NCBI RefSeq assembly: GCF_020832325.1
Contig: NZ_JAFIEU010000017.1
Coordinates: 1-64,000 of the forward strand
Direction of reading: 5' to 3'
DNA length: 64,000 bases
From: Lunatimonas sp.
Lineage (GTDB): Bacteria; Bacteroidota; Bacteroidia; Cytophagales; Cyclobacteriaceae
Shown here: in pieces, positions 1 through 64,000 of the stretch
How the letters are laid out: each line of letters starts with the position of its first letter
Position numbering within the stretch: position 1 is the first letter of the stretch
Position numbers and translations under genes: made by a program
Notes under the pieces: generated by a model
Told to the model about the DNA's origin: nothing
The model's input: the letters and a program-made list of their open reading frames with translations, nothing else
The model's database searches: none

Positions 1-9
1 AAAGTTTTG

Positions 10-216
10 CTACAAATCCTCGTACCATTTTTCCTCAAAGGTGTAGGCACTTTGGACGTCGGCCCTCAGCACGCGGTATACCATCCAAAGTACAAGTATA
101 GGGCTGGCGGAGAACATAAATAGGATAATAGCTGTGTTTAAGTTAACGAATACGGCAGTAAGGTAGATCAGCAAAAAACCGGTGACGGCATATACTGGGA
201 ATAGGAAGGAATTCAT
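10..216 (-). CDS. Small hypothetical membrane protein
   Basis: A 68-residue protein with two closely spaced hydrophobic segments, roughly residues 6-24 and 27-47, followed by a short charged tail that ends in acidic and aromatic residues (EEKWYEDL). This looks like a two-pass inner-membrane protein. No family is recognised and no catalytic motif is visible. It is transcribed divergently from the large secreted protein that starts at 343, and the 126 bp between them hold a good -7 box for that gene. The compositional bias of a real membrane protein supports it being coding, but the evidence is limited to that. Confidence 0.55.
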   Translation of the reverse strand: MNSFLFPVYAVTGFLLIYLTAVFVNLNTAIILFMFSASPILVLWMVYRVLRADVQSAYTFEEKWYEDL

Positions 217-282
217 GGTGTTTTTTTAGTCATATAAACCCTAAACAGGTGGAAATGTTTCCTTTATCCATCTCTTTTTGTC

Positions 283-290
283 TACCTTTG
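283..290 (+). promoter_or_regulatory. Predicted -7 box for the secreted T9SS protein gene
   Basis: TACCTTTG matches the Bacteroidota housekeeping -7 consensus TAnnTTTG exactly. It lies 53 bp before the ATG at 343. A weak TTT-containing -33 element sits about 22 bp upstream. AAAGAGGAG just before the ATG may act as a ribosome binding site. The transcription start is inferred, not observed. Confidence 0.4.
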
Positions 291-342
291 CGTTCCGTCC
301 GGAAGGGTCATATAGGATAAATTTTAGCGTAGAAAGAGGAGT

Positions 343-3300
343 ATGGTTAGTAAGAACTGGGTGTTGTTTGGGAATAGTTTTTTGTTGGCCTTGTTTTGTG
401 TATGTTTTCAGGTACATGCATTTCAACAATCGGACCTTTTTCTATTGAGTAGCGAGGTTGTTGCCAGTTCCGTCCACCAAGCGGCTATCCCCGAATTGGC
501 AACGGACGGAAACCTTAATACAAATTGGACTTCTGATAATCCATTGCCGGACAAGTATCTTTCGCAGTCGCACCAGAATATTTTACTGGGGAAAACCTTG
601 GCCTCTACCGCTTCGGTAAACTTGACTGCCGCAACCGATGGAAACCTACAAACAGCGACTGCACCCATACCGTTGGTAGATGGTGTGGCACGGGTTAGTC
701 TAAGCTTCTCTGCACCGGTTTCGGTACATACATTGGGTATTCGTTTGGGTGGTCTACAGCAGCCAGTGACCTTTCGGCTACAGTTAGCAGATGGGGGTGT
801 TCACGATATGATCTATCCCCAGAGTGCGAATTACCAGCACCTTCGCTTTTCTCCCGACATACCTCAGATTATCGGCTTGGAGTTAAGCAGCCCTGCTGGG
901 TTCTTTATTTATGAATTGGGTATGACACAAGCTCCCTTTCGCGAGTTTTTGACATTTGATCTCCAGGAAGCCCACTGGGTGAAGGAAATCCATACCAAGC
1001 ACTGGGCGGGCTCTGGCAATGCGGAAAAAACTAGCTTATACGCGGGAACCCATCCCGATAGTTTGATCTGGGTGGCCGATTTGAATCCGGAGTCATTGAT
1101 TCTTACGAAAACCGTATTGGAGGAATCTGTTTGGGCCAGGTACCTTCGTTTGGAGCACACCTTGGTTCCCCAAAATTTCCGAAAGGTGTCGGTATTTGAA
1201 TTGATAGCCTTTGGGGAAGAAAAGGAAGTACAGGTTCCCATTCAGCCAGTGACCTGGGATCCCGATGCGGGTATTTATGCACCGCTTTCTAAAGGTGCAA
1301 TTGCACGTGCGAGTTCTTCGGTAACGAATCCAGCTCATCAGCCGGAAGCGGTGTTGGATAATAATTTTGCCACATCGTGGGTATCTGATAATCCCTTACC
1401 AGACAGGTATCTTGCAAATCCGGACCAAAATATCCTTTTGGGCAAGGTGGGAGTAGCCTCCAACGGTGTTTCTGTGGTGCAGGCCACCGATGGCGTGCTG
1501 GGGAATTTCACCCCGGTAATTCAGGTGAGTGCTGGCGAACCTGCATTCTATCGCTTGGATTTGGATCCAATTGCAATCAGACGCTTAAGCCTACGCGTTG
1601 GTTCTGGGGTGTCATCTCCTCTCGCTATCCGTATAGGGAATGCCAACGGGGAAGTGTTGGAATTGGAGCATCCTGCCTGGACAAATGCCAACCGGCGGTA
1701 TGTGGTGGAAATGGATTCAGTGACAGAGATCTTGGTGACTGGAGAGGTGGCCTTTGCCATTCAGGAAATAGGAGCCTATTCAAAGCCGCTTACAGAGCAC
1801 GTAACGGTGGATTTGGGAGAAGTTCGGGAGGTTTCCTGGATCCGAACCAGGCACTGGAACGGAAGCGATAACTCCGTTGCTGCAAGGCTTTTGGCAGGAC
1901 CCTCTCTCGAAGATCTTGCTATGGTAGAGGAACTGGATCCCAGTCGCCTGGATCAACAGCAAATCCAACTGGGTGATCCCGTGTCGGCCCGGTATATCCG
2001 GATAGAACACGATTTGGTGGATCAGGATTTTAAGAAAGCCACTGTGCAAGAGATTACCGTATACGATCAGTTTGGAACCTACGGGCCGCCGCCGCCGCCA
2101 AAACCCCAGCAAAGAAGTTTTGGGGAGTTGTTCGGGTTAAATACGGTTTGGGCCTGGGGTACCAATAAGATACCGAGTTTACAAGGACCCGACGAGGGAG
2201 CGCAGAAGTTTAATCGTGCGGCCTCACAGGCCCGAAACTACCACAATATTCACTGGGACACTACCGACCCGGATGTCACTCCTTCCTACGACCCAGGTAA
2301 CCTGAATGTCCATATGCAATGGACCCAATGGCATCGGGAATACCAAGACTGGCAAAGCAAGGGATTTGAAGTGGACGTAACCTACACCTTCGATCGGTTT
2401 GCTGAGTCGGACTGGACTACACCCTATGAGTCCGCAATGGCGTTGGGGCAGGCCTTCGGAGCGGTCTATGGTCCCCGTAACTTGGATCTGGTAAGGTCGG
2501 TAGAGATCGGTAACGAGCCTTGGAATTACAACGATTCTACCTACGTGAGGATATTGGAGGGGATGGCCAAGGGGTTAAAAGAAACCGATCCCGACCTGCT
2601 CGTACTTCCTGCGGCGCTGCAGGCGTCAGGGTGGGAGGCAGGCAACACCGGGGTAGGCAAAAATTACATGGGTTATAAATTGAGCGAGGCAGCTGCTCCC
2701 TACCTAGATGGGGTGAATTTGCATCTGTATTCGTATGCCCGCAATGAGGCGGGCACGCGAATCGCTGTACATCCAGAACATCCAGAATCTTCTATGCAGG
2801 CCGTATTTGCGGGCATGCGGTTTCGGGACCATAACATGCCAGGCAAAGAGGTGCATGTTACCGAATGGGGTTGGGATGCTACCAGTGCCAACGAGCAGGC
2901 AGTAAATTCAGAAGCAGTAAGCGAGATGTCCCAAGCAATATATGCGCTTAGGGGCTTGTTTTGGCTTAGCCGCATGGGGGTGGATAGGGCGCACTGGTAT
3001 TTTTATGCCAATGTCGATGTGGCTCCGGGCAGAACACCCCTCAATTACGACCGTTCCGGATTGACAGAGTCAAGGCTCTTTAACTTTAGGGAAAAGCGGG
3101 CATTTACGGCAGTGGAATCTATGCAGAATTTAATGGGGGATCTGTATTTTGATGGGGTAATTCAAGAGGATGAACATGCGTATATCTACGCGCTGCGGAA
3201 TGCTCAGGGAGCGCGATCCCATCTGATTGCCTGGAGGCCCGTAGCGGGAGAAGATTCCATGGCGGTACATGTACCATTGCCCTATTTCGGTACGGTTTCA

Positions 3301-3942
3301 CAGGCTTGGTACCTTTCCGGATTGGATGCCGGAGGCGAAAGGGTAACCATTCAGGAGGAAAACGGGCAATGGATGCTGCCACTTTCTTCCATACCCCTTT
3401 TGGTTAGTTTGGGCGAGGATGAAGTATTTGGCGTTTCTAGTGTCAATGCGCTCAATCTTGGTGTAGAGGTTTTATCCGACGAGGTGGAGTTGACACTTTC
3501 CGCAGAGAGCCCACTGGAGGATGGAAGATTGTTGCAACTCTTCGTCGGTCCCGGGAAAAGTTATCGTAAAGTGGATTGGATTCAGACCGATGTTTCGGTG
3601 TGGAAGGCCCGTATTCGGGAAATGGCACCCGGCAGGTATGTGTTCAGCGTTTCTGCCGGAGCCGGACTGGAGTCCAATGTGGTAGCCGCGTCGGTACGGC
3701 CTTGGTTCAGTTTGCATCCGAATCCGGCTTCTGAAAAGACCGTATTGAAGCTTTCCCATCCGTTTGCAGAGGTCAGCACCGTCACCATCATAGGACCTGA
3801 TGGGCAGGTATACAGGGAGTTTGCGATGCCTGCCTTTAGTCAGGAGCTGGAACTTCGCTTGCCTCGCCTGAAGGACGGTTTTTACATGGTCAAGCTGGTC
3901 AATGGAACCTACAATGGGCAGGCTAAATTGTTGAAGAGATGA
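343..3942 (+). CDS. Secreted T9SS protein with duplicated discoidin-like modules and a clan-A glycosidase-like domain
   Basis: This 1199-residue protein has a signal peptide (about residues 1-26). Two homologous modules of about 260 residues follow, near 32-290 and 320-575. Each carries the near-identical motifs SDNPLPD-K/R-YL and NQNILLGK-like strings, and each ends in a discoidin-like strand pattern (ARYLRLEH and ARYIRIEH). A proline run near residue 582 links these to a TIM-barrel-like domain (about 595-960). That domain has EIGNEPWNY (Glu725, candidate acid/base) and HVTEWGWD (Glu841, candidate nucleophile), the two-glutamate layout of clan GH-A retaining glycosidases. The last 80 residues or so (HPNPASEKT onward) form a type A T9SS sorting domain. 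The role is therefore probably a cell-surface or secreted glycoside hydrolase with carbohydrate-binding modules. The GH family and substrate cannot be named from sequence alone. Confidence 0.8.
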   Translation: MVSKNWVLFGNSFLLALFCVCFQVHAFQQSDLFLLSSEVVASSVHQAAIPELATDGNLNTNWTSDNPLPDKYLSQSHQNILLGKTLASTASVNLTAATDGNLQTATAPIPLVDGVARVSLSFSAPVSVHTLGIRLGGLQQPVTFRLQLADGGVHDMIYPQSANYQHLRFSPDIPQIIGLELSSPAGFFIYELGMTQAPFREFLTFDLQEAHWVKEIHTKHWAGSGNAEKTSLYAGTHPDSLIWVADLNPESLILTKTVLEESVWARYLRLEHTLVPQNFRKVSVFELIAFGEEKEVQVPIQPVTWDPDAGIYAPLSKGAIARASSSVTNPAHQPEAVLDNNFATSWVSDNPLPDRYLANPDQNILLGKVGVASNGVSVVQATDGVLGNFTPVIQVSAGEPAFYRLDLDPIAIRRLSLRVGSGVSSPLAIRIGNANGEVLELEHPAWTNANRRYVVEMDSVTEILVTGEVAFAIQEIGAYSKPLTEHVTVDLGEVREVSWIRTRHWNGSDNSVAARLLAGPSLEDLAMVEELDPSRLDQQQIQLGDPVSARYIRIEHDLVDQDFKKATVQEITVYDQFGTYGPPPPPKPQQRSFGELFGLNTVWAWGTNKIPSLQGPDEGAQKFNRAASQARNYHNIHWDTTDPDVTPSYDPGNLNVHMQWTQWHREYQDWQSKGFEVDVTYTFDRFAESDWTTPYESAMALGQAFGAVYGPRNLDLVRSVEIGNEPWNYNDSTYVRILEGMAKGLKETDPDLLVLPAALQASGWEAGNTGVGKNYMGYKLSEAAAPYLDGVNLHLYSYARNEAGTRIAVHPEHPESSMQAVFAGMRFRDHNMPGKEVHVTEWGWDATSANEQAVNSEAVSEMSQAIYALRGLFWLSRMGVDRAHWYFYANVDVAPGRTPLNYDRSGLTESRLFNFREKRAFTAVESMQNLMGDLYFDGVIQEDEHAYIYALRNAQGARSHLIAWRPVAGEDSMAVHVPLPYFGTVSQAWYLSGLDAGGERVTIQEENGQWMLPLSSIPLLVSLGEDEVFGVSSVNALNLGVEVLSDEVELTLSAESPLEDGRLLQLFVGPGKSYRKVDWIQTDVSVWKARIREMAPGRYVFSVSAGAGLESNVVAASVRPWFSLHPNPASEKTVLKLSHPFAEVSTVTIIGPDGQVYREFAMPAFSQELELRLPRLKDGFYMVKLVNGTYNGQAKLLKR

Positions 3943-4128
3943 TTGTCACAAGTTCCTATTCGCGTTAACTGTAAAAAATCGTGAGATACACCCATTGTCT
4001 TTTTAACCTTGTGGTTGCTTTCTGCCTTTTTAAACAAGCTGAAAACCTATACAGACTGAACAGTAAATTTGTTTTCAATAAAAGAGTTCGCAATCCTTTA
4101 CTTATATCCTTGGTTAATGGGTATTCTG

Positions 4129-4809
4129 TCAATTATCCCATAAAGACAATTTTCCCGCCTTGAAAACATTAAAACTCAACGAAATAAAAAGCACATTAGC
4201 TTGGTAGTTTTCAAAAGGCCGGAAAGAAGTACCGGTATCCGGATCGGTAGCGGTAAAATTCCTGTTAAAGAACTCTGTTGGGTAATACTTTACCTTAATG
4301 CTTGTGCCTCCCGGGAGTGTCATCCCTGCGAAAACCGAGCTTTGCCATAAATTGACCCGGTCACTAAACCAAACATTGAATCGGTCAATTCTCCTCTCGT
4401 CTCTAAAAGTTCGTTCCCGATAGTTAAATGCCCATTCCAATTCATACCCCGCAAAGAAAAATTGCCGATTGAGGTCTCCGATTTTGATACCAATAGGAAT
4501 CCCGAGGTTATAACTCCTGACTTTTTTTCTTATGGACGAAGATTCATCAAAAATGAATCCCACATTTCTTAGATTGGTACCGGTAAACCAGCCAAAGTTT
4601 TTGCTTTGATCAAAATTTAGAAAGTTCTGTAGGTTGATAACCGGGGCCCATCGAACCACGTTGTTATAACCATCTACCGTACCACCTGAGAATATCCATT
4701 CCCCCCCGGAACTCCAATACGTTTTGGGAAATACACTGACTTCTTTCTGCGCCTGTACAAGGAAGGAATATTGAATCATGAAAGCGATCAGGAGTAGTTT
4801 TCTTTTCAT
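4129..4809 (-). CDS. Secreted outer-membrane beta-barrel-like protein
   Basis: 226 residues with a clean signal peptide ending near FLVQAQ (about residue 21). The mature part is rich in alternating aromatic and hydrophobic residues, glycine and arginine, with strand-like repeats such as FFAGYELEWAFNYR and SIKVKYYPTEFF. This is typical of small Bacteroidota outer-membrane barrels of about 8-10 strands. No specific family is recognised. It stands alone, convergent with the end of the T9SS protein gene and separated by about 360 bp from the repeat-protein gene upstream. Function unknown; possibly a porin-like or structural envelope protein. Confidence 0.7.
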   Translation of the reverse strand: MKRKLLLIAFMIQYSFLVQAQKEVSVFPKTYWSSGGEWIFSGGTVDGYNNVVRWAPVINLQNFLNFDQSKNFGWFTGTNLRNVGFIFDESSSIRKKVRSYNLGIPIGIKIGDLNRQFFFAGYELEWAFNYRERTFRDERRIDRFNVWFSDRVNLWQSSVFAGMTLPGGTSIKVKYYPTEFFNRNFTATDPDTGTSFRPFENYQANVLFISLSFNVFKAGKLSLWDN

Positions 4810-5168
4810 AATGTAACACTATAAATCTTGAAGTAAGACTAAGTTACAAAAACACAACCCTACTCAAAACCCTAAAGTTTGAATTTAATTAAAAACTAAT
4901 TTTTTATGTAATTCTGTGCGCCACGAGGGAAGCGTTTTTTTAATCTGAAAATTAAGGAACACTAGTATACGTCCTAGCATGCAGCCATCATCTAAAATAT
5001 TATTAGCCATACAGCTACTGTTGTTTCCTTATGCGAAGGTGATAAAAACGTGGGGGCATAACAACCATTTCTGCCCAAGCGTCAAGTGTATCCCTACCTT
5101 AGTTTTTGGTAAGGCTTTGTATGCAGGAAAATCTATCCGAGAGATACTATTCGAAAGGCCTTTTGATA
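4810..5168. other. Gene-free AT-rich intergenic stretch
   Basis: About 360 bp lie between the start of the barrel gene (minus strand) and the stop of the repeat-protein gene (minus strand). It should contain the promoter of the barrel gene. No convincing hairpin, repeat or RNA gene is visible. A 67-codon open frame on the plus strand (4979-5182) runs into the repeat gene and has no supporting features. Confidence 0.5.
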
Positions 5169-5741
5169 CTAATCCTTTTTGATTACCTCAACGGGGGCTA
5201 AGCCGGGTATACCGTGTTGATTTTGGTATACATCGTATCCCCCCGATTGATTAGGTTTCAATGTCTGGCTTGGAGAAATGGAGGGAATGCCATGCTGATT
5301 GTCAAACACGTCAAATCTGCCTGAAAAACCCGGTTTGATGGTCTTGGTGGGTGAGATGGAAGGGATTCCGTTTTGGGTATCATAGATGTCGAAACCTCCA
5401 TTTCGGGTAGGTTTGATGATTTGATACGGCGTAATTTCCGGAATACCGTTTTGGGTATTGTAAATTTCCTTTTCACCGCTGGGCCGGATTTTTATCACCT
5501 GTGATGGGGCAACATCAGGAATACCTTGGTTGTTTTGATACAGGTTTAGGGTATTAGGGCTGTTTGCTGGCTTGATGGTAGTAGCAGGAAAAATCGAGGG
5601 AATGCCATTTTCCGTGGAATACGTTTGGATGGTCTGTGCAGAGAGTGGACCAAAGTAACAAATGATTAGAACGATTGGAAAGAGGACAAAATGAAGTATT
5701 CTAGGCCGATAAATGATAGTTGTGGGATGGTAGCTTTTCAT
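5169..5741 (-). CDS. Secreted NGIP-repeat protein
   Basis: 190 residues: a long-n-region signal peptide (cleavage likely after SAQ near residue 36), then almost nothing but six tandem units of 26 residues. The Gly-Ile-Pro of each unit lies at residues 46, 73, 99, 125, 151 and 177, so the period is 27 once and then exactly 26. The unit reads roughly Y-x-[TN]-[EQ]-[NGH]-G-I-P-x-[IVL]-x-P-x-x-x-[IL]-K-x-x-x-x-G-x-x-[DE]-[IV]. The last unit is truncated at KKD. Two conserved prolines, a conserved lysine and glycine, and alternating hydrophobics suggest a short beta-hairpin solenoid or a repeat that binds a surface or metal, but no known repeat family is recognised. The gene is divergent from the FtsZ-like gene, with 147 bp between their starts. 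Confidence 0.75.
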   Translation of the reverse strand: MKSYHPTTIIYRPRILHFVLFPIVLIICYFGPLSAQTIQTYSTENGIPSIFPATTIKPANSPNTLNLYQNNQGIPDVAPSQVIKIRPSGEKEIYNTQNGIPEITPYQIIKPTRNGGFDIYDTQNGIPSISPTKTIKPGFSGRFDVFDNQHGIPSISPSQTLKPNQSGGYDVYQNQHGIPGLAPVEVIKKD

Positions 5742-5888
5742 GGTTATGGAGAGATTGTTAATAAGTTAGGATACGAGAAAAATGGTTTTTTGGCTTAAAA
5801 TTCAAGGTCAAATTAAGGGTTTGAAGTGAATTTGTCTAATTTAGCCACCATTGGATTTTTAAACAACCTCTAAAAACGGGCATCAACC

Positions 5889-6464
5889 ATGACCAAACTA
5901 CAAAAACGCAATTTAATCGTTTGCGGCAATGCGGCAATGTGCGTTTTGGAAACCTGCGCGGATTGGGACTCTCTTCCTTATGACCATATTATCTTTGTCA
6001 ATCACCGGGATGTGAGGCATAAGGAGGTTAGTTACACGTGGGTGCCCTTTCAAGCGCCCGCGGAGCACTACGGGTATATCGAAGCCATCGGCGTTTATAC
6101 CAGTCGGAAGCAGATTTACCCCGTTCCTTTGCCATTGGGCTTACAGTCGGCCATATTGAAAGGAGACGGACTCTGGACAGTTTTTGCTTGTTTGGGTGGA
6201 GCTGGTGGGTGCACGCTTTACCTGTCTTTGGCGCTATACTTGGCCGGAAAGGACTTGGGTGCGCGGTTTATCGGTAGCGTACCGTTCAGGTTTGAGGGCA
6301 AGAAAAAGATAAGCCGGGTACAGGATATTATAGATAAAGTAGCTGATATCCATTCTCAGGAGGTGGTCCAGCTGGATCGGGTTAGAGAGCATGGTAGGTT
6401 GTTGTCAGTTGCTAAGTATTTTCAGCACGCTGATCAGGAGTTGCTACAGGTCCTTAGAGGGTAA
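5889..6464 (+). CDS. Short FtsZ/tubulin-like protein lacking the T7 and C-terminal half
   Basis: 191 residues. The N-terminus (NLIVCGNAAMCVLET, then DHIIFVNHRDVRHKEV) matches the first two strands of FtsZ (VIGVGGxGxNAV; EFIAVNTDxQ). Residues 96-109 (WTVFACLGGAGGCT) sit where FtsZ has its tubulin signature VFxxxGxGGGTGTG. Residues 132-140 (PFRFEGKKK) match the FtsZ PFxFEGxxR strand. Near the end, DRVREHGRLLSVAKYF plus ADQELLQVLRG match NDRLL...AFxxADxVLxQAVxG at the start of helix H7. The protein stops there, before the T7 catalytic loop and the C-terminal subdomain. The phosphate-binding glycine loop is degenerate (GGAGGCT for GGGTGTG). It is thus an FtsZ-derived nucleotide-binding-half paralogue of unknown function, probably without GTPase activity. 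The homology is by motif reading; no search was run. Confidence 0.7.
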   Translation: MTKLQKRNLIVCGNAAMCVLETCADWDSLPYDHIIFVNHRDVRHKEVSYTWVPFQAPAEHYGYIEAIGVYTSRKQIYPVPLPLGLQSAILKGDGLWTVFACLGGAGGCTLYLSLALYLAGKDLGARFIGSVPFRFEGKKKISRVQDIIDKVADIHSQEVVQLDRVREHGRLLSVAKYFQHADQELLQVLRG

Positions 6465-6696
6465 GTGAATGCAGTGGTCAGTGGATAGCCTGAGCAATAA
6501 TCATTGGTAGTTGAGTGTTTGAGTTTTTGGTGTCAATGACATATAAAGTGTCACCAGTGTAAAATAATCTAGAATAATATTTTATAAATGAATTCAAAAG
6601 AAGAATATTAGGTTTGTTCTTTAATTTATGCCTAGGCTGTTTATTTCTTGGTACTGCAAAAAAATTTAAAAAAAGTAGAGGTTTTCTAGGACAAAA

Positions 6697-6728
6697 TTGG
6701 CAGGTTATCCGTATTGGTTGTAGATTTG
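6697..6728 (+). promoter_or_regulatory. Predicted promoter of the small lipoprotein gene
   Basis: TTG at 6697-6699 is followed after 21 bp by TAGATTTG at 6721-6728. This fits the Bacteroidota sigma-A arrangement of a -33 TTTG/TTG and a perfect -7 TAnnTTTG box with a 19-23 bp spacer. The expected start of transcription, near 6735, leaves a 25-nt leader before the ATG at 6760. The surrounding 6465-6759 region is AT-rich and otherwise holds only a small palindrome, TGTCA-A-TGACA, at 6531-6541. Confidence 0.55.
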
Positions 6729-6759
6729 AATTTGAAACTGATCCAATTACCTTATTACC

Positions 6760-7017
6760 ATGAAAAGGCTTTTCCTGTTTCTTCCAGATATTTTTTTTGT
6801 AATGCTGATTGTCTTTAGCTGCGAGCGGGCCGACCTGTCAGAATGGCGGCAGCCCAGGGATTATTTTTTATCCGAAAATCCAATGGCTCTCAATAACTTG
6901 GATATGGAAATGTCTTTTTCAGAACGGGAGCGGTGGGTTGATCTCATGGAAGAATATCGAGGTAAGGCCGTGTCTTTTCTGCATCATTGGAAAGGGAGGG
7001 TTTCGGATAGCCTGTGA
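6760..7017 (+). CDS. Small hypothetical lipoprotein
   Basis: 85 residues with a hydrophobic signal and a lipobox (VFSC, cysteine near residue 21), so it is probably exported and lipidated. The mature part is acidic and helical (for example FSERERWVDLMEEYRG) and resembles no family I recognise. A well-formed promoter directly upstream supports the gene being real despite its size. It is convergent with the Gfo/Idh/MocA gene. Confidence 0.55.
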   Translation: MKRLFLFLPDIFFVMLIVFSCERADLSEWRQPRDYFLSENPMALNNLDMEMSFSERERWVDLMEEYRGKAVSFLHHWKGRVSDSL

Positions 7018-7067
7018 TATAAAAGAATAATGCTATTTGTGTTTTTTTGCTTCTTTTTTCCCATAAC

Positions 7068-7100
7068 AAAAAAAGGGATAAAGACCTTCGCCTTTATCCC
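7068..7100 (-). terminator. Intrinsic terminator of the sugar operon
   Basis: A perfect 9-bp stem, GGGATAAAG (7075-7083) with CTTTATCCC (7092-7100), has an 8-nt loop. On the minus strand it is followed by seven U residues (A-run 7068-7074). It lies 30 bp after the stop of the oxidoreductase gene and ends the minus-strand operon. Confidence 0.85.
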
Positions 7101-7129
7101 CCGACTCAATAGGTTTGATAATGAATGCG

Positions 7130-8245
7130 TTACTTTTTTAACGTGAATTCGGGCAATGGAATAATCTCTCCTCCTTTCATGGCAGATTCATGGGCCAAAA
7201 TACCCACACAAGTGATATTGGCCGACTGCCGTGCATCGGGGTAGGGAGCACGTCCCTCATGGAGTGCAGTCAAAAACTCGTGCACCAGGTGGGGGTGGGA
7301 ACCGCCGTGACCTGCACCTTGAATAAAGGAAAGGTGCTGATTGTCGTCGGAATCGTATACACCTGCTGTGGTAAAGGAAGAAATTTCTTCGGGCAGCAGG
7401 TGAGCGTAGTCGGGTATTTTCACACGGGAGGGTTCTTCACCTGTGTGGATCACGCTATCCTCGTGCTCGATCAGGGTCCATTCAAACGATTTTTTGGAGC
7501 CGTACACATCAAAGCTCTCCCGGTACTGCCGGGCCGTGTTAAAAAGGGAACGGGTAACCTCGGCAGAAAGGTCCGAATCCTTCAGTTTGATATGACAGGT
7601 TTCGATGGCAAAGGGTGAGCCATATTTTTCGATCAGGTTTTCGTCGATACGGCCGGAACCGAAGCATGACACGTATTCTGCTTGGGCCTTTGGTAGTGCC
7701 AATACCGGACCTACGCAGTGGGTGGCGTAGTGCATAGGAGGTAGCCCTTCCCAGTAACCAGGCCATCCGGCCATTTCCTGTTGGTGGCTAGCACGCAGAA
7801 ATTGGATCTTACCCAGTTCCCCTTTCTCCAGCATCTCCTTTACGAAGAGAAATTCACGGCTGTAGATGACCGTTTCCATCATCATATAGGTGAGACCGGT
7901 TCGTTCGGTTTCTTCCACGATCTGTCTGCATTCCTCTACGGTGGTAGCCATGGGTACGGTACATGCCACATGCTTTCCTGCCCGCAGTGCCTTCAGCGAT
8001 TGTTCTGCATGGGCTTGTATGGGTGTGTTGATGTGTACCGCGTCGATATTGGGATCTTTAAGCAGTTCATCGTAGTCGGTATACCGCTTTTCTACGCCGA
8101 AGGCGTCACCGATTTCGTGTAGTTTCTCTTCGTTTCGCTGGCAGATGGCATACATGTTAGCCAAGGGATGCTTTTGGTATATGGGGATAAATTCGGCCCC
8201 AAAACCCAATCCGATAATGGCAATGTTTATTTTCTTATCACTCAT
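7130..8245 (-). CDS. Gfo/Idh/MocA-family oxidoreductase without the usual EKP lysine
   Basis: 371 residues. The N-terminal Rossmann domain starts INIAIIGLGFGAEF, followed by the family pattern DAVHINTPIQAHAEQSLKAL and GKHVACTVPM. At this position most members have GKHVxxEKP, whose lysine takes part in catalysis; here residues 95-99 read CTVPM, so the lysine is absent. The C-terminal alpha/beta domain is complete and the length is normal. Last gene of an operon with the epimerase and the ThuA-fusion protein, so it probably oxidises, reduces or otherwise processes a sugar or keto-sugar. No signal peptide is present, so it is cytoplasmic. NAD(P) binding is expected from the family; the reaction cannot be fixed from sequence. 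Confidence 0.85.
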   Translation of the reverse strand: MSDKKINIAIIGLGFGAEFIPIYQKHPLANMYAICQRNEEKLHEIGDAFGVEKRYTDYDELLKDPNIDAVHINTPIQAHAEQSLKALRAGKHVACTVPMATTVEECRQIVEETERTGLTYMMMETVIYSREFLFVKEMLEKGELGKIQFLRASHQQEMAGWPGYWEGLPPMHYATHCVGPVLALPKAQAEYVSCFGSGRIDENLIEKYGSPFAIETCHIKLKDSDLSAEVTRSLFNTARQYRESFDVYGSKKSFEWTLIEHEDSVIHTGEEPSRVKIPDYAHLLPEEISSFTTAGVYDSDDNQHLSFIQGAGHGGSHPHLVHEFLTALHEGRAPYPDARQSANITCVGILAHESAMKGGEIIPLPEFTLKK

Positions 8246-8284
8246 GTTAAAAATAGTTTTATGTTGATGGGTTGTTGAATTAAC

Positions 8285-9142
8285 TTAGGAAGCCCAGGAT
8301 TTTAGAAATTTCAGTCCCTCAGAGGCAAAGGCGTCCTGGGATTCTGCCAATGGCCTCCAGATACAAACAGCGCCGGCGAGTTCCTTGATCTCGGGAGTGA
8401 AGCTTTCGATGGATACCACGCCTTGGTAGCCTACGAGTTCCAAACCTTTGCGGTAGTCTTCCCAGCGTGTTTGACCGGTTCCGGGTGTTCCCCGGTAGTT
8501 TTCGGACACCTGCACGTGTATCAGCTTATCGCCCACTCGGGAGATGGCATCGACAATATTCCTTTCTTCGATATTCATATGGAACCCGTCCAGCAGCACT
8601 TTGGCAGCGGGATGGTTGATGTCATCGATCAATTGCATCAGGTCCTCCGTATTGTTGATCAAGTCAGTTTCAAACCGGTTTAAGGGTTCAAGGGCAATTT
8701 CCTGCCCATATTCGGTTGCCATTACACACACTTTGTGCAGGTTGTTTACCGCTAGGTCCCATTCCATTTTTTTCTTGTCTGGAGGAAGCAGCCTGGCTTT
8801 GCCTACGGCGGAATACATGGGGCCGGCCACAAAGCGGGCACCTACTTCTGCACTGATCTGAAAGCATCGGCGGATATAATCCAGACTGGTCTTATGGTAG
8901 GAGGGATCCTCGTGGGTTAGGTCTCTGCTGGGACCAAACGCGCCGCAGATGACAGGCTTGAGATCCTGTTCTTCCAAGGCATGCTTTACTTTTTGGGCGT
9001 CTATCAATGCAGGATCCTCCACCGGGATTTCCACCGCATCAAATCCCATCTCTTTTATCTTTGAAAAGAGCGAGGTGGTTTCGGTAGTGAATGGTGAAGT
9101 CCACAGCCAGGTGGTCGTGGCAAAGGTTACATTTAAGCTCAT
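8285..9142 (-). CDS. D-tagatose/D-psicose 3-epimerase-like sugar epimerase
   Basis: 285 residues forming a xylose-isomerase-like TIM barrel. The four metal ligands of the ketose 3-epimerase family are visible: Glu152 (ALEPLNRFE), Asp185 (LLDGFHMNIEE), His209 (IHVQVSEN) and Glu246 (SIESF). The NRFE, HMNIEE and SENYRGTPGTG signatures are those of D-tagatose/D-psicose 3-epimerases rather than of endonuclease IV or inosose dehydratase relatives. The enzyme should be cytoplasmic and divalent-metal dependent, interconverting C3 epimers of a ketose or a keto-sugar. It sits between the ThuA-fusion gene and the oxidoreductase on one strand, with a strong hairpin in the gap upstream of its start. The natural substrate is not decidable here. 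Confidence 0.85.
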   Translation of the reverse strand: MSLNVTFATTTWLWTSPFTTETTSLFSKIKEMGFDAVEIPVEDPALIDAQKVKHALEEQDLKPVICGAFGPSRDLTHEDPSYHKTSLDYIRRCFQISAEVGARFVAGPMYSAVGKARLLPPDKKKMEWDLAVNNLHKVCVMATEYGQEIALEPLNRFETDLINNTEDLMQLIDDINHPAAKVLLDGFHMNIEERNIVDAISRVGDKLIHVQVSENYRGTPGTGQTRWEDYRKGLELVGYQGVVSIESFTPEIKELAGAVCIWRPLAESQDAFASEGLKFLKSWAS

Positions 9143-9158
9143 GTTTGGTTGGTTTAGG

Positions 9159-9187
9159 ACGTCCGGGGATAAGATCTCCCCGGACGT
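9159..9187 (-). promoter_or_regulatory. Intercistronic hairpin without a U-tract
   Basis: A perfect 11-bp inverted repeat, ACGTCCGGGGA (9159-9169) with TCCCCGGACGT (9177-9187) and a 7-nt loop, fills the gap between the ThuA-fusion gene and the epimerase gene. It is 16 bp upstream of the epimerase ATG. On the minus strand the sequence after it has no U-run, so it is more likely an RNA-stabilising, processing or attenuating element within the operon than a full terminator. Confidence 0.65.
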
Positions 9188-9212
9188 TCAAATGTGCAAA
9201 AGGTCCGTCGGG

Positions 9213-12200
9213 TTACTCGACAATCATAATTCCGTTCATGATTCTCCAGTGGCCGGGCACCGTACAGATGTATACGTACTCTCCGGGTTCGGAAGGAGCT
9301 CTGAAAACCAAGGACTCGCTGGTTTCCGGATCCACCAACCGGGTGGAAGCGATGACCTCTGGGATCTTGGGCACGTAGTTCATATCTGCACCTTTGGGGT
9401 CACGGGCTAGTTCGTCCGCGGCCTTGCCCACCGTTTCCAAGGTGCCAGGTTTCGCAATGACCAGGTTGTGCTGCATGAAGTCGTTGTTTTCAAAATCGAT
9501 GGTAACCTGCGCATTTGCCTTTACGGTAAAGGAAGGTTTGTCGTATTTCATTTCATGTTGGATCACTCCCAACTTCACCGTGACAGTACCTGAGGCAGGC
9601 GAATCCTGCGTGGCAGCACCACTTGCAGCAGTTGATGCGGCATCTGCGTTAGGCTGTATTAGTTTTAGTACCGATGCTCTTGGGTTCATCCTTCCCCGGA
9701 ACCAAAAGGGTCTTGGGTAGTCTCCTACTTGGTTGTCGCCCATGTTGTCATTTCCGATGCGCACGCGTTCTTGGGACAATGCCGCTGCGAAAAGCCCGTT
9801 GGCTTTGCCCGAGGCAACCTCAGAATCGTTTATCAGAAGCTTCATCTGGCCGCCTTCGAGCAAGTTAGCCTGTACGGTAAATTGCTCGGAGGGTAGGGAA
9901 CCCCGTGTATTCAGTTTGTACGTTCTACCATCCTGCTTCACTAGCCAGTGAATCGCGTTATTTTGGATGTAAAGAGAATATCCGTTTTGGTTGTTGCCCT
10001 GAGCAATGATCACCCCTTCCAAGGGATCATCGCTCTTGCTGATGGTGGCTTGGATATGAATTTCCTTTCCCTCCACACTGGGAGGAAAGGGAATACCGGA
10101 TCGACGGTCTAGATTGTACTGTTCCTCTACCAAGCTTTTGGCCACGCGTTCCGTTAGGGTAAGCAGCGAGTCGGGTTTGTTTATCGCGCCAATTTGGTTT
10201 ACCTGCTCATCAAAGGACCGGGGGTGGGAGAGCGCCGCGGCAAAGATCGCCTGTGGCAGGTAATTGTCCGCGTTGTTTTCTTCTCGCAAGCTGGCATCCA
10301 GAATGGCTTTCCCTACTGCCGTAGAGGTCGGCATGTCTGCCAGCGCCAGGAAGGCGGTTTTGCGAACGTTGAGGTCGCTGTCATTGGCCAGGTTGGCATC
10401 TAAAATAGCTTGGGCTGTAGCTTCATTTCTGGGCAGCACCATGAGTGCATTCTTTCGTACACCAGCCGCCGGATGTTTCAGGGCTTTTACCACGATACGG
10501 ATCGCCGCATCGTTGGATCCGTTCAGTTCACCCAAGCCATGCAACGCCCAAAGCGCGTGAACTGCCGGACTGTTCAGTCCGATCTCGTCTACTTCGGTGT
10601 TGTCGATGATTTTCAGCAGGTCGTTTACGATGCCGTTGTTTTGGGTTTCAACGATAAGGCGCTGTGCCGTTCTTCTCCAAAACATGTTGTCACTTTTAAT
10701 ACCTGCGATTAGGTCTTTGTTGCTCGATGGATCGATACTTAGCACTTTTCCTTCGGGTGCTCCTTTGTACACCAACCGATAAATTCGACCGTGTTGAGTA
10801 TCCCGAAGGGGGTTGATATAGGCGTTACCCGGTCCATTTTCAAAGCCTTTGGGTGTAGGGTTATGCTGAATGATAAAATTATACCAATCGGCGATCCAAA
10901 GCGCTCCGTCAGGACCTACTTCAGCATGCACAGGGGAGAACCACTCGTCGGAACTGGCGAGGATGTTAAAGCCGTTTCGCTCCCGGAAACCTGACCCTTC
11001 CACTTCCAGGATGGCATTGTGCAATACCCTTCCGGTAGGTTCGGCCACAAAAGCTACCCGGTTCCAATAGGACTTGGGAAACTGCCTGGCGGTATAGAGA
11101 TGGTGCCCTGCGGCAGCCGTATAGCTACCATGCCAATCCACCTGCCGCAAAAACGGGGTGAGATGAGGCATGTCGTAGTGGGTGTCAATTCCGTGAACGG
11201 CATTGACCGATCCTCCGCGAACGGGACGTCTCACAAAGCGACTAGGCATGGCTAGGTAGGCACTGTGCTGACCGTTTGCCGTTGAGATGAATACGTTGAA
11301 TTCTTCGGAAAAACCAAGCCCCCAAGTATTGTTGCTGGTGTTACCCAGAAATTCGAAATCGGTTCCATTGGGATTGAAGCGGTATACGCCTTGGCTGAAG
11401 TTAAACTGTTTGCCGTCTATGGTGCCATTGAAGCCAGAATAGCCCAATACCCCCCAAACTTTGTTGTCAAAACCGTACATCAGATTAGAAGGTCCAGCGT
11501 GTGTATCGCTTTTGCCCCATCCTGTAATGACGGTTTCACGCAGATCCGCTTTTCCGTCTCCGTTGGTGTCTTTGAAAAATACAAAGTCCGGTGCCATGGA
11601 AACTAGTAGGCCTCCGTTTACAAAGACCATGCTGGTCGGTATATTTAGGTTATCGGCAAATACGGTGATTTTGTCGGCTTTGCCATCTCCATTGGTATCT
11701 TCGAAGATCTTGATGCGGTCGTTTCCTCCCTCGCTTCGTACCTCGTTGGGATAATCTTCCGTTTCGATCACGTATAATCTTCCTTTGTCATCCCAAGTCA
11801 TTGCCATGGGATTCACGATATCCGGTTCAGAAGCAAATAGTTGCAATTCAAATCCCACGGGGACTTGAACGAGTTTCATAGACTCTTCTGGAGATAAGGG
11901 GTGCTGATACTGTGGTGGAGGATCCCTTCTTTCGTAGTTGGGTATATCGGCATCGGTAAATACAGGGGTGGGTATCTGATAATCGGCTACCTGCTTGGCC
12001 AATTTTTCCCCTACTGCCCACATGACACCATTGGCCACCAGCTGATGAAACTCCGGCTTGGACCAGGTACGTTCATCGTGTCCATAAGCGGTGTAGAATA
12101 CACGTCCTTTGCCTTGCTCACGTACCCAAGTCCATGGTTCCCGATGATCTCCCTCTACACGCTCCATCAAAACGGTCATGTCCGGGTTCAGCTGGCTATG

Positions 12201-12710
12201 TACATACGTTTCATCCCAAGTTTCAAATTCAGAAACGCCGTTCATCACCGGGTGGCTAGCATCGATGATGTCAACGGTAAAATCACCTACGCCGTGTGAT
12301 TTAAATTGTCCTCCAACGGCCTTGACAAACCAATCGGAGTTTCTGAAACAAAAAGAGGCACTGTGCAATGGAATCAGCGCTCTGCCGCCTTCCACAAATT
12401 CACGTAAGGCTTTTTCCTGCGCGGGCGTGATCTCGTCGTGGTTGGCATAGATCATGACACCGTCAAAATAGGAAAGGTAGTCGGCATTTAAGTCGTCGGG
12501 ATCCGACGTGTAGGTTAGGTTGATGCCTTTTCGGAAAAGCGGATTGGCCAGCATGGGCATCAGCTTTTCAGAGTGGTGGTGCTGACTGTCATGTCCCAAA
12601 AAGAGTATTTCCACTCTCCTGGGCCCGTCAGATCTCCGGTCTTTGGTGGTGCTTTCCCCACAGGCAAACAATAGCAGGCAGGAAAGAAATAGCAAACCGA
12701 TCTGTCTCAT
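9213..12710 (-). CDS. Lipoprotein fusing ThuA, PVC-type dehydrogenase propeller, HEAT repeats, a lectin-like domain and azurin
   Basis: 1165 residues. A lipobox (LFAC, cysteine 17) predicts an exported lipoprotein. Domains in order: ThuA-like (about 30-240, with EILFLGHD and GRVFYTAYGHDERTW); a membrane-bound dehydrogenase beta-propeller (about 275-640, with the DxNGDGKAD repeats usual in this family); HEAT-like helical repeats (about 660-860); a concanavalin/LamG-like sandwich (about 870-1020); and a C-terminal type-1 copper domain. In the last, the azurin ligands are all present: a histidine in MQHNLVIA, Cys1149, His1154 and Met1158 in CTVPGHWRIM. Relatives often carry a CxxCH haem domain; none is visible here, so copper may replace haem as electron acceptor. 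First gene of an operon with the epimerase and oxidoreductase. Periplasmic or surface oxidation of a sugar is a reasonable inference; the substrate is unknown. Confidence 0.85.
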   Translation of the reverse strand: MRQIGLLFLSCLLLFACGESTTKDRRSDGPRRVEILFLGHDSQHHHSEKLMPMLANPLFRKGINLTYTSDPDDLNADYLSYFDGVMIYANHDEITPAQEKALREFVEGGRALIPLHSASFCFRNSDWFVKAVGGQFKSHGVGDFTVDIIDASHPVMNGVSEFETWDETYVHSQLNPDMTVLMERVEGDHREPWTWVREQGKGRVFYTAYGHDERTWSKPEFHQLVANGVMWAVGEKLAKQVADYQIPTPVFTDADIPNYERRDPPPQYQHPLSPEESMKLVQVPVGFELQLFASEPDIVNPMAMTWDDKGRLYVIETEDYPNEVRSEGGNDRIKIFEDTNGDGKADKITVFADNLNIPTSMVFVNGGLLVSMAPDFVFFKDTNGDGKADLRETVITGWGKSDTHAGPSNLMYGFDNKVWGVLGYSGFNGTIDGKQFNFSQGVYRFNPNGTDFEFLGNTSNNTWGLGFSEEFNVFISTANGQHSAYLAMPSRFVRRPVRGGSVNAVHGIDTHYDMPHLTPFLRQVDWHGSYTAAAGHHLYTARQFPKSYWNRVAFVAEPTGRVLHNAILEVEGSGFRERNGFNILASSDEWFSPVHAEVGPDGALWIADWYNFIIQHNPTPKGFENGPGNAYINPLRDTQHGRIYRLVYKGAPEGKVLSIDPSSNKDLIAGIKSDNMFWRRTAQRLIVETQNNGIVNDLLKIIDNTEVDEIGLNSPAVHALWALHGLGELNGSNDAAIRIVVKALKHPAAGVRKNALMVLPRNEATAQAILDANLANDSDLNVRKTAFLALADMPTSTAVGKAILDASLREENNADNYLPQAIFAAALSHPRSFDEQVNQIGAINKPDSLLTLTERVAKSLVEEQYNLDRRSGIPFPPSVEGKEIHIQATISKSDDPLEGVIIAQGNNQNGYSLYIQNNAIHWLVKQDGRTYKLNTRGSLPSEQFTVQANLLEGGQMKLLINDSEVASGKANGLFAAALSQERVRIGNDNMGDNQVGDYPRPFWFRGRMNPRASVLKLIQPNADAASTAASGAATQDSPASGTVTVKLGVIQHEMKYDKPSFTVKANAQVTIDFENNDFMQHNLVIAKPGTLETVGKAADELARDPKGADMNYVPKIPEVIASTRLVDPETSESLVFRAPSEPGEYVYICTVPGHWRIMNGIMIVE

Positions 12711-12778
12711 TTTAAGCAGTTTATTTGGGTGTATATTTTACAAGTAATCTAAGGGTAAAGATGGAAAAAAAATATCGA

Positions 12779-12820
12779 CGATTCTCACTGTATTTTACCC
12801 GATTCTGACTTTATTTTAAC
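12779..12820. promoter_or_regulatory. Tandem 21-bp direct repeat, candidate AraC operator
   Basis: Two adjacent 21-bp units, 12779-12799 and 12800-12820, both start CGATTCT and both contain TATTTTA. They agree at 18 of 21 positions. A 21-bp period puts both on the same face of the helix, which is the classical layout of AraC/XylS-family half-sites. The pair lies 69 bp before the ThuA-fusion gene and 189 bp before the divergent AraC-family gene. The binding itself is inference. Confidence 0.5.
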
Positions 12821-13008
12821 ATTATTATCGATAATTTGGTTTATTTTGTGCATATATTGGTAAGAAGAGGGGGTTAGGTAGTCCGAATACACCGAAGGAG
12901 GGAAGCGAATACTTTCCCGCCATATTTCCTTTTCCCCGCCTTTAAAATAGGTGATTTCAGGGACTGAGAAAGCGATTATTCCAAAAGAATCTCTTATAAA
13001 TTAGACAG

Positions 13009-13884
13009 ATGCAACGACCTTTTCAAAAATCGAGGATACCGGAGAGCAGGGCCTTTGTGGTGAAGGAACTGATCGCTCCCCATTTTGATAAAAACTGGCA
13101 TTTCCACCCGGAATACCAACTCTTTTTGGTCTTGGAGGGTCGGGGTACTCGTTTTGTGGGGGACCACATGAAAGCCTTTCGGGAATACGATTTGGTGTTT
13201 ACCGGTCCAAATCTACCCCACCTCTGGCGTAACGATCAAAGCTATTTCGAGAAAGGGAGTGACAAACAAACACACGGAATCGTGGTGTATTTCCCAGAAG
13301 ATTTTATCGGTAGGTCCCTGTTGGAAAAGGAAGAGTTTGAGGGATTGCGCCACCTGTTGACCAAGGCAGACCGGGGCTTGGAGATTTCCGGGGAGACGAA
13401 CGTGCAGCTTAGGCAGCTGATGAAAGAACTGGTGCATCTGAAAGGACTAGACAGCATCATCGCTCTCTTTGACATGTTGCGCCTGATGGCTCGATCCAAG
13501 GACTGTCATCCCATCGTGCAGGCCGGTTACACCAACCTAAACAAGGCATCGGAGGAGGACCGTATGAGTCAGGTGTACGAATATGTGATGGATCGTTTTT
13601 CTCAGGGCATCAAGCTGGAAGAGGTGGCTGGCCTCACCAATATGACGGCCAGTTCCTTCAGTCGTTATTTTAAATCCCGTATGAACAAATCTTTTTCGGA
13701 TTTTCTATCGGATGTTCGGATTAGTCATGCCTGCAAGCTGCTGCATGAGGATGCGCTAAACGTCAGTGAGATTTGCTACGAATCTGGTTTTAACACCCTT
13801 TCCAATTTTAACCGACAGTTCAAAGACCGGATGGGTATGACACCCATGGCCTATCGAAGGGACTTTCAGCAACGCTTTGAATGA
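13009..13884 (+). CDS. AraC-family transcriptional regulator
   Basis: 291 residues. The N-terminal half is a cupin-like ligand-binding domain (about 15-130; HFDKNWHFHPEYQLFLVLEG is typical). The C-terminal half (about 185-288) has two helix-turn-helix motifs, including LTNMTASSFSRYFKSR and the family signature ICYESGFNTLSNFNRQFK. It reads divergently from the ThuA-fusion operon, across a 298-bp region holding a 21-bp direct repeat. This makes it the likely sugar-responsive activator of that operon. It ends 3 bp from the stop of the convergent symporter gene. Confidence 0.9.
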   Translation: MQRPFQKSRIPESRAFVVKELIAPHFDKNWHFHPEYQLFLVLEGRGTRFVGDHMKAFREYDLVFTGPNLPHLWRNDQSYFEKGSDKQTHGIVVYFPEDFIGRSLLEKEEFEGLRHLLTKADRGLEISGETNVQLRQLMKELVHLKGLDSIIALFDMLRLMARSKDCHPIVQAGYTNLNKASEEDRMSQVYEYVMDRFSQGIKLEEVAGLTNMTASSFSRYFKSRMNKSFSDFLSDVRISHACKLLHEDALNVSEICYESGFNTLSNFNRQFKDRMGMTPMAYRRDFQQRFE

Positions 13885-13887
13885 GGC

Positions 13888-15321
13888 TTAGTCGTCTATT
13901 TTATCCCACTCATCTGTGTGGTCTATGTCCAGGGTATCCGAATTGAACGAGGGATCCAGACCTTTGGCTTTTTGTTCTCGGTAGTCCTTTAGGGCCGCTA
14001 AGGCGGGTTTGCGAAGAAGGATGATGGCGATAATGTTCAGCCAGGCCATGATACCTACTCCGATGTCACCCAGGGTCCAAGCCAATTCGGCAGTTCGGAT
14101 GGTGCCATAGAAAGTAGCTACGAGGATGAGTCCTCTCAATACCATCACGGGCCATCGTCTTTTTCCGTCTTTTTGTAGGTAGCTTAGGTTGGTTTCAGCG
14201 ATATAATAATACGCCATGATTGTGGTGAAAGCGAAAAAAACCAAGGAGAGCGCTACGAACCCCGATCCAATTCTGGGGAAATGCTCACTGATGGCGAATT
14301 GGGTGAATTCCGGGCCTATTGAAACCCCGGGTAGGTTCTCGACAATATAACCACCTTCGGGATCAATGACATTGTACTGTCCCGTAAACAGGATCATAAA
14401 GGCGGTAGCCGTGCAAATGAAGAGCGTATCCACGTATACAGAAAACGCCTGGACCAATCCCTGTTTCACAGGGTGGGATACTTCGGCGGCCGCCGCCGCA
14501 TGCGGAGCGGTACCTTGGCCTGCTTCGTTGCTGTAAATTCCCCGCTTGATTCCCCATGCCAAGGCCATGCCAAATACTCCCGAGAAGGTTGCTTCCAAAT
14601 TAAACGCGGAACGTATGATCAGTAGGATTGTCCCCGGGATTTCGGTGATATTAATGACCATGATGATGACAGCCATAATGATATAAGCCGCGGCCATAAA
14701 AGGTACCACAAACTGAGCCACCTTTCCGATACGTTTCACCCCGCCAAAGATCACCAAACCCAAAAAGAGGCAGATGACAACACCTGTTATTTCTACAGGG
14801 ACGTTGAACGCATTTTCTACGCTAAGTGCGATGCTGTTGCTTTGCACCCCTGGCAGGAAAAAGGCGGTGCTGAGGATGGTTGCAAAGGCAAAGAGCATGG
14901 CATACCACTTGATGCCCAACCCTTTTTCAATATAAAATGCCGGACCGCCCCGGTATTGTCCACCTTTGATTTCCTTGAATATCTGCCCGAGTGTAGCTTC
15001 GATAAATGCCGACGAGGAGCCGAGGAATGCGATCATCCACATCCAAAATACCGCTCCAGGACCGCCCATGGCAATGGCCGTAGCCACTCCGGCTATGTTG
15101 CCGGTGCCCACCCTTCCGGATATGGCGATGGCGAATGCCTGAAAAGAACTCACGCCGCGCTCGGAGGATTTTCCACCAAAGAGCAGGCGGACCATTTCCC
15201 TAAAATAAGTGAGCTGCAAAAAACGGGTGACGATCGAAAAATAAATCCCTGCGCCCAAACACAAAACAATCAACGCATTGCTCCAGACAATATCGTTTAA
15301 TCCGTATATAAAATTTTCCAT
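13888..15321 (-). CDS. Alanine/glycine:cation symporter (AGCS family)
   Basis: 477 residues with about 10-11 membrane segments. Family signatures are clear: GISGRVGTGNIAGVATAIAM-like sequence near residues 67-86, GPGAVFWMWMIAFLGSSSAF, and the conserved GIKRGIYSNEAGQGTAPHA loop in the middle. It imports alanine or glycine with sodium across the inner membrane, as known for the AGCS family. Length is normal. The C-terminal tail is charged and acidic (TDEWDKIDD). It is convergent with the araC-type gene and does not seem functionally tied to the sugar operon. The start at 15321 gives a correct first transmembrane region. Confidence 0.92.
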   Translation of the reverse strand: MENFIYGLNDIVWSNALIVLCLGAGIYFSIVTRFLQLTYFREMVRLLFGGKSSERGVSSFQAFAIAISGRVGTGNIAGVATAIAMGGPGAVFWMWMIAFLGSSSAFIEATLGQIFKEIKGGQYRGGPAFYIEKGLGIKWYAMLFAFATILSTAFFLPGVQSNSIALSVENAFNVPVEITGVVICLFLGLVIFGGVKRIGKVAQFVVPFMAAAYIIMAVIIMVINITEIPGTILLIIRSAFNLEATFSGVFGMALAWGIKRGIYSNEAGQGTAPHAAAAAEVSHPVKQGLVQAFSVYVDTLFICTATAFMILFTGQYNVIDPEGGYIVENLPGVSIGPEFTQFAISEHFPRIGSGFVALSLVFFAFTTIMAYYYIAETNLSYLQKDGKRRWPVMVLRGLILVATFYGTIRTAELAWTLGDIGVGIMAWLNIIAIILLRKPALAALKDYREQKAKGLDPSFNSDTLDIDHTDEWDKIDD

Positions 15322-15538
15322 GCAGCGTGGTTAAGTCTTTTTTCAGGAGCGCAATTAAGGATAAAATCGTCAAAAAATACACGTGTTTGTTGAAATAAAT
15401 GATATTTTTCCAGTTTTCAACCTTAACGAATACAATCGTTTTGGCATAGCTTGGGCAACTTCGGTGAATTTGGGGTTCAAAAGAGGGGAGAGACATTTTT
15501 TTTGTACCTTTACCCCTTTATATATTTTAAGCAATTTC

Positions 15539-16375
15539 ATGGAAGAATTAGGAATTCTATCTACGCTTCCCATCGCCCGGTTTACGGATAATGGCGCCTA
15601 CCTCACACTTAGTGACGGGGCAGAGGTGCTGCTACCAAAGGGATACCTTCAGGGAGATGAGCGGGAGGGAGACGAGCAAGAGGTATTTATATATACCGAT
15701 AGCGAAGACAGGCCGGTTGCGGTTAAAGAGCGTCCAGTAGCTCTGCTCGATGAGTTTGCGGTGATGGAGGCGAAGGAGGTGACGAAAATAGGAGCATTTA
15801 TGGACTGGGGTCTGTTGAAGGACCTGTTTGTACCAAACGCGGAAATGCTAAGTCCCATGGAAAAAGGGAAGAAGTATTTGGTGCGGGTATGTGTAGATTA
15901 CCGTACCAATCGGTTGATAGGTGTCTCCAAATACCGGGATTTTTTGATCGAAGACACCCGTGGCTACGAGCAGGGACAGGAAGTGAAGGCCCTGATTTTT
16001 GAAGAGACTGATCTGGGATTTAAGGCCTTGATCGAGGACCGTTTTGAGGGTCTTTTTTACCGAAACGAGGTGTTTACTTCGCTTGAAATCGGTGATCAAG
16101 TGAGGGCGTTTATAAAAAAAGTGAGGGAAGATGGCAAATTGGACTTGCAGTTGACACCTACTGGGAGGCAAAAGTATGACGAGGGATGCGAGCGGATACT
16201 TCAGGAGCTTGGTAAAAGTGGGTTTCTTCCCCTTCACGACAAGTCAGACCCGGAAGACGTACGTGCCGTGCTGGGAATGAGCAAAAAGCACTTTAAGCAA
16301 TCTATCGGTCAACTGTACAAACAGAACCGAATCATGATCCAGGAGAACGGAATTGCGTTGGTTCGGGAAGATTAA
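15539..16375 (+). CDS. CvfB-like S1 RNA-binding protein
   Basis: 278 residues from the ATG at 15539 (MEELGILSTLPIARF). The frame is open from 15383, but the extra 52 residues are atypical and the shorter form has the usual CvfB length. Several S1-like OB folds are visible, for example VTKIGAFMDWGLLKDLFVP (about 77-95) and GFKALIEDRFEGLFYRNEVF (about 158-177). A C-terminal winged helix (SKKHFKQSIGQLYKQNRIMI) closes the protein. Family members bind RNA and affect virulence or expression in Firmicutes; the target in Bacteroidota is unknown. A 67-bp gap separates it from the ROK kinase on the same strand. Confidence 0.85.
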   Translation: MEELGILSTLPIARFTDNGAYLTLSDGAEVLLPKGYLQGDEREGDEQEVFIYTDSEDRPVAVKERPVALLDEFAVMEAKEVTKIGAFMDWGLLKDLFVPNAEMLSPMEKGKKYLVRVCVDYRTNRLIGVSKYRDFLIEDTRGYEQGQEVKALIFEETDLGFKALIEDRFEGLFYRNEVFTSLEIGDQVRAFIKKVREDGKLDLQLTPTGRQKYDEGCERILQELGKSGFLPLHDKSDPEDVRAVLGMSKKHFKQSIGQLYKQNRIMIQENGIALVRED

Positions 16376-16442
16376 TTGGCGAATTGTGAAAAATGAATTC
16401 ATCTCTTTAGTATTTTAGCAAATTAAACAGAGCAATCGAGAC

Positions 16443-17369
16443 ATGACAGATACACAGTCTAATTACTTTTTGGGAATCGACGTTGGCGGTACCTACGTAA
16501 AAATCGGGTTGGTCAAAACCAACGGTGAGATTGTTGAATTTTATAAAGAGGATACCAGCCTACTTAGGGCAGACCCTAAAGGTTTTAACGAGGCCTTCGT
16601 GGAAGTCGTGGGAAAATACCTGACGAAATACCCCAACGTGGACCATGTGGGCATAGGTCTGCCTGGTTTGGTAAGCAAGGACCGCAACACTACCTTGGAA
16701 ATTCCAGCGATTGGTGAACTGAACGGTTTTGGATTGGGCTATGCGCTGAAGGAGAAATATCCCTCCATCGTTTTTCACCTAGAAAATGATGCCAGCGCGG
16801 CTGCCGTGGGCGAATATCACTTTGGAAGTGAAAAGACCTCAGGTAATTACCTTTTTATAACGCTGGGAACAGGGATAGGTAGTGCACTCATCATGGATGG
16901 GGAAGTTTTCAAAGGCGTACGTGGCAATGCGATGGAAATGGGACATATGCTTTCCCGGGATAATAATCGGCTAGAGGTGCTGATCGGCCGGAAGGGCATT
17001 CTGAAAATCATCAAGCGCAAAATGAAGGAAATGCCGGACCAGGTGGGTGACCTGGGTAAGGAAGAGTTGGGCATGCACTTGCTCGTGCGCACAGCCAACG
17101 ATGGCAATGCGGTTTCTATGGCGGTTTTTCAGGAAGTAGGAGAGATCTTGGGAGAGGCCATAGTGTCTACCGTAAGGGTGCTAGACGTCACGGAAGTATA
17201 CTTCGGTGGTGGTATATCGGCAGGGCTTACCCACATCCTGCCATCGCTTCAAGAAACCGTACACAAATACCTATCGCCTTATTATCTGGATAACTTTATC
17301 ATGAAGCGGGCCACTCTGGAAAACAATGCCGGGATATTGGGCGCAGCGGCACTTTGTTTCATGGATTGA
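16443..17369 (+). CDS. ROK-family sugar kinase lacking the zinc-finger cysteines
   Basis: 308 residues. The ATP phosphate-1 motif GIDVGGTYVKIG (11-22), the sugar/catalytic motif ENDASAA (Asp116) and LGTGIGSALI (141-150) are all present, so kinase activity on glucose or a related hexose is expected. ROK proteins normally continue GH-x(9,11)-C-x-C-G-x-x-G-C-x-E. Here EMGHM (165-169) is followed by SRDNNRLEVLIGRKGIL with no cysteines, so the structural zinc site is missing. The gene starts 67 bp after the CvfB-like gene and its end overlaps the convergent lipoprotein gene by 11 bp. Confidence 0.85.
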   Translation: MTDTQSNYFLGIDVGGTYVKIGLVKTNGEIVEFYKEDTSLLRADPKGFNEAFVEVVGKYLTKYPNVDHVGIGLPGLVSKDRNTTLEIPAIGELNGFGLGYALKEKYPSIVFHLENDASAAAVGEYHFGSEKTSGNYLFITLGTGIGSALIMDGEVFKGVRGNAMEMGHMLSRDNNRLEVLIGRKGILKIIKRKMKEMPDQVGDLGKEELGMHLLVRTANDGNAVSMAVFQEVGEILGEAIVSTVRVLDVTEVYFGGGISAGLTHILPSLQETVHKYLSPYYLDNFIMKRATLENNAGILGAAALCFMD

Positions 17370-17769
17370 GGGTAGTGACCGTTACTTCACTGACCTTATT
17401 AATGGCATTCATTCGAAAAAGAACCTTTAGGGGTTCTTTTTTTGTGTCCTCCCCGCATTCTTCGGCGGGTTCTAGAAAGTAAATAAAGAAACTTTGACTT
17501 CTGTCGGCAAGCTCCACGCGGTCGGGCCTTCCGAAGGTCTTAAGTAGCTCCTGATTTGTTGCGGCCAGAAAGGTGTTTTTGATTTCTCTCAGTTCGTCCA
17601 CGTGTTGTAGACGGAGTCCTTTACAGGCAAAGCGGTCGCTCTTCCAAGCGTCTAAGTCGATGGAGCCTGCGTCCAGTACTTGCCCGCATGCAACGGTTAG
17701 TATTAGGAACAGGATGAATATTGAATTTCGTTTCAAACGCAGGGTGATCCCCATTGGATACTTCTTCAT
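17359..17769 (-). CDS. Hypothetical lipoprotein
   Basis: 136 residues with an n-region rich in lysine and arginine, a hydrophobic core and a lipobox (TVAC, cysteine near residue 28). The mature part begins with an acidic stretch, then a helix-rich region (REIKNTFLAATNQELLKTFGRP) that loosely resembles the first part of BamE/SmpA-type folds, and a strand-rich end. The similarity is too weak to name a family. The gene is convergent with and overlaps the ROK kinase gene by 11 bp at the 3-prime ends. Function unknown; envelope localisation is the firm part. Confidence 0.7.
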   Translation of the reverse strand: MKKYPMGITLRLKRNSIFILFLILTVACGQVLDAGSIDLDAWKSDRFACKGLRLQHVDELREIKNTFLAATNQELLKTFGRPDRVELADRSQSFFIYFLEPAEECGEDTKKEPLKVLFRMNAINKVSEVTVTTLNP

Positions 17770-17904
17770 GGTGATTAGAACCCAAAATTAGAACGAAAGG
17801 TTGAATAACCCGTGCACAAATGACGCAAGTTTTCAACCTTTTTTATCGAATGACAGGTGTCAGCGATTGACGAATGGGTTTGGCGGTGTCCGGAGAGGTA
17901 TAAA

Positions 17905-18924
17905 CTAGTTCTTCACATGGTTTTGTATCCGTTTATAGAGATCTCCGAAAATCCGATCTCTATTCAGGTGAGTAGCCACCCGGTAAAAATGCCTGCGGTG
18001 ATCAAAGCTATAGGTCATCTGATCCGTTAATATGGGGCTGTGCCGAATTTCCGTCTGAAACCATCCTGGGTTAATGACATAGGCGATCGCTGAGATGTCC
18101 CAGATGACCTTCGACCAGGCAAAGGGATCTCCTTGGTGGTAATCCTTGAATATTTCCACTAGGTAGTCCCCAATGGGACCCTGACCCTTGAGGTAGGCTT
18201 CTACTTCTGGAATGCTGGTCAGCAAGTGAGAGGTAACCGGCTCCGTAGGTAGCTGAATCAACGGTACCCCGGAGTCAAACAGTACTTTGGATGCCTTCAA
18301 ATCCTGCATCAGGTTAAACTCGGTAGCTACTGGCCAATTGAGTCCCTTGCCTCCCAGCCAAACGACCACGATGTGGTGAATAATCGAGGGGTCCATGAGT
18401 ATGGCAGAGGCCACGTTTGTGGGAGCACCTAAGGTTAATACATAAAGGGGCTCCTCGGAGGATTTGGCTCGTTTGATGAGGTCCAAAGCAGCGGCACTTT
18501 TCAGGGGTTCTTCGTAACTGGTCAGAAAGGCCTCCGATCCTTTCAATATTGCTTCCGGCCCATCCATCCCTAGTTTGTCCAGTAGGCGCAGGATTTCTTC
18601 GTAGCTTTTTTCCATGCCATCCAACGGGCTGGTGGAGCGGCTGTTTAGGTAAGGGGCGGCATATATGGCTTCTAACTGGATTTTTTCAGGGGCCAATAAG
18701 GCATATACCACGGCGAACTGATCATCGATTTCATTGTAGGTATCGGTGTCTACCACCGCGCGGATTTTGCCAGGGGCCGGTTTGAGCTTTTCCAAAAGCT
18801 GTTCTGCTGGAATTTTTTCATACTGCTGGGCAAAAGCCGTGATGCTACAAAAGATGATCAGGATCAAAGTACCTAACGAAGTGTTCATCATAGAGGTGTT
18901 TTGGGATAGGATTGGGTTAATCAT
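17905..18924 (-). CDS. Exported nucleoside hydrolase-like protein
   Basis: 339 residues. After a signal-like N-terminus ending near ITAFAQ (about residue 32) comes the calcium-binding aspartate cluster of inosine-uridine nucleoside hydrolases, here VVDTDTYNEIDDQFAVVYAL. Further family blocks (YVLTLGAPTNVASAIL; VVWLGGKG; EFNLMQDLKAS) are present. Known members cleave the N-glycosidic bond of ribonucleosides; many exported Bacteroidota relatives act on unknown glycosides. It follows the 740-residue secreted protein on the same strand with 16 bp between them. Together with the divergent ECF/FecR/SusCD genes it suggests a glycan or nucleoside uptake locus. Confidence 0.85.
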   Translation of the reverse strand: MINPILSQNTSMMNTSLGTLILIIFCSITAFAQQYEKIPAEQLLEKLKPAPGKIRAVVDTDTYNEIDDQFAVVYALLAPEKIQLEAIYAAPYLNSRSTSPLDGMEKSYEEILRLLDKLGMDGPEAILKGSEAFLTSYEEPLKSAAALDLIKRAKSSEEPLYVLTLGAPTNVASAILMDPSIIHHIVVVWLGGKGLNWPVATEFNLMQDLKASKVLFDSGVPLIQLPTEPVTSHLLTSIPEVEAYLKGQGPIGDYLVEIFKDYHQGDPFAWSKVIWDISAIAYVINPGWFQTEIRHSPILTDQMTYSFDHRRHFYRVATHLNRDRIFGDLYKRIQNHVKN

Positions 18925-18940
18925 TGTTTTACAAAGGTAA

Positions 18941-21163
18941 TCATTCCAACCATACGGGTTTATAGGCTGAAAGGGAATAATGCCTCCCCTGCACGATTGC
19001 GCCTACAGGACGGTCACTTTCGATCGCCGTGATTCTGCCCGATCGATGCTGAACCACGAATTGGCAATCGAGGTCAAAGATCACATCGAAGATCCCGTTT
19101 CCGTTTAGGTCCAAAGTTCTGCCCTCGCCGCCTGCTGCGTGGGAACCAATGTAGGTGTTTCCAGCTACTGTACCCAGTAGGGATTCGAAGCCCTCTGAGG
19201 TCCAGCGGAAGCTTTGGGCTACGGCACTGGCATCGGGTTCGTTTGGCTTTTGGGGATAAATCAAAAGATCCACACTCCCTGATGTGCTTTCCAGTCTAAG
19301 GGGTTTCAACCACCCGTAACTGCTTTTCAGAGAAAGCGAAGAGCCGTCAAAATGGCTATCTCGATTCAGTGCGATAAAATGCTGGCTATCTCTGCTTCCT
19401 GAAAACTGGGTTTTAGCCAGCTGATCTGAGACTTGCACGTCGAGGCTTCGTCCATCATTTTCTAACAGCGGTACCGTCAGTCCAAAAGGAACCGCTTGCA
19501 AGGCATTCAACCGGGTAACTACCGCATCAGGAGTCACTACAAATTCTTGCGTGAAATAGGGGCCGCCACGGCCGGTGACATAGGTGTAGTGCAATGAAAA
19601 CCGGACCAAAAGGGGATGGACAAAATGCACCTCTGGGATGGCTTGGTAGTTGGCAGGCAAATCGGAAATTCGTACCCAATGGTCCCGCTCCATCCACTCC
19701 GGGCCCAAAGTTACGCCACTCTGATACCGATAGCTGTCCAGGATTTCTCCGGTTGCTGTTTTCAAGAGAAAGGGTGTCCCAGCTTCTAGGTCCTGAACCC
19801 CGTCGGAAGGTCCCAACCTACCATCCCAGCCGGACTTGGTGATGCGTGTTACACCCAGCGGGGTCCAACTTTGATTGTATTTAGGGATGCTGGCACCACG
19901 GAGGTTGGCCACTACCTGTAGACCGCCGGCATTGGCTACGAGTGTGCCAAATTTCGGGTCGGTTTCCAGGACGTATCCACCGATCTCTGTCGGTGCGGGC
20001 TGTTCAGCAACGGTTTGATTCCGGATATGCCACGCCTCGGCCAAGTGATACACGATCGCTCCCGTGTAGTTACCCCATTGACTGGCTGGTTGGTAGCCGA
20101 TTCGATCCGCTGGGTCAAAGAAATTTTTGGTGATGTAAAAGGAACCTTTCCAGGGTGCATCCGTTCGTTGCCAGCGCAGCAGGCTTATAAAAGCCAGACT
20201 AGCTGCTCGCTTGTATTGACCGGCAAGGGCAGTTTGACCATTCGCTTGGCTGGCCGAGGCCATTGCCTCAAAACCGAGAAAATACAATACGTCGTTGAAG
20301 ACATGATTATCTGTCCGTCCATTGGTTGGAGCCTGACCGTCCGCTGCCTGCAAAAACAGGGTAGTGTGGGTTCCTGCGAATATGGCCGAAGCCATTTCCT
20401 CTGCAGAGGGACCATCGTATCCCTCCAATACCAATCCTAATAAATTACCTCTTCCTACTGCTTCTACTGCTAAAGACTGGGGGTCTGAGCTCCAATCTTG
20501 GTACAGGAAATGGCGATCCTGCAGGATGCGGGCCCGTTGGGTTTGTACCAGCCAGGCTTTTTCGATAAAGGTTACCGCTTCCTCTCGGTCGGCCAGTCCA
20601 AGTTTCACTCTATCCCACTCACCTTTCATAGCGTAGGTTCGCCAATTATTGATCCGCCCCTCCTGGTTCTGCATGATTTTCGAGAGGGGAGTTTTTACTT
20701 GTTCGATCCATTTGGCATAGCGCTCTTTATCAACATGCGGTTGGTAAAGGGCAAGTGCTTTTGCAAGTGGGCTGATGAAAAACTCCCCATGTTCATCGGG
20801 GATGCTTTTACTGCCCTGGGCGAGGCATTTCAGGCTGTGTTCCATGGCAAGCAGGCCTGCCTCTTTCAGCGATTCTCCAGCACCTGCCTTAAGTAAGGTG
20901 CCTACAGCATAAGCGAAATACGGTGTGGCATATTGATGTTCGCGTCCAAGGAATGGGTCTACGATAGCTCCCAGATCGTTTTGAAACGTGGCGGCCACCG
21001 CGCAGGTAGCTTCGATGACTTCTAATAGTTGTGCTTGGGATATCTCCTGCGGCTCCCAGGGATTGGCAGTAAGGTGAAAAGTCGGGGATGATTGGGTAAA
21101 CCCTGCTATAGGCAAAAGCGTAGCCAACAGGCACAGCAAGTAGGTTAGAAAACTGTTAGGCAT
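18941..21163 (-). CDS. Large secreted protein, probable alpha/alpha-barrel plus beta-sandwich enzyme
   Basis: 740 residues with a signal peptide ending near AGFTQS. The first 400 residues or so are helical with repeated aromatic and acidic motifs (PYFAYAVGTLLKAG; GRTDNHVFNDVLYFLGFEAM; PASQWGNYTGAIVYHLAEAW), as in alpha/alpha-toroid glycosidases or polysaccharide lyases. The rest is strand-rich, with WTPLGVTRITKSGWDGRLGP and YVTGRGGPYFTQEFVV, as in heparinase-like C-terminal sandwiches. It resembles heparinase II/III-type architecture, but I do not recognise a specific family or catalytic residues. A periplasmic or surface carbohydrate-active role is inferred from its place beside an ECF-FecR-SusC-SusD cluster. 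Confidence 0.65.
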   Translation of the reverse strand: MPNSFLTYLLCLLATLLPIAGFTQSSPTFHLTANPWEPQEISQAQLLEVIEATCAVAATFQNDLGAIVDPFLGREHQYATPYFAYAVGTLLKAGAGESLKEAGLLAMEHSLKCLAQGSKSIPDEHGEFFISPLAKALALYQPHVDKERYAKWIEQVKTPLSKIMQNQEGRINNWRTYAMKGEWDRVKLGLADREEAVTFIEKAWLVQTQRARILQDRHFLYQDWSSDPQSLAVEAVGRGNLLGLVLEGYDGPSAEEMASAIFAGTHTTLFLQAADGQAPTNGRTDNHVFNDVLYFLGFEAMASASQANGQTALAGQYKRAASLAFISLLRWQRTDAPWKGSFYITKNFFDPADRIGYQPASQWGNYTGAIVYHLAEAWHIRNQTVAEQPAPTEIGGYVLETDPKFGTLVANAGGLQVVANLRGASIPKYNQSWTPLGVTRITKSGWDGRLGPSDGVQDLEAGTPFLLKTATGEILDSYRYQSGVTLGPEWMERDHWVRISDLPANYQAIPEVHFVHPLLVRFSLHYTYVTGRGGPYFTQEFVVTPDAVVTRLNALQAVPFGLTVPLLENDGRSLDVQVSDQLAKTQFSGSRDSQHFIALNRDSHFDGSSLSLKSSYGWLKPLRLESTSGSVDLLIYPQKPNEPDASAVAQSFRWTSEGFESLLGTVAGNTYIGSHAAGGEGRTLDLNGNGIFDVIFDLDCQFVVQHRSGRITAIESDRPVGAIVQGRHYSLSAYKPVWLE

Positions 21164-21501
21164 GGGCTCTCAGCAGGTTTGTCGATACAATTTAATGGAT
21201 TTTGGGCAATTTGAAGGTACATCGGTTGATTTACGGTGTTGGCCGGCGTATGGAGAGGTACTCACACACAGGGCAGGTATGATTAAAAATATTATTTTCT
21301 TAATTTTAAAAGGTTGAATTTTAGTTACCTGATTTTTTTACTGTAGTTTTTTACCCCTTTAAATTGGTATACTTTTTAAAATGCGTAACTTAATACCTCG
21401 AAACCGGAACGGTAGGTCAGAGTTAATGATTTCATAAACGGACTAATATAGCTAGCTTTTCGATTTGCCACTATCTTGTCAACGAATAATCATCACCATA
21501 C
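21164..21501. other. Divergent AT-rich intergenic region of the SusCD locus
   Basis: 338 bp lie between the large secreted protein gene (minus) and the ECF sigma gene (plus). The central part, around 21290-21400, is very AT-rich with T-runs. No clear hairpin, inverted repeat or RNA gene is visible; it must hold the promoters of both transcription units. Confidence 0.5.
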
Positions 21502-22071
21502 ATGCTTGAGTCGGATAGGGAGCTACTTTCTTTGATCGCGTCAGACGATGTTCAGGCTTTTCAGAAGCTGTATCATCGCTACTGGGACCAATTGATCAAA
21601 CATGCCTATGTACGGTTAGGAGATGTGTCCACTTGTGAGGACCTGGTGCAGGATATTTTTGTGGATATTTGGAACAAGCGAAAAGCAATTGTGGTGCACA
21701 GCAATGTGAAGGCCTATTTGCTCACAGCGGTGAAGTACCAAGTCTACCGCGTGATAGATCGCCGGCAGCAGTCCTGTGACCTCGAGAGCTCAGGACTTGC
21801 AGAACACATGCAAGATGAAAGCGACCTATTGTCCTTTGAGGAGCTTTACCACCGCATAGAGGTAGTGGTTGAAAAACTACCTCCCCGTCAAAGGGAGATT
21901 TTTAAGCTCAGCCGTTTTGGCAATTTGAGTACTCAGGAGATTGCAGAAAAACTCCAGCTTGCCCCCCAGACGGTTCACAACAAGATTCACCAAAGCTTGA
22001 CTTTCATCAAAGCCGAACTGAAACACTTTATTTTTTGGTGGGGAAGTACGTTGATTTTTTACGTTTTGTAG
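21502..22071 (+). CDS. ECF RNA polymerase sigma factor
   Basis: 189 residues. Region 2 (about 10-85) includes FQKLYHRYWDQLIKHAYVRLGD and DLVQDIFVDIWNKR. Region 4 (about 120-180) includes LPPRQREIFKLSRFGNLSTQEI and a helix-turn-helix ending NKIHQSLTFIK. This is the FecI/ECF type found with FecR-SusC-SusD sets in Bacteroidota, where it drives transcription of the cognate uptake genes after release by FecR. The hydrophobic C-terminal tail (FIFWWGSTLIFYVL) is common in this group. Next gene is FecR, 131 bp downstream. Confidence 0.92.
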   Translation: MLESDRELLSLIASDDVQAFQKLYHRYWDQLIKHAYVRLGDVSTCEDLVQDIFVDIWNKRKAIVVHSNVKAYLLTAVKYQVYRVIDRRQQSCDLESSGLAEHMQDESDLLSFEELYHRIEVVVEKLPPRQREIFKLSRFGNLSTQEIAEKLQLAPQTVHNKIHQSLTFIKAELKHFIFWWGSTLIFYVL

Positions 22072-22123
22072 GCAGTGAAATAACCAATTAGCCTCGTATT
22101 ACCAAAAGGTTAACTTTCCCACG

Positions 22124-22176
22124 GAAGGCATAATTTTTTTTTAACGTGGGCGAAGGGTAGTATGGCCTTCTTTTTT
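22124..22176 (+). terminator. Possible attenuator/terminator between sigma and fecR genes
   Basis: GAAGGCAT (22124-22131) can pair with ATGGCCTTC (22162-22170) with one bulged G, followed by TTTTTT. A second inner pair, CCCACG with CGTGGG, could also form in the region. It would separate the sigma gene from fecR, which are normally co-transcribed, so partial read-through is more likely than full termination. Confidence 0.3.
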
Positions 22177-22202
22177 GCACTTACTAGTATAAACAGCATC
22201 TA

Positions 22203-23162
22203 ATGAAGGTACCCGATCGAATAGCAAAATTGATTGGAAAGGAGCTACGTGGTAATCTTTCCTCAGCCGAGCGCGAGGAACTGGACCATTGGTATTCGAA
22301 ACAGGAGGAGAAATTCCCTCAACTTGGTTCCGAAGAATTCCCTGCGGCAAGGTTCTCCGTATTGAAACGGAGGTTGGGTCTGCGGGGAGAGAGGCGGAAA
22401 CTCATTCAAGCGGTCGGGTGGGCTGCTGTCGCTGCGATGCTCCTGGTTGGCTGGTTTGGGGGGATTTTGCGCCCGTCTACGGTGGATCAGCAGGAGCAAG
22501 TGTCCATGGAACAGCCGTTTGAGCGGTTGGAGAACCCATACGGTGTCCGCAGGGCCATCACCCTAGCGGATGGATCCACGGTATTCCTGAATGGCGGTAG
22601 CACATTGGCCATTCACCGTCAGTTTTCGGAAAACCGCATCATCCATTTGGAGGGAGAGGCCTATTTCGAGGTAAAGCCAGACAGCGTACATCCTTTTGTT
22701 GTACACACGGCTGGTTTAGAAACCAAGGTATTGGGCACCTCATTTTCTATCCGTGCTTTCGAGGGTGAACCCCAGTACATCGCAGTGAGGTCTGGTAGGG
22801 TTTCGGTGATAGATGCGCAGGAGTCGAAAATGCAGCAGGAGCTTCGAGTCAACGAGGCACTGGAGGTTGCTGCCACGCAGGAATTTGGCAAGGTACGTCT
22901 GATAAACCCGGCAGAAGCCTTTGCTTGGGTGGAAGGAACCATCATCTTCAAGCAACAACCGATAAAGGAGGTGTTTTACGCGCTACAGCGATGGTATGGA
23001 CTGGAGTACTTGGACATCCAAGAGTTAAATGGGCGTTGCCAAATCACTGGAACGTATTCGCAGATGTCCCTGAAGGAAATATTGGAATCAATAACCTATG
23101 CAACTGGAATAAACTATGAACTAACCGGAAAAAGATTAACAGCAAAAGACGGAAACTGCTAA
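22203..23162 (+). CDS. FecR-family anti-sigma factor
   Basis: 319 residues. A cytoplasmic N-terminal segment of about 75 residues is followed by one membrane helix (AVGWAAVAAMLLVGWFGGIL, about 76-95). The periplasmic FecR domain has RRAITLADGSTVFLNGGSTL and IIHLEGEAYFEVKPD, and the C-terminal secretin/DUF4974-like domain ends YATGINYELTGKRL. It should hold the ECF sigma factor and release it when the downstream SusC transporter signals substrate. It lies between the sigma and SusC genes on the same strand, as is normal. Confidence 0.93.
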   Translation: MKVPDRIAKLIGKELRGNLSSAEREELDHWYSKQEEKFPQLGSEEFPAARFSVLKRRLGLRGERRKLIQAVGWAAVAAMLLVGWFGGILRPSTVDQQEQVSMEQPFERLENPYGVRRAITLADGSTVFLNGGSTLAIHRQFSENRIIHLEGEAYFEVKPDSVHPFVVHTAGLETKVLGTSFSIRAFEGEPQYIAVRSGRVSVIDAQESKMQQELRVNEALEVAATQEFGKVRLINPAEAFAWVEGTIIFKQQPIKEVFYALQRWYGLEYLDIQELNGRCQITGTYSQMSLKEILESITYATGINYELTGKRLTAKDGNC

Positions 23163-23249
23163 GGGAGTGACGCTACTGGCATAGCGCCACCCCAGCGGTT
23201 AGCAGTATTCCAAAACGGAAATCAACAACACACTAACCATGACAAAACT

Positions 23250-26200
23250 ATGAAAAAAAAGTTACTCGTCCTTTTTATGAGGATAACGCTACACATGTGT
23301 TTGATCGGAATCCTATTTTATGTGGGTTCGGGCGTAGTTTGGGCCATTCATTCGGATGCCCAGATAATGAAGGACACCAAGATTACTTTGGTGAAGGATT
23401 CGGATACCCTTATCGGGATTTTCCGGACTATTGAACGGCAGAGCAAGTTCAAGTTTGTGTTTGAAGGCAAATTAGACACGGGGCAGCGTATCGAAATGGC
23501 TTCTTTGGAAAGTAACTTAGAGGAGGTCTTACAAGAGATCGGGCAACAGGCGCAACTTAGCTTTAAACAGATTGGCGAAACCATCACTGTTAAAAAGTTA
23601 GTAACGTTAGCTTTGTCCGAACCGGCAGTAACCACAGCAATTAGAGAAGTGGTGGTGACCGGTAGGGTGACCGACGCTGCCTCCAACGAATCACTGCCCG
23701 GTGCTACGGTAATCGTAAAAAATACGGCCCGGGGAACCTCCACCGATATCGACGGCCGTTACAGCATCACAGTCAACGCGGGTGAGGTACTTCAGTTTTC
23801 CTTTATCGGATACAATGTCCAGGAGGTTGTGGTAGGCAATCAGTCGGTGATTAACGTTGCTTTGACATTGGACAGCCGCAGTTTGGATGAAGTAGTGGTG
23901 GTAGGATATGGTACCCAAAGTAAAAAGGACATCACCAGTGCAATTGGTTCCCTCTCTGTCGGAGATAAGAAGTTGGCTGACCTGCCGATTACTGGTCCCG
24001 AGCAGCTACTACAGGGTAGGGTGAGCGGTGTCAACGTAACACAGAATTCGGGCACGCCAGGCGGTAGGTCTACTGTTCGGATCCGAGGGGCAAGCTCCAT
24101 TACCGGTGGAAATGACCCGTTGTACGTGGTGGATGGTATTCCTATCAATACGGGCAATTACAGCGGTGCGGCGGCAGGATCCGTACAGCAAAACCCGCTT
24201 GCCAACATCAGCCCCAACGACATTGCGTCCATTGAAGTGTTGAAAGATGCCTCCGCTGCTGCGATTTATGGGTCCAGAGCATCAAACGGTGTGATCATTA
24301 TCACCACCAAACGTGGTGCAGCAGAATCTACACGCATCAGCTACAATACCTATTACGGATTTCAGGAGGTAGCCAAGCGCATCCCGCTATTGGATGGTCC
24401 TGAATGGGGTGAGCTGATCAACGAGGCCAACCGGAATGTGGGTAGGACCGAGCCCATTGCGGATCCATCTGCGCTCCCGACTACCGACTGGCAGGATGAA
24501 ATCTTTCGTTCATCGCCCATTCAAAACCATGAGTTATCCCTGTCTGGGGGTACCCAGCGTTCGCAATATTTCTTGTCAGGAAGCTATCTAGACCAACAGG
24601 GAGTGGTGATAGGAAGTGGATTCAAAAGGGGGAATTTTCGTTTCAACTTTGACCAACATATCAATGACCGTTTGAAAGCCGGAGTGAGCCTTAGCCTCAA
24701 CCGCTCCAAGACCGATCGGGTAAGTACCAGTGATCGGCAAGGTATCGTAGCTGTAGCTATTGTAAAGTCCCCAGCTGTGCCTGCACGCCTACCAGATGGA
24801 AGCCTTAATCCAAATGATCCCTATATCAGCAATATTGACAATCCCTTGCTGATTGCCGATCAGGTTACCAACGAGGCCTTTAACAATCGGGTATTGGGCA
24901 ATACGTACATTGATTTTGAGATATTGGAAGGACTAACGGTGCGCAGTACCTTTGGAGTCGATTACTTGAGCCTGGAGGAGATTTATTTTGTACCACCCAA
25001 TAACCTGACCGTGCTGGGAAGAACTACCAACGGTACGGGAACGAACAGCCATACCCAGGACATCGGTTGGATCAATGAAAACACGTTGAACTTTACCCGC
25101 GAGATTGGTGCAGACCACCGGATCAGCGCCCTGTTGGGATATTCGAATCAGGAGTCGGTGTTTAGTCGGACGATTGCTTCCGGTTCAAACTTCGCGCTGG
25201 AGAGTATTCCCACCCTGGGGTCTGCTTCCATCAAAAATTCTTCATCAACAGGTAGTAGTTGGGGATTGGTATCTTACTTCAGCCGGTTCAATTACGGCTA
25301 CAAAGACAAGTTTAACTTCGCGGCGAGTTACCGAGTAGACGGGTCCTCCCGATTTAGCGAAAACAACAAATACGGTACCTTTCCTTCGGTTTCTGCTTCC
25401 TATCGATTAGGTCAAGAGGCCTTCCTTCAAGATAAAACCTGGGTAGAGGACCTGAAGGTAAGGGCTAGCTGGGGTCGTACAGGGAATCAGGAAATTGGGA
25501 ACTTTACGTCGCGAGGTCTTTCCGGCGGTGGGTTTAATTACATCGGTCAGAGTGGTCTGGCACCTACCCAGTTGGCCAATCCCGATTTGACATGGGAAAC
25601 TACCGAGCAAACGAATATTGGTGTGGATTTCAATCTACTAAAAAATCGGGTAAACCTGACAGTGGATGCCTACCTGAAGAAAACTTCGGGGCTTCTTCTC
25701 GAGGTTTTGCTGCCCCGAACTTCCGGATTTGTTAGCTCCCTTCAAAATGTGGGTAATGTCGAAAACCGTGGCATTGAAATGCTTTTGAACACAGTGAATG
25801 TGGAAAGGGAGCATTTTCGCTGGACCACCGATTTTAACATCGCGTTTAACCGGAACAGGGTAACGCGCCTGCCCGGTGGACCCAGGCCTTTGGGTTTCAA
25901 CGGATACGCCAGTATTGTAAAAGAAGGGTACCCACTGGGTACTTTCTATGGATGGAAGATCTTAGGGGTAAATCCGGAAACGGGAGATTATATTTTTGAG
26001 GACCTAAACGGAGACGACAACATCCCTTTTGCCTCTACTACCGAGGATGTGCAGGTAATTGGCAGTGCACAACCCAAGTTTATCGGCGGTTTGACGAACT
26101 CCTTTGTGTTCAAGAACTTTGACGCCTCCGTATTTCTACACTTTGTGTATGGCAACGAGATTTTCAACCAAGCGGAGTATTCTTACGGCAGGCTGCATAC

Positions 26201-26570
26201 CTGGTTTAACTCTTCTACCCTCGCAAGAGAGAGATGGCGCCAACCGGGAGACATAGCCACGCTACACCGAGCTGCTTGGGGCGACCCCTACCGAAATGGA
26301 TCTGTATCTGATAGGGTGTTGCAGGATGGATCTTTCTTGCGTATCAAGAACATATCCCTCGGGTATAATTTCCAAGGAGAGGCATTGAGCAAGTTGGGAG
26401 TAAGCAACCTCCGCATTTATTTTGCAGGCCAAAACCTCTTTACCTTCACTCAGTACCGAGGATATGATCCGGAGGTGAATGCGTATGAGGACGATTCCAG
26501 GTTGGGCTTCGACCTCAGTTCCTATCCACAGGCCAGATCCTATACCATGGGTCTTAACCTGACATTCTAA
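23250..26570 (+). CDS. SusC/RagA-family TonB-dependent transporter with STN domain
   Basis: 1106 residues. The signal sequence is followed by a secretin/TonB short N-terminal (STN) domain (about 50-115), a carboxypeptidase-D-like regulatory domain (about 135-210, VTDAASNESLPGATVIVKNT), the TonB box DEVVVVGYGT (213-222), the plug (VSGVNVTQNSGTPGG, IRGASSITGG) and a 22-strand barrel ending FDLSSYPQARSYTMGLNLTF. The STN domain ties transport to signalling through FecR. Together with SusD it forms the outer-membrane uptake complex for an oligosaccharide. The length is in the normal range of 1000-1150. Confidence 0.95.
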   Translation: MKKKLLVLFMRITLHMCLIGILFYVGSGVVWAIHSDAQIMKDTKITLVKDSDTLIGIFRTIERQSKFKFVFEGKLDTGQRIEMASLESNLEEVLQEIGQQAQLSFKQIGETITVKKLVTLALSEPAVTTAIREVVVTGRVTDAASNESLPGATVIVKNTARGTSTDIDGRYSITVNAGEVLQFSFIGYNVQEVVVGNQSVINVALTLDSRSLDEVVVVGYGTQSKKDITSAIGSLSVGDKKLADLPITGPEQLLQGRVSGVNVTQNSGTPGGRSTVRIRGASSITGGNDPLYVVDGIPINTGNYSGAAAGSVQQNPLANISPNDIASIEVLKDASAAAIYGSRASNGVIIITTKRGAAESTRISYNTYYGFQEVAKRIPLLDGPEWGELINEANRNVGRTEPIADPSALPTTDWQDEIFRSSPIQNHELSLSGGTQRSQYFLSGSYLDQQGVVIGSGFKRGNFRFNFDQHINDRLKAGVSLSLNRSKTDRVSTSDRQGIVAVAIVKSPAVPARLPDGSLNPNDPYISNIDNPLLIADQVTNEAFNNRVLGNTYIDFEILEGLTVRSTFGVDYLSLEEIYFVPPNNLTVLGRTTNGTGTNSHTQDIGWINENTLNFTREIGADHRISALLGYSNQESVFSRTIASGSNFALESIPTLGSASIKNSSSTGSSWGLVSYFSRFNYGYKDKFNFAASYRVDGSSRFSENNKYGTFPSVSASYRLGQEAFLQDKTWVEDLKVRASWGRTGNQEIGNFTSRGLSGGGFNYIGQSGLAPTQLANPDLTWETTEQTNIGVDFNLLKNRVNLTVDAYLKKTSGLLLEVLLPRTSGFVSSLQNVGNVENRGIEMLLNTVNVEREHFRWTTDFNIAFNRNRVTRLPGGPRPLGFNGYASIVKEGYPLGTFYGWKILGVNPETGDYIFEDLNGDDNIPFASTTEDVQVIGSAQPKFIGGLTNSFVFKNFDASVFLHFVYGNEIFNQAEYSYGRLHTWFNSSTLARERWRQPGDIATLHRAAWGDPYRNGSVSDRVLQDGSFLRIKNISLGYNFQGEALSKLGVSNLRIYFAGQNLFTFTQYRGYDPEVNAYEDDSRLGFDLSSYPQARSYTMGLNLTF

Positions 26571-26684
26571 AAAAAATACGGTAGTGAAGTTGCCCGCAGC
26601 AGGTATGACGTAATTGTAACGCGATGGAATGAATATCCTACATGCGATACTTCACAGATCCTTTGAAACTTAAAATCGAATCAA

Positions 26685-28013
26685 ATGAAGAAACTAATCT
26701 ATCAACTAATTCTTTTCCTGGTCGTCGGTGTAAGCTGTAATGTGATCGACCAGGAGCCGTTGGACGCTGTTTCCAATGAGCAGTTGTTTGTACGGCCGTC
26801 TGATGCGGAGGCAGCCATCATTGGAGTTTACCGACAGCTCGCCGAATTGGGATTTAACTATGTGGTTTTTCCCGAATTGCCAACCAAAAACACCCTGGGG
26901 ACTGCGCTAAACAGGCAGTTTGAGCAAATGAACAACTTGTTGTTTTTGGACGACAATCCTTGGTACGAAACCTACTGGAATCAGCATTTTGTGCTGATTA
27001 ACCGGGCCAATGTGGTCATTGCCCGCGTACCGGAAATACCAGGTATGGATGAGCAAAAGAAGAATGAAGTGCTGGGAGAAGCCCGTTTTCTGAGGGCCTT
27101 TGTCTACTTTAATTTAGTTAGAAACTACGGAGATGTGCCGCTGATCACCACGCCGACCACCAGCCCGGACATTCCCTCTCTTCAAATAGCGAGAAATCCT
27201 ACAGCCCAAGTATATAGCCAGATTTTTGAGGACCTGAATTTTGCAAAAGCCAACCTTCCCGAGTCATTTTCGACGGCGTTGGCCACCAAAGCCAGGGCCA
27301 CAAAGAATGCGGCGTATGCCTTGGGAACACGGATCTATCTGTTTAGAAAAGAATATGCCCAAGCCATTCAGGATGCAAATCGGGTAATTGGTTCCAAAGG
27401 AAGTAGTTTGACCGTGGCCTACGAGGCACTGTTCAGTAACAAGAACTCGGAGGAGTCGATTTTGGAAATTAATTACGACCCTCAGGTACAAAACAATCTA
27501 GCGACCAATTTCCTACCCGGATCGCTGGGCGGAAACCGAGTGATCGAAGTGAATCCGGACATCTACAATGCATACGAAGTTGGGGATTCACGCAAGGATG
27601 CTACCTTTGGTTTTGCCAATAACGGAAACTACATGCGTAAGTATTTCCGAACAAGCAGCAGAGATGACAATGTGATCGTGTTTAGATTGGCGGAGGTCCT
27701 TCTCAGCAAAGCCGAGGCCTTGGCAGAAACGGCTTTCCCCAATTCGGAGGCGGTCGACCTGCTAAACGAAGTGAGGCGTAGGGCAGGGCTAGGCCCTATT
27801 GCTCCACCCACAATCGCGGCTTTCAGAGAAGCATTGTATAAAGAACGTCGTTTGGAGCTCTGCTATGAAGGTCACGAGTGGTTTGACTTGGTGCGTACCG
27901 ACCGACTGGCATCCGTGATGGGAATTACAGATCGAAACAAAGCGATCCTCCCTGTTCCAGCGGGTGAAATTTTAAGAAACCCAAATTTACTACCACAAAA
28001 CCCCGGATATTAG
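26685..28013 (+). CDS. SusD/RagB-family nutrient-binding lipoprotein
   Basis: 442 residues. It has a signal peptide with lipobox (GVSC, cysteine 18), the N-terminal SusD motif (VSNEQLFVRPSDAEAAIIGVYRQL), tetratricopeptide-like helices with GEARFLRAFVYFNLVRNYGDVPL, and the C-terminal block AFREALYKERRLELCYEGHEWFDLVRTDRL. It is the surface lid of the SusC transporter. It follows SusC by 114 bp and is ended by a strong terminator. The length is a little short for the family (usually 450-600), suggesting a compact binding face. Confidence 0.95.
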   Translation: MKKLIYQLILFLVVGVSCNVIDQEPLDAVSNEQLFVRPSDAEAAIIGVYRQLAELGFNYVVFPELPTKNTLGTALNRQFEQMNNLLFLDDNPWYETYWNQHFVLINRANVVIARVPEIPGMDEQKKNEVLGEARFLRAFVYFNLVRNYGDVPLITTPTTSPDIPSLQIARNPTAQVYSQIFEDLNFAKANLPESFSTALATKARATKNAAYALGTRIYLFRKEYAQAIQDANRVIGSKGSSLTVAYEALFSNKNSEESILEINYDPQVQNNLATNFLPGSLGGNRVIEVNPDIYNAYEVGDSRKDATFGFANNGNYMRKYFRTSSRDDNVIVFRLAEVLLSKAEALAETAFPNSEAVDLLNEVRRRAGLGPIAPPTIAAFREALYKERRLELCYEGHEWFDLVRTDRLASVMGITDRNKAILPVPAGEILRNPNLLPQNPGY

Positions 28014-28035
28014 CCCGATATGAGCTAATACCGAA

Positions 28036-28090
28036 GCAAGGTGTACCGAGTTAGTTGTTTTCTAAGGCGGTACGCCTTGCTTTTTTCTTT
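28036..28090 (+). terminator. Strong intrinsic terminator of the SusCD operon
   Basis: A 13-bp stem, GCAAGGTGTACCG (28036-28048) with CGGTACGCCTTGC (28068-28080) and one G-U pair, has a 19-nt loop. It is followed directly by TTTTTTCTTTTT. It ends the ECF-FecR-SusC-SusD unit 22 bp after the susD stop. Confidence 0.9.
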
Positions 28091-28614
28091 TTAGCGGATG
28101 GTATCACGTGGGATTACGTGTACTGAGTCGCATGTCCAGTCACCTGCAGGTGTTGGTTGAAGGAGAGTATTTTAACAGACCTGTGGGACAGCGGGTATCC
28201 CAAACCAATGGGATGACCATCGAAACCCGAGACGGTAGGTACTCCAATGATTTTGGTAATTATGCGCTTGGATTACGGTATAGCCGGAAAAGTGGGAAAA
28301 CCGGGTTTTATTTTCAGCCTTCTGTAGGTTTTGCCTTAAACAGAGAAGCTCCTGGTTTTTTTGGTCCCAGTAACCCGCCGCAAGCTTCTTTGATGAGAAC
28401 CAGCCTAAGTGGTCGGTTGGAGCTGGGTGTACGCAGGGATATAGGAAAGAATTACCTGATTTTTGGTGTGCGTCATCACCAAGGATTTCAGGAGCTTGAC
28501 GGAAGGCGGGAGGTTTTTTCGGCGCAGGATCTGACGGTTGATTTCCAAAGCAGTGCATCTTACAGTGCGGTTTTTCTTGGTTTCGGTATACCTACACGTT
28601 GGTTTGCGAAGTGA
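28066..28614 (+). pseudogene. N-terminally truncated outer-membrane beta-barrel gene
   Basis: The frame is open from 28066 and encodes barrel-like strands (GLRVLSRMSSHLQVLVEGEY; YALGLRYSRKSGKTGFYFQP; YLIFGVRHHQGFQELDG) up to the stop at 28614. There is no signal peptide, and the only possible starts are a GTG at 28108 (168 codons) or an ATG at 28132. Coding-like sequence (SGWYHV) continues upstream of both and runs into the arm of the SusCD terminator. The sequence therefore looks like the C-terminal remnant of an outer-membrane protein whose 5-prime end was lost when the SusCD unit joined here. A short functional cytoplasmic protein is less likely. Confidence 0.55.
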
Positions 28615-28932
28615 GTGAATTGAACCCTTTCAGCGGGCAGGAATTCTTTAAGATCAATACTTCTTGAAATAGTAAATTGATACCTAGCACACAATATCCC
28701 ATTCCTAGTATTCTTTTCTGTCACTTTATACCTTGCTGTTTACTTTTTGTTAACTTGGCCTACCAATTAAAACCCAAGGACTCGTTTTTATAGGGCAGCT
28801 ACCGTACCGGTTTGAGTTTACCTCGTAATGTCAATGATTTTACCTCGTTTTAACAACTAGATAAAATCGAGCATTGGGTCATATGGGAAAGATGCAAATC
28901 GGAATAGCTTTAGAATATGGTTTCACGGAGAT
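28615..28932. other. Intergenic region upstream of the Crp/Fnr gene with a 22-bp-period direct repeat
   Basis: 318 bp without a gene. TTTACCTCGT occurs at 28817-28826 and again at 28839-28848, giving a 22-bp period, about two helical turns, 85-115 bp before the Crp/Fnr ATG. It may be a regulator binding site. Nothing else stands out. Confidence 0.4.
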
Positions 28933-29496
28933 ATGATGACGATTTTTGATTATTTTGACAGTGTCAACCGACTGGACACCACTTCGAAGGATGCTTTGGC
29001 GGAAGTGATCGAAGAGAAACTATATGCTAGAAACGAGGTGATTCAGGAGATAGGCAGCAGGTGTAGGACTGTTTATGTGGTAAAGGATGGGTGTGCCCGT
29101 ATTTTCTACTATAAGGATGGAAATGATATTACAGAGCATTTTGCCTTTCAAAATGAACTTATCGTCCGGGCCGAAAGCCTTTTTACCGGAAGACCTACCT
29201 CAAAGGGTATCCAAGCCATTGACAAGACTACCATTATCAGTATTGATTCCGATTCACTTTTTAAACTCTACGATCGGCACCACGATATAGAACGTTTGTT
29301 TAGGCTGCTCTTTGAAAGGGAATACGTCAACACCGTAAAGCGTATTGAAAGTTTTCAGTTTAAATCCGCAAAAGAACGGTATTTGGAGCTTTTGGAAACC
29401 ACCGACTATGTCCAGAAAATCCCCTTGAAATATATCTCCACGTATCTAGGGATCACCCAGGTTTCGCTCAGTAGAATAAGGTCCGAAGTTCGCTGA
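28933..29496 (+). CDS. Crp/Fnr-family transcriptional regulator
   Basis: 187 residues. The N-terminal two thirds are a cyclic-nucleotide-binding-like beta-roll (EEKLYARNEVIQEIGSRCRTVYVVKDG, about 28-54), with no recognisable cAMP-binding arginine motif. A shortened C-terminal winged helix ends YISTYLGITQVSLSRIRSEV. This compact form is common in Bacteroidota, where the ligand is generally unknown. Spaced 71 bp from the MFS transporter gene on the same strand, so it probably regulates that transporter. Confidence 0.9.
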   Translation: MMTIFDYFDSVNRLDTTSKDALAEVIEEKLYARNEVIQEIGSRCRTVYVVKDGCARIFYYKDGNDITEHFAFQNELIVRAESLFTGRPTSKGIQAIDKTTIISIDSDSLFKLYDRHHDIERLFRLLFEREYVNTVKRIESFQFKSAKERYLELLETTDYVQKIPLKYISTYLGITQVSLSRIRSEVR

Positions 29497-29567
29497 TTAG
29501 TTATCATTTGTAAAGTGTGGTGTCGCAGATCTTTGAGAACTTTGTATTTCAAAAGAAACTGAATCAG

Positions 29568-30803
29568 ATGAACACGGAAAATATACGACTCGGCCTGAGG
29601 GAGAACTGGAAGCAGTTCACCCTCTTGGTGATCATAAATGCCTTTGTAGGAGGTATGGTAGGTATGGAGCGGACCATTATTCCGCAATTTGCCGATGTAG
29701 CGTTTGGTATCGAATCAAAAACGGCTATACTTTCATTTATCACCGCATTTGGTATTACCAAAGCAATCGCAAATTATTTTACCGGAAGGCTGGCCAATAG
29801 ATTTGGAAGGAAGAATATGCTGCTGTTTGGTTGGCTTGTGGCGATCCCCATTCCTTTTATATTGATGCACGCACCCAGCTGGACGTTTGTGATCTTTGCC
29901 AACGTGTTGTTGGGAATAAGTCAGGGCTTTGCCTGGAGCAGCACGGTAGTGATGAAAATAGACTTAGTGGGTGAAAAAGATCGCGGATTGGCGATGGGCT
30001 TAAATGAGTTTGCAGGCTACCTAGCTGTGGGTCTTGTAGCCTTTTTTACCGGTTTTATTGCAAACACCTACGGCATTACACCCTATCCGTTCTACATCGG
30101 TATTTTTTTATCGCTCGTTGGATTTGTCATGACGGCACTTTGGGTTAAAGATACGAGCCCTTTTGTCCGAAAGGAGAGTATAGGTGATACCACCGCCCAA
30201 CTTGATAACGTGTTTTTGCAAACGACTTTTTTAAATAAGACCCTGAGCGCCGTAACACAAGCTGGACTCGTAAACAATCTCAACGACGGAATGATCTGGG
30301 GGCTGCTTCCGATTGTTTTATTTGGCCTCAACTTTGACAATGCCCACATCGGTATTATCACAGCGATTTACCCAACAGTATGGGGCATTGGACAACTATT
30401 TACCGGCAAAATGTCAGATCATTTTTCAAAAAAACGCATGCTCTTTTGGGGAATGCTCGTTCAGGGCTTGGCGATATTGCTGATTCCGTTAAGCAGCGGC
30501 TTTTATGCCCTTACCTTCCTATCGGCATTTTTGGGACTGGGAACAGCCTTGGTATATCCGACTTTCTTATCCACCATTGCGCAGGCCACAAGCCCAAGGC
30601 AACGGGCAGAAAGCATTGGTACTTTCAGACTTTGGAGAGATCTGGGGTATGCCTTCGGTGCTGTTATCTCTGGCGTGACGGCAGACTTATTTGGAGTGGA
30701 GTACGCTATTTACCTGATTGGAGGTTTGACCATTCTTTCATCCATGATCATAAAATTTCGCATGCCTAACAATATAACAACTCAGGTTTCTAGGGCTGTA
30801 TGA
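29568..30803 (+). CDS. MFS transporter
   Basis: 411 residues from the ATG at 29568 (MNTENIRLGLRENW). An upstream GTG at 29517 would add 17 residues without reason. There are twelve hydrophobic segments in two groups of six. The family motif between helices 2 and 3 (GRLANRFGRKNML) is intact, and a corresponding motif in the second half reads GKMSDHFSKKRML. Substrate cannot be assigned; metal, drug or organic acid export are all possible. It follows a Crp/Fnr-type gene directly and probably forms a two-gene unit with it. Confidence 0.88.
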   Translation: MNTENIRLGLRENWKQFTLLVIINAFVGGMVGMERTIIPQFADVAFGIESKTAILSFITAFGITKAIANYFTGRLANRFGRKNMLLFGWLVAIPIPFILMHAPSWTFVIFANVLLGISQGFAWSSTVVMKIDLVGEKDRGLAMGLNEFAGYLAVGLVAFFTGFIANTYGITPYPFYIGIFLSLVGFVMTALWVKDTSPFVRKESIGDTTAQLDNVFLQTTFLNKTLSAVTQAGLVNNLNDGMIWGLLPIVLFGLNFDNAHIGIITAIYPTVWGIGQLFTGKMSDHFSKKRMLFWGMLVQGLAILLIPLSSGFYALTFLSAFLGLGTALVYPTFLSTIAQATSPRQRAESIGTFRLWRDLGYAFGAVISGVTADLFGVEYAIYLIGGLTILSSMIIKFRMPNNITTQVSRAV

Positions 30804-31038
30804 GCTAGCATACATGCTGCAAACCCATAAAAAAATCCCAATTATGGATATGCGATGCAAAGCAGCATTCGATTGAGCCCATATCCCAAATGCGCCAAAG
30901 CACAGCCATAGTTGCCCGTTGTGTCCCTGGATATTTATCCGCTTAAAAAAGATGTCTCTTTTGAACATACTTTTTGAAGAAAGGACTGGGATGTATCAGT
31001 CACTTTTGGCTAAATTTTCGGACCTTCACGGAAAAGAA
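30804..31038. other. Intergenic stretch before the dispersed repeat
   Basis: Non-coding sequence between the MFS transporter gene and repeat copy 1; with the repeat, the gene-free gap is 328 bp. No terminator with a clear U-run and no RNA gene is visible. Short open frames on both strands lack any coding character. Confidence 0.4.
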
Positions 31039-31134
31039 TGATGAAATCGAGCATGACGTAGCCGTCACTCACTGGGATGACTGTCAACCATGCGAGATTC
31101 CATGTGACCTTTGAAAAACAAATATAGACACATG
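31039..31134 (+). repeat. Dispersed leader repeat, copy 1
   Basis: The first 80 bp match copy 2 (62878-62974) at 76 positions; the rest differs by a few bases and one indel. It contains the inverted repeat TGACG-TAGC-CGTCA (31054-31067) and ends exactly at the ATG (31132) of the epimerase gene. It may be a mobile or REP-like intergenic element, or a shared leader that regulates both downstream genes. No coding potential is evident. Confidence 0.85.
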
Positions 31135-32034
31135 AACAATAAGCGCGTATTTTTCACCGGTGGATCGGGTAAGGCAGGCAAACATGTGATTCCTTACCTT
31201 TTGGGCAAGGGATACCGTGTCCTGAATGTAGACTTAAAACCCCTCGATTATCCTGGGGTGGACAACCTGATCGCCGATATCACCGATTCCGGTCAAATGT
31301 TTAATGCCATGAGTTCCTACGCTGGGTTGGATGAGTTGGAATACGGCAATGGGGTACCCCAATTTGACGCGGTGGTGCATTTTGCTGCTGTACCCCGAAT
31401 CTTGATCAACCCGGACAATGAAACCTTTCGCGTAAACACGGTAGGAACCTACAACGTGATTGAAGCGGCAGTGAAGCTAGGCATCAAAAAAGTGATTATC
31501 GCATCTTCGGAGACCACTTATGGGATCTGTTTTTCAGATGGAAAAACCGATCCCAAGTCCTTGCCTTTGGAGGAGGATTACGACGTGGATCCGATGGACA
31601 GCTATGGCCTGTCAAAGGTGGTAAATGAACAGACCGCCCGTGCCTTTCAGCGTCGTTCTGGCGTGGATATGTATGCCCTTCGAATTGGGAATGTGATTGA
31701 GCCTCATGAATATGAAGCTTTGTTTCCTCATTACTTCAAAAACCCCGAGGTGAGGAGGCGGAATGCCTTCTGCTACATCGATGCGCGTGACTTGGGGCAG
31801 ATAGTAGATTTATGTATTAAGAAAGACGGCCTAGGATATCAGGTGTTCAATGCTGGCAATGATCATAACGGAGCAATTCTTCCGAACAAGATGTTATTGG
31901 AGCGTTTTTTCCCTGGTGTGCCGGTTACTCGGGACTTGGAGGAGAACGAAGCCTTGTTTTCCAACCGTAAGATCCGAGAGGTATTGGGTTTCAAGGAACA
32001 GCACAATTGGCGAAATTACGTGAAAGGCGAATAG
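31132..32034 (+). CDS. NAD-dependent epimerase/dehydratase (extended SDR)
   Basis: 300 residues from ATG 31132 (MNNKRVFFTGGSGKAG); a TTG at 31111 lies inside the repeat and is not needed. The Rossmann motif TGGSGKAG, the strand HFAAVPR, the SSETTYG catalytic serine/threonine region and the YGLSK catalytic Tyr/Lys pair are all present. Extended-SDR enzymes of this type epimerise or dehydrate nucleotide sugars or reduce keto-sugars; the substrate is unknown. The gene stands alone, with the dispersed repeat forming its whole leader. Confidence 0.87.
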   Translation: MNNKRVFFTGGSGKAGKHVIPYLLGKGYRVLNVDLKPLDYPGVDNLIADITDSGQMFNAMSSYAGLDELEYGNGVPQFDAVVHFAAVPRILINPDNETFRVNTVGTYNVIEAAVKLGIKKVIIASSETTYGICFSDGKTDPKSLPLEEDYDVDPMDSYGLSKVVNEQTARAFQRRSGVDMYALRIGNVIEPHEYEALFPHYFKNPEVRRRNAFCYIDARDLGQIVDLCIKKDGLGYQVFNAGNDHNGAILPNKMLLERFFPGVPVTRDLEENEALFSNRKIREVLGFKEQHNWRNYVKGE

Positions 32035-32245
32035 AACGTATCGGGTATACTGCGATAGCAAGTTGGATTCGTACCGTATTTGTCCAATCTATGTATTTTT
32101 TTTAATCCTCCGGATTCTAATGAAATTCTAATTTTTTTCTAACAGGTTCTTAAAGCGATCTACCACCTGAACCGACTACTTTTGTGATGTAATGTAAACG
32201 ACATCATGGACTACAGTTCCCAAAAATCGTCGATCAGGCAGTGAG

Positions 32246-32298
32246 GTAGTCGGTACCACTTGGTATTGGCTACACGCTAGGCCATACAGGAGGAGGTG
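32246..32298 (+). promoter_or_regulatory. Leader hairpin and strong ribosome binding site of mgtC
   Basis: A 12-bp stem with three G-U pairs, GTAGTCGGTACC (32246-32257) and GGTATTGGCTAC (32262-32273), has an ACTT tetraloop. It lies 15 nt before AGGAGGAGGTG (32288-32298), an almost perfect Shine-Dalgarno sequence six nt from the mgtC ATG. Such strong sites are rare in this window. The arrangement could allow translational control, as known for mgt leaders in other bacteria, but that is inference. Confidence 0.5.
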
Positions 32299-32302
32299 CA
32301 CT

Positions 32303-33019
32303 ATGACAATCTTTGAATTTGTAATCAGGCTAGGACTTGCCTTTCTACTGGGTGCTGCTATCGGTTTTGAAAGGCAGTACCGGCAGAAAAGCGCTGGGTT
32401 AAGAACCAACACTTTGGTATCCTTGGGAGCGGCAGCATTTATTTTGCTGTCGGTTTCGCTTACCGGTGACAGCGGTGACCCTTCTCGGGTAGCAGGTCAG
32501 ATTGTAACCGGCATTGGGTTTTTAGGAGCTGGTGTCATTATGAAGGATGGTCTTAACGTACAGGGCCTAAATACCGCGGCTACCATCTGGTGTTCTGCAT
32601 CGGTAGGTTCACTTTCTGGGGTAGGTCTATATACCGAAGCGGCGATCACAGCCGGAGCGGTGATGCTTGCCCACCTGCTACTTCGACCCATAGGAAGGAA
32701 GGTAAACGCGCTTCCGGATACTCCTGAGGACACCCATACAGGTACTTTTTTCTACGTTTTCCGGATTAAATGCCTAGACAAGGTCGAGAATCACCTGAGG
32801 GTCCTCCTGCTGGATACGATAAAGGCAGGCGGACATCTTCGTCTCCAGTCACTGAAGAGCTTTGATAACGGAAACCCGAATTTCGCCTATGTGGAGGCAC
32901 GGATTGTTTCAAACGGCAACAGCGACCGAATCATGGAAACATTGGCAGGAAAACTGCTTTTGGAGTATGGAGTGATGGAGGTGACCTGGGAGATTGAAGG
33001 GGAACAGCACGAACATTAA
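32303..33019 (+). CDS. mgtC: MgtC/SapB-family membrane protein
   Basis: 238 residues. Four to five N-terminal membrane helices carry the family signatures GLAFLLGAAIGFERQ, KSAGLRTNTLVSLGAA and GQIVTGIGFLGAGVIMKDG. The C-terminal soluble domain (about 150-230) is ACT-like. MgtC proteins act under magnesium limitation and, in pathogens, restrain the F1Fo-ATPase; the role in free-living Bacteroidota is not established. It is 13 bp upstream of mgtE in the same operon, which supports a magnesium link. Confidence 0.88.
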   Translation: MTIFEFVIRLGLAFLLGAAIGFERQYRQKSAGLRTNTLVSLGAAAFILLSVSLTGDSGDPSRVAGQIVTGIGFLGAGVIMKDGLNVQGLNTAATIWCSASVGSLSGVGLYTEAAITAGAVMLAHLLLRPIGRKVNALPDTPEDTHTGTFFYVFRIKCLDKVENHLRVLLLDTIKAGGHLRLQSLKSFDNGNPNFAYVEARIVSNGNSDRIMETLAGKLLLEYGVMEVTWEIEGEQHEH

Positions 33020-33032
33020 GGGAGGAATAAGG

Positions 33033-34397
33033 ATGAAGGAAAAATGGATAGTTATGTCTCAGAAGCAAAAAGTTAGAGAACTGATTCCAACGTTTCATAA
33101 AATGCCTTCGGTAGAAGTAGCGGAAGTGCTGGGATCTTTGGAGGAGGGCAGTATACTGGAGGCTTTTGAGTCTTTCGACGTGCAGGTGCAGGCAAAGGTT
33201 TTCTCGCATTTTGAAATCACCCGGCAGCTTAGTTTCTTCCAAAAGACCAGCAAAAAGCGCTTTGCGCCCATTTTTGAGAATATGGCCTCTGACGACCGAT
33301 GTGACTTGTACCAGCACATGTCTCAGGAGGAGCAGGCTTCGATTCTTCCGTATTTGAGTAAGGCCGCTCGGGAGGATGTTATCAAGCTAAGTTCCTATCC
33401 GCCGGATACGGCCGGAGGAATCATGAGTACCGATTTTGCCACCATACAGGCCAGTATGACGGTAGATTCCGCCATGGCAAAAGTAAGGCGGGACTCTCCT
33501 TCGAAAAAGATGATTTATTATATCTACGTGGTGGATCATCGGATGAAAATGGTCGGCTTTGTTTCGCTTAAGGACCTTATCATGGCCTCCCCCAACCAAT
33601 TGATTTCGGAGGTTCTCCACGAAAAGTTTGTCTTTACCACGGTAGATGAGGACAGGGAACTGGTGGCCAAGAAGATTGAGGATTATGACTTATTGGCTAT
33701 TCCGGTATTGAACCATGTGGGACAACTAGCGGGTATTGTAACTCAAGACGATGCCATTGAGGTCATTCGGGCAGAGCATACCGAAGACATGGAGAAGTTC
33801 ATGGGTATCATGACCGAAAGCTCCGAAAATGACTACATCCATACGTCGAGTATGCAGCATTTCCGAAAGCGGGTGGTTTGGATTGTTTCACTCGCAGCGG
33901 TAGGAATTATCTCGGGGATGATCATACATTGCTTCGAATCCACCTTGGAGGCCTTGATCATTTTGGCGCTCTACATGCCAATGGTGGCAGATACCGGAGG
34001 GAATTCTGGTTCTCAGGCTGCGACAGTCATCGTGAGAGCCTTAGCATTGGGCCAGATTAGTCCGAAGCAATGGTTAAAAATCGTTTTTAAAGAGTTTAAG
34101 ATTTCCACCATGCTCGCTGTTTGTTTGGGAGTGTTGGCCTTTCTAAAGGTTCTTTTTCTGAGCTGGGAGACGAGTATTCCCGCAGAGTATACACTTATTC
34201 AATTGGCCTTTGTGATCAGTACAGCGCTCTCACTTCAGGTAGTATCTGCCACTTGTATTGGTGCGGGGCTACCATTGCTGGTCAAACGCTTTGGAGGTGA
34301 TCCAGCTGTTGCTGCCTCACCCGCTATTACAACCGTAGTAGATATTACCGGATTGCTTATCTACTTCACGGTAACAGTAACATTACTAGGACTTTAA
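33033..34397 (+). CDS. mgtE: Magnesium transporter MgtE
   Basis: 454 residues from ATG 33033, which has GGGAGGAAT seven to eight nt upstream; an earlier start in the same frame overlaps mgtC and is not supported. Domains: the N-terminal superhelical MgtE_N domain (about 15-120), a CBS pair (about 130-255, with PPDTAGGIMSTDFA and AIPVLNHVGQLAGIVTQDDA), a linker helix, and five membrane helices. The pore signature is LALYMPMVADTGGNSGSQAA. The protein is a Mg2+-gated magnesium channel of the inner membrane. It is followed after 24 bp by an Omp85-type barrel gene. Confidence 0.95.
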   Translation: MKEKWIVMSQKQKVRELIPTFHKMPSVEVAEVLGSLEEGSILEAFESFDVQVQAKVFSHFEITRQLSFFQKTSKKRFAPIFENMASDDRCDLYQHMSQEEQASILPYLSKAAREDVIKLSSYPPDTAGGIMSTDFATIQASMTVDSAMAKVRRDSPSKKMIYYIYVVDHRMKMVGFVSLKDLIMASPNQLISEVLHEKFVFTTVDEDRELVAKKIEDYDLLAIPVLNHVGQLAGIVTQDDAIEVIRAEHTEDMEKFMGIMTESSENDYIHTSSMQHFRKRVVWIVSLAAVGIISGMIIHCFESTLEALIILALYMPMVADTGGNSGSQAATVIVRALALGQISPKQWLKIVFKEFKISTMLAVCLGVLAFLKVLFLSWETSIPAEYTLIQLAFVISTALSLQVVSATCIGAGLPLLVKRFGGDPAVAASPAITTVVDITGLLIYFTVTVTLLGL

Positions 34398-34421
34398 TAA
34401 ACCAACTAAAATATTTTACCG

Positions 34422-35927
34422 ATGAAAAAGCTTCAAACACTCATTTTATTCATTTTGTCCATTGCCGGGTTTGCTCAGCAAGCACCGCTGACCAATACAG
34501 AGATTTTGCAGCACAAGAATGCCGATCGTCTGATCATTAAAGATACGATCAGCCAGCCATTCTTTGTGGCCGATGAAAAAAAGCTTTCTAAAGAGGATAT
34601 TCTGAACAAGAAGGAAGGGTTTTTTGTCACCGGACTACCGAGATTTGAGTTTGACCCCATTCGGGGATTTGGTGTGGGTGGAAATGTGTTTTTCTTCCAG
34701 AATAAAACCAAGGAAGACCCTTTCTTCTACTACACACCTTATCGGTACAGCATCAATACCGAACTCTTTGTCTTCGAAAATGGGCGTATCAAAGCTGCTG
34801 TAAACTTGGACGTGCCCTATATATTTAATTCCAAGTGGCGACTGCGGGCAGATGCCGTCGTCTGGGAGGATCCGAATGCGCAATACTGGGGTATTGGAAG
34901 GCAATCATTGAACAACCTGAGTTTTCAGGATAAGTCTACCGGAGCCGAGGGCGGTGTGCGACAGTTTAATCGTGTTTCCGATTATGAAGAAAACCTGAAG
35001 ATCGCCGTACCTGGAAATGGGGGACGCTTGCAGACAGATACCCACTACAATCAGTTTATACAGCGGGAGTTGTTGTTCAATGCCCTAGGAGAGCGAGTTG
35101 AAATGGGAGGGAAGTTGCGGTTGATGTTTGGTTACGAGGCTTTGTTTACCTCCTTTGAAGATTATACAGGAAGAATTGCAGAAGAGGCTTTTCTGGCAAA
35201 TGGTGCCTCCGTGGACGCGGAGCAGCGTCAGACCCTGGTCAATAGACAGATCAATGACGGGACTTGGGACCGGTTTAACCTTTCCGGCTTTTCCGATAGG
35301 TATAAGTTTACCTCTATGCTGGCAGGAGCACTTATTTACGATACCAGGGACTTGGAGCCCGATCCGTCTAAGGGTGTATTTCTCCAGTATTCCCATGAGT
35401 ACTCGGCACCATGGCTGGGGTCAGATTTTAACTTCAATAAGTTTATGGTACAGGGCCAGTTTATCCACACGTTTCACCGATGGAACAACGACCGGAACAG
35501 ATTGACCTTTGCAGGACTTGCTGCCTTTGGGCATATTTTCGGATCCAACATCAATTTTATTGAGATGTGGGACCTTTCGTCCCAAGCGGAAGCCGGGGGT
35601 ATTTTGGTACTTGGCGGTGGGCGGTCCCTTCGGGGCTTTCGGGAAGCTCGATTTTTAGCCCCGACGGTAGGTCTAGTCAATCTGGAAATGCGGGCAAAGC
35701 TGCACGACTTCAATGCGTTCAACCAACATTTTGCGTTGGGGGTGACTCCGTTCTACGATTTTGGGACCGTTTGGGAAGGGCTAAGTGATGTACAGCTTAA
35801 TAGCTTTCGTGGTGCTCCCGGAATAGGAGGCAGGATCGCCTGGAATCAGTCGACCATCCTGCGGCTAGACTATGCGCAGAGTAGGGAAGGAGGACAATTC
35901 TTCTTTGGCTTTGGACATATATTTTAA
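34422..35927 (+). CDS. Omp85/BamA-superfamily outer-membrane protein without POTRA domains
   Basis: 501 residues with a signal peptide (ends near IAGFAQ). There is no visible POTRA repeat. The mature part goes almost directly into a 16-strand barrel: PRFEFDPIRGFGVGGNVFFF at the beginning, IYDTRDLEPDPSKGVFLQYS in the middle, GGGRSLRGFREARF (the RGF motif of loop 6) near residue 408, and the terminal strand GGQFFFGFGHIF. This is the D15/surface-antigen C-terminal domain. Such POTRA-less members in Bacteroidota have unknown roles. Its place 24 bp after mgtE suggests co-expression with magnesium uptake, perhaps as an outer-membrane pore or phospholipase-type passenger relative. Confidence 0.8.
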   Translation: MKKLQTLILFILSIAGFAQQAPLTNTEILQHKNADRLIIKDTISQPFFVADEKKLSKEDILNKKEGFFVTGLPRFEFDPIRGFGVGGNVFFFQNKTKEDPFFYYTPYRYSINTELFVFENGRIKAAVNLDVPYIFNSKWRLRADAVVWEDPNAQYWGIGRQSLNNLSFQDKSTGAEGGVRQFNRVSDYEENLKIAVPGNGGRLQTDTHYNQFIQRELLFNALGERVEMGGKLRLMFGYEALFTSFEDYTGRIAEEAFLANGASVDAEQRQTLVNRQINDGTWDRFNLSGFSDRYKFTSMLAGALIYDTRDLEPDPSKGVFLQYSHEYSAPWLGSDFNFNKFMVQGQFIHTFHRWNNDRNRLTFAGLAAFGHIFGSNINFIEMWDLSSQAEAGGILVLGGGRSLRGFREARFLAPTVGLVNLEMRAKLHDFNAFNQHFALGVTPFYDFGTVWEGLSDVQLNSFRGAPGIGGRIAWNQSTILRLDYAQSREGGQFFFGFGHIF

Positions 35928-36008
35928 CGAGTAAGCGTCAGGAGATTTTGAAACCGTTCTTGAATCAACTAATTTTCGTTCTGCTAGGTAAAATTAGCAG
36001 GTCTTTTT

Positions 36009-36914
36009 ATGATACATCGGATAGGCAAGCATTTTGTTTTGGTTCTTTTGCTATGTGGGTCGTGCATAGGGCAAAAGGTGATTCCTTCACCCACACCCTT
36101 CCAGGCAGAATGTTTACAGGGTCTTGATTTTCAACCCAGTGAAGATGGTTTCTTGGCCGACTCGTTGTCCATTTCAGAAGATGTTCGGCGAGCTTATGAT
36201 ACCAAGACAATCGACATGATCTTGGCGTTGAATCTGATGAGTGATCTACAGTACTTCCAACAGGAGGATTTGGAACCATTGGATCGTCTCACTCTTCAGA
36301 CTGAAATATCCCGAAAGATCTTAAAAATGAATCTTGAACTCCAATCGCTGATGTCAGCGATCGACTGCGAGGAAGAAAAGGCGGAGCAGATCGCCTCGTT
36401 TTTGGATAAGGAGTTGCGTCGAAAAGAGCGGAACCTAACCGTAACGGCGATCATCACCGGGGCGGTCGTGGGTGTAGGAACGGGCTTTATGTTAGCGTCG
36501 AACAATTCCCAAAACGATTTACCGGAGTACTTAGGTATTGCGGGCGGATTGACGGAAGTTTTGCTGGGTCTCAGTATTCTGAGGCTGGAAAAGAAAGTTT
36601 CGATCCATCATCCGAAAAATATCCTTCGGGACGTATACGAAGCCAAAGAAAGACCACCCTATTTCCCCCCTGCGACCTGGTATTACTTCAACAGCAAAAA
36701 CCAAAATGACCGAGGGATATCCTTGCGACAGCAGCTAATTGAGCGTTGGGAGGCCTACCATATGGATGAAGACGGTATTTCTGTGCTGCTTTCAGAAGGG
36801 GGTGACTATTCCTCGGACCTGTTAAAGATCAGGTCTGAGATGCTCGATCAGTTGGAGTCGCAGATTTCATTGATCAACAAAGACCTGCTAAACTTCTTAA
36901 ATCAAATCCGGTAA
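36009..36914 (+). CDS. Hypothetical exported protein with a glycine-rich membrane segment
   Basis: 301 residues with an N-terminal signal sequence (LVLLLCGSC), either a weak lipobox or a type I signal ending before QKV. A helical region (about 50-140, acidic and lysine-rich, coiled-coil-like) is followed by a hydrophobic glycine/alanine segment (about 145-165, AIITGAVVGVGTGFMLA) and a second helical domain (about 195-301) ending in a coiled coil (DQLESQISLINKDLLNFL). No family is recognised. It may anchor a helical periplasmic domain to a membrane. Confidence 0.65.
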   Translation: MIHRIGKHFVLVLLLCGSCIGQKVIPSPTPFQAECLQGLDFQPSEDGFLADSLSISEDVRRAYDTKTIDMILALNLMSDLQYFQQEDLEPLDRLTLQTEISRKILKMNLELQSLMSAIDCEEEKAEQIASFLDKELRRKERNLTVTAIITGAVVGVGTGFMLASNNSQNDLPEYLGIAGGLTEVLLGLSILRLEKKVSIHHPKNILRDVYEAKERPPYFPPATWYYFNSKNQNDRGISLRQQLIERWEAYHMDEDGISVLLSEGGDYSSDLLKIRSEMLDQLESQISLINKDLLNFLNQIR

Positions 36915-36983
36915 ATTGCAATCCTCACGATTCTCAACACCGGGCCGACCTCCCATTAGTATATTCAGATTTCAAAATCTACG

Positions 36984-38369
36984 ATGTATATTTACGCTAT
37001 GATGCTAACAGATACCGTCAAAAGAATGATTTTTGTGTGGTGCTTTTTGGTGATAGCTGCACCGTTTACCTTTGCGCAGACCCACCATATCCTCTCCCAG
37101 AGGGAACAAGCTGAGGTGATGGATCTATGGTTGGAGGAGCGTATACAGACTCTACTGCCCCAATTGATGGACCGGGCTGGAATAGACCTCTGGGTAGTGA
37201 TATCCAGGGAGTACAACGAGGATCCTGTGATCCGTACGTTCTTACCGGCCACTTGGCACGCAGCGAGGAGGCGAACCATGCTGCTGATGTTCAAGCCAGC
37301 GGGTGGCCAGGAAGTGGAGGCGCTAGCTGTGGCCCGATACGATGTAGGCAAGTCTTTTCAGAAGGCCTGGGACCCAGAGTCCCAGCCAGATCAGTGGAAA
37401 CAATTGACCGATCTGATTGTAGCTCGAAAACCCCAAAAGATAGGAGTGAATATTTCCGATGATTTTGGCCATGCGGATGGGCTTACTTCCACCGAACACG
37501 AACTGTTATTGCAATATCTGCCGAAGAGCTTTCATTCAAAGATTACTTCTGCCCAGGACCTTGCAGTCGGCTGGCTGGAAACCCGCACACCTTCTGAGAT
37601 GGCTACTTACCGGCAAATCCAATCCATTGCACATCAGATCATTCAAGAGGGGCTTTCTGAGCAGGTCATCACTCCCGGGGTAACGACCACAGAGGACGTG
37701 GTATGGTGGTACCGTGAGCGTATTAAGGAGTTGAAGCTGGATACTTGGTTTCATCCATCGGTGGATATTCAGCGTGCAGACCCTAACAATGAAGAACAAA
37801 ACCGTTCATTTGCCGTCAGGGCCGAGTCACAGGTAATACAGCCTGGAGACCTGCTACACATGGATTTTGGGATCTCTTACCTTCGGCTCATGACCGATAC
37901 TCAGCAGTTGGCTTATGTCCTGAAACCTGGGGAAACGGCGGTGCCTGATTTTTTGAACGAAGCCTTGAAAGTGGGCAACAGGTTGCAGGATATCCTCACC
38001 AGCCAGTTTGTGACCGGCCGTACAGGCAACCAAATTCTCCTAGAAACCCGAAAACAGATGGAAGTGGAGGGTATCCGAGGCAGTATCTATTCCCATCCCA
38101 TGGGATACCACGGGCATGCTTCGGGCCCTACAATCGGCATGTGGGACAATCAGGGCGATACTCCCGGCGCTGGGGATTATCCCCTGTACCCGCACACTGT
38201 GTACACCATTGAATTGAATGCCTTGGTACACGTACCTGAATGGGGTAAGGATATCCGCATACTGCTGGAAGAAGGCGCATATTTTGACGGAGAAAGGGTC
38301 ACTTATCTGAACGGAAGGCAAAAAGAATGGCTGACCATTCCCCGGGCAAGGCAGTATTTGGGAAATTGA
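36984..38369 (+). CDS. Exported M24-family metallopeptidase
   Basis: 461 residues with a signal-like N-terminus ending AAPFTFAQ; the true start may be one of the methionines at 36984, 37002 or 37026. The N-terminal creatinase-like domain (about 35-190) is followed by the pita-bread domain. The metal-ligand pattern D-D-H-E-E is visible in LLHMDFGISYLRLMTDTQ (two aspartates), YHGHASGPTIG (histidine), YTIELNA and LLEEGAYF (two glutamates). Expected activity is a Xaa-Pro aminopeptidase or prolidase-like hydrolysis in the periplasm. Last plus-strand gene before the minus-strand helicase. Confidence 0.87.
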   Translation: MYIYAMMLTDTVKRMIFVWCFLVIAAPFTFAQTHHILSQREQAEVMDLWLEERIQTLLPQLMDRAGIDLWVVISREYNEDPVIRTFLPATWHAARRRTMLLMFKPAGGQEVEALAVARYDVGKSFQKAWDPESQPDQWKQLTDLIVARKPQKIGVNISDDFGHADGLTSTEHELLLQYLPKSFHSKITSAQDLAVGWLETRTPSEMATYRQIQSIAHQIIQEGLSEQVITPGVTTTEDVVWWYRERIKELKLDTWFHPSVDIQRADPNNEEQNRSFAVRAESQVIQPGDLLHMDFGISYLRLMTDTQQLAYVLKPGETAVPDFLNEALKVGNRLQDILTSQFVTGRTGNQILLETRKQMEVEGIRGSIYSHPMGYHGHASGPTIGMWDNQGDTPGAGDYPLYPHTVYTIELNALVHVPEWGKDIRILLEEGAYFDGERVTYLNGRQKEWLTIPRARQYLGN

Positions 38370-38700
38370 TCGATATGGATGGGCGACACTTTCGCTGGCG
38401 TTTCGCATAAGTCTATCGCTATCCGTATACAGCCTAGTTCGTCGTCTATATTTTCATAAACCCAAATTTTATCGTCCAGAAAAGAATGTTGGCGTGGATT
38501 TTTTTGATAGTTTTCGAAGTAGGTTTCTTTGAGCATATACTCATTTTGGTTACGGGTCGCCTTGCTGTTCCATTGAATCAGAAAGAGGGACCATAGAATT
38601 CTATGATAGTTTTTTAAACAAAAAAAAGGCTGCCCTTTTCGGACAGCCTTAAGCTTTGTGCAGGCAGTGAATAGCACCCTACTTGTCGTTTTCAAAAGGA
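38370..38700. other. Intergenic stretch between convergent genes
   Basis: 331 bp between the M24 peptidase and DEAD-box helicase stops. A minus-strand open frame (38303-38695) crosses the helicase terminator and runs into the peptidase gene; its later part (starting at 38536) has some protein-like composition but no family or start support. Apart from the terminator nothing is identified. Confidence 0.45.
38620..38650 (-). terminator. Intrinsic terminator of the DEAD-box helicase gene
   Basis: AAGGCTGCCC (38626-38635) pairs with GGACAGCCTT (38641-38650), with one mismatch and a 5-nt loop. On the minus strand it is followed by a run of U (A-run 38620-38627). It lies about 50 bp after the helicase stop. 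Confidence 0.85.
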
Positions 38701-40404
38701 TTATCCTTTGGAAATCTCAAAGTTAACCGGCTTCCCCTTGATGGTGTTGCTATTCATTACGCTGATTATTTGGTTTACGTCCTTTTTTGGTACGTCAACA
38801 AACGAGAAGTTCTCGAAGATATCAATTCCACCAATGCTTCTTCCGGGTACACCGGTTTCACCGGCAATTGCACCTACGATATCGTTAGGACGGATTCGGT
38901 CTTTTTTCCCGAGGTTAAGGAACAGTCTGGCCATATTTGGCTCCCGCTCTTTCTTGCCTTTAGGTCCACGGTCGCTTCGCTCAGATCTACCTTTTCTATC
39001 AGGTCGTTCGAATCTAGACTCACGTCCGTCTCTTCGTCCTCTTGCATCCCCTTTGTCTTTTCTGCCAAGGTCCAAGCTGAAGTTAACTTCATTGAGCTCT
39101 TTAACAGCAGTTCTCATCTGTAATTTAATAAGCCCCAAGACAACTTCATCTAAGGTCAACCCTTCGTCCAACATCTTTTGTATGGTGTCCGAGTAGATCG
39201 TGTTATCCTCTTCTTTGGCAACCTTCCTTTTGACATCTACGATCAATTGGTCTTTTTTCATATCCAACATCTCTGCTGCGGATGGAGGACTCATTTTCTG
39301 AATGGATGTTTTGATAAAACGCTCCAAGTCACTAATTCTACCGAGATCTCTTCTTCCGGATACGAAGTTAATAGCAGTTCCAGACTTACCTGCCCTGCCA
39401 GTACGACCGATTCGGTGTACGTAGTTTTCTTCGTCTAGAGGAAGGTCATAATTAAATACCGCTTCCACGTTTTCGACATCTATTCCTCTGGCAGCTACAT
39501 CGGTCGCTACTAAGACACTGCAATGTCCTTTGCGGAACTTATTCATGACTTTCGTGCGCTGCGCTTGAGAAAGGTCTCCATGTAGTGCTTCAGCCTGAAT
39601 GCCTCGTGCGATCAATTCCTCCGTCACCTCGTCAGTAGCTCGCTTCGTGTTACAGAAGATCAAACTGAGTGTAAACTGATTTACGTGGATCAAGCGGGTT
39701 ATCAAATCGATTTTTAGCGGACTTTTCACCTCGTAATAGTGCTGAGCGATGTTTTCTACCGTCAGTTCCTTACGCAACACTTTAACAATCTTAGGATCGT
39801 TTTGGTATTTTTTGGTAAGGTCCAAGATGGGCTTTGCCATAGTAGCCGAAAAGAAGACGGTCTGTCTTTCGTCGGGCATGGTTTTGAGGATGGTTTCGAT
39901 ATCCTCCCTAAATCCCATGTCCAACATTTCGTCGGCTTCATCCAATACAACGATTGCCACTTGCCTCAAGTCTAAAGTGCCTCGGTCCAGGTGGTCCATT
40001 ACCCTGCCAGGAGTACCCACTACGATCTGAACGCCCTTCTTAAGCGCACGAATCTGACGATCTATTGGATCGCCGCCGTAGATACAGGTAGAAGACAGTC
40101 TCTTTTTGTATTTGGACAGCTTGGTGATTTCTCCCTCTACCTGAACAGCAAGTTCACGGGTTGGGCAAAGAATCAATGCCTGTGGCTTGTTGTTGTCCAC
40201 ATCCACCATATCAATGATAGGAATGCCAAACGACGCAGTTTTACCGGTTCCTGTTTGCGCTTGTCCGATCACATCGTGACCCTCTAGCAAATACGGAATG
40301 GTTTGCGCTTGGATGGGTGAGGGATGGGTAAAGCCCATATCCTCTACTGCACTCAAGATCTCTTCCGAGATCCCAAGATCTGAAAATAATACTGTTTGTT
40401 CCAT
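38701..40404 (-). CDS. DEAD-box ATP-dependent RNA helicase
   Basis: 567 residues from ATG 40404 (MEQTVLFSDLGISEE), with AAGGAAA as ribosome binding site; the frame is open 25 codons further but without reason. All helicase motifs are present: the Q motif, AQTGTGKT, PTRELAVQ, VLDEADEML (DEAD), SAT, and ARGIDV...HRIGRTGRAG. After the two RecA domains (to about 370) comes a charged linker rich in RGDGRE repeats (about 455-490) and a C-terminal DbpA-type RNA-binding domain (about 495-567, FLNLGKKDRIRPNDIVGAIA). Likely role: cold-shock or ribosome-assembly RNA unwinding, as for DeaD/CshA. Confidence 0.95.
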   Translation of the reverse strand: MEQTVLFSDLGISEEILSAVEDMGFTHPSPIQAQTIPYLLEGHDVIGQAQTGTGKTASFGIPIIDMVDVDNNKPQALILCPTRELAVQVEGEITKLSKYKKRLSSTCIYGGDPIDRQIRALKKGVQIVVGTPGRVMDHLDRGTLDLRQVAIVVLDEADEMLDMGFREDIETILKTMPDERQTVFFSATMAKPILDLTKKYQNDPKIVKVLRKELTVENIAQHYYEVKSPLKIDLITRLIHVNQFTLSLIFCNTKRATDEVTEELIARGIQAEALHGDLSQAQRTKVMNKFRKGHCSVLVATDVAARGIDVENVEAVFNYDLPLDEENYVHRIGRTGRAGKSGTAINFVSGRRDLGRISDLERFIKTSIQKMSPPSAAEMLDMKKDQLIVDVKRKVAKEEDNTIYSDTIQKMLDEGLTLDEVVLGLIKLQMRTAVKELNEVNFSLDLGRKDKGDARGRRDGRESRFERPDRKGRSERSDRGPKGKKEREPNMARLFLNLGKKDRIRPNDIVGAIAGETGVPGRSIGGIDIFENFSFVDVPKKDVNQIISVMNSNTIKGKPVNFEISKG

Positions 40405-40607
40405 GAAATGTTTCCTTACTTCTCTAGCCACGGTTTTCCGAATCCCACTAACTAGCAACAGTAAGGAAATCCACGGCAATGGAGAAAAATTGCGATTAAT
40501 TAAGGTGCAAAGGTAGGGGGATTAATTCGGAAATGCAATATTTTGACCAGTAAATAAAAATATTATAGAAGGATATGTCCGTTCGTTTAAAAAATATTTG
40601 GGAAAAC

Positions 40608-40636
40608 AAGAGGGGCCCTGATCCAGGGCCCCTCTT
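40608..40636 (-). terminator. GC-rich terminator of the citrate synthase gene
   Basis: A perfect 13-bp stem, AAGAGGGGCCCTG (40608-40620) with CAGGGCCCCTCTT (40624-40636), has a 3-nt loop. On the minus strand it is followed by a short U-containing run (GTTTT). It lies 11 bp after the gltA stop. Confidence 0.85.
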
Positions 40637-40647
40637 TGATGGATATA

Positions 40648-41934
40648 TTACCGGTTGTTCATAGGAACAAAGGGTCTTTCCGTAGGACCTACATACACCT
40701 GACGTGGTCTTCCGATGGGTTCGTTGTTTTCCCGCATTTCCTTCCATTGCGCGATCCATCCGGGAAGTCTGCCCAAAGCAAACATGACAGTAAACATATC
40801 GGTAGGGATACCCAGTGCACGATAGATTATGCCTGAGTAAAAGTCCACGTTTGGATAGAGTTTTCTGTCCACAAAATACTGATCCTTCAATGCAGCTTCT
40901 TCCAGTTCTTTGGCTATGTTCAGCACAGGATCGTTGATACCTAGTTTGGTGAGTACTTCGTCTGCTGCTTTTTTAATGATTTTAGCCCGGGGGTCAAAGT
41001 TTTTGTATACCCTGTGACCAAATCCCATCAACCGGAAAGGATCATTTTTATCTTTGGCCTTGTCCAAGTATCGCTTGGTATCGCCTCCGTCCGCTTTGAT
41101 CGCTTCGAGCATTTCGATCACCGACTGATTGGCTCCACCATGCAGCGGGCCCCAAAGCGCATTGATTCCCGCAGAAATGGACGCGTAGATGCTTGCCTGC
41201 GAAGATCCCACGATTCGTACGGTAGAAGTAGAGCAGTTTTGCTCATGATCTGCATGTAGGATTAACAATTTGTCCAATGCCTTGGAAATTACCGGGTCCG
41301 GTTCATACTTTTCTGCAGGCAGGGCAAACATCATCTTTAGAAAGTTGCTGCAATAGTCCAATCCATTATCTGGGTAATTAACCGGGTGGCCGACTTTGTT
41401 TTTGAAGGCCCAAGCAGCAAATGTTGGCAACTTTGCCATCAGCCTTACAATGCTTAGCTCGATTTCTTCTTGTGTATTATTCGGATCCAGTGAGTTTGGA
41501 TAAAATGCTGTAAGCGAGCAAATCAAAGAAGAAAGAACGCCCATAGGATGTGCCACAGATGGAAATCCGTCTAGGATTTTCTTGATATCCTCATGGACCA
41601 AGGTATGGTTGGTAATCTTTTGCGCGAAACTGTCGTATTGTGTTTTGCTTGGAAGCTCTCCGTTGATCAGAAGGTAGGATACCTCCAAAAAGTTTGATTT
41701 TTCGGCCAATTCTTCGATGTTATATCCTCGGTATCTCAATATCCCTTGTTCTCCGTCCAAGAAAGTGATTGCACTTTGGGTAGAACCGGTATTTTTGTAT
41801 CCGGGATCCAGGGTAATCAGTCCGGATTGGCCTCTCAGCTTGCCGATATCGATGGCTTCTTCGTTTTCTGACCCCTTTACTACAGGAAGTTCGAATTCTT
41901 TACCGTTAAAGGATAACTTAGCAATTTCAGACAT
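40648..41934 (-). CDS. gltA: Citrate synthase
   Basis: 428 residues, the size of hexameric type II citrate synthases. Catalytic blocks are present: LHADHEQNCSTSTVR (first His), GPLHGGANQSV (second His), GFGHRVYKNFDPRA (third His and substrate-binding arginine) and the C-terminal AQWKEMRENNEPIGRPRQVY typical of the family. It condenses acetyl-CoA and oxaloacetate to citrate in the TCA cycle. The N-terminal LSFNGKEFELPVVKG domain is also characteristic. It is a single-gene unit with its own terminator. Confidence 0.97.
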   Translation of the reverse strand: MSEIAKLSFNGKEFELPVVKGSENEEAIDIGKLRGQSGLITLDPGYKNTGSTQSAITFLDGEQGILRYRGYNIEELAEKSNFLEVSYLLINGELPSKTQYDSFAQKITNHTLVHEDIKKILDGFPSVAHPMGVLSSLICSLTAFYPNSLDPNNTQEEIELSIVRLMAKLPTFAAWAFKNKVGHPVNYPDNGLDYCSNFLKMMFALPAEKYEPDPVISKALDKLLILHADHEQNCSTSTVRIVGSSQASIYASISAGINALWGPLHGGANQSVIEMLEAIKADGGDTKRYLDKAKDKNDPFRLMGFGHRVYKNFDPRAKIIKKAADEVLTKLGINDPVLNIAKELEEAALKDQYFVDRKLYPNVDFYSGIIYRALGIPTDMFTVMFALGRLPGWIAQWKEMRENNEPIGRPRQVYVGPTERPFVPMNNR

Positions 41935-42142
41935 ATGTTTCTCGTTAATCTATTTAGGATATAAGCTCTATTTTGTTCAACATTTTAAATTCGCCCCAAG
42001 TTAATAAAAACACCGCAATTTTCTTTCAAAAATTACATCTAGGGCGCAGGTGGTTTAGTTTTTCTGGCAGGTAGTGTCCACCTACCCATTGCATGGAAAA
42101 CGTGAAAAGGCGCACTTGGTTTAGTGAAATGCTATTTTTACC

Positions 42143-42181
42143 AAAAAAAGTACGACCGAAGTCAATGCCTTCGGTCGGTAC
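42143..42181 (-). terminator. Terminator of the suf operon
   Basis: GTACGACCGAAG (42150-42161) pairs with CTTCGGTCGGTAC (42169-42181) with one bulge. On the minus strand it is followed by seven U (A-run 42143-42149). It lies 52 bp after the bacilliredoxin stop, and closes the operon running from sufB. Confidence 0.85.
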
Positions 42182-42232
42182 CTTTTCGTCCACTAGCCCA
42201 AAAATGGAAAGCTGCCTTTCGAAGTTGGGTGC

Positions 42233-42652
42233 TTATTCGCAGAAATGGTCGAATACTTCCACCAGGTGGTCCCCGATCATTTTGGCATTACGACCTTCGA
42301 TGTGGTGACGCTCTATAAAGTGGACCAGTTCGCCGTCTTTAAACAATGCCATAGCCGGAGAAGAAGGAGGGTAGGGAAGTACGTACTCCCGAACCTTTGC
42401 GACCGCGTCGCGGTCGTTGCCTGCAAAGACAGTCGCCAAGGTGGTAGGCTTCTTTGCAGATTGGTCCAGTGCATATCGAACCCCAGGTCGCGCTGCTCCT
42501 GCAGCACATCCGCACACAGAGTTTACCACGATCAGCGTGGTGCCCTTGTGTGATTTCAAGTGGGTGTCTACGTCTTCTGCGGTACGAAATTCCTGAAAAC
42601 CCGCATCGGTTAATTCGGCACGCATGGGTGCTATCAATTCCTCTGGATACAT
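42233..42652 (-). CDS. BrxA/BrxB-family bacilliredoxin (YphP/YqiW-like)
   Basis: 139 residues of thioredoxin-like fold with the CGC active site (Cys47-Gly48-Cys49, in VVNSVCGCAAGAARP) and the family end HHIEGRNAKMIGDHL. Bacilliredoxins remove bacillithiol (or a comparable low-molecular-weight thiol) from mixed disulfides. It is the last gene of the sufBCDSET row with only 17 bp from sufT, so it is probably co-expressed with iron-sulfur cluster assembly. That is consistent with protecting thiols during oxidative or iron stress. The length is normal for the family. Confidence 0.88.
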   Translation of the reverse strand: MYPEELIAPMRAELTDAGFQEFRTAEDVDTHLKSHKGTTLIVVNSVCGCAAGAARPGVRYALDQSAKKPTTLATVFAGNDRDAVAKVREYVLPYPPSSPAMALFKDGELVHFIERHHIEGRNAKMIGDHLVEVFDHFCE

Positions 42653-42669
42653 AATTCTTAGTTGATTTT

Positions 42670-43002
42670 TTATAGAAAGCCTAATTCAAGTTTTGCTACC
42701 TCAGACATCATATCCTGAGAATACGGGGGTTCAAAGGTGAGCTCTACTTCTACATTGTTTACTCCTTCAATTTCCTGCACCCGCTCCTTCACTTCGGAAG
42801 GAATTGACTCGGCGGACGGACAGTTTGGAGAAGTGAGTGTCATCAATACATACACATTGTTTACGGGGTAAACGGTTATTTCATAGATCAGCCCGAGTTC
42901 ATATACATCAACGGGTATTTCTGGGTCATATACCAGTTTGATCGCGTTGATAACCTTTTGCTTCATTTCGGCGGTGTCGCCAGTGCTCTCAGCCGTTTCC
43001 AT
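42670..43002 (-). CDS. sufT: SufT / MIP18-family iron-sulfur assembly protein
   Basis: 110 residues, the DUF59/MIP18 fold: VINAIKLVYDPEIPVDVYELGL with the conserved DPE motif, then LTSPNCPSAESIPSEV with the conserved cysteine and the strand VEVELTFEPPY. Members help mature iron-sulfur proteins. Located 14 bp after sufE in the suf operon, which fixes the assignment. Confidence 0.92.
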   Translation of the reverse strand: METAESTGDTAEMKQKVINAIKLVYDPEIPVDVYELGLIYEITVYPVNNVYVLMTLTSPNCPSAESIPSEVKERVQEIEGVNNVEVELTFEPPYSQDMMSEVAKLELGFL

Positions 43003-43016
43003 TATAATGACCAGTG

Positions 43017-43451
43017 TTAAGATGCATTCATTTTAGATTGATAGGCTAACGCATAGCGCTTCATCTGCGTAATCATTGCCGCTAGGCCATTCGAACGTTG
43101 GGAACCAATAATGTTCCCCATGCCTATTTTTTCGATGAAATATAAATCTGCCTGCAAGATCTCCTCGGCCCTTCTACCCGATAAAACTCGGATTAAAAGA
43201 CTGATAAGCCCTTTAGTAATATCCGTATTGGAGTCTGCTAGGAACAATACCCTGTCGCCTTCAGTGCGGGTGGTCAGCCAAACCTTGGATTGACACCCTT
43301 TGATGATGTTTTCGTCTACTTTTTCAGCATCTGGAAAATCAGGCAGTTTGTCGCCGAGTTCCATGATGTAGAATATGGTCGATTCTCTGTCATCTCCCAA
43401 AATACTGAATTCGTCTATTATCTCCTTTTGTACGGTATTAATATCGCTCAT
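43017..43451 (-). CDS. sufE: SufE sulfur acceptor
   Basis: 144 residues with the SufE signature ENIIKGCQSKVWL; Cys53 accepts the persulfide from SufS. The rest (SLLIRVLSGRRAEEILQADL; RSNGLAAMITQMK) is typical. Its ATG follows the sufS stop with no gap. It works with SufS to pass sulfur to the SufBCD scaffold in the cytoplasm. Confidence 0.95.
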   Translation of the reverse strand: MSDINTVQKEIIDEFSILGDDRESTIFYIMELGDKLPDFPDAEKVDENIIKGCQSKVWLTTRTEGDRVLFLADSNTDITKGLISLLIRVLSGRRAEEILQADLYFIEKIGMGNIIGSQRSNGLAAMITQMKRYALAYQSKMNAS

Positions 43452-44666
43452 TTAATTCTTTCTTTTGGCAATGCGCTCCAGGGTCTCGGCCAGTCGGTCG
43501 ATTTCCGATTTCGTGTTATAAACAGAAAACGACGCTCTGACGGTTCCTTCCAGGCCCAATCTTTTCATAAGAGGCTGAGTACAATGATGGCCCGTTCGTA
43601 CGGCTATCCCCGAAGCATCTAACATCATCCCTACGTCAAAAGGATGCATCCGGTTAATTAGGAAGCTAAGTACACTCACCCGTTCCTTGGCAGTGCCGAC
43701 CGGGATAAATCCCTTGATATGGGAAAGCTGTGAGATAGCGTATGCCAATAACTCGTCCTCGTGACTTCTGATCGCTTGCTTGCCCACTTCGGAGATGAAA
43801 CTGATAGCCTCGTTAAATGCGATCACATCCCCGATATTGGGTGTGCCAGCTTCAAATTTAAACGGTATCTCGTTGTAGGTGGTCTTTTCAAAAGTTACCT
43901 CTTTAATCATTTCACCACCTCCTTGATAGGGCGGCATTGCTTCCAGCAGTTCCCGCTTCCCGTAAAGTACACCCACGCCCGTCGGCCCATAGAGCTTGTG
44001 TGCAGAACAGACCAGAAAATCGCAGTCAAGCTGTTGCACATCCACGTCGAGGTGAGAAGTTGATTGCGCTCCATCTATCAAGACCTTTGCACCCACAGCA
44101 TGGGCTTTGGCAATAATGTCATCCACCGGATTGATGGTTCCCAAAGCATTGGAAACATGAATGACCGCAACCAATTTGGTTTTTTCCGACAATAGGTTAT
44201 CGAATTCCTCCAACATAAGCTCCCCTGAATCCCTAATGGGAATCACGCGCAGCTTTGCGCCTTTTTCCTCACAGAGCATTTGCCAAGGGACAATATTGGA
44301 ATGATGCTCCAACGTGGAGATGATGATTTCGTCCCCTTGCTGAATAAATTTTCTACCGTAGGTAGCAGCTACCAAGTTGATGCCTTCCGTGGTTCCCTTT
44401 GTGAATATGATCTCTTCTGCCTCCTTGGCATGGAGAAAGCGCTGCACTGTCTTTCGGGTTGTTTCGTAGAATTCGGTTGACCTCGCCGCCAATGTATGAG
44501 CACCCCGGTGTATATTGGCGTTGTCGGTTTCGTAATACTTCGTTAGAGCCTGAATAACCGCATCTGGCTTTTGGGTGGTAGCCGCATTATCCAAGTACAC
44601 CAACGGTTTTCCGTTGACCTCCTGGTTAAGAACGGGAAACCGACGTCTAATTTGAGCTACATCCAT
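43452..44666 (-). CDS. sufS: Cysteine desulfurase SufS
   Basis: 404 residues from ATG 44666 (MDVAQIRRRFPVLNQ), ten bp after the sufD stop; the open frame extends a further 26 codons into sufD without support. The PLP lysine is Lys224 in CSAHKLYGPTG, and the catalytic cysteine is Cys362 in RTGHHCTQPLM. It removes sulfur from L-cysteine to form alanine and an enzyme persulfide for SufE. Confidence 0.96.
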   Translation of the reverse strand: MDVAQIRRRFPVLNQEVNGKPLVYLDNAATTQKPDAVIQALTKYYETDNANIHRGAHTLAARSTEFYETTRKTVQRFLHAKEAEEIIFTKGTTEGINLVAATYGRKFIQQGDEIIISTLEHHSNIVPWQMLCEEKGAKLRVIPIRDSGELMLEEFDNLLSEKTKLVAVIHVSNALGTINPVDDIIAKAHAVGAKVLIDGAQSTSHLDVDVQQLDCDFLVCSAHKLYGPTGVGVLYGKRELLEAMPPYQGGGEMIKEVTFEKTTYNEIPFKFEAGTPNIGDVIAFNEAISFISEVGKQAIRSHEDELLAYAISQLSHIKGFIPVGTAKERVSVLSFLINRMHPFDVGMMLDASGIAVRTGHHCTQPLMKRLGLEGTVRASFSVYNTKSEIDRLAETLERIAKRKN

Positions 44667-44676
44667 GATCACCTGA

Positions 44677-45984
44677 TCAGGAGGAGTAGTTACTTCCCAA
44701 TCGGTCCTGGACGAGGTTGACACAATATTCCCTGAAATCATCATGATGGATATGGTCTAAGACTTCTCCTGCAAAGGCATACAACAAAAGGGCTTTGCCC
44801 GCCTCTTTTGAAATACCCCGGGCGCGGAGATAAAATAGGGCTTCTTCATCGAGCTGGCCGGTGGTGCATCCGTGGGAGCACTTTACATCATCCGCCCAGA
44901 TTTCCAATTGTGGCTTGGTATTGATTACCGCATCTTCGGACAGCAGAATGTTGTTGTTTTGCTGGAAGGCGTTAGTCTTCTGTGCGTCCTGCCTGACAAA
45001 GATTTTCCCATTAAACACACCCCTAGACTTATCCGTGAGAATTCCCTTGTAGAGTTCGTTGGACTCGGCATGAGGCTTGATATGATCTACGTTGGTATGA
45101 TTGTCCACGTGGGTACTGCCATTGAGCAGGTATAGCCCATACATGTTGCCTACTGTATTGGAGTCGAGCAAGTTTAGACTTAAATTATTCCGGATCATCT
45201 GTCCCTGTAGCGATAGGACTACGGACGTAAAGCTCGCATCCTGCGAAATGTTTGCTTCGGTATTGTTTACCTCTATGGCTTCTTTGCCTTCATCCTGAAG
45301 CTTGTAGTAGCGCACATGAGAATTGTTACCTAGCGAAAATTCACAGACACCGTTTAGCAGAAAAGGGCTATCCTGTAGCGGAACTATTTGCTCGATAAAT
45401 GTAGCTTCGGTATGTTTACCCGTACGGATAAATACACGTGGATGCACGGTTTCACCAGATTCTGTAACAGAAACCAACTGCAAAAGAAAGATAGGTTTGG
45501 CGACTACTTGATTAGCCGGGATATCAATATACACCCCATCCTGAAAGGCCAGTTGATTTAATGCTGCAAATGGATCCTTCTCTGCTTTTGCGATCGTTCC
45601 CAACCCTTCGGGTACCTCCCCATCGGTAAATGTACCTACAGAAAATCCATCCTCCGTAAAAGAGGAAAGTGATCGGTCCAAAAAGCCATTGTTTAGCACC
45701 AGGAGATGGCAATCCACGCCTGGAATCAGGTGTTGGGCTACGGAGTCTTTGGTGAGATTTGTAGCAGGACTTGCATGGCTTAGGTTTTTTAACTTGGACT
45801 CGATACGTTTGGTAATGGAAGTAAACTTATACTCTTCGTTTTTGGGCGCAGGGAGTCCTTCCTGTTGTACGATTTCCGCAGCTTTCACTGCCAAATCTGC
45901 CCAAGAGGATATTGGTTTTTGACTATAAAAAGCCTCCAAAAATGAGGAGGCCAGTGTATCGGTTTTCTTTACAATAGCTGTCAT
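44677..45984 (-). CDS. sufD: SufD scaffold protein
   Basis: 435 residues from ATG 45984 (MTAIVKKTDTLASSFLEAF). The SufBD core carries NNILLSEDAVINTKPQLEIW and KCSHGCTTGQLDEEALFYLR, with the conserved SHGCT and GQLDEE motifs. It forms the SufBC2D scaffold on which the cluster is assembled. Placed between sufC and sufS, 32 bp after sufC. Confidence 0.95.
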   Translation of the reverse strand: MTAIVKKTDTLASSFLEAFYSQKPISSWADLAVKAAEIVQQEGLPAPKNEEYKFTSITKRIESKLKNLSHASPATNLTKDSVAQHLIPGVDCHLLVLNNGFLDRSLSSFTEDGFSVGTFTDGEVPEGLGTIAKAEKDPFAALNQLAFQDGVYIDIPANQVVAKPIFLLQLVSVTESGETVHPRVFIRTGKHTEATFIEQIVPLQDSPFLLNGVCEFSLGNNSHVRYYKLQDEGKEAIEVNNTEANISQDASFTSVVLSLQGQMIRNNLSLNLLDSNTVGNMYGLYLLNGSTHVDNHTNVDHIKPHAESNELYKGILTDKSRGVFNGKIFVRQDAQKTNAFQQNNNILLSEDAVINTKPQLEIWADDVKCSHGCTTGQLDEEALFYLRARGISKEAGKALLLYAFAGEVLDHIHHDDFREYCVNLVQDRLGSNYSS

Positions 45985-46016
45985 TGGGATTGGTTTACAG
46001 GTTGAAAAAAAGGCAA

Positions 46017-46778
46017 TCAGACGGCGGTACCAGCCACTTCTTCCTTGATCCAATCGTACCCCTTTTCTTCCAGTTCCAAGGCCAGATCTTTGGTGCCTGA
46101 CTTTACAATCTGCCCTTTGTACAACACATGTACATAATCTGGCACAATGTAATCCAAAAGGCGCTGATAGTGGGTCACCACTATGGTAGCATTGTCTTTA
46201 GATTTCAGTTGGTTTACACCGTTGGATACGACCTTCAAGGCATCGATGTCCAATCCGGAGTCTGTCTCGTCCAATATGGATAGGGTGGGCTCTAAGATCG
46301 CCATTTGGAAGATTTCGTTCCGTTTTTTCTCACCGCCAGAGAATCCTTCGTTCAGCGAACGGCTCAATAATTTCTGGTCAATTTCCACCAGCTTCATTTT
46401 CTCCTTCATTAAAGAAAGAAACTTTACGGCATCTAAGGGCTCCTGCCCGCGGTACTCTCTGACCTGATTCACTGCCGTACGAAGAAAGTTTGTAGAGCTG
46501 ACTCCGGGTATTTCTACCGGATATTGAAAAGCTAGGAATACTCCCTCCCTCGCTCTGTCTTCAGGGCTGAGATCCAGCAGGTCTTTACCTTTGAAAAGTA
46601 CTTCTCCTTCTGTGACTTCGTATTCTTCCCTGCCTGCGAGAACGGAAGCCAAGGTTGATTTTCCGGAGCCATTCGGACCCATGATGGCATGTACTTCGCC
46701 TGGTTTTACTTCTAAATTTATACCCCTAAGAATGGGAGTGCCTTCGATAGAGGCATGTAAATTTTTAATGCTTAGCAT
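46017..46778 (-). CDS. sufC: SufC ATPase
   Basis: 253 residues, ABC-type ATPase. Walker A is GPNGSGKST (34-42), the signature loop is FSGGEKKRNEI and Walker B is SILDETDSGLD. The EKKRNE variant of the signature is specific to SufC. It powers the SufBCD complex. It lies 18 bp after sufB and 32 bp before sufD. Confidence 0.97.
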   Translation of the reverse strand: MLSIKNLHASIEGTPILRGINLEVKPGEVHAIMGPNGSGKSTLASVLAGREEYEVTEGEVLFKGKDLLDLSPEDRAREGVFLAFQYPVEIPGVSSTNFLRTAVNQVREYRGQEPLDAVKFLSLMKEKMKLVEIDQKLLSRSLNEGFSGGEKKRNEIFQMAILEPTLSILDETDSGLDIDALKVVSNGVNQLKSKDNATIVVTHYQRLLDYIVPDYVHVLYKGQIVKSGTKDLALELEEKGYDWIKEEVAGTAV

Positions 46779-46796
46779 GGTTAGTTTTCTGTTAGA

Positions 46797-48242
46797 TTAT
46801 CCTACACTTCCTTCCAGGGTAAGTGCTAATAATTTCTGGGCTTCCACGGCAAACTCCATGGGAAGTTGATTCAATACCTCTTTGGCATAACCGTTCACGA
46901 TAAGAGCTACCGCATCCTCGGTGGCAATGCCCCGCTGATTGCAGTAGAATATTTGATCCTCACCAATCTTCGAGGTAGTGGCCTCGTGTTCTACTTTTGC
47001 ACTACTATTGGAAATGTCAATGTAGGGGAAGGTGTGGGCGCCACAGTTCGAACCCATCAATAAAGAGTCACACTGCGAAAAATTTCGAGCATTGGTTGCC
47101 CGCTTCATTACCTGTACCTGTCCGCGGTATGAATTTTGAGAATGTCCTGCGGAAATCCCTTTCGAAACGATCCTAGACCGGGTGTTTTTCCCGATGTGGA
47201 TCATCTTCGTTCCGGTGTCTGCTTGCTGATAGTTGTTCGTCACGGCCACGGAATAAAATTCCCCAACGCTATGATCGCCTTTCAGGATACAAGAAGGGTA
47301 TTTCCAAGTAACCGCAGATCCCGTTTCTACCTGGGTCCATGAAATTTTGGAATGATCACCAGCGCAAATACCCCTTTTTGTTACGAAATTGTAGATACCA
47401 CCTTTGCCGTCTTTGTCCCCTGGGAACCAGTTTTGTACGGTAGAATATTTAACTTCTGCATGCTTTTCTGCATAGATTTCCACCACCGCGGCATGAAGTT
47501 GATTTTCGTCTCGCTGAGGAGCAGTGCAGCCTTCTAGGTAGGATACATAGGATCCTTCTTCGGCCACGATAAGGGTTCTTTCGAACTGCCCCGTATTTGC
47601 AGCGTTGATTCGGAAGTAGGTAGAAAGTTCCATTGGACACCTCACACCTTTAGGTATATAGCAGAATGATCCATCTGAGAATACCGCTGAGTTGAGTGCC
47701 GCATAATAGTTATCGGAAATCGGTACGACAGAACCCAAATACTTTTTAACGAGTTCTGGATGTTCCTGTACGGCCTCTCCGAATGAGCAAAAGATAATAC
47801 CGAGCTTTGAGAGAGTGTCTTTAAAAGTAGTTCCAACCGAAACAGAATCCAATACAGCGTCTACCGCTATGCCCTGAAGTCTTTTTTGTTCATTCAGGGA
47901 AATGCCAAGGCGCTCGTAGATTTTCAGTAACTCAGGGTCAATCTCATCCAGTGATTTGGTTTTTTTGGCCTGCTTTGGTGCAGAGTAGTACCTTAGTTTT
48001 TGCAGGTCAATCTTCGGGTAGGTCACATTGGCCCAAGTTGGCTCTTTCATATCCTCCCAGAGCTTAAAAGCCTTCAGCCTCCAATCTAGTAGCCATTGTG
48101 GCTCCTCTTTTTTAGCGGAAATCCAACGGATAATATCTTCATTTAACCCAACGGGCGCCTCATCCGCTTCGTAGTTCACAGACCAGCCGTGTTCGTACTC
48201 TTTTGAGGTGAATTCTTCTAATATTTCGTTGTCTTTTGACAT
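46797..48242 (-). CDS. sufB: SufB scaffold protein
   Basis: 481 residues. Family blocks include [59 protein letters not shown] and [17 protein letters not shown]-like sequence, ending in the [20 protein letters not shown] core. First gene of the operon. A perfect -7 box is seen about 37-44 bp before its ATG. No iscR/sufR regulator is adjacent; instead an Lrp/AsnC gene lies upstream on the same strand. Confidence 0.97.
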
Positions 48243-48278
48243 TTTCTGAGTTATTTAGACTAATTACATTCTACTGGA

Positions 48279-48286
48279 CAAATATA
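48279..48286 (-). promoter_or_regulatory. Predicted -7 box of the suf operon
   Basis: On the minus strand 48286-48279 reads TATATTTG, an exact match to TAnnTTTG, placing transcription start near 48271 and giving a leader of about 29 nt before sufB. No clear -33 TTG lies at the expected distance, so an activator may be needed. Confidence 0.4.
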
Positions 48287-48500
48287 CAACGAATATCTAA
48301 TTTATATTGTTCAGTAGTCTGCTTATTTCCTCAGAATATTTGCATTTAATGGACTTATGTAGTTGAATATAAAGTTTTTATAAAATCAATTTTGAAATGC
48401 CACGCCCTTAGATAAACCTTTATAAGCTCAATTGTTTGTGCTAATAATACTATTTATTATTTATTTAGATTTAATCTAAATAACTAAATTAGCAACCTGT

Positions 48501-48974
48501 TTATTTGTTTGGATCAAACAACTGAATAGGCCTGTTGATGCTTTCCTCTAGTACAATGAGCGTCTCTGTTCGATCTATACCTTCTACTTGCTGTATCTTG
48601 TTGAGTACATCTCGCAGGTGGTTGGTATCCTTGCAAATGATCTTGGCGAAAATGCTATAGTTCCCGGTGGTGTAATAGGCGTTTATCACTTCTGCGATTT
48701 CCTTGAGCCGTTCGATCACGTTATCGTAGAGGGAACTTTTTTCAAGGTAGATGCCTAAAAACGCGGAAATGTCGTATCCAAGTTTTGAAAAATCAATATT
48801 TAACGTTGCACTTTTTACAATGCCCATATCCTCCAGTTTCCGCATACGTACGTGTACAGTACCCGATGATACGAAGACTTTTTTGGCGATTTCGGTATAC
48901 GGAGTTTTGGCATCTTCATTGAGTAATGAGATGATTTTTAGGTCTATATTGTCAATGTCTAAAATTTTATCCAT
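48501..48974 (-). CDS. Lrp/AsnC-family transcriptional regulator
   Basis: 157 residues. The N-terminal helix-turn-helix (NEDAKTPYTEIAKKVFVSSG, then TVHVRMRKLEDMGIV) is followed by the C-terminal AsnC ligand domain (about 65-150, AFLGIYLEKSSLYDNVIERL; YYTTGNYSIFAKIICKDTNH). It should sense an amino acid. It lies upstream of sufB on the same strand with a 258-bp gap that holds the suf promoter, so a role in suf regulation is possible but unproven. Confidence 0.92.
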   Translation of the reverse strand: MDKILDIDNIDLKIISLLNEDAKTPYTEIAKKVFVSSGTVHVRMRKLEDMGIVKSATLNIDFSKLGYDISAFLGIYLEKSSLYDNVIERLKEIAEVINAYYTTGNYSIFAKIICKDTNHLRDVLNKIQQVEGIDRTETLIVLEESINRPIQLFDPNK

Positions 48975-49370
48975 TTTTTTGAGTGTACGTTATCGGTTTC
49001 AAAATAAAGATGGGGTTAAATTACTGATTTGTCAAAAAAAACGCAATCTTTTTTTTTGATTCTCAACTTAATCGGCAGAATTTTTAAAATCGGGAAGAGG
49101 AAGGGTATCCAATTTCGCGACTGGGTTGACTAGTTTTTGAAATTAAATTTTGAGATTACTACTCATTACCTATTTTGTTGCCCAATAGCCACCCTATCGA
49201 GGTGGTGGTCGATCGTTGGTCGCAAATTTTGATAGCAGCGATATTCTCATCCCGCATTCTAGCCATTCACCCAAATTTGTTATTTCGGTAGCGCGGAACA
49301 AGCCGATTTTTTTTGCCAATTCGGCACAACGTGCTATCTTAGACCACAGTTTCCAATAAATCCAGCTATC
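48975..49370. other. Divergent intergenic region between lrp-type and PSCyt genes
   Basis: 396 bp holding the promoters of the two divergent genes. It is AT-rich near the Lrp end. A short hairpin (CCACC with GGTGG, about 49190-49206) is visible, but no RNA gene or terminator. A 65-codon minus-strand frame (49194-49391) lacks support. Confidence 0.45.
49312..49342 (+). promoter_or_regulatory. Predicted promoter of the PSCyt lipoprotein gene
   Basis: TTTG (49312-49315), a 19-bp spacer, then TATCTTAG (49335-49342), which matches TAnnTTTG with one change in the TTTG part. It would start transcription near 49349, giving a leader of about 20 nt. Confidence 0.45.
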
Positions 49371-51719
49371 ATGCGATTGCTCCTTCCCCAAATGTTTCGA
49401 TCTACACGACTTATTGTATCAACCTTTGGTTGGATCGCCCTACTCAGTACACTGAATGCCTGTGAGCAAAAAGGAGGGGAACGGGAGTTATCAGGAGACG
49501 GTGTGCTCAGTTATAATTTTCATGTTCGTCCGATCTTATCCGACAAGTGTTTTGCTTGTCACGGTCCAGATGCCAACAAGCGGGAGGCTGGCCTACGCCT
49601 GGATACTCCTGAAGGGGCTTACGCAGCATTGAAGGACCGTCCGGCGGCCCATGCGATCGTTCCGGGTAAGCCCTCGGATTCCGAATTGATTTTGCGGGTT
49701 TTTTCGTCCGATCCTTCTGAACAGATGCCTCCTCCTGAATCTAACCTTGTCCTGACAGAGTCAGAGAAAAACCTGCTGGTACGATGGGTCAAACAGGGCG
49801 CAAACTATGAACCTCACTGGGCCTTTTTAGCTCCAGAAAAGTCAGATGTTCCTGTAGACCCAAAAGATAGCTGGTCTAGAAACGAGATTGACCGGTTTTT
49901 GTGGGACCGGATGAAAAAGGCAGGCCTAAAGCCAAATGAAGAATCGGAAAAGAATTACCTGATGAAGCGTGTAGCGTTGGACTTGACTGGCCTGCCGCTT
50001 CCAGTGAATACTTTGCAGGCCTTTGCGGAACTGAGTACCGAGGAGGCGATCGATAGACTGATCGATTCCTTGTTGCAGACCCCTGCGCATGCAGAACGGC
50101 TAGCTGGTTTTTGGCTGGACGTTTCGCGCTATTCGGATTCTTTCGGGTATCAAAACGACAATTTTCGTACCCAATGGCCCTACAGGGATTGGGTTATTCA
50201 TGCGTTTCGCAAAAATATGCCCTACAACGAGTTTATCACGTGGCAATTGGCTGGGGACCTATTACCCAATCCTACCAAGGAGCAGATTCTGGCCACCGGA
50301 TTTAACCGAAACCATAAATATACCGAAGAGGAAGGAGTGATCGATGAGGAATATAGGGTAGAGTATGTGTTGGATAAGACCAATACGTTTTCAAAGGCTA
50401 TCTTGGGGTTAACGGTTGAGTGCGCACAATGCCACGATCACAAGTATGATCCGATTTCTCAGGAAGACTATTTTAGTTTATATGCTTTTTTCAACAATAC
50501 CCCAGAAAAGGGTTTTGAGGGAGGTGCGGGTTCTGCTGTTCGATCCAAAACGCCCTTGATGACCATCGAGCCGCAGGATCTGGAGGGTATCTTGAACTTT
50601 GTAAATCACAAAGACACCTCTGCCGTGGTAGTTTCGGTCATGGAGGAGTTCAGGGATACGCTTCGGACCACGTATGTGCTCTCTCGTGGTATCTACGATG
50701 CCCCGACAGATCAAGTGGTGTTTCCACGAACGCCCAAGTCGGTATTGGCCTTTGACAGCCGGTACGAACCAAACCGTTTGGGCCTTGCAGAGTGGACGTT
50801 TTCTGCCGAGAATCCACTGGCCTCCCGTGTTTTTGTCAATTTGATCTGGCAGGAGCTCTTCGGAAAGGGCATTGTGGCCTCTTCGGGAGATTTTGGATTG
50901 CAGGGTGATTTGCCTACACATCCAGAGTTGTTGGATTGGTTGGCAGTAGATTTCCGTGAAAGCGGCTGGGATATCCGGTACATACTAAAAAAAATCATGC
51001 AATCGGCCGCATATCGACAGTCTGGAAAGGTTACCAAAGAGAAGCTGGAAAGGGACCCGGACAACTTGTTTCTTGCGCGGTTTCCCCGCCTTCGGCTACC
51101 GGCGGAGCATATTCGGGATCTGGTTTTGGAAAGCAGTGGTTTGCTGGTTCACGAGTTGGGAGGTCCGAGCGTAAAGCCCTATCAGCCTCCGGGGCTTTGG
51201 GAAGCATCCTCTTCGGGAAGGGGTGAACTCTCTGTCTATCGAATGGATAGTGGCGACAAATTATACCGCAGAGGGATGTATACGTTTATAAAGCTCACCC
51301 TTCCCCCTCCTTCGTTGTTGATTTTTGACGGAAGCAATCGAGATATCTGTCAGATAAAACGAAACCGAACGAACACCCCCTTGCAGGCATTGGCGCTGCT
51401 CAATGACCCGATGGTTTTGGAGGCTTCGCGGGTATTGGCATCTCACTTGGTGAAACAGCATGCTTCTATAGAGAATGCTGTGGAGGAGGCCTACTTAAGG
51501 ATTTTGGGAAGGCTCCCCAAGCCGGAGGAAAAGGTACTTATGGTGGACTTTTACCTACAAGAATATGAACGTTTTCAGAGTGAACCGGATAAGGCTATGA
51601 AAATCATGGAAGTAGGCAAGTACCCGCTTGATCCATCCAAGGATTCGCTGGCCGATGCGGCCATGATGCAAGTGATTGTGACATTATACAATTTAGAGGA
51701 GGCCACCACAAAAACCTGA
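49371..51719 (+). CDS. PSCyt/DUF1549/DUF1553 lipoprotein with cytochrome-c-type haem site
   Basis: 782 residues with a lipobox (TLNAC, cysteine about 31). A haem-c motif CFACHG begins near residue 60, in the planctomycete cytochrome C domain (PSCyt1, about 45-140). Next come DUF1549/PSCyt2 (about 160-365, including GFNRNHKYTEEEGVIDEEYR) and DUF1553/PSD1 (about 485-745). The mid-region has VECAQCHDHKYDPI, a second CxxCH. These proteins are common in Planctomycetes and Bacteroidota, probably oxidising sugars at the cell surface, with substrate unknown. The partner DUF1501 gene that usually follows is missing; the next gene is a convergent xylanase. The protein is shorter than many relatives, which reach about 1000 residues. 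Confidence 0.85.
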   Translation: MRLLLPQMFRSTRLIVSTFGWIALLSTLNACEQKGGERELSGDGVLSYNFHVRPILSDKCFACHGPDANKREAGLRLDTPEGAYAALKDRPAAHAIVPGKPSDSELILRVFSSDPSEQMPPPESNLVLTESEKNLLVRWVKQGANYEPHWAFLAPEKSDVPVDPKDSWSRNEIDRFLWDRMKKAGLKPNEESEKNYLMKRVALDLTGLPLPVNTLQAFAELSTEEAIDRLIDSLLQTPAHAERLAGFWLDVSRYSDSFGYQNDNFRTQWPYRDWVIHAFRKNMPYNEFITWQLAGDLLPNPTKEQILATGFNRNHKYTEEEGVIDEEYRVEYVLDKTNTFSKAILGLTVECAQCHDHKYDPISQEDYFSLYAFFNNTPEKGFEGGAGSAVRSKTPLMTIEPQDLEGILNFVNHKDTSAVVVSVMEEFRDTLRTTYVLSRGIYDAPTDQVVFPRTPKSVLAFDSRYEPNRLGLAEWTFSAENPLASRVFVNLIWQELFGKGIVASSGDFGLQGDLPTHPELLDWLAVDFRESGWDIRYILKKIMQSAAYRQSGKVTKEKLERDPDNLFLARFPRLRLPAEHIRDLVLESSGLLVHELGGPSVKPYQPPGLWEASSSGRGELSVYRMDSGDKLYRRGMYTFIKLTLPPPSLLIFDGSNRDICQIKRNRTNTPLQALALLNDPMVLEASRVLASHLVKQHASIENAVEEAYLRILGRLPKPEEKVLMVDFYLQEYERFQSEPDKAMKIMEVGKYPLDPSKDSLADAAMMQVIVTLYNLEEATTKT

Positions 51720-51725
51720 TTCAAC

Positions 51726-52874
51726 CTAAGGTTGCTGCTTGAGTGCGTAGATGCGTTCGAGTATTTCCGTTTTGGGATTCCCCTGACGGTCAAAGAGTAG
51801 CGGGTAATTGGTCCTTCTTCTGATGGGCCAATTATTCAGCCAACTGTTTGCGTCTGTGACGCCCCAAAAGGTAATACGGTGAATCTTATCGCGTTCTTCG
51901 TAGAATACCCTAAAGATCTCTTCGTAACGGTCAGCAAGTCGTAGATAGACCTCCTCCGGCAATCCGTCCGGGTAGGGGTTGTATTTCATGTCTTCGTCAA
52001 ATCGAACATCAATGTCCGCACCCGGCTTCTCCTGAGGGCGTGGAAGGACCTCGATATCCAATTCGGTTACCATTACCTTAAAGCCTGCTTCGTGTATGGC
52101 TAAAATGGAGGCACGAATCTGCTCAGGATCGGGGCTAACCATGCTGTAATGTCCCTGCATTCCAATTCCATCTACCCGAATTCCACTTTTCTGCAATTCT
52201 TGACATAGTTTAATAGCGGCATCTCTTTTTTCGGGTTTCCAAAGGTTGTAGTCATTATAATACAGTTCTGCATTTGGATCCACTCGCGCTGCAGTTTTAA
52301 ATGCCATGGAGATGTAGTCGGTTCCCGTCACGGTATACCAGTTAGAAGTCCGAAAGGTGCCATCGTCATTCAATGCCTCGTTTAGTACATCCCATGCGTG
52401 TACCCGCCCCTTGTAGCGACCGACAACCTCTTCGATGTGCCGCTGCATCCTAGCTAGCAGCCTATCTTTGGAAATGAATCTGCCCTCGGCGTCTTCAAAA
52501 ACGGTTTTAGGTATTTGTTGGTGCCATACCAGCGTGTGACCTACCATAAACGCATCCAATTCCTCACCCAGTTCGACGAAAGCATCTGCCGGGCCCCAAT
52601 TGAAAACATCTTCTTCTGGATGGATATTGACCCATTTCATCAGATTTTCTGCCGTTAGGGTATTGAAATGCCGGGCTATGATGGGTTCCGCGATGCTGTC
52701 CCGTTTTTCTACTTGACGTAAATTGATGGCAGCGCCTATTAGGAAGTCTTCTGCAAAGGTACTTTTTAAGGTCGGTTCAGGAGTCTCGGTGGGCGAACCA
52801 CATGCAAGCAACAGCACGGTACTAGCTGTGGCAACTAATGGGGTAACTCTTAGATTAAGGTTCAATAGGTTCAT
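51726..52874 (-). CDS. GH10 endo-1,4-beta-xylanase, lipoprotein
   Basis: 382 residues. Lipobox LLAC (cysteine 25) predicts a surface or periplasmic lipoprotein. The GH10 TIM barrel has GHTLVWHQQIPK (113-124), the acid/base Glu166 in WDVLNEAL and the nucleophile Glu271 in VTELDIE, plus WGVTDANSWLNNWP near the end. It cleaves internal beta-1,4 bonds of xylan. Its start overlaps the lacI-type gene by 20 bp, so both are co-transcribed, linking xylan breakdown to that regulator. Confidence 0.95.
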   Translation of the reverse strand: MNLLNLNLRVTPLVATASTVLLLACGSPTETPEPTLKSTFAEDFLIGAAINLRQVEKRDSIAEPIIARHFNTLTAENLMKWVNIHPEEDVFNWGPADAFVELGEELDAFMVGHTLVWHQQIPKTVFEDAEGRFISKDRLLARMQRHIEEVVGRYKGRVHAWDVLNEALNDDGTFRTSNWYTVTGTDYISMAFKTAARVDPNAELYYNDYNLWKPEKRDAAIKLCQELQKSGIRVDGIGMQGHYSMVSPDPEQIRASILAIHEAGFKVMVTELDIEVLPRPQEKPGADIDVRFDEDMKYNPYPDGLPEEVYLRLADRYEEIFRVFYEERDKIHRITFWGVTDANSWLNNWPIRRRTNYPLLFDRQGNPKTEILERIYALKQQP

Positions 52875-53901
52875 TTGCTTTTCTTTTGGATGATCCTCTT
52901 ACGATCAGACCGGAGTCAAGTACCTTGATTTCTCTCGGAATTTCATCGGATCCGTTATTATTTTTTAATTGCATAATCAGGTTTTTCATAGCGGTTTCTC
53001 CCATTAAATAACCCGGATAGCTAACGGTAGTGAGGTTCGGTTCTACCATGCGGGAGATTGTATCGTTGTTAAATCCGACCAAGGCGATGTCCTCGGGAAC
53101 CCGGATTCCCCTTTTCTTCAGTGCTACCAAGCAGGAGGCTGCGCAATAGTCGTTAGAAACCATCAGCCCGTCTGGCAGGGGTTTCCTCTTGATCAGCATT
53201 GAGACCACTGCTTCTCCTGCTTCTTCACTGAGGTCCGATACGATGACATCCGTGCCATCTGTGGGAATAGCCTCATCCGAAAGGGCCCGGCGATAGCCTG
53301 CAAGCCGGTCGGAATAAACGTTAATGTCTAAATTACCGACCACGTGTACTATTCGTCTACATCCCTGCTCCAGCAAGTGCGAGGTAGCTGTATAGGCTGC
53401 CTTTTCATTGTCTATGACCACCCCGGAGACGTTTGGCTGCTTGGGCACCCGGTCAAAAAATACGATGGGGATTTCCTTCTCTCGAAAAGACTGAAAATGT
53501 TCGGTTTGCTCCGTATGTCCAGCCAAGGAAACAATAAGGCCATCCACGCGGCTATTGAACATCGTTTTTACGTTTGCGATTTCTTTTTCCATGGATTCCA
53601 GTGACTGACTGATCACTAGGTTATATCCGGCCTCACTTGCTACTTTCTCCATGCCGGATAGTGCCGATGACTGAAAAGGGCTGTTGAGTCGGGGAACGAT
53701 CACGCCGATAGTAAAGGTGTGTTTTCTGCGTAGGTTGGTAGCGAAAATATTGGATTGGTAGCCAAGTTTTTGGGCGGTTTCGAAGATTCTTTTTTTGGTT
53801 TTTTCTTTTACCCGGGGGTGGTTGCTTAGGGCGCGGCTAACCGTAGTAGGAGAGACCCCAATGTTTTCGGCAATGTCATAAATAGTTATATCTTTTTTCA
53901 T
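52855..53901 (-). CDS. LacI-family transcriptional regulator
   Basis: 348 residues. The N-terminal helix-turn-helix plus hinge (ITIYDIAENIGVSPTTVSRALSN-type, residues 4-26) is followed by a periplasmic-binding-protein-like sensor domain (about 60-340; TIGVIVPRLNSPFQSSALSG). The gene overlaps the xylanase gene by 20 bp and is divergent from the DUF6807-ThuA-Gfo-UxuA operon. A palindrome of LacI-operator type lies between. It is probably a repressor released by a sugar or uronate. Confidence 0.93.
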   Translation of the reverse strand: MKKDITIYDIAENIGVSPTTVSRALSNHPRVKEKTKKRIFETAQKLGYQSNIFATNLRRKHTFTIGVIVPRLNSPFQSSALSGMEKVASEAGYNLVISQSLESMEKEIANVKTMFNSRVDGLIVSLAGHTEQTEHFQSFREKEIPIVFFDRVPKQPNVSGVVIDNEKAAYTATSHLLEQGCRRIVHVVGNLDINVYSDRLAGYRRALSDEAIPTDGTDVIVSDLSEEAGEAVVSMLIKRKPLPDGLMVSNDYCAASCLVALKKRGIRVPEDIALVGFNNDTISRMVEPNLTTVSYPGYLMGETAMKNLIMQLKNNNGSDEIPREIKVLDSGLIVRGSSKRKANEPIEP

Positions 53902-53957
53902 TGGCTTTGGCTACTATCCGATCAATAAAACAGAAATATAGGCAATGAATCTTTGGA

Positions 53958-53973
53958 ATGAAACCGATTGCAT
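53958..53973. promoter_or_regulatory. Candidate LacI-type operator
   Basis: ATGAAACCGATTGCAT is symmetric at 12 of 16 positions with a central CG, the hallmark of LacI-family operators. It lies 57 bp before the lacI start and 84 bp before the DUF6807 start, between both promoters. On the minus strand it overlaps the position expected for the lacI -33 box, which would allow autoregulation. Binding is inference. Confidence 0.5.
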
Positions 53974-53990
53974 AATTTTTTTAAATTATA

Positions 53991-54021
53991 TTGTATTCAA
54001 GCAAATATATCTCTATGTTTA
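53991..54021 (+). promoter_or_regulatory. Predicted promoter of the DUF6807-uxuA operon
   Basis: TTG (53991-53993), a 20-bp spacer and TATGTTTA (54014-54021), a one-mismatch form of TAnnTTTG. The operator-like palindrome ends 17 bp upstream. Confidence 0.45.
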
Positions 54022-54056
54022 CAAGCAAGAAAATTTAAAGTCTTAAAAATCCCAAA

Positions 54057-55310
54057 ATGATTCGTAATTTCCTTCTCGTTGTTTTTTGCGGACTGCTTTT
54101 GACGATAAGTCAACAAGTAAAAGCCCAACGGATTGCTACCCTTAAAATAGACCTAGAAGAGAACCCGGAATTTGCTTTTCCGGTCTCAGTGGATCTGGAT
54201 GAGATCACCCATTTGGCCGACACGCTTTTACAATTGGTGGAGCTCAGTCAGGGGAACCCGCAGCCTATTGCTTACCAAATCCACCGGGATGAAGGCCGTA
54301 GGTTGTATTGGATGGTCGCGCCCAGCCAGTCCGGTGCAACGCAACGAACCTATGAACTTCAGCGCAAAAAGGATAGGGTACCTGCGTCGTCTCTATCAAT
54401 CGCCATGGACGAAAAGGCTATTTACATCCGAAAGAAAGGGAATGACTTGTGGCAGTACAATCATGCCGTGAATCAGCCACCGGTTGGGGTTAATCCTGCT
54501 TACGCCCGAAGCGGATTCGTACACCCCATGTGGTCTCCAACAGGAAAGTCATTGACCAGAATACAACCTCCAGACCACTACCATCACTATGGGCTTTGGA
54601 ACCCGTGGACCAGGGCGGAGTTTAGGGGACAGACCATTGATTTTTGGAATTTGGCAGATGAGCAGGGCACGGTCCGATACGCCAACACGATTTCCAGAAT
54701 TCAGGGGCCGGTATTTGCAGGTTATGAAGTGCTGCATGAACACGTCGTTCTGAAGGACCAGCCCGAACCGTTGGTTGCCATGGTGGAACAGCAGGGTACA
54801 CGTATTTACACCGTGGATGCCGACGACGATGTTTACTTGGCTGATATCCGCATTGCGCTACATACTGCCACCGATGAGCCGGTTATCTTAAAGGAATACC
54901 GGTATGGAAGTCTAGGATGGAGAACTACGGAAAAGTGGGATAGGTATAACAGCGAAGTAATTACCTCAGGGGGCAATACCAGGAAAGATGCCGACGGTAC
55001 CTTAGCCACATGGTGCATTGTTCAGGGAGAAATAGACGACGATTATGCCGCTGTGATAATGATGTCGTCTCCGACTAACTACAACCACCCGGAGCCGTTG
55101 CGGATTTGGCCGGAAAACATGTATGATCGCGGAGATATGTATGCAAACTTCGCCCCTACCAAAAACATGGACTGGACCATTGATCCAGGAAAGCAAAATG
55201 TGTTGAATTACAGGTTTTTGGTTTCTGCCAAAAAACTCACTGCTGAGCAGGCAGAGCGAGCTTGGCGCAATTTTGCCAATCCGCCAAAACCTACTGTTAC
55301 GGTTCACTAA
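54057..55310 (+). CDS. DUF6807 (PmoA-family) secreted protein
   Basis: 417 residues with a signal peptide (ends near QQVKAQ). The body is a beta-sandwich-like domain with DHYHHYGLWNPWTRAEFRGQ and GSLGWRTTEKWDRYNSEVIT, recognisable as the DUF6807/methane-oxygenase-PmoA-like family of Bacteroidota and Planctomycetes. No enzymatic role is established. It opens a co-directional operon with ThuA, oxidoreductase and mannonate dehydratase genes, so it probably acts on an extracellular sugar derivative. Confidence 0.85.
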   Translation: MIRNFLLVVFCGLLLTISQQVKAQRIATLKIDLEENPEFAFPVSVDLDEITHLADTLLQLVELSQGNPQPIAYQIHRDEGRRLYWMVAPSQSGATQRTYELQRKKDRVPASSLSIAMDEKAIYIRKKGNDLWQYNHAVNQPPVGVNPAYARSGFVHPMWSPTGKSLTRIQPPDHYHHYGLWNPWTRAEFRGQTIDFWNLADEQGTVRYANTISRIQGPVFAGYEVLHEHVVLKDQPEPLVAMVEQQGTRIYTVDADDDVYLADIRIALHTATDEPVILKEYRYGSLGWRTTEKWDRYNSEVITSGGNTRKDADGTLATWCIVQGEIDDDYAAVIMMSSPTNYNHPEPLRIWPENMYDRGDMYANFAPTKNMDWTIDPGKQNVLNYRFLVSAKKLTAEQAERAWRNFANPPKPTVTVH

Positions 55311-55351
55311 CGCACTGCAAACTTGCTTTCATTCTAAATCTTGACTAATTT

Positions 55352-56197
55352 ATGAGTATGAACCATTATCGAATATTTCTGCTGACGTTGGTTACCCTCT
55401 TTTCATCGGTGATTTGCCTGCATGCGGAAAATGCCCTAAAGGGAAAAAAAGTGCTAGTATATACTAAAAACGGCGAAGGGTTTGTCCACGATAACATACC
55501 CTATGCTGTTGCATGTGTCAAGAGACTTGGAGAGGCCCATGGTTTCGAGGTAGAGGTATCCGATGATCCGGCGGTTTTTAACGAATCGTACCTAAAAGGT
55601 ATCGATATGATGGTCTTTACCAGCACCAACAACGAGGTGTTTGATACCGATGAGCAACGGTTGGCTTTTCGGAGGTATATGCAGGCCGGCGGAGGACTGG
55701 TAGGTATACATTCGGTGGTCGGCACCGAAAGGAAATGGGATTGGTTTAAGATGATGATTGGAGGACGTTTTGTATGGCATCCGAGGTTTCAGAAGTTTCG
55801 AATTAATAAGCTAGACCATTCCCATGCTTCAATGGAGGGAGTGCCCAATGTGTGGGAAAAGGAAGACGAGTGCTACCTAATGCATGAGCTTTATCCGGGG
55901 ATTCGGGTGATCATGGCCCACGACTTGGAATCACTAAATAAAGATCAGGAAGAGCGTGTCCGGGAGTTGGCCGGTAATTTTGGACGCTTTTATCCAGCCG
56001 TTTGGCATCAGGATTTCGATGGGGGTGTGGTTTGGGTTACTGCCTTGGGACACCACATCAAAGACTACGAGGATCCTGAGTTTGTAAACCACATTTACCA
56101 GGGGATGAACTATGTGGCAGGCAAAGTGGAACAGCGTGATTACAGTCATGCCTATGCTACGGACAGAGATACTCCCGTTCGTTTCTTATCCGAATGA
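55352..56197 (+). CDS. ThuA-domain exported protein
   Basis: 281 residues with a signal peptide ending near CLHAEN. The ThuA fold is clear: KKVLVYTKNGEGFVHDNIPY, the strand DMMVFTSTNNEVFD, GGGLVGIHSVVGTERKWDW, and AVWHQDFDGGVVWVTALGHH. ThuA proteins belong to a glutamine-amidotransferase-like fold and act in 3-keto-disaccharide (trehalose/sucrose) use in rhizobia. Position two in the operon, 41 bp after DUF6807. Confidence 0.9.
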   Translation: MSMNHYRIFLLTLVTLFSSVICLHAENALKGKKVLVYTKNGEGFVHDNIPYAVACVKRLGEAHGFEVEVSDDPAVFNESYLKGIDMMVFTSTNNEVFDTDEQRLAFRRYMQAGGGLVGIHSVVGTERKWDWFKMMIGGRFVWHPRFQKFRINKLDHSHASMEGVPNVWEKEDECYLMHELYPGIRVIMAHDLESLNKDQEERVRELAGNFGRFYPAVWHQDFDGGVVWVTALGHHIKDYEDPEFVNHIYQGMNYVAGKVEQRDYSHAYATDRDTPVRFLSE

Positions 56198-56234
56198 GTA
56201 AGTTGAGACAATAACTAAATAACCAAACATTTCG

Positions 56235-57656
56235 ATGAAAGAGGAAAATAAAAGCAAGCTTTCTAGAAGGGGCTTTATGAAATCAAGTACCAAAGGAGCC
56301 TTGGCTGCTACCTTTGCTGTAACCGGCTTTCCTACCATAGTGCCGGCTTCGGTGCTGGGTAAAAATGCACCGAGTAACAAGATAAATATTGGCCAGATTG
56401 GATTTGGTCGTATCGGCATGACCCATGACCTACCGGAGACCATGAAAAACGAAATTGCTAGGGTAATTGCCGTTGCCGATGTAGACAGCAGGCGGGCCCA
56501 GCTTGGCAAGGAATGGATAGAGAAGCAGTATGCCGACAAGTACAATAAGCCAAATTACGTAGATGTAAAGGTGTACGAGGATTACAAGGAGATGCTGCTT
56601 CGCAAGGACATCGATGCGGTGATCATCAGTACTCCCGATCACTGGCATGCGCAGCCCGCGATGGAAGCGGCTTTGTTAGGTAAAGACATCTACATGCAGA
56701 AACCAACCTCGCTGACCATATCGGAAGGACGTCTGATGAGTGACACCATCCATCGTACAGGAGCCATCTTCCAGATCGGTAGCCAACAACGCTCTGTGAA
56801 GCCTTGGCCTCAATTCAAGCGAGCCTGTGAATTGGTAAGGAATGGAAGAGTCGGTGAATTAAAACGCATTCTAGTAGGGCTGCCAGGAGATCCTCCGGGT
56901 GGAAACCCACAGGAAATGCCGATCCCTTCAAACCTAAACTACGACATGTGGCTGGGATCTACACCCATGGTGCCTTACACCTTGGACAGGGTGCACTCCC
57001 AAACCAACCTAAATGACCGTCCGGGATGGCTACGCTGCGAGCAATTTGGCGCAGGTATGATTACCGGCTGGGGTGCTCACCACTTGGACATTGCGCATTG
57101 GGGCATGGGTACCGAATATACTGGACCCATTGAAATCGAAGCGAATGCATCCTTCCCAACATCTGGTCTTTGGGATGTGCATGGTGACTTTGAAGTATCG
57201 GCCAAGTATGCGAACGGCGTAGAAATGTTGGTCAGCGGGGCCTACCCGAATGGGGTGCGTTTCGAAGGAACCGAAGGGTGGATCTTTGTAGCCCGGGGCA
57301 ACGTGGGCGTTACGGAATCAGATCCCGTACCAGGTGGTAAGCCAAGCGATGCCTTTAAGGCCAGCGATCAAAAGATATTGACATCGGTTATCGGTCCGGA
57401 TGAAATCCACCTATATGAAAGCGAGGAGCACCATAAAAATTGGTTGGATTGCATTGTGAGCCGTCAGCAGACCATCACACCTGCCGAAGTGGCCCAGCGT
57501 TCCAACAGCGCCTGTCTACTTTCTCATATAGCAATGAAGCTCCCCAGAAAGCTTTACTGGGATCCGGTGAGAGAGCGATTCAAAAACGACGACGAAGCCA
57601 ACGCCATGCTTGCAAGGCCGCAGCGATATCCATACGGTGTAGATTACGTGCTTTAA
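56235..57656 (+). CDS. Tat-exported Gfo/Idh/MocA-family oxidoreductase
   Basis: 473 residues. A twin-arginine signal (SRRGFMKSS at 10-18 plus a hydrophobic stretch to about 45) predicts export of a folded, probably NAD(P)-binding protein. The Rossmann motif INIGQIGFGRIG and the family GKDIYMQKP motif (lysine retained) follow. The C-terminal domain has GWGAHHLDIAHWGMG, typical of the exported Bacteroidota/Planctomycetes subfamily. It lies 37 bp after thuA in the same operon and likely acts on an oxidised sugar together with ThuA. Confidence 0.92.
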   Translation: MKEENKSKLSRRGFMKSSTKGALAATFAVTGFPTIVPASVLGKNAPSNKINIGQIGFGRIGMTHDLPETMKNEIARVIAVADVDSRRAQLGKEWIEKQYADKYNKPNYVDVKVYEDYKEMLLRKDIDAVIISTPDHWHAQPAMEAALLGKDIYMQKPTSLTISEGRLMSDTIHRTGAIFQIGSQQRSVKPWPQFKRACELVRNGRVGELKRILVGLPGDPPGGNPQEMPIPSNLNYDMWLGSTPMVPYTLDRVHSQTNLNDRPGWLRCEQFGAGMITGWGAHHLDIAHWGMGTEYTGPIEIEANASFPTSGLWDVHGDFEVSAKYANGVEMLVSGAYPNGVRFEGTEGWIFVARGNVGVTESDPVPGGKPSDAFKASDQKILTSVIGPDEIHLYESEEHHKNWLDCIVSRQQTITPAEVAQRSNSACLLSHIAMKLPRKLYWDPVRERFKNDDEANAMLARPQRYPYGVDYVL

Positions 57657-57676
57657 TCATTGATTTTAACGGAAAG

Positions 57677-57743
57677 CCATGGTTTTACCCGCTCAGGTCT
57701 CTCCAGAGAGCGCTTGGCAACGGTAAGGGCATGGTTTTTTTTT
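57677..57743 (+). terminator. Possible terminator between oxidoreductase and uxuA genes
   Basis: CCATGGTTTTACC (57677-57689) pairs with GGTAAGGGCATGG (57722-57734) with one mismatch and two G-U pairs, and is followed by nine T. The loop includes a CTCTCC-AGAGAG palindrome. It may only attenuate, since uxuA follows 41 bp later on the same strand. Confidence 0.45.
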
Positions 57744-57783
57744 GCAATTATCTTGATACCTACCATTTTAACTTAATAAAAGC

Positions 57784-58944
57784 ATGAGTTCACTAGTGGA
57801 GACCTGGCGTTGGTTTGGCCCCAATGACCCGGTTAGTTTATCAGATATCCGCCAAGCTGGAGCAAAGGGGGTGGTGTCCGCCCTGCACCACGTGCCGCAC
57901 GGTGAAGTATGGAGCCTGGAGGAAATCCGGGAGCGAAAGCTCATCATTGAGCAGGCAGGCCTGAAATGGATGGTAGTAGAAAGTGTTCCAGTCCACGAAG
58001 CCATCAAAACCAGAGGTGCCGAATGCGAGAAATATCTGGAGAACTACCGAACGTCGCTACGAAACCTCGCTGCCTGTGGGTTGCGCTTGGTATGCTACAA
58101 TTTTATGCCGGTACTGGACTGGACTAGGACGGATCTGGGCATCACTCTGCCCAACGGAGCAAAAGCACTTTATTTCGATTGGAGGGATTTGGCGGCTTTT
58201 GACATGTTCGTTTTGAAACGGCAAGGAGCAGAGCAGGATTATCGGCCTGAGGTATTGCGGCAGGTAGAAGCCCGATATGCAAACATGAACGAGGCAAGAA
58301 GAACGGAACTGTCGGATATTATCCTCATGGGTGTTCCTACCGAAAAGGGGATCAGTCTGGAGCAACTTCAAAGTAGCATCGATCGGTACGCTGTTATTGG
58401 AAAAGAGGGGTTGCGGGATAACTGGGCTTATTTCATGAAGGCCATTGGTCCTGTATGTGAAGAGGAAGGGATTACGATGACCATGCATCCAGATGATCCT
58501 CCCTACGCCATTTTAGGCCTACCCCGTATCGTATCTCATATCGAGGACTTGGAGTACTTGGTTCAAGCAGTGCCGGAATCGTACAACTCCATTTGTTTTT
58601 GCACCGGATCTCTCGGTGCCGGCCCTTTCAATGATCTTCCAGCCATGCTCGACCGCATCGGAGAGCGAGTGGAATTTGTCCACCTTCGGAACGTACGCAA
58701 GGATGAAATGGGGAATTTCTATGAATCAGATCATTTGGATGGAGATGTGAACATGGTACAGGTGATGGATAAGCTGCTTCAGCTAACTAGCCGAAGAAAA
58801 TCACCTCTACCTTTCCGGCCAGACCATGGGCATCAGATGCTGGATGACCTCCACAAAACCACCAATCCCGGATACTCTGCAATTGGCCGATTGAAGGGAT
58901 TGGGTGAGCTAAGAGGGCTGATCGCAGGACTCGCGACGCACTGA
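57784..58944 (+). CDS. uxuA: Mannonate dehydratase
   Basis: 386 residues with UxuA blocks: WRWFGPNDPVSLSDIRQAG, GAKGVVSALHHVPHGEVW, YNFMPVLDWTRTDL, TMHPDDPPYAILGLPRIVSH and the end PFRPDHGHQMLDD (metal-binding histidines). It dehydrates D-mannonate to 2-keto-3-deoxy-D-gluconate in glucuronate breakdown. Its place downstream of a LacI-type operator and near a GH10 xylanase suggests use of glucuronic acid side chains of xylan. No uxaC or kdgK gene is in this window. Confidence 0.94.
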   Translation: MSSLVETWRWFGPNDPVSLSDIRQAGAKGVVSALHHVPHGEVWSLEEIRERKLIIEQAGLKWMVVESVPVHEAIKTRGAECEKYLENYRTSLRNLAACGLRLVCYNFMPVLDWTRTDLGITLPNGAKALYFDWRDLAAFDMFVLKRQGAEQDYRPEVLRQVEARYANMNEARRTELSDIILMGVPTEKGISLEQLQSSIDRYAVIGKEGLRDNWAYFMKAIGPVCEEEGITMTMHPDDPPYAILGLPRIVSHIEDLEYLVQAVPESYNSICFCTGSLGAGPFNDLPAMLDRIGERVEFVHLRNVRKDEMGNFYESDHLDGDVNMVQVMDKLLQLTSRRKSPLPFRPDHGHQMLDDLHKTTNPGYSAIGRLKGLGELRGLIAGLATH

Positions 58945-59238
58945 AACATAGCCATGGGTCCAACTGCCTAGGTAAGTACATCAAAGATGGACTGGCCCTT
59001 TTTATGTATATCGGTAGTAGGGATGGTTCTTACCAATTTCCATTCAGATTACATAGTAGCAGTCATTCGTTGATGATTTCAAGACGTTCTATCGGTGTTT
59101 TGCAGGTAGATGGAGGAAGAATGCAGAATATCTACACAAAGCGTAGAAAAGGAGGAAAATTAGGTATATTTCTTTCTAAATTGGAATTAAGTCGTAATTT
59201 AAAACTTTGAAAACAGCGCATTAACCCAAATAATTTCT

Positions 59239-61128
59239 ATGACTAACCCAAAGACCATCGTTATCAGAGATCATCTAGTTGACACGTATCGGGATGTGTA
59301 TACTACCGAGGTATTGGCTGCCCTGGAGTTTATGGCCCTGTTTAATCAGGAGGTCAAGGAGTTAATGAGCAAACGCTTAGAACGGCGAAATAGGCGGGCA
59401 AAAGCAGGGGATCGGATAGGGTTTTTGGGCGAGCACGAAACCATTGGTGGGACGTCGATTCGAGTTAAGGATGCCCGTGAGGGGAATTTTGAAGGAGCGG
59501 TGGTGCCTGCTGATCTGCAGCGTCAGTGGATTCAGGGTACCGGTCCGGGAGCGAAGCCCGGAGCCCCGTTGGAGAATAGTATCCGAAATGTAGCGTATGC
59601 CTTGTTATCAGGTGCAGATGGCTGGATGTTTGACGGTGAGGATGCGTTGGGTCAAACAGGAACCATGTCCCTGGACAATCAGCGTAACCTGAAGCTTGCC
59701 ATCCATCAAGACCCACTTTTTCTTAAAGTCGCTGAGCGGGTAGCCCAACAGATGAACGATTGGTCACAATCTTTTTTTGGAGAGGCGAAAATTCAGGATT
59801 GGAAAAGTCAACTGGGGTTTACGACCAAAATTTTTCGGGCCCGAGGATTACATTTGGATGATCGGCATATCCGCGAGGCTGGCGGTAGATCCTTTTCCGC
59901 TTCCATCGCCGATCTTACCCTCTATGTCACCAATAACTACCGCATGCTGATACAGTCTGGTGCCTCTATCGTGCTTTATTTGCCTAAAATCCAAACAGCC
60001 GAGGAAGCTGGGCTTTGGAATCGGATGATTTCCGCACTAGAGCAGCACTTGGATTTGGAAGTGGGAACAGTGAAAACGTATGTTTTGGTGGAGCAATTGG
60101 AGGCTACCTATCAATTGATGGAGATTCGAGCGGCTTTGGGGAAGCATTTTGTTGGGTATAACACTGGCAGGTGGGATTACATCAACAGTGTTTCGGATGC
60201 GTTGGCCTGGAATAAGGACTTTATCAATCCAAATATTGAATCCATTGGGATGACATATGGGTATATGAGAAACTACGAAGACCGCGTACGCCGTGCGGTG
60301 AATACACCTGATAAAAACGGCAACTTTGCCCTTTGGCAGGGCGGAATGGAGCCGAATATCCCTGTAGGATCCAAGGAAGGAGTTGCGTCAAGTATGGAAA
60401 AAGCAGTGGCCGGAGCCGAGCGAGAACAACGAGAGGGAGCTAGTGGCAAGTGGGTGGCCCATTGGAAGATGGTACACATCGTACGTCCCGTATGGTCCGA
60501 GGTGGGCCAAGATAATCAAATGGGGCGTACTTTTCCACCGCTAACCTATACCCAAGCAGATGCAGATGGCCTGATCCTCCTTGAGCCGGCACCAAGAAAT
60601 ATTCGGGGTGCACGAAACCTAATTAGCGTGGCGGTGCAGTATGGCAACGCCTTTGGGCAGGGCATGCAGGCAGCGGCGTTGAAACCTGCTGATTTTTTTG
60701 GTAACGAGGATGTATTGTATCTGATGGAGGATATGGCCACCGGTGAAATTCGTCTGAGCATCCTTTGGGAATGGGTACACAAGCAGGCCCAACTAACTGA
60801 AGCTGATGAGGAGTCCGGTTTGAAATTGGGTACCGTATTTACCTTGGACTTGTACCGGAAATTGCTCGCCGAAGAGTACAATAAGCTGCTGAAAGCAGGA
60901 AATAAGGATGTACATGATTCTTCTAAGAAGACTACGTTGCCAATTGCACGTGAAATTGCAGAAAGGTATGTGGCGGAGCCTCAAAAGATCCCGTGGTTTA
61001 TTGATTTGCTAAATATCAATCTCAACAATCTGGATTTGGACTTGGCAAGGGAGCGGATCGCTCTTTACCTGAAAACCTGGAAGGAAAAAAATGATCGCAT
61101 CACAGAAAACCTGGATTTTCGGGTGTAG
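59239..61128 (+). CDS. Divergent malate synthase-like enzyme
   Basis: 629 residues, longer than malate synthase A (about 530). Malate synthase features are recognisable: TKIFRARGLHLDDRH (for TKIFRPRGWHLPEKH), the barrel strand YVLVEQLEATYQLMEI with the metal-ligand glutamate, VGYNTGRWDYINS with the metal-ligand aspartate, and LYLMEDMATGEIRLSILWEW with the catalytic-base aspartate. The substrate loop differs strongly: QGGMEPNIPVGSKEG replaces the usual GAHAMGGMAA block. It should condense glyoxylate and acetyl-CoA, or act as a related aldolase. It is followed 27 bp later by a lactate/glycolate-type permease, and no isocitrate lyase is present. A role in glycolate or glyoxylate use is inferred. 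Confidence 0.75.
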   Translation: MTNPKTIVIRDHLVDTYRDVYTTEVLAALEFMALFNQEVKELMSKRLERRNRRAKAGDRIGFLGEHETIGGTSIRVKDAREGNFEGAVVPADLQRQWIQGTGPGAKPGAPLENSIRNVAYALLSGADGWMFDGEDALGQTGTMSLDNQRNLKLAIHQDPLFLKVAERVAQQMNDWSQSFFGEAKIQDWKSQLGFTTKIFRARGLHLDDRHIREAGGRSFSASIADLTLYVTNNYRMLIQSGASIVLYLPKIQTAEEAGLWNRMISALEQHLDLEVGTVKTYVLVEQLEATYQLMEIRAALGKHFVGYNTGRWDYINSVSDALAWNKDFINPNIESIGMTYGYMRNYEDRVRRAVNTPDKNGNFALWQGGMEPNIPVGSKEGVASSMEKAVAGAEREQREGASGKWVAHWKMVHIVRPVWSEVGQDNQMGRTFPPLTYTQADADGLILLEPAPRNIRGARNLISVAVQYGNAFGQGMQAAALKPADFFGNEDVLYLMEDMATGEIRLSILWEWVHKQAQLTEADEESGLKLGTVFTLDLYRKLLAEEYNKLLKAGNKDVHDSSKKTTLPIAREIAERYVAEPQKIPWFIDLLNINLNNLDLDLARERIALYLKTWKEKNDRITENLDFRV

Positions 61129-61155
61129 TGGGGGGAGCTCCGAAAACCTAGCATT

Positions 61156-62859
61156 ATGTCACTGACAGGTTTGTTTTTACTGGGCACCCTGCCTATCGCT
61201 GTGGCGGCAGTCATGTTGGTTGGCTTCCGCGTATCTGCTAGGAAGACCATGCCGGTCACGTTTTTGTTCACAACCCTCATCGGTTGGTTTTTTTGGGAAA
61301 TGTCTTGGATACAGGTGATCGCATCGGTGTTTCAAAGCTTCTTCATTACCTTTGACATCCTGTACATTGTTTTTGCCGCTATCTTGCTTCTGAATTTCCT
61401 GAAGCATTCCGGTGGTGTAGAGTCCATCCGGCGTGGATTTGCGGGCATTAGTCCCGATCGTCGGGTACAGGTCATACTCATTGTTTGGTTGTTTGGCTCC
61501 TTTATAGAGGGGGCCGCGGGATTTGGTACGCCGGCAGCCATCGTCGCTCCGCTGTTGGTGGCATTGGGTTTTCCGGCTTTGGCAGCAGTGATTTTGGGCA
61601 TGATGGTGCAAAGCACTGCAGTCACCTTTGGAGCGGTAGGTACACCCGTGCTCGTAGGCATACGGGGAGGTCTCCAACACCCCGAACTGGATGCATTGCT
61701 TGCATCCGGTGGGTATACGTTTTCGGATGTGTTGCAGGCAGTAACTGTAAACGCAGCCATCACTCATGCACTGGTGGGTTCCTTGATGCCATTCTTGATG
61801 GTGCTTATGCTCACGAAGTATTTCGGGAAAAACCGATCTTGGAGGGAGGGAATGGAGATGTTTCCTTTTGCGTTGTTTGGCGGACTGGCTTTTACTGTGC
61901 CTTACTTGCTAACCGGCATATTTCTGGGGCCAGAGTTCCCCTCCCTGTTGGGGTCCCTGGTTGGGATGTCAATGGTCGTGCTCGCGGCGAAAAAGGGTTT
62001 TTTAGTCCCCAAACGGATTTGGGAATTGGAGGATAGGGATCAGTGGCCTACTGCTTGGCTGGGTACTCTTGAGTTCCGGCTGGCGGAAAATCAGAAAACC
62101 CTGTCGCTTGGAAGAGCTTGGATGCCCTATGTGCTACTGGCGCTCCTTTTGGTGCTCAGTAGGCTGCCAACGTTACCTGTAAAGGCATTCCTGACTTCTA
62201 TTTCATTCAATTGGGATCGAGTGCTGGGAACCGGGATTTCTGCGAGTAGCACGCCCCTATACCTTCCCGGATCCATTATCTTGGTGGTATGTCTGATTAC
62301 CTATTTTATCCATGATATGAGGGCAAATCAGGTCCGGCTTGCGTTTTCGGAGAGTGGAAGCATGATCTTCAAAGCCGGTTCGGTCCTCCTTTTCGCAGTT
62401 GCCATGGTAAGGGTCTATATCAATTCAGGTGAAAATGTATCGGAATTGGCATCAATGCCCATCGTGATGGCCGAGTGGGTAGCGTTGAAAGTGGGTGAGG
62501 TGTATCCTTTTTTTGCCCCGTTGATCGGCGCGCTTGGGGCATTTATTGCCGGTAGCAATACGGTCAGCAATTTGATGTTTAGTTTGTTTCAATACGGTGT
62601 GGCAGAAAGGCTAAACATGGCGCCAACTTGGATTATCGCGTTGCAAGCGGTGGGAGCAGCTGCCGGGAATATGGTTGCCATACACAATGTAGTAGCGGCC
62701 TCGGCAACGGTAGGGCTATTGGGAAAGGAAGGAATGGTATTACGTAAGACAGTTATTCCTACCGTTTATTACCTGGTGCTTACTGGTATCATTGGTCTAT
62801 TAGTGATTGGGTTTTGGGATGTGGCTGATCTTTTGATGCAGGTGGATACGGGACGTTAG
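61156..62859 (+). CDS. L-lactate/glycolate permease (LctP family)
   Basis: 567 residues with about 12-14 membrane segments. Family signatures include [40 protein letters not shown] and, near the end, [19 protein letters not shown] and [18 protein letters not shown]. LctP/GlcA proteins import lactate or glycolate with protons. Coupling to the malate-synthase-like gene suggests glycolate; lactate remains possible since no lactate dehydrogenase is nearby. Confidence 0.92.
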
Positions 62860-62877
62860 GTGTTTTAATGTTAGTTG

Positions 62878-62974
62878 TGATGAAATCGAGTATGACGTAG
62901 CCGTCACACACTGGGATGACTATCGACCATGCGAGATTCCATGTGACCTTTGAAAAATCAATTATAAACACATG
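62878..62974 (+). repeat. Dispersed leader repeat, copy 2
   Basis: Copy 2 of the repeat described at 31039-31134. It carries the same TGACG-TAGC-CGTCA inverted repeat (62893-62906), and its last bases form the ATG (62972) of the SatD-like gene. The first 80 bp differ from copy 1 at four positions. Confidence 0.85.
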
Positions 62975-63577
62975 AAAACGGTAATAACAGGGGAAATTAT
63001 AGGTTTGGATGTCATGCAGCCGGGTAGTTGGTTGGATCAGCTTGGTGCGGTTTTAGCCCGTTGGGGCATTGATCCTAGCCGTTTTCAGGTGTTTCGGGGA
63101 AATGGCTTTCAGTTGTTGTTACAACCGGACCAAACGTGGGACGCATTGATATGGCTAAAAGCGGGGATTCGGGCCATTCCCGGTTTAGATTTGCGGATGG
63201 GTGTAGGAGTCGGAAAAGTATCGGAAACCGAAGGTATCAATGTGTCCGATGAGGAGGCTTATGTCTATTCGTTGGAGGCCTTTGAGCGATTGGCGCAGTT
63301 GCGTCAGTACATGGTGTTCAAGAGCCGTTGGCCTGACCTGGACGGGGAGGTTAATCTGACGTTTAAGATGATATTAACCATTATGAATACTTGGACACCT
63401 GTGTCCTGTGAAGCGATATTGGAGAAGTTGGAGTATGCGACCCTCTCTCAAAAGGAGTTAGGCGTTCGGTTGGGGATATCGCAGCACGCAATCAGTACGC
63501 GCTTCAGCCGTGCCCAGTTTGATTTGGTACAAGAATGGGCAGCATTCTACCGGGCTAAACTGTTGGGCGGAATATAA
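62972..63577 (+). CDS. SatD-like protein with C-terminal helix-turn-helix
   Basis: 201 residues. The start (KTVITGEIIGLDVM), then FQVFRGNGFQLLLQ, RMGVGVGKVSETEG and GINVSDEEAYVYSLEAFERL, follow the SatD-family pattern. The C-terminus is a winged-helix-like segment (YATLSQKELGVRLGISQHAISTRF, split here as YATLSQKELGV and RLGISQHAISTRF) fit for DNA binding. SatD-type proteins are poorly characterised; a regulatory role is likely from the helix-turn-helix. A DUF3307 partner gene, often adjacent, is absent. The leader is dispersed-repeat copy 2. Confidence 0.7.
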   Translation: MKTVITGEIIGLDVMQPGSWLDQLGAVLARWGIDPSRFQVFRGNGFQLLLQPDQTWDALIWLKAGIRAIPGLDLRMGVGVGKVSETEGINVSDEEAYVYSLEAFERLAQLRQYMVFKSRWPDLDGEVNLTFKMILTIMNTWTPVSCEAILEKLEYATLSQKELGVRLGISQHAISTRFSRAQFDLVQEWAAFYRAKLLGGI

Positions 63578-63650
63578 ACTAGCTATCACCACAGCCAAAA
63601 ATCCGGGAAATGCCCTACTTACTTAATTCACCTACGGCAAAGCGGGTAGA

Positions 63651-64000
63651 TTAGGGCATGGGCGGTAGGTCCCAGCCAGTTCGGTAGGTGTGTTTGATGT
63701 ATTCCGACGCCGTTTCCTTGGCGTTGAAATCAGCGTACTGGGTTTCAAACGATGGCTTTCCGTTTTTGATCAAAAACCGGTCTCGTACCATGACGCGGAG
63801 TTTATCCGTAGCACCGATATTGGTAAAGGCCATGGCATCACCGTCCCATTCCAAGGTTTTATGCAAGCTTTGTAAGCGGATAGCCAATACACCCAGAAGT
63901 ACCATTTCGTTGAATGGTCCCGATACCCCAAAGTGGGATCCAGCTTCTGTCCTATTTGAAGGGGATTCTTTGCAGGCTCGGATCCAATCCTGTTCGTGGG
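63651..64000 (-). CDS. Gfo/Idh/MocA-family oxidoreductase, C-terminal part (cut by window end)
   Basis: The frame stays open from the internal ATG at 63905 to the window end. Upstream residues read HEQDWIRACK, then SGPFNEMVLLGVLAIR, followed by LEWDGDAMAFTNI and the end EYIKHTYRTGWDLPPMP. This is the C-terminal signature of exported Gfo/Idh/MocA oxidoreductases of Bacteroidota. The N-terminal Rossmann part lies outside the window. It is the third member of this family in the window. Confidence 0.85.
   Translation of the reverse strand, partial: HEQDWIRACKESPSNRTEAGSHFGVSGPFNEMVLLGVLAIRLQSLHKTLEWDGDAMAFTNIGATDKLRVMVRDRFLIKNGKPSFETQYADFNAKETASEYIKHTYRTGWDLPPMP

What the first reader, a model, noticed from the sequence alone, without database searches (positions are those of the whole stretch)
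5889..6464. Stand-alone half-FtsZ protein with a degenerate nucleotide loop
Seen: motif-by-motif match to FtsZ strand 1, the tubulin-signature position (LGGAGGCT instead of GGGTGTG), PFRFEGKKK, and the H7 start, ending before the T7 loop. Known: FtsZ hydrolyses GTP only when T7 of one subunit meets the nucleotide of the next. Inferred: a protein with one assembly face and a changed loop could cap or modulate FtsZ filaments, or be a repurposed non-polymerising nucleotide sensor. I know of no described family of this form.
Basis: partly seen in the sequence, partly recalled or inferred. Interest (0 to 1): 0.8.

Follow-up and report, generated by a model that had tools for sequence, protein, structure and literature searches.

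The report
Stand-alone half-FtsZ from defence-island family
This gene makes half of the bacterial division protein FtsZ, folded but lacking the parts needed to form filaments, and its relatives sit next to ATPase and regulator genes in bacterial defence islands, which hints at an undescribed immune or stress module.

Summary
Window 5889-6464 (+) encodes 191 aa whose AlphaFold2 model (pLDDT 86, pTM 0.85) superposes on FtsZ from strand S1 to the end of helix H7 (best Z 18.6) and then stops: no T7 loop, no C-terminal domain. It is not chance: a 14-row family profile finds ordinary FtsZ at up to about E 3e-19, and 17 of 370 family genomes carry stand-alone members (3 of them only broken copies). 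The loop GGAGGCT is not conserved; the sister species has GGVTGT, most of the family G..[TS]G[TS].

New here is the family's context. Of 17 intact loci, 13 have a WYL regulator and 13 an AAA-type partner; in 9 the partner is a Clp-like AAA+ without its P-loop, and 9 loci have restriction-type nucleases nearby. Twelve of 13 members with an N-terminal leader carry a Tat-like motif. The window copy is a leaderless orphan, diverging fast but under purifying selection; in a third species it is a remnant beside a 142-repeat CRISPR array.

Most likely it works by docking rather than GTP hydrolysis, as a derived piece of an undescribed WYL/AAA/half-FtsZ module. Action on FtsZ is untested.

The parts
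5889..6464 (+). CDS of the leaderless half-FtsZ, 191 aa
5907..5942 (+). S1 strand and T1 loop region (aa 7-18): the glycine-rich FtsZ T1 loop is replaced
6192..6215 (+). T4 'tubulin signature' position, LGGAGGCT (aa 102-109), where FtsZ has GGGTGTG
6282..6308 (+). PFRFEGKKK (aa 132-140), T5/T6 region with the conserved Glu
6408..6458 (+). helix H7 (aa 174-190) with the retained Phe and Asp; the protein ends here, before T7
6760..7017 (+). small lipoprotein-like ORF (85 aa) that marks the same site in G001 and G002; context only
7130..8245 (-). oxidoreductase ORF (Gfo/Idh-like, name recalled from sequence), syntenic anchor in all three congeners; context only

Best explanation
The window protein is an orphan, leaderless member of an undescribed family of stand-alone FtsZ N-terminal domains ('half-FtsZ'). 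The main form of the family is one part of a WYL-regulated module with an AAA-type partner, carried in defence islands of Cyclobacteriaceae. Shown by computation: the fold, the truncation after H7, the family, the gene association. Follows from FtsZ knowledge: without the T7 loop and C-terminal domain it cannot complete a GTPase site or extend a filament. Inferred: it acts by docking, as a binding or regulatory subunit that an AAA protein (intact P-loop in some loci, P-loop-less and Clp-like in most) senses or remodels, with the WYL protein controlling expression, and the module serves anti-phage or anti-mobile-element defence. In the window species the dedicated AAA and WYL partners are missing, so the protein must work alone or with a housekeeping Clp or FtsH, or is a fading remainder.
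For: Fold. Homology by profile: A2 hits FtsZ frames in most genomes of the order sample (own FtsZ E 2e-17, best ordinary FtsZ 2.6e-19); TIGR00065 matches 7 of 10 relatives scanned, all far below its cut-off (best 6.9e-6). Family: 17 of 370 genomes, 6 of 84 genera; 17 rows on one side of a 100/100 branch, window + G002 nested. Module: of 17 intact loci 13 have the WYL protein and 13 an AAA-type partner within 8 kb (9 P-loop-less 'gene B', 2 Bcs1-like AAA, 2 AAA+ with M41 peptidase). Gene B's model matches Clp/HSP100 D2 domains (shown rows Z 9.6-11.8); its P-loop is lost against intact neighbours. Searched on its own, gene B is in 12 of 380 family genomes, 11 of which are among the 17 half-FtsZ genomes. 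Defence setting: PDDEXK_4/PDC-S26, Mrr, GmrSD, type I R-M, ArdC and an integrase near various members. A half-FtsZ outside the family (G854) adjoins WYL and GmrSD too. Constraint: window vs G002 pN 0.39 against saturated pS 0.855, frame open. FtsZ is also met inside a known defence gene: a Septu PtuA with a whole FtsZ inserted.
Against: No experiment. The window locus has neither WYL nor AAA partner; gene B is absent from its genome at E<=1, and the AAA model finds only frames that look like FtsH and Clp. No PADLOC model matched the three half-FtsZ and two gene B proteins tested (best E 0.013). The partner profiles were built from loci of this same set, so the counts describe rather than test blindly. 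hhalign of gene B against intact AAA+ has probability only 23, and many VIA rows have rmsd near 15-17 over two subdomains. A Tat-like leader on 12 of 13 leadered members suggests export, which fits poorly with a cytoplasmic AAA complex. The gene is a wreck in congener G001 and only broken copies are held in 3 of the 17 genomes; one gene B genome (G366) shows no half-FtsZ ORF beside it.
Confidence: 0.5

Rival explanations
1. FtsZ cap or sequesterer: the half-FtsZ uses its nucleotide-side face to dock on the T7/synergy-loop face of FtsZ, as the next subunit would, and blocks elongation; division arrest would be its output.
For: It keeps the half that meets the synergy loop and lacks the half that continues the chain. 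Phage Gp0.4 blocks FtsZ and is predicted to bind its synergy-loop surface (PMC13423816, abstract and passages). Division-related domains occur as effectors in conflict systems (PMC7159879, section 17).
Against: T1 and T3 loops and several pocket residues are rewritten. Twelve of 17 intact members bear a Tat-like leader. No linkage to ftsZ. FtsZ rows have short branches while the half-FtsZ clade diverges enormously, which is odd for a protein docking on a near-constant surface.
Confidence: 0.2
2. Repurposed non-polymerising nucleotide sensor: the altered pocket binds a nucleotide (not GTP in the usual way) and reports it to the partner.
For: In 17 of 17 members one T1 Gly, two T4 Gly and the Glu of FEG stay; the H7 Phe is F or Y in 17 of 17; the H7 Asp stays in 16 of 17; T or S at the second T4 threonine in 15 of 17. 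WYL domains are called ligand-binding regulators of defence systems (title seen in a reference list).
Against: The guanine-side Asn and the T2 Asn are lost in 17 of 17 (roles recalled). The window copy also lost both T4 threonines.
Confidence: 0.15
3. Fading remainder: in the window's genus the gene lost its operon and leader and is on the way out; the open frame is a late stage of decay.
For: Orphan in both intact congeners; 43% identity where three syntenic neighbours keep 89-98%; remnant with stops beside a CRISPR array in G001; both T4 threonines lost only in the window among 17 rows.
Against: pN 0.39 against pS 0.855 and an open 191-codon frame at synonymous saturation imply selection for most of the divergence; the model is confidently folded.
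Confidence: 0.15

Closest known systems
FtsZ (bacterial division tubulin)
   Same: Fold of the N-terminal GTP-binding domain through helix H7; PF.FEG in 15 of 17, Gly of T1 and T4, F/Y and D of H7; 'LR..YGN...R.AF.KAD'-like tail shared with the species' own FtsZ in most members
   Different: No T7 loop, C-terminal domain, linker or tail; T1, T3, T4 changed; a full FtsZ is encoded elsewhere in the same genome, after an ftsA-like ORF
FtsZl1 and FtsZl2 (Makarova and Koonin 2010, PMC2875224; parts 1-2 of 5 read)
   Same: Divergent FtsZ-domain proteins found beside a normal FtsZ
   Different: FtsZl1 (Huta_2051, 1051 aa) has a coiled coil and C-terminal domain and vWA, OmpA or kinase neighbours; FtsZl2 keeps all motifs plus about 300 aa. 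Intact half-FtsZ members are 177-224 aa, end at or just after H7, and neighbour WYL and AAA proteins
FtsZ/tubulin domains in MoxR-vWA and GTPase-centred conflict systems (Kaur et al. 2020, PMC7159879; section 17 and search passages)
   Same: Rare FtsZ/tubulin-superfamily domains, and MinD- and FtsK-like domains predicted inactive, inside conflict systems, some with AAA+ ATPases
   Different: Those systems centre on MoxR-vWA or GTPases. Here the partner is Clp-like or Bcs1-like and the regulator is WYL
Clp/HSP100 AAA+ as FtsZ remodellers
   Same: Gene B has this fold; ClpXP degrades FtsZ (PMC3983244, start of abstract in listing)
   Different: Gene B lost the P-loop; the window genome has no gene B
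CapRel-Ebc sensing of FtsZ bound to phage Gp0.4 (PMC13423816; abstract and passages)
   Same: FtsZ takes part in anti-phage sensing
   Different: There the full host FtsZ is bound, by prediction at its synergy-loop side; half-FtsZ lacks that side, so it could not stand in for that target

Membership tests
FtsZ | N-terminal GTP-binding (tubulin) fold | tested here: met
   AF2 pLDDT 86; VIA Z 18.6 over 170 residues, 50 of 50 shown rows FtsZ
FtsZ | tubulin signature GGGTG(S/T)G in T4 | tested here: not met
   GGAGGCT in the window; 21 of 21 FtsZ rows keep GGGTGTG
FtsZ | T7 (synergy) loop and C-terminal domain | tested here: not met
   protein ends at H7, stop codon 6462-6464
FtsZ | GTP hydrolysis and polymerisation | not testable with these tools
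   no assay; inferred absent from the missing T7 loop
FtsZl1 (PMC2875224) | FtsZ-like domain followed by an extended coiled coil and a helical C-terminal domain | tested here: not met
   the protein is 191 aa and wholly covered by the FtsZ N-domain
FtsZl1 (PMC2875224) | operon with vWA, OmpA or kinase genes | tested here: inconclusive
   no vWA, OmpA or kinase family listed for the selected proteins of relatives' loci; not every neighbour was scanned
FtsZl2 (PMC2875224) | motifs T1, T4, T6, T7 and H7 plus about 300 aa C-terminal region | tested here: not met
   T7 and C-terminal region absent
PADLOC-listed defence system | half-FtsZ or gene B matches a PADLOC model | tested here: not met
   window protein, 2 relatives and 2 gene B proteins: hits no better than E 0.013
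Half-FtsZ family defined here | stand-alone FtsZ N-domain ending at H7; no Asn at the FtsZ LNDK position; clade | tested here: met
   window nests in the 17-row clade, has Leu at the Asn position (0 of 17 have Asn), but lost the T/S of T4 that most keep
WYL/AAA/half-FtsZ module | WYL regulator and AAA-type partner within 8 kb | tested here: not met
   neither at the window locus (scanned from base 1 to 14464) nor at G002; gene B absent from the genome
Tat substrate (leadered half-FtsZ members) | N-terminal RR.[FL].[KR] followed by a hydrophobic stretch; TatC in the genome | tested here: inconclusive
   motif in 12 of 13 leadered members, absent in the window; TatC in 15 of 15 genomes; TIGR01409 reached in 1 of 10 proteins and below cut-off

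The most novel reading that the evidence does not exclude
WYL / AAA / half-FtsZ is a new anti-phage module built on two pseudo-enzymes: an FtsZ half that cannot hydrolyse or polymerise and, in its commonest form, a Clp-like ATPase without a P-loop. In the boldest version the Tat-like leader makes it a tripwire: while the membrane is energised the folded half-FtsZ is exported; when infection collapses the proton-motive force it stays in the cytoplasm and stops division or triggers the partner. The window species would keep only a leaderless, always-cytoplasmic derivative.
Probability: 0.3. Interest if true: 0.85.

Novelty: new variant of a known kind. Interest (0 to 1): 0.6.

Why it matters
FtsZ is among the most conserved bacterial proteins, and a family of natural half-FtsZ proteins would show that its nucleotide domain can live alone and be repurposed. 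If the module is defensive, it adds a tubulin-fold part and a dead Clp-like ATPase to bacterial immunity, at a time when FtsZ has just been shown to take part in immune sensing (PMC13423816). It makes a direct test possible: do bacteria use FtsZ mimics as sensors or as division-arresting effectors? The Septu gene with a whole FtsZ inside, met in passing, points the same way. The window copy also offers a natural N-domain to probe what FtsZ's nucleotide-side face can bind without polymerising.

Tried and rejected
Chance resemblance: rejected by fold and profile. Recent truncated copy of the species' own FtsZ: rejected; 13-20% identity to FtsZ structures in the rows shown, and the clade is separated by a branch of 4.84 changes per column. 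A leader or longer N-terminus in the window: rejected, 5 further codons only. Phage, plasmid or viral origin: tblastn with an Algoriphagus member found no match in 50,697 phage and 72,556 plasmid records; three viral-contig scans matched 24, 88 and 1 stretches, none confirmed; these scans are pattern-limited. Stand-in for the target of Gp0.4-like phage proteins: disfavoured, because the predicted bound face is missing. Partner elsewhere in the window genome: gene B none at E<=1; the AAA model finds frames of 697, 842 and 875 aa that look like FtsH and Clp (names inferred); WYL matches reach only E 9e-35 over the C-terminal part, against 1e-132 for module WYLs. The gene B model is less sure (pLDDT 78.6, loop 142-150 under 50). 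Literature: nine searches showed no description of this family among the titles and abstract starts listed; six of them had more papers than were listed, and most subscription papers are not held. Rows dropped before counts: the tree used 23 FtsZ rows of 57 at hand (and own) and 18 half rows; the residue counts used 17 half rows and 21 FtsZ rows; broken copies (G171, G286, G370) were left out of both, G854 out of the residue counts. The alignment behind the model (A7) holds one truncated member, L101.

Full report
OBSERVATION. Window 5889-6464 (+) is one ORF of 191 aa. Pfam and NCBIfam list nothing for it at E<=10; phmmer against PDB chains gives 22 hits, 21 of them FtsZ, best E 0.0017 over residues 95-191. 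Modelled with nine sequences from eight named-genome loci, it folds with mean pLDDT 86.1 and pTM 0.85. Foldseek has 110 PDB hits at E<=0.001, and the 50 shown are FtsZ. VIA-align shows 50 of 50 FtsZ rows, best 1w5f_A with Z 18.6, rmsd 2.6, 170 residues; residues 4-191 lie on B. subtilis FtsZ 11-196 (2vxy). So it is the FtsZ nucleotide domain with the whole connecting helix H7, and it stops where T7 would follow.

FAMILY. In the window's genus, G002 has an intact relative (44%) and G001 a remnant. In 390 family genomes the single protein finds stand-alone relatives at 23-44% identity, next to three hits that are FtsZ-sized frames of 520-527 aa. A 14-row profile (window and 13 relatives) has matches in 344 of 390 genomes of the order and 271 of 395 of the phylum, nearly all of the rows shown being FtsZ-sized frames (own FtsZ E 2e-17; best ordinary FtsZ 2.6e-19). 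With a threshold that excludes FtsZ, 17 of 370 family genomes and 6 of 84 genera hold half-FtsZ. In 14 of the 17 at least one copy is intact; those of G171, G286 and G370 are truncated or broken. Named loci: Algoriphagus terrigena, A. boseongensis, A. mannitolivorans, A. formosus (two), A. aquaeductus (truncated copy), two Algoriphagus MAGs (one copy broken) and Cognataquiflexum aquatile. NCBI places Algoriphagus in Cyclobacteriaceae; contig lengths tie A. terrigena to G301, so the window's family group is that one. On a tree of 41 rows the 17 members of this family lie on one side of a 100/100 branch, window and G002 inside; FtsZ rows lie across a length of 4.84 changes per column, and the tool warns of long-branch joins.

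POCKET. Across 17 intact members and 21 FtsZ rows: one T1 Gly, the Gly at signature positions 1 and 5 of T4, and the Pro, Glu and Gly of PF.FEG stay in 17 of 17; the H7 Phe is F or Y in 17; the H7 Asp stays in 16. The T2 Asn and the Asn of LNDK are gone in 17 of 17; T3 GAGANPE is not recognisable. T4 has T or S at signature position 4 in 14 and at position 6 in 15; it reads GGVTGT in G002 and GGAGGCT in the window, the only row without T or S at both. Contact roles of these residues are recalled from FtsZ structures. The pocket is altered, not erased.

CONTEXT. I scanned 8 kb on each side of 17 intact loci of the family, where contigs allowed. A WYL protein is present in 13 of 17; the P-loop-less partner 'gene B' in 9, a Bcs1-like AAA in 2 (G022, G156), an AAA+ with M41 peptidase in 2 (G227, G306c), so 13 of 17 have an AAA-type partner. 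The four without WYL are G000, G002, G085 and G306a; the four without AAA are G000, G002, G085 and G231b. PDDEXK_4 (PADLOC PDC-S26), Mrr or GmrSD proteins lie near 9 of 17. The commonest order is WYL, divergent, then gene B, then half-FtsZ within about 50 bases. A type I R gene, an HsdM, ArdC-like proteins and an arm-type integrase occur near single members; the integrase is beside the truncated G286 copy. The profiles and references were taken from these same loci, so the counts describe the set. Less circular: gene B searched alone is in 12 of 380 family genomes, 11 of which are among the 17 half-FtsZ genomes; the twelfth, G366, has gene B and WYL but no half-FtsZ ORF. Outside the family, G854 (same class, unnamed) has a 235-aa FtsZ half with a Pfam Tubulin hit (1.6e-23) that runs into a T7-like stretch, beside WYL and GmrSD proteins. 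On the tree it lies between, much nearer FtsZ; one origin of all 18 is not excluded.

GENE B. It has no Pfam match at E<=1 in three proteins tested; its AF2 model is fair (pLDDT 78.6, pTM 0.76). The 50 Foldseek rows shown are Clp/HSP100-type AAA+; the 50 VIA rows have Z 9.6-11.8, with ClpC, ClpA, ClpB, ClpX, Hsp104, SMAX1 and torsin, often at rmsd near 15-17 over two subdomains. Intact AAA+ neighbours read LWGMTGVGKT where gene B reads LIGYGKR or LVGFEQR: the P-loop is gone.

LEADER. Twelve of 13 leadered members start with an RR.[FL].[KR] motif and a mild hydrophobic stretch. Among 432 ORFs of at least 100 aa in loci of 9 kb or more the motif occurs 18 times, with 10 distinct starts, all half-FtsZ (overlapping loci count repeatedly). 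TatC is in 15 of 15 genomes tested. TIGR01409 is reached in one of ten proteins, below cut-off. Four intact members have no leader: window, G002, G227 and G306c.

THE WINDOW COPY. Against G002 it keeps 43% identity, pN 0.39 and saturated pS 0.855; three syntenic neighbours keep 89-98% (dN 0.02-0.07); a small lipoprotein-like ORF next to it keeps 54%. An open 191-codon frame at synonymous saturation speaks for selection (inference). In G001 only pieces of the 3' half survive, with stops (tblastn 43% over residues 101-168), and 142 exact CRISPR repeats, about 66 bases apart, start within 20 bases of them. The genome has no gene B, no dedicated AAA and only more distant WYL proteins.

FtsZ IN A KNOWN DEFENCE GENE. 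The strongest profile hit that was not a half-FtsZ (1.1e-19, G575) proved to be a Septu gene: PtuA (PADLOC E 8e-139) with a whole FtsZ inside (Pfam Tubulin residues 98-257, FtsZ_C 306-402), followed by PtuB (8e-90). It is one genome, and an assembly fault is not excluded, but it shows FtsZ used as a part of a defence protein. I leave my odds as they were.

MECHANISM. Shown: fold, truncation, family, association. From FtsZ knowledge: no hydrolysis and no elongation without T7. Inferred: action by docking; a module in defence; the AAA protein as sensor or remodeller. FtsZ capping remains a rival: a half-FtsZ offers the face that meets the synergy loop, the loop that phage Gp0.4 is predicted to cover (PMC13423816), but leaders, rewritten loops and speed of change speak against it. 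Division-protein domains, some predicted inactive, are effectors in other conflict systems (PMC7159879), which makes a defence role reasonable. I found no earlier description in the listings of nine paper searches.

VERDICT. The feature is real and more interesting than reported at family level, though the window copy itself is an orphan that may be on its way out.

Noticed in passing
L124:6133-9299 (G575, same order): A Septu operon whose PtuA (790 aa) carries a nearly whole canonical FtsZ (GTPase and C-terminal domains) inserted in frame between its ATPase halves, followed by PtuB; the genome has another, ordinary FtsZ. Looks like an FtsZ bait built into a defence ATPase; one genome, assembly fault not excluded.
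   Followed up: partly
L038:9986-19313 (congener G001): A CRISPR array with 142 exact 30-base repeats begins within 20 bases of the half-ftsZ remnant, and a Cas2-like ORF (name recalled) lies at 19550-19864; the array may have replaced the gene's 5' half.
   Followed up: partly
window 5169-5741 (-): 190-aa secreted-looking protein of imperfect repeats of about 30 aa (..NGIPSISP..IKP..), no Pfam match at E<=0.001; no such ORF in the lists of L037 and L038 near the site.
   Followed up: no
L033:6188-8946: AAA+ fused to an M41 (FtsH-like) peptidase beside a 177-aa leaderless half-FtsZ whose T4 reads GFGSGNG; an unknown 198-aa protein (L033:5548-6144) recurs with it in L120.
   Followed up: partly
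L119:4412-5119 (G854): Half-FtsZ (235 aa) outside the family, with near-canonical T1 and a T7-like stretch, next to WYL and GmrSD proteins; may be a younger truncation.
   Followed up: partly
window 6760-7017 (+): Small lipoprotein-like ORF, 54% identical to G002 while three other neighbours keep 89-98%; also evolves fast.
   Followed up: partly
L034:6974-7693, L101:4523-5230, L105:4655-5362: A 235-239 aa protein recurs near the WYL gene in three islands; two of the three were scanned and have no Pfam match.
   Followed up: no
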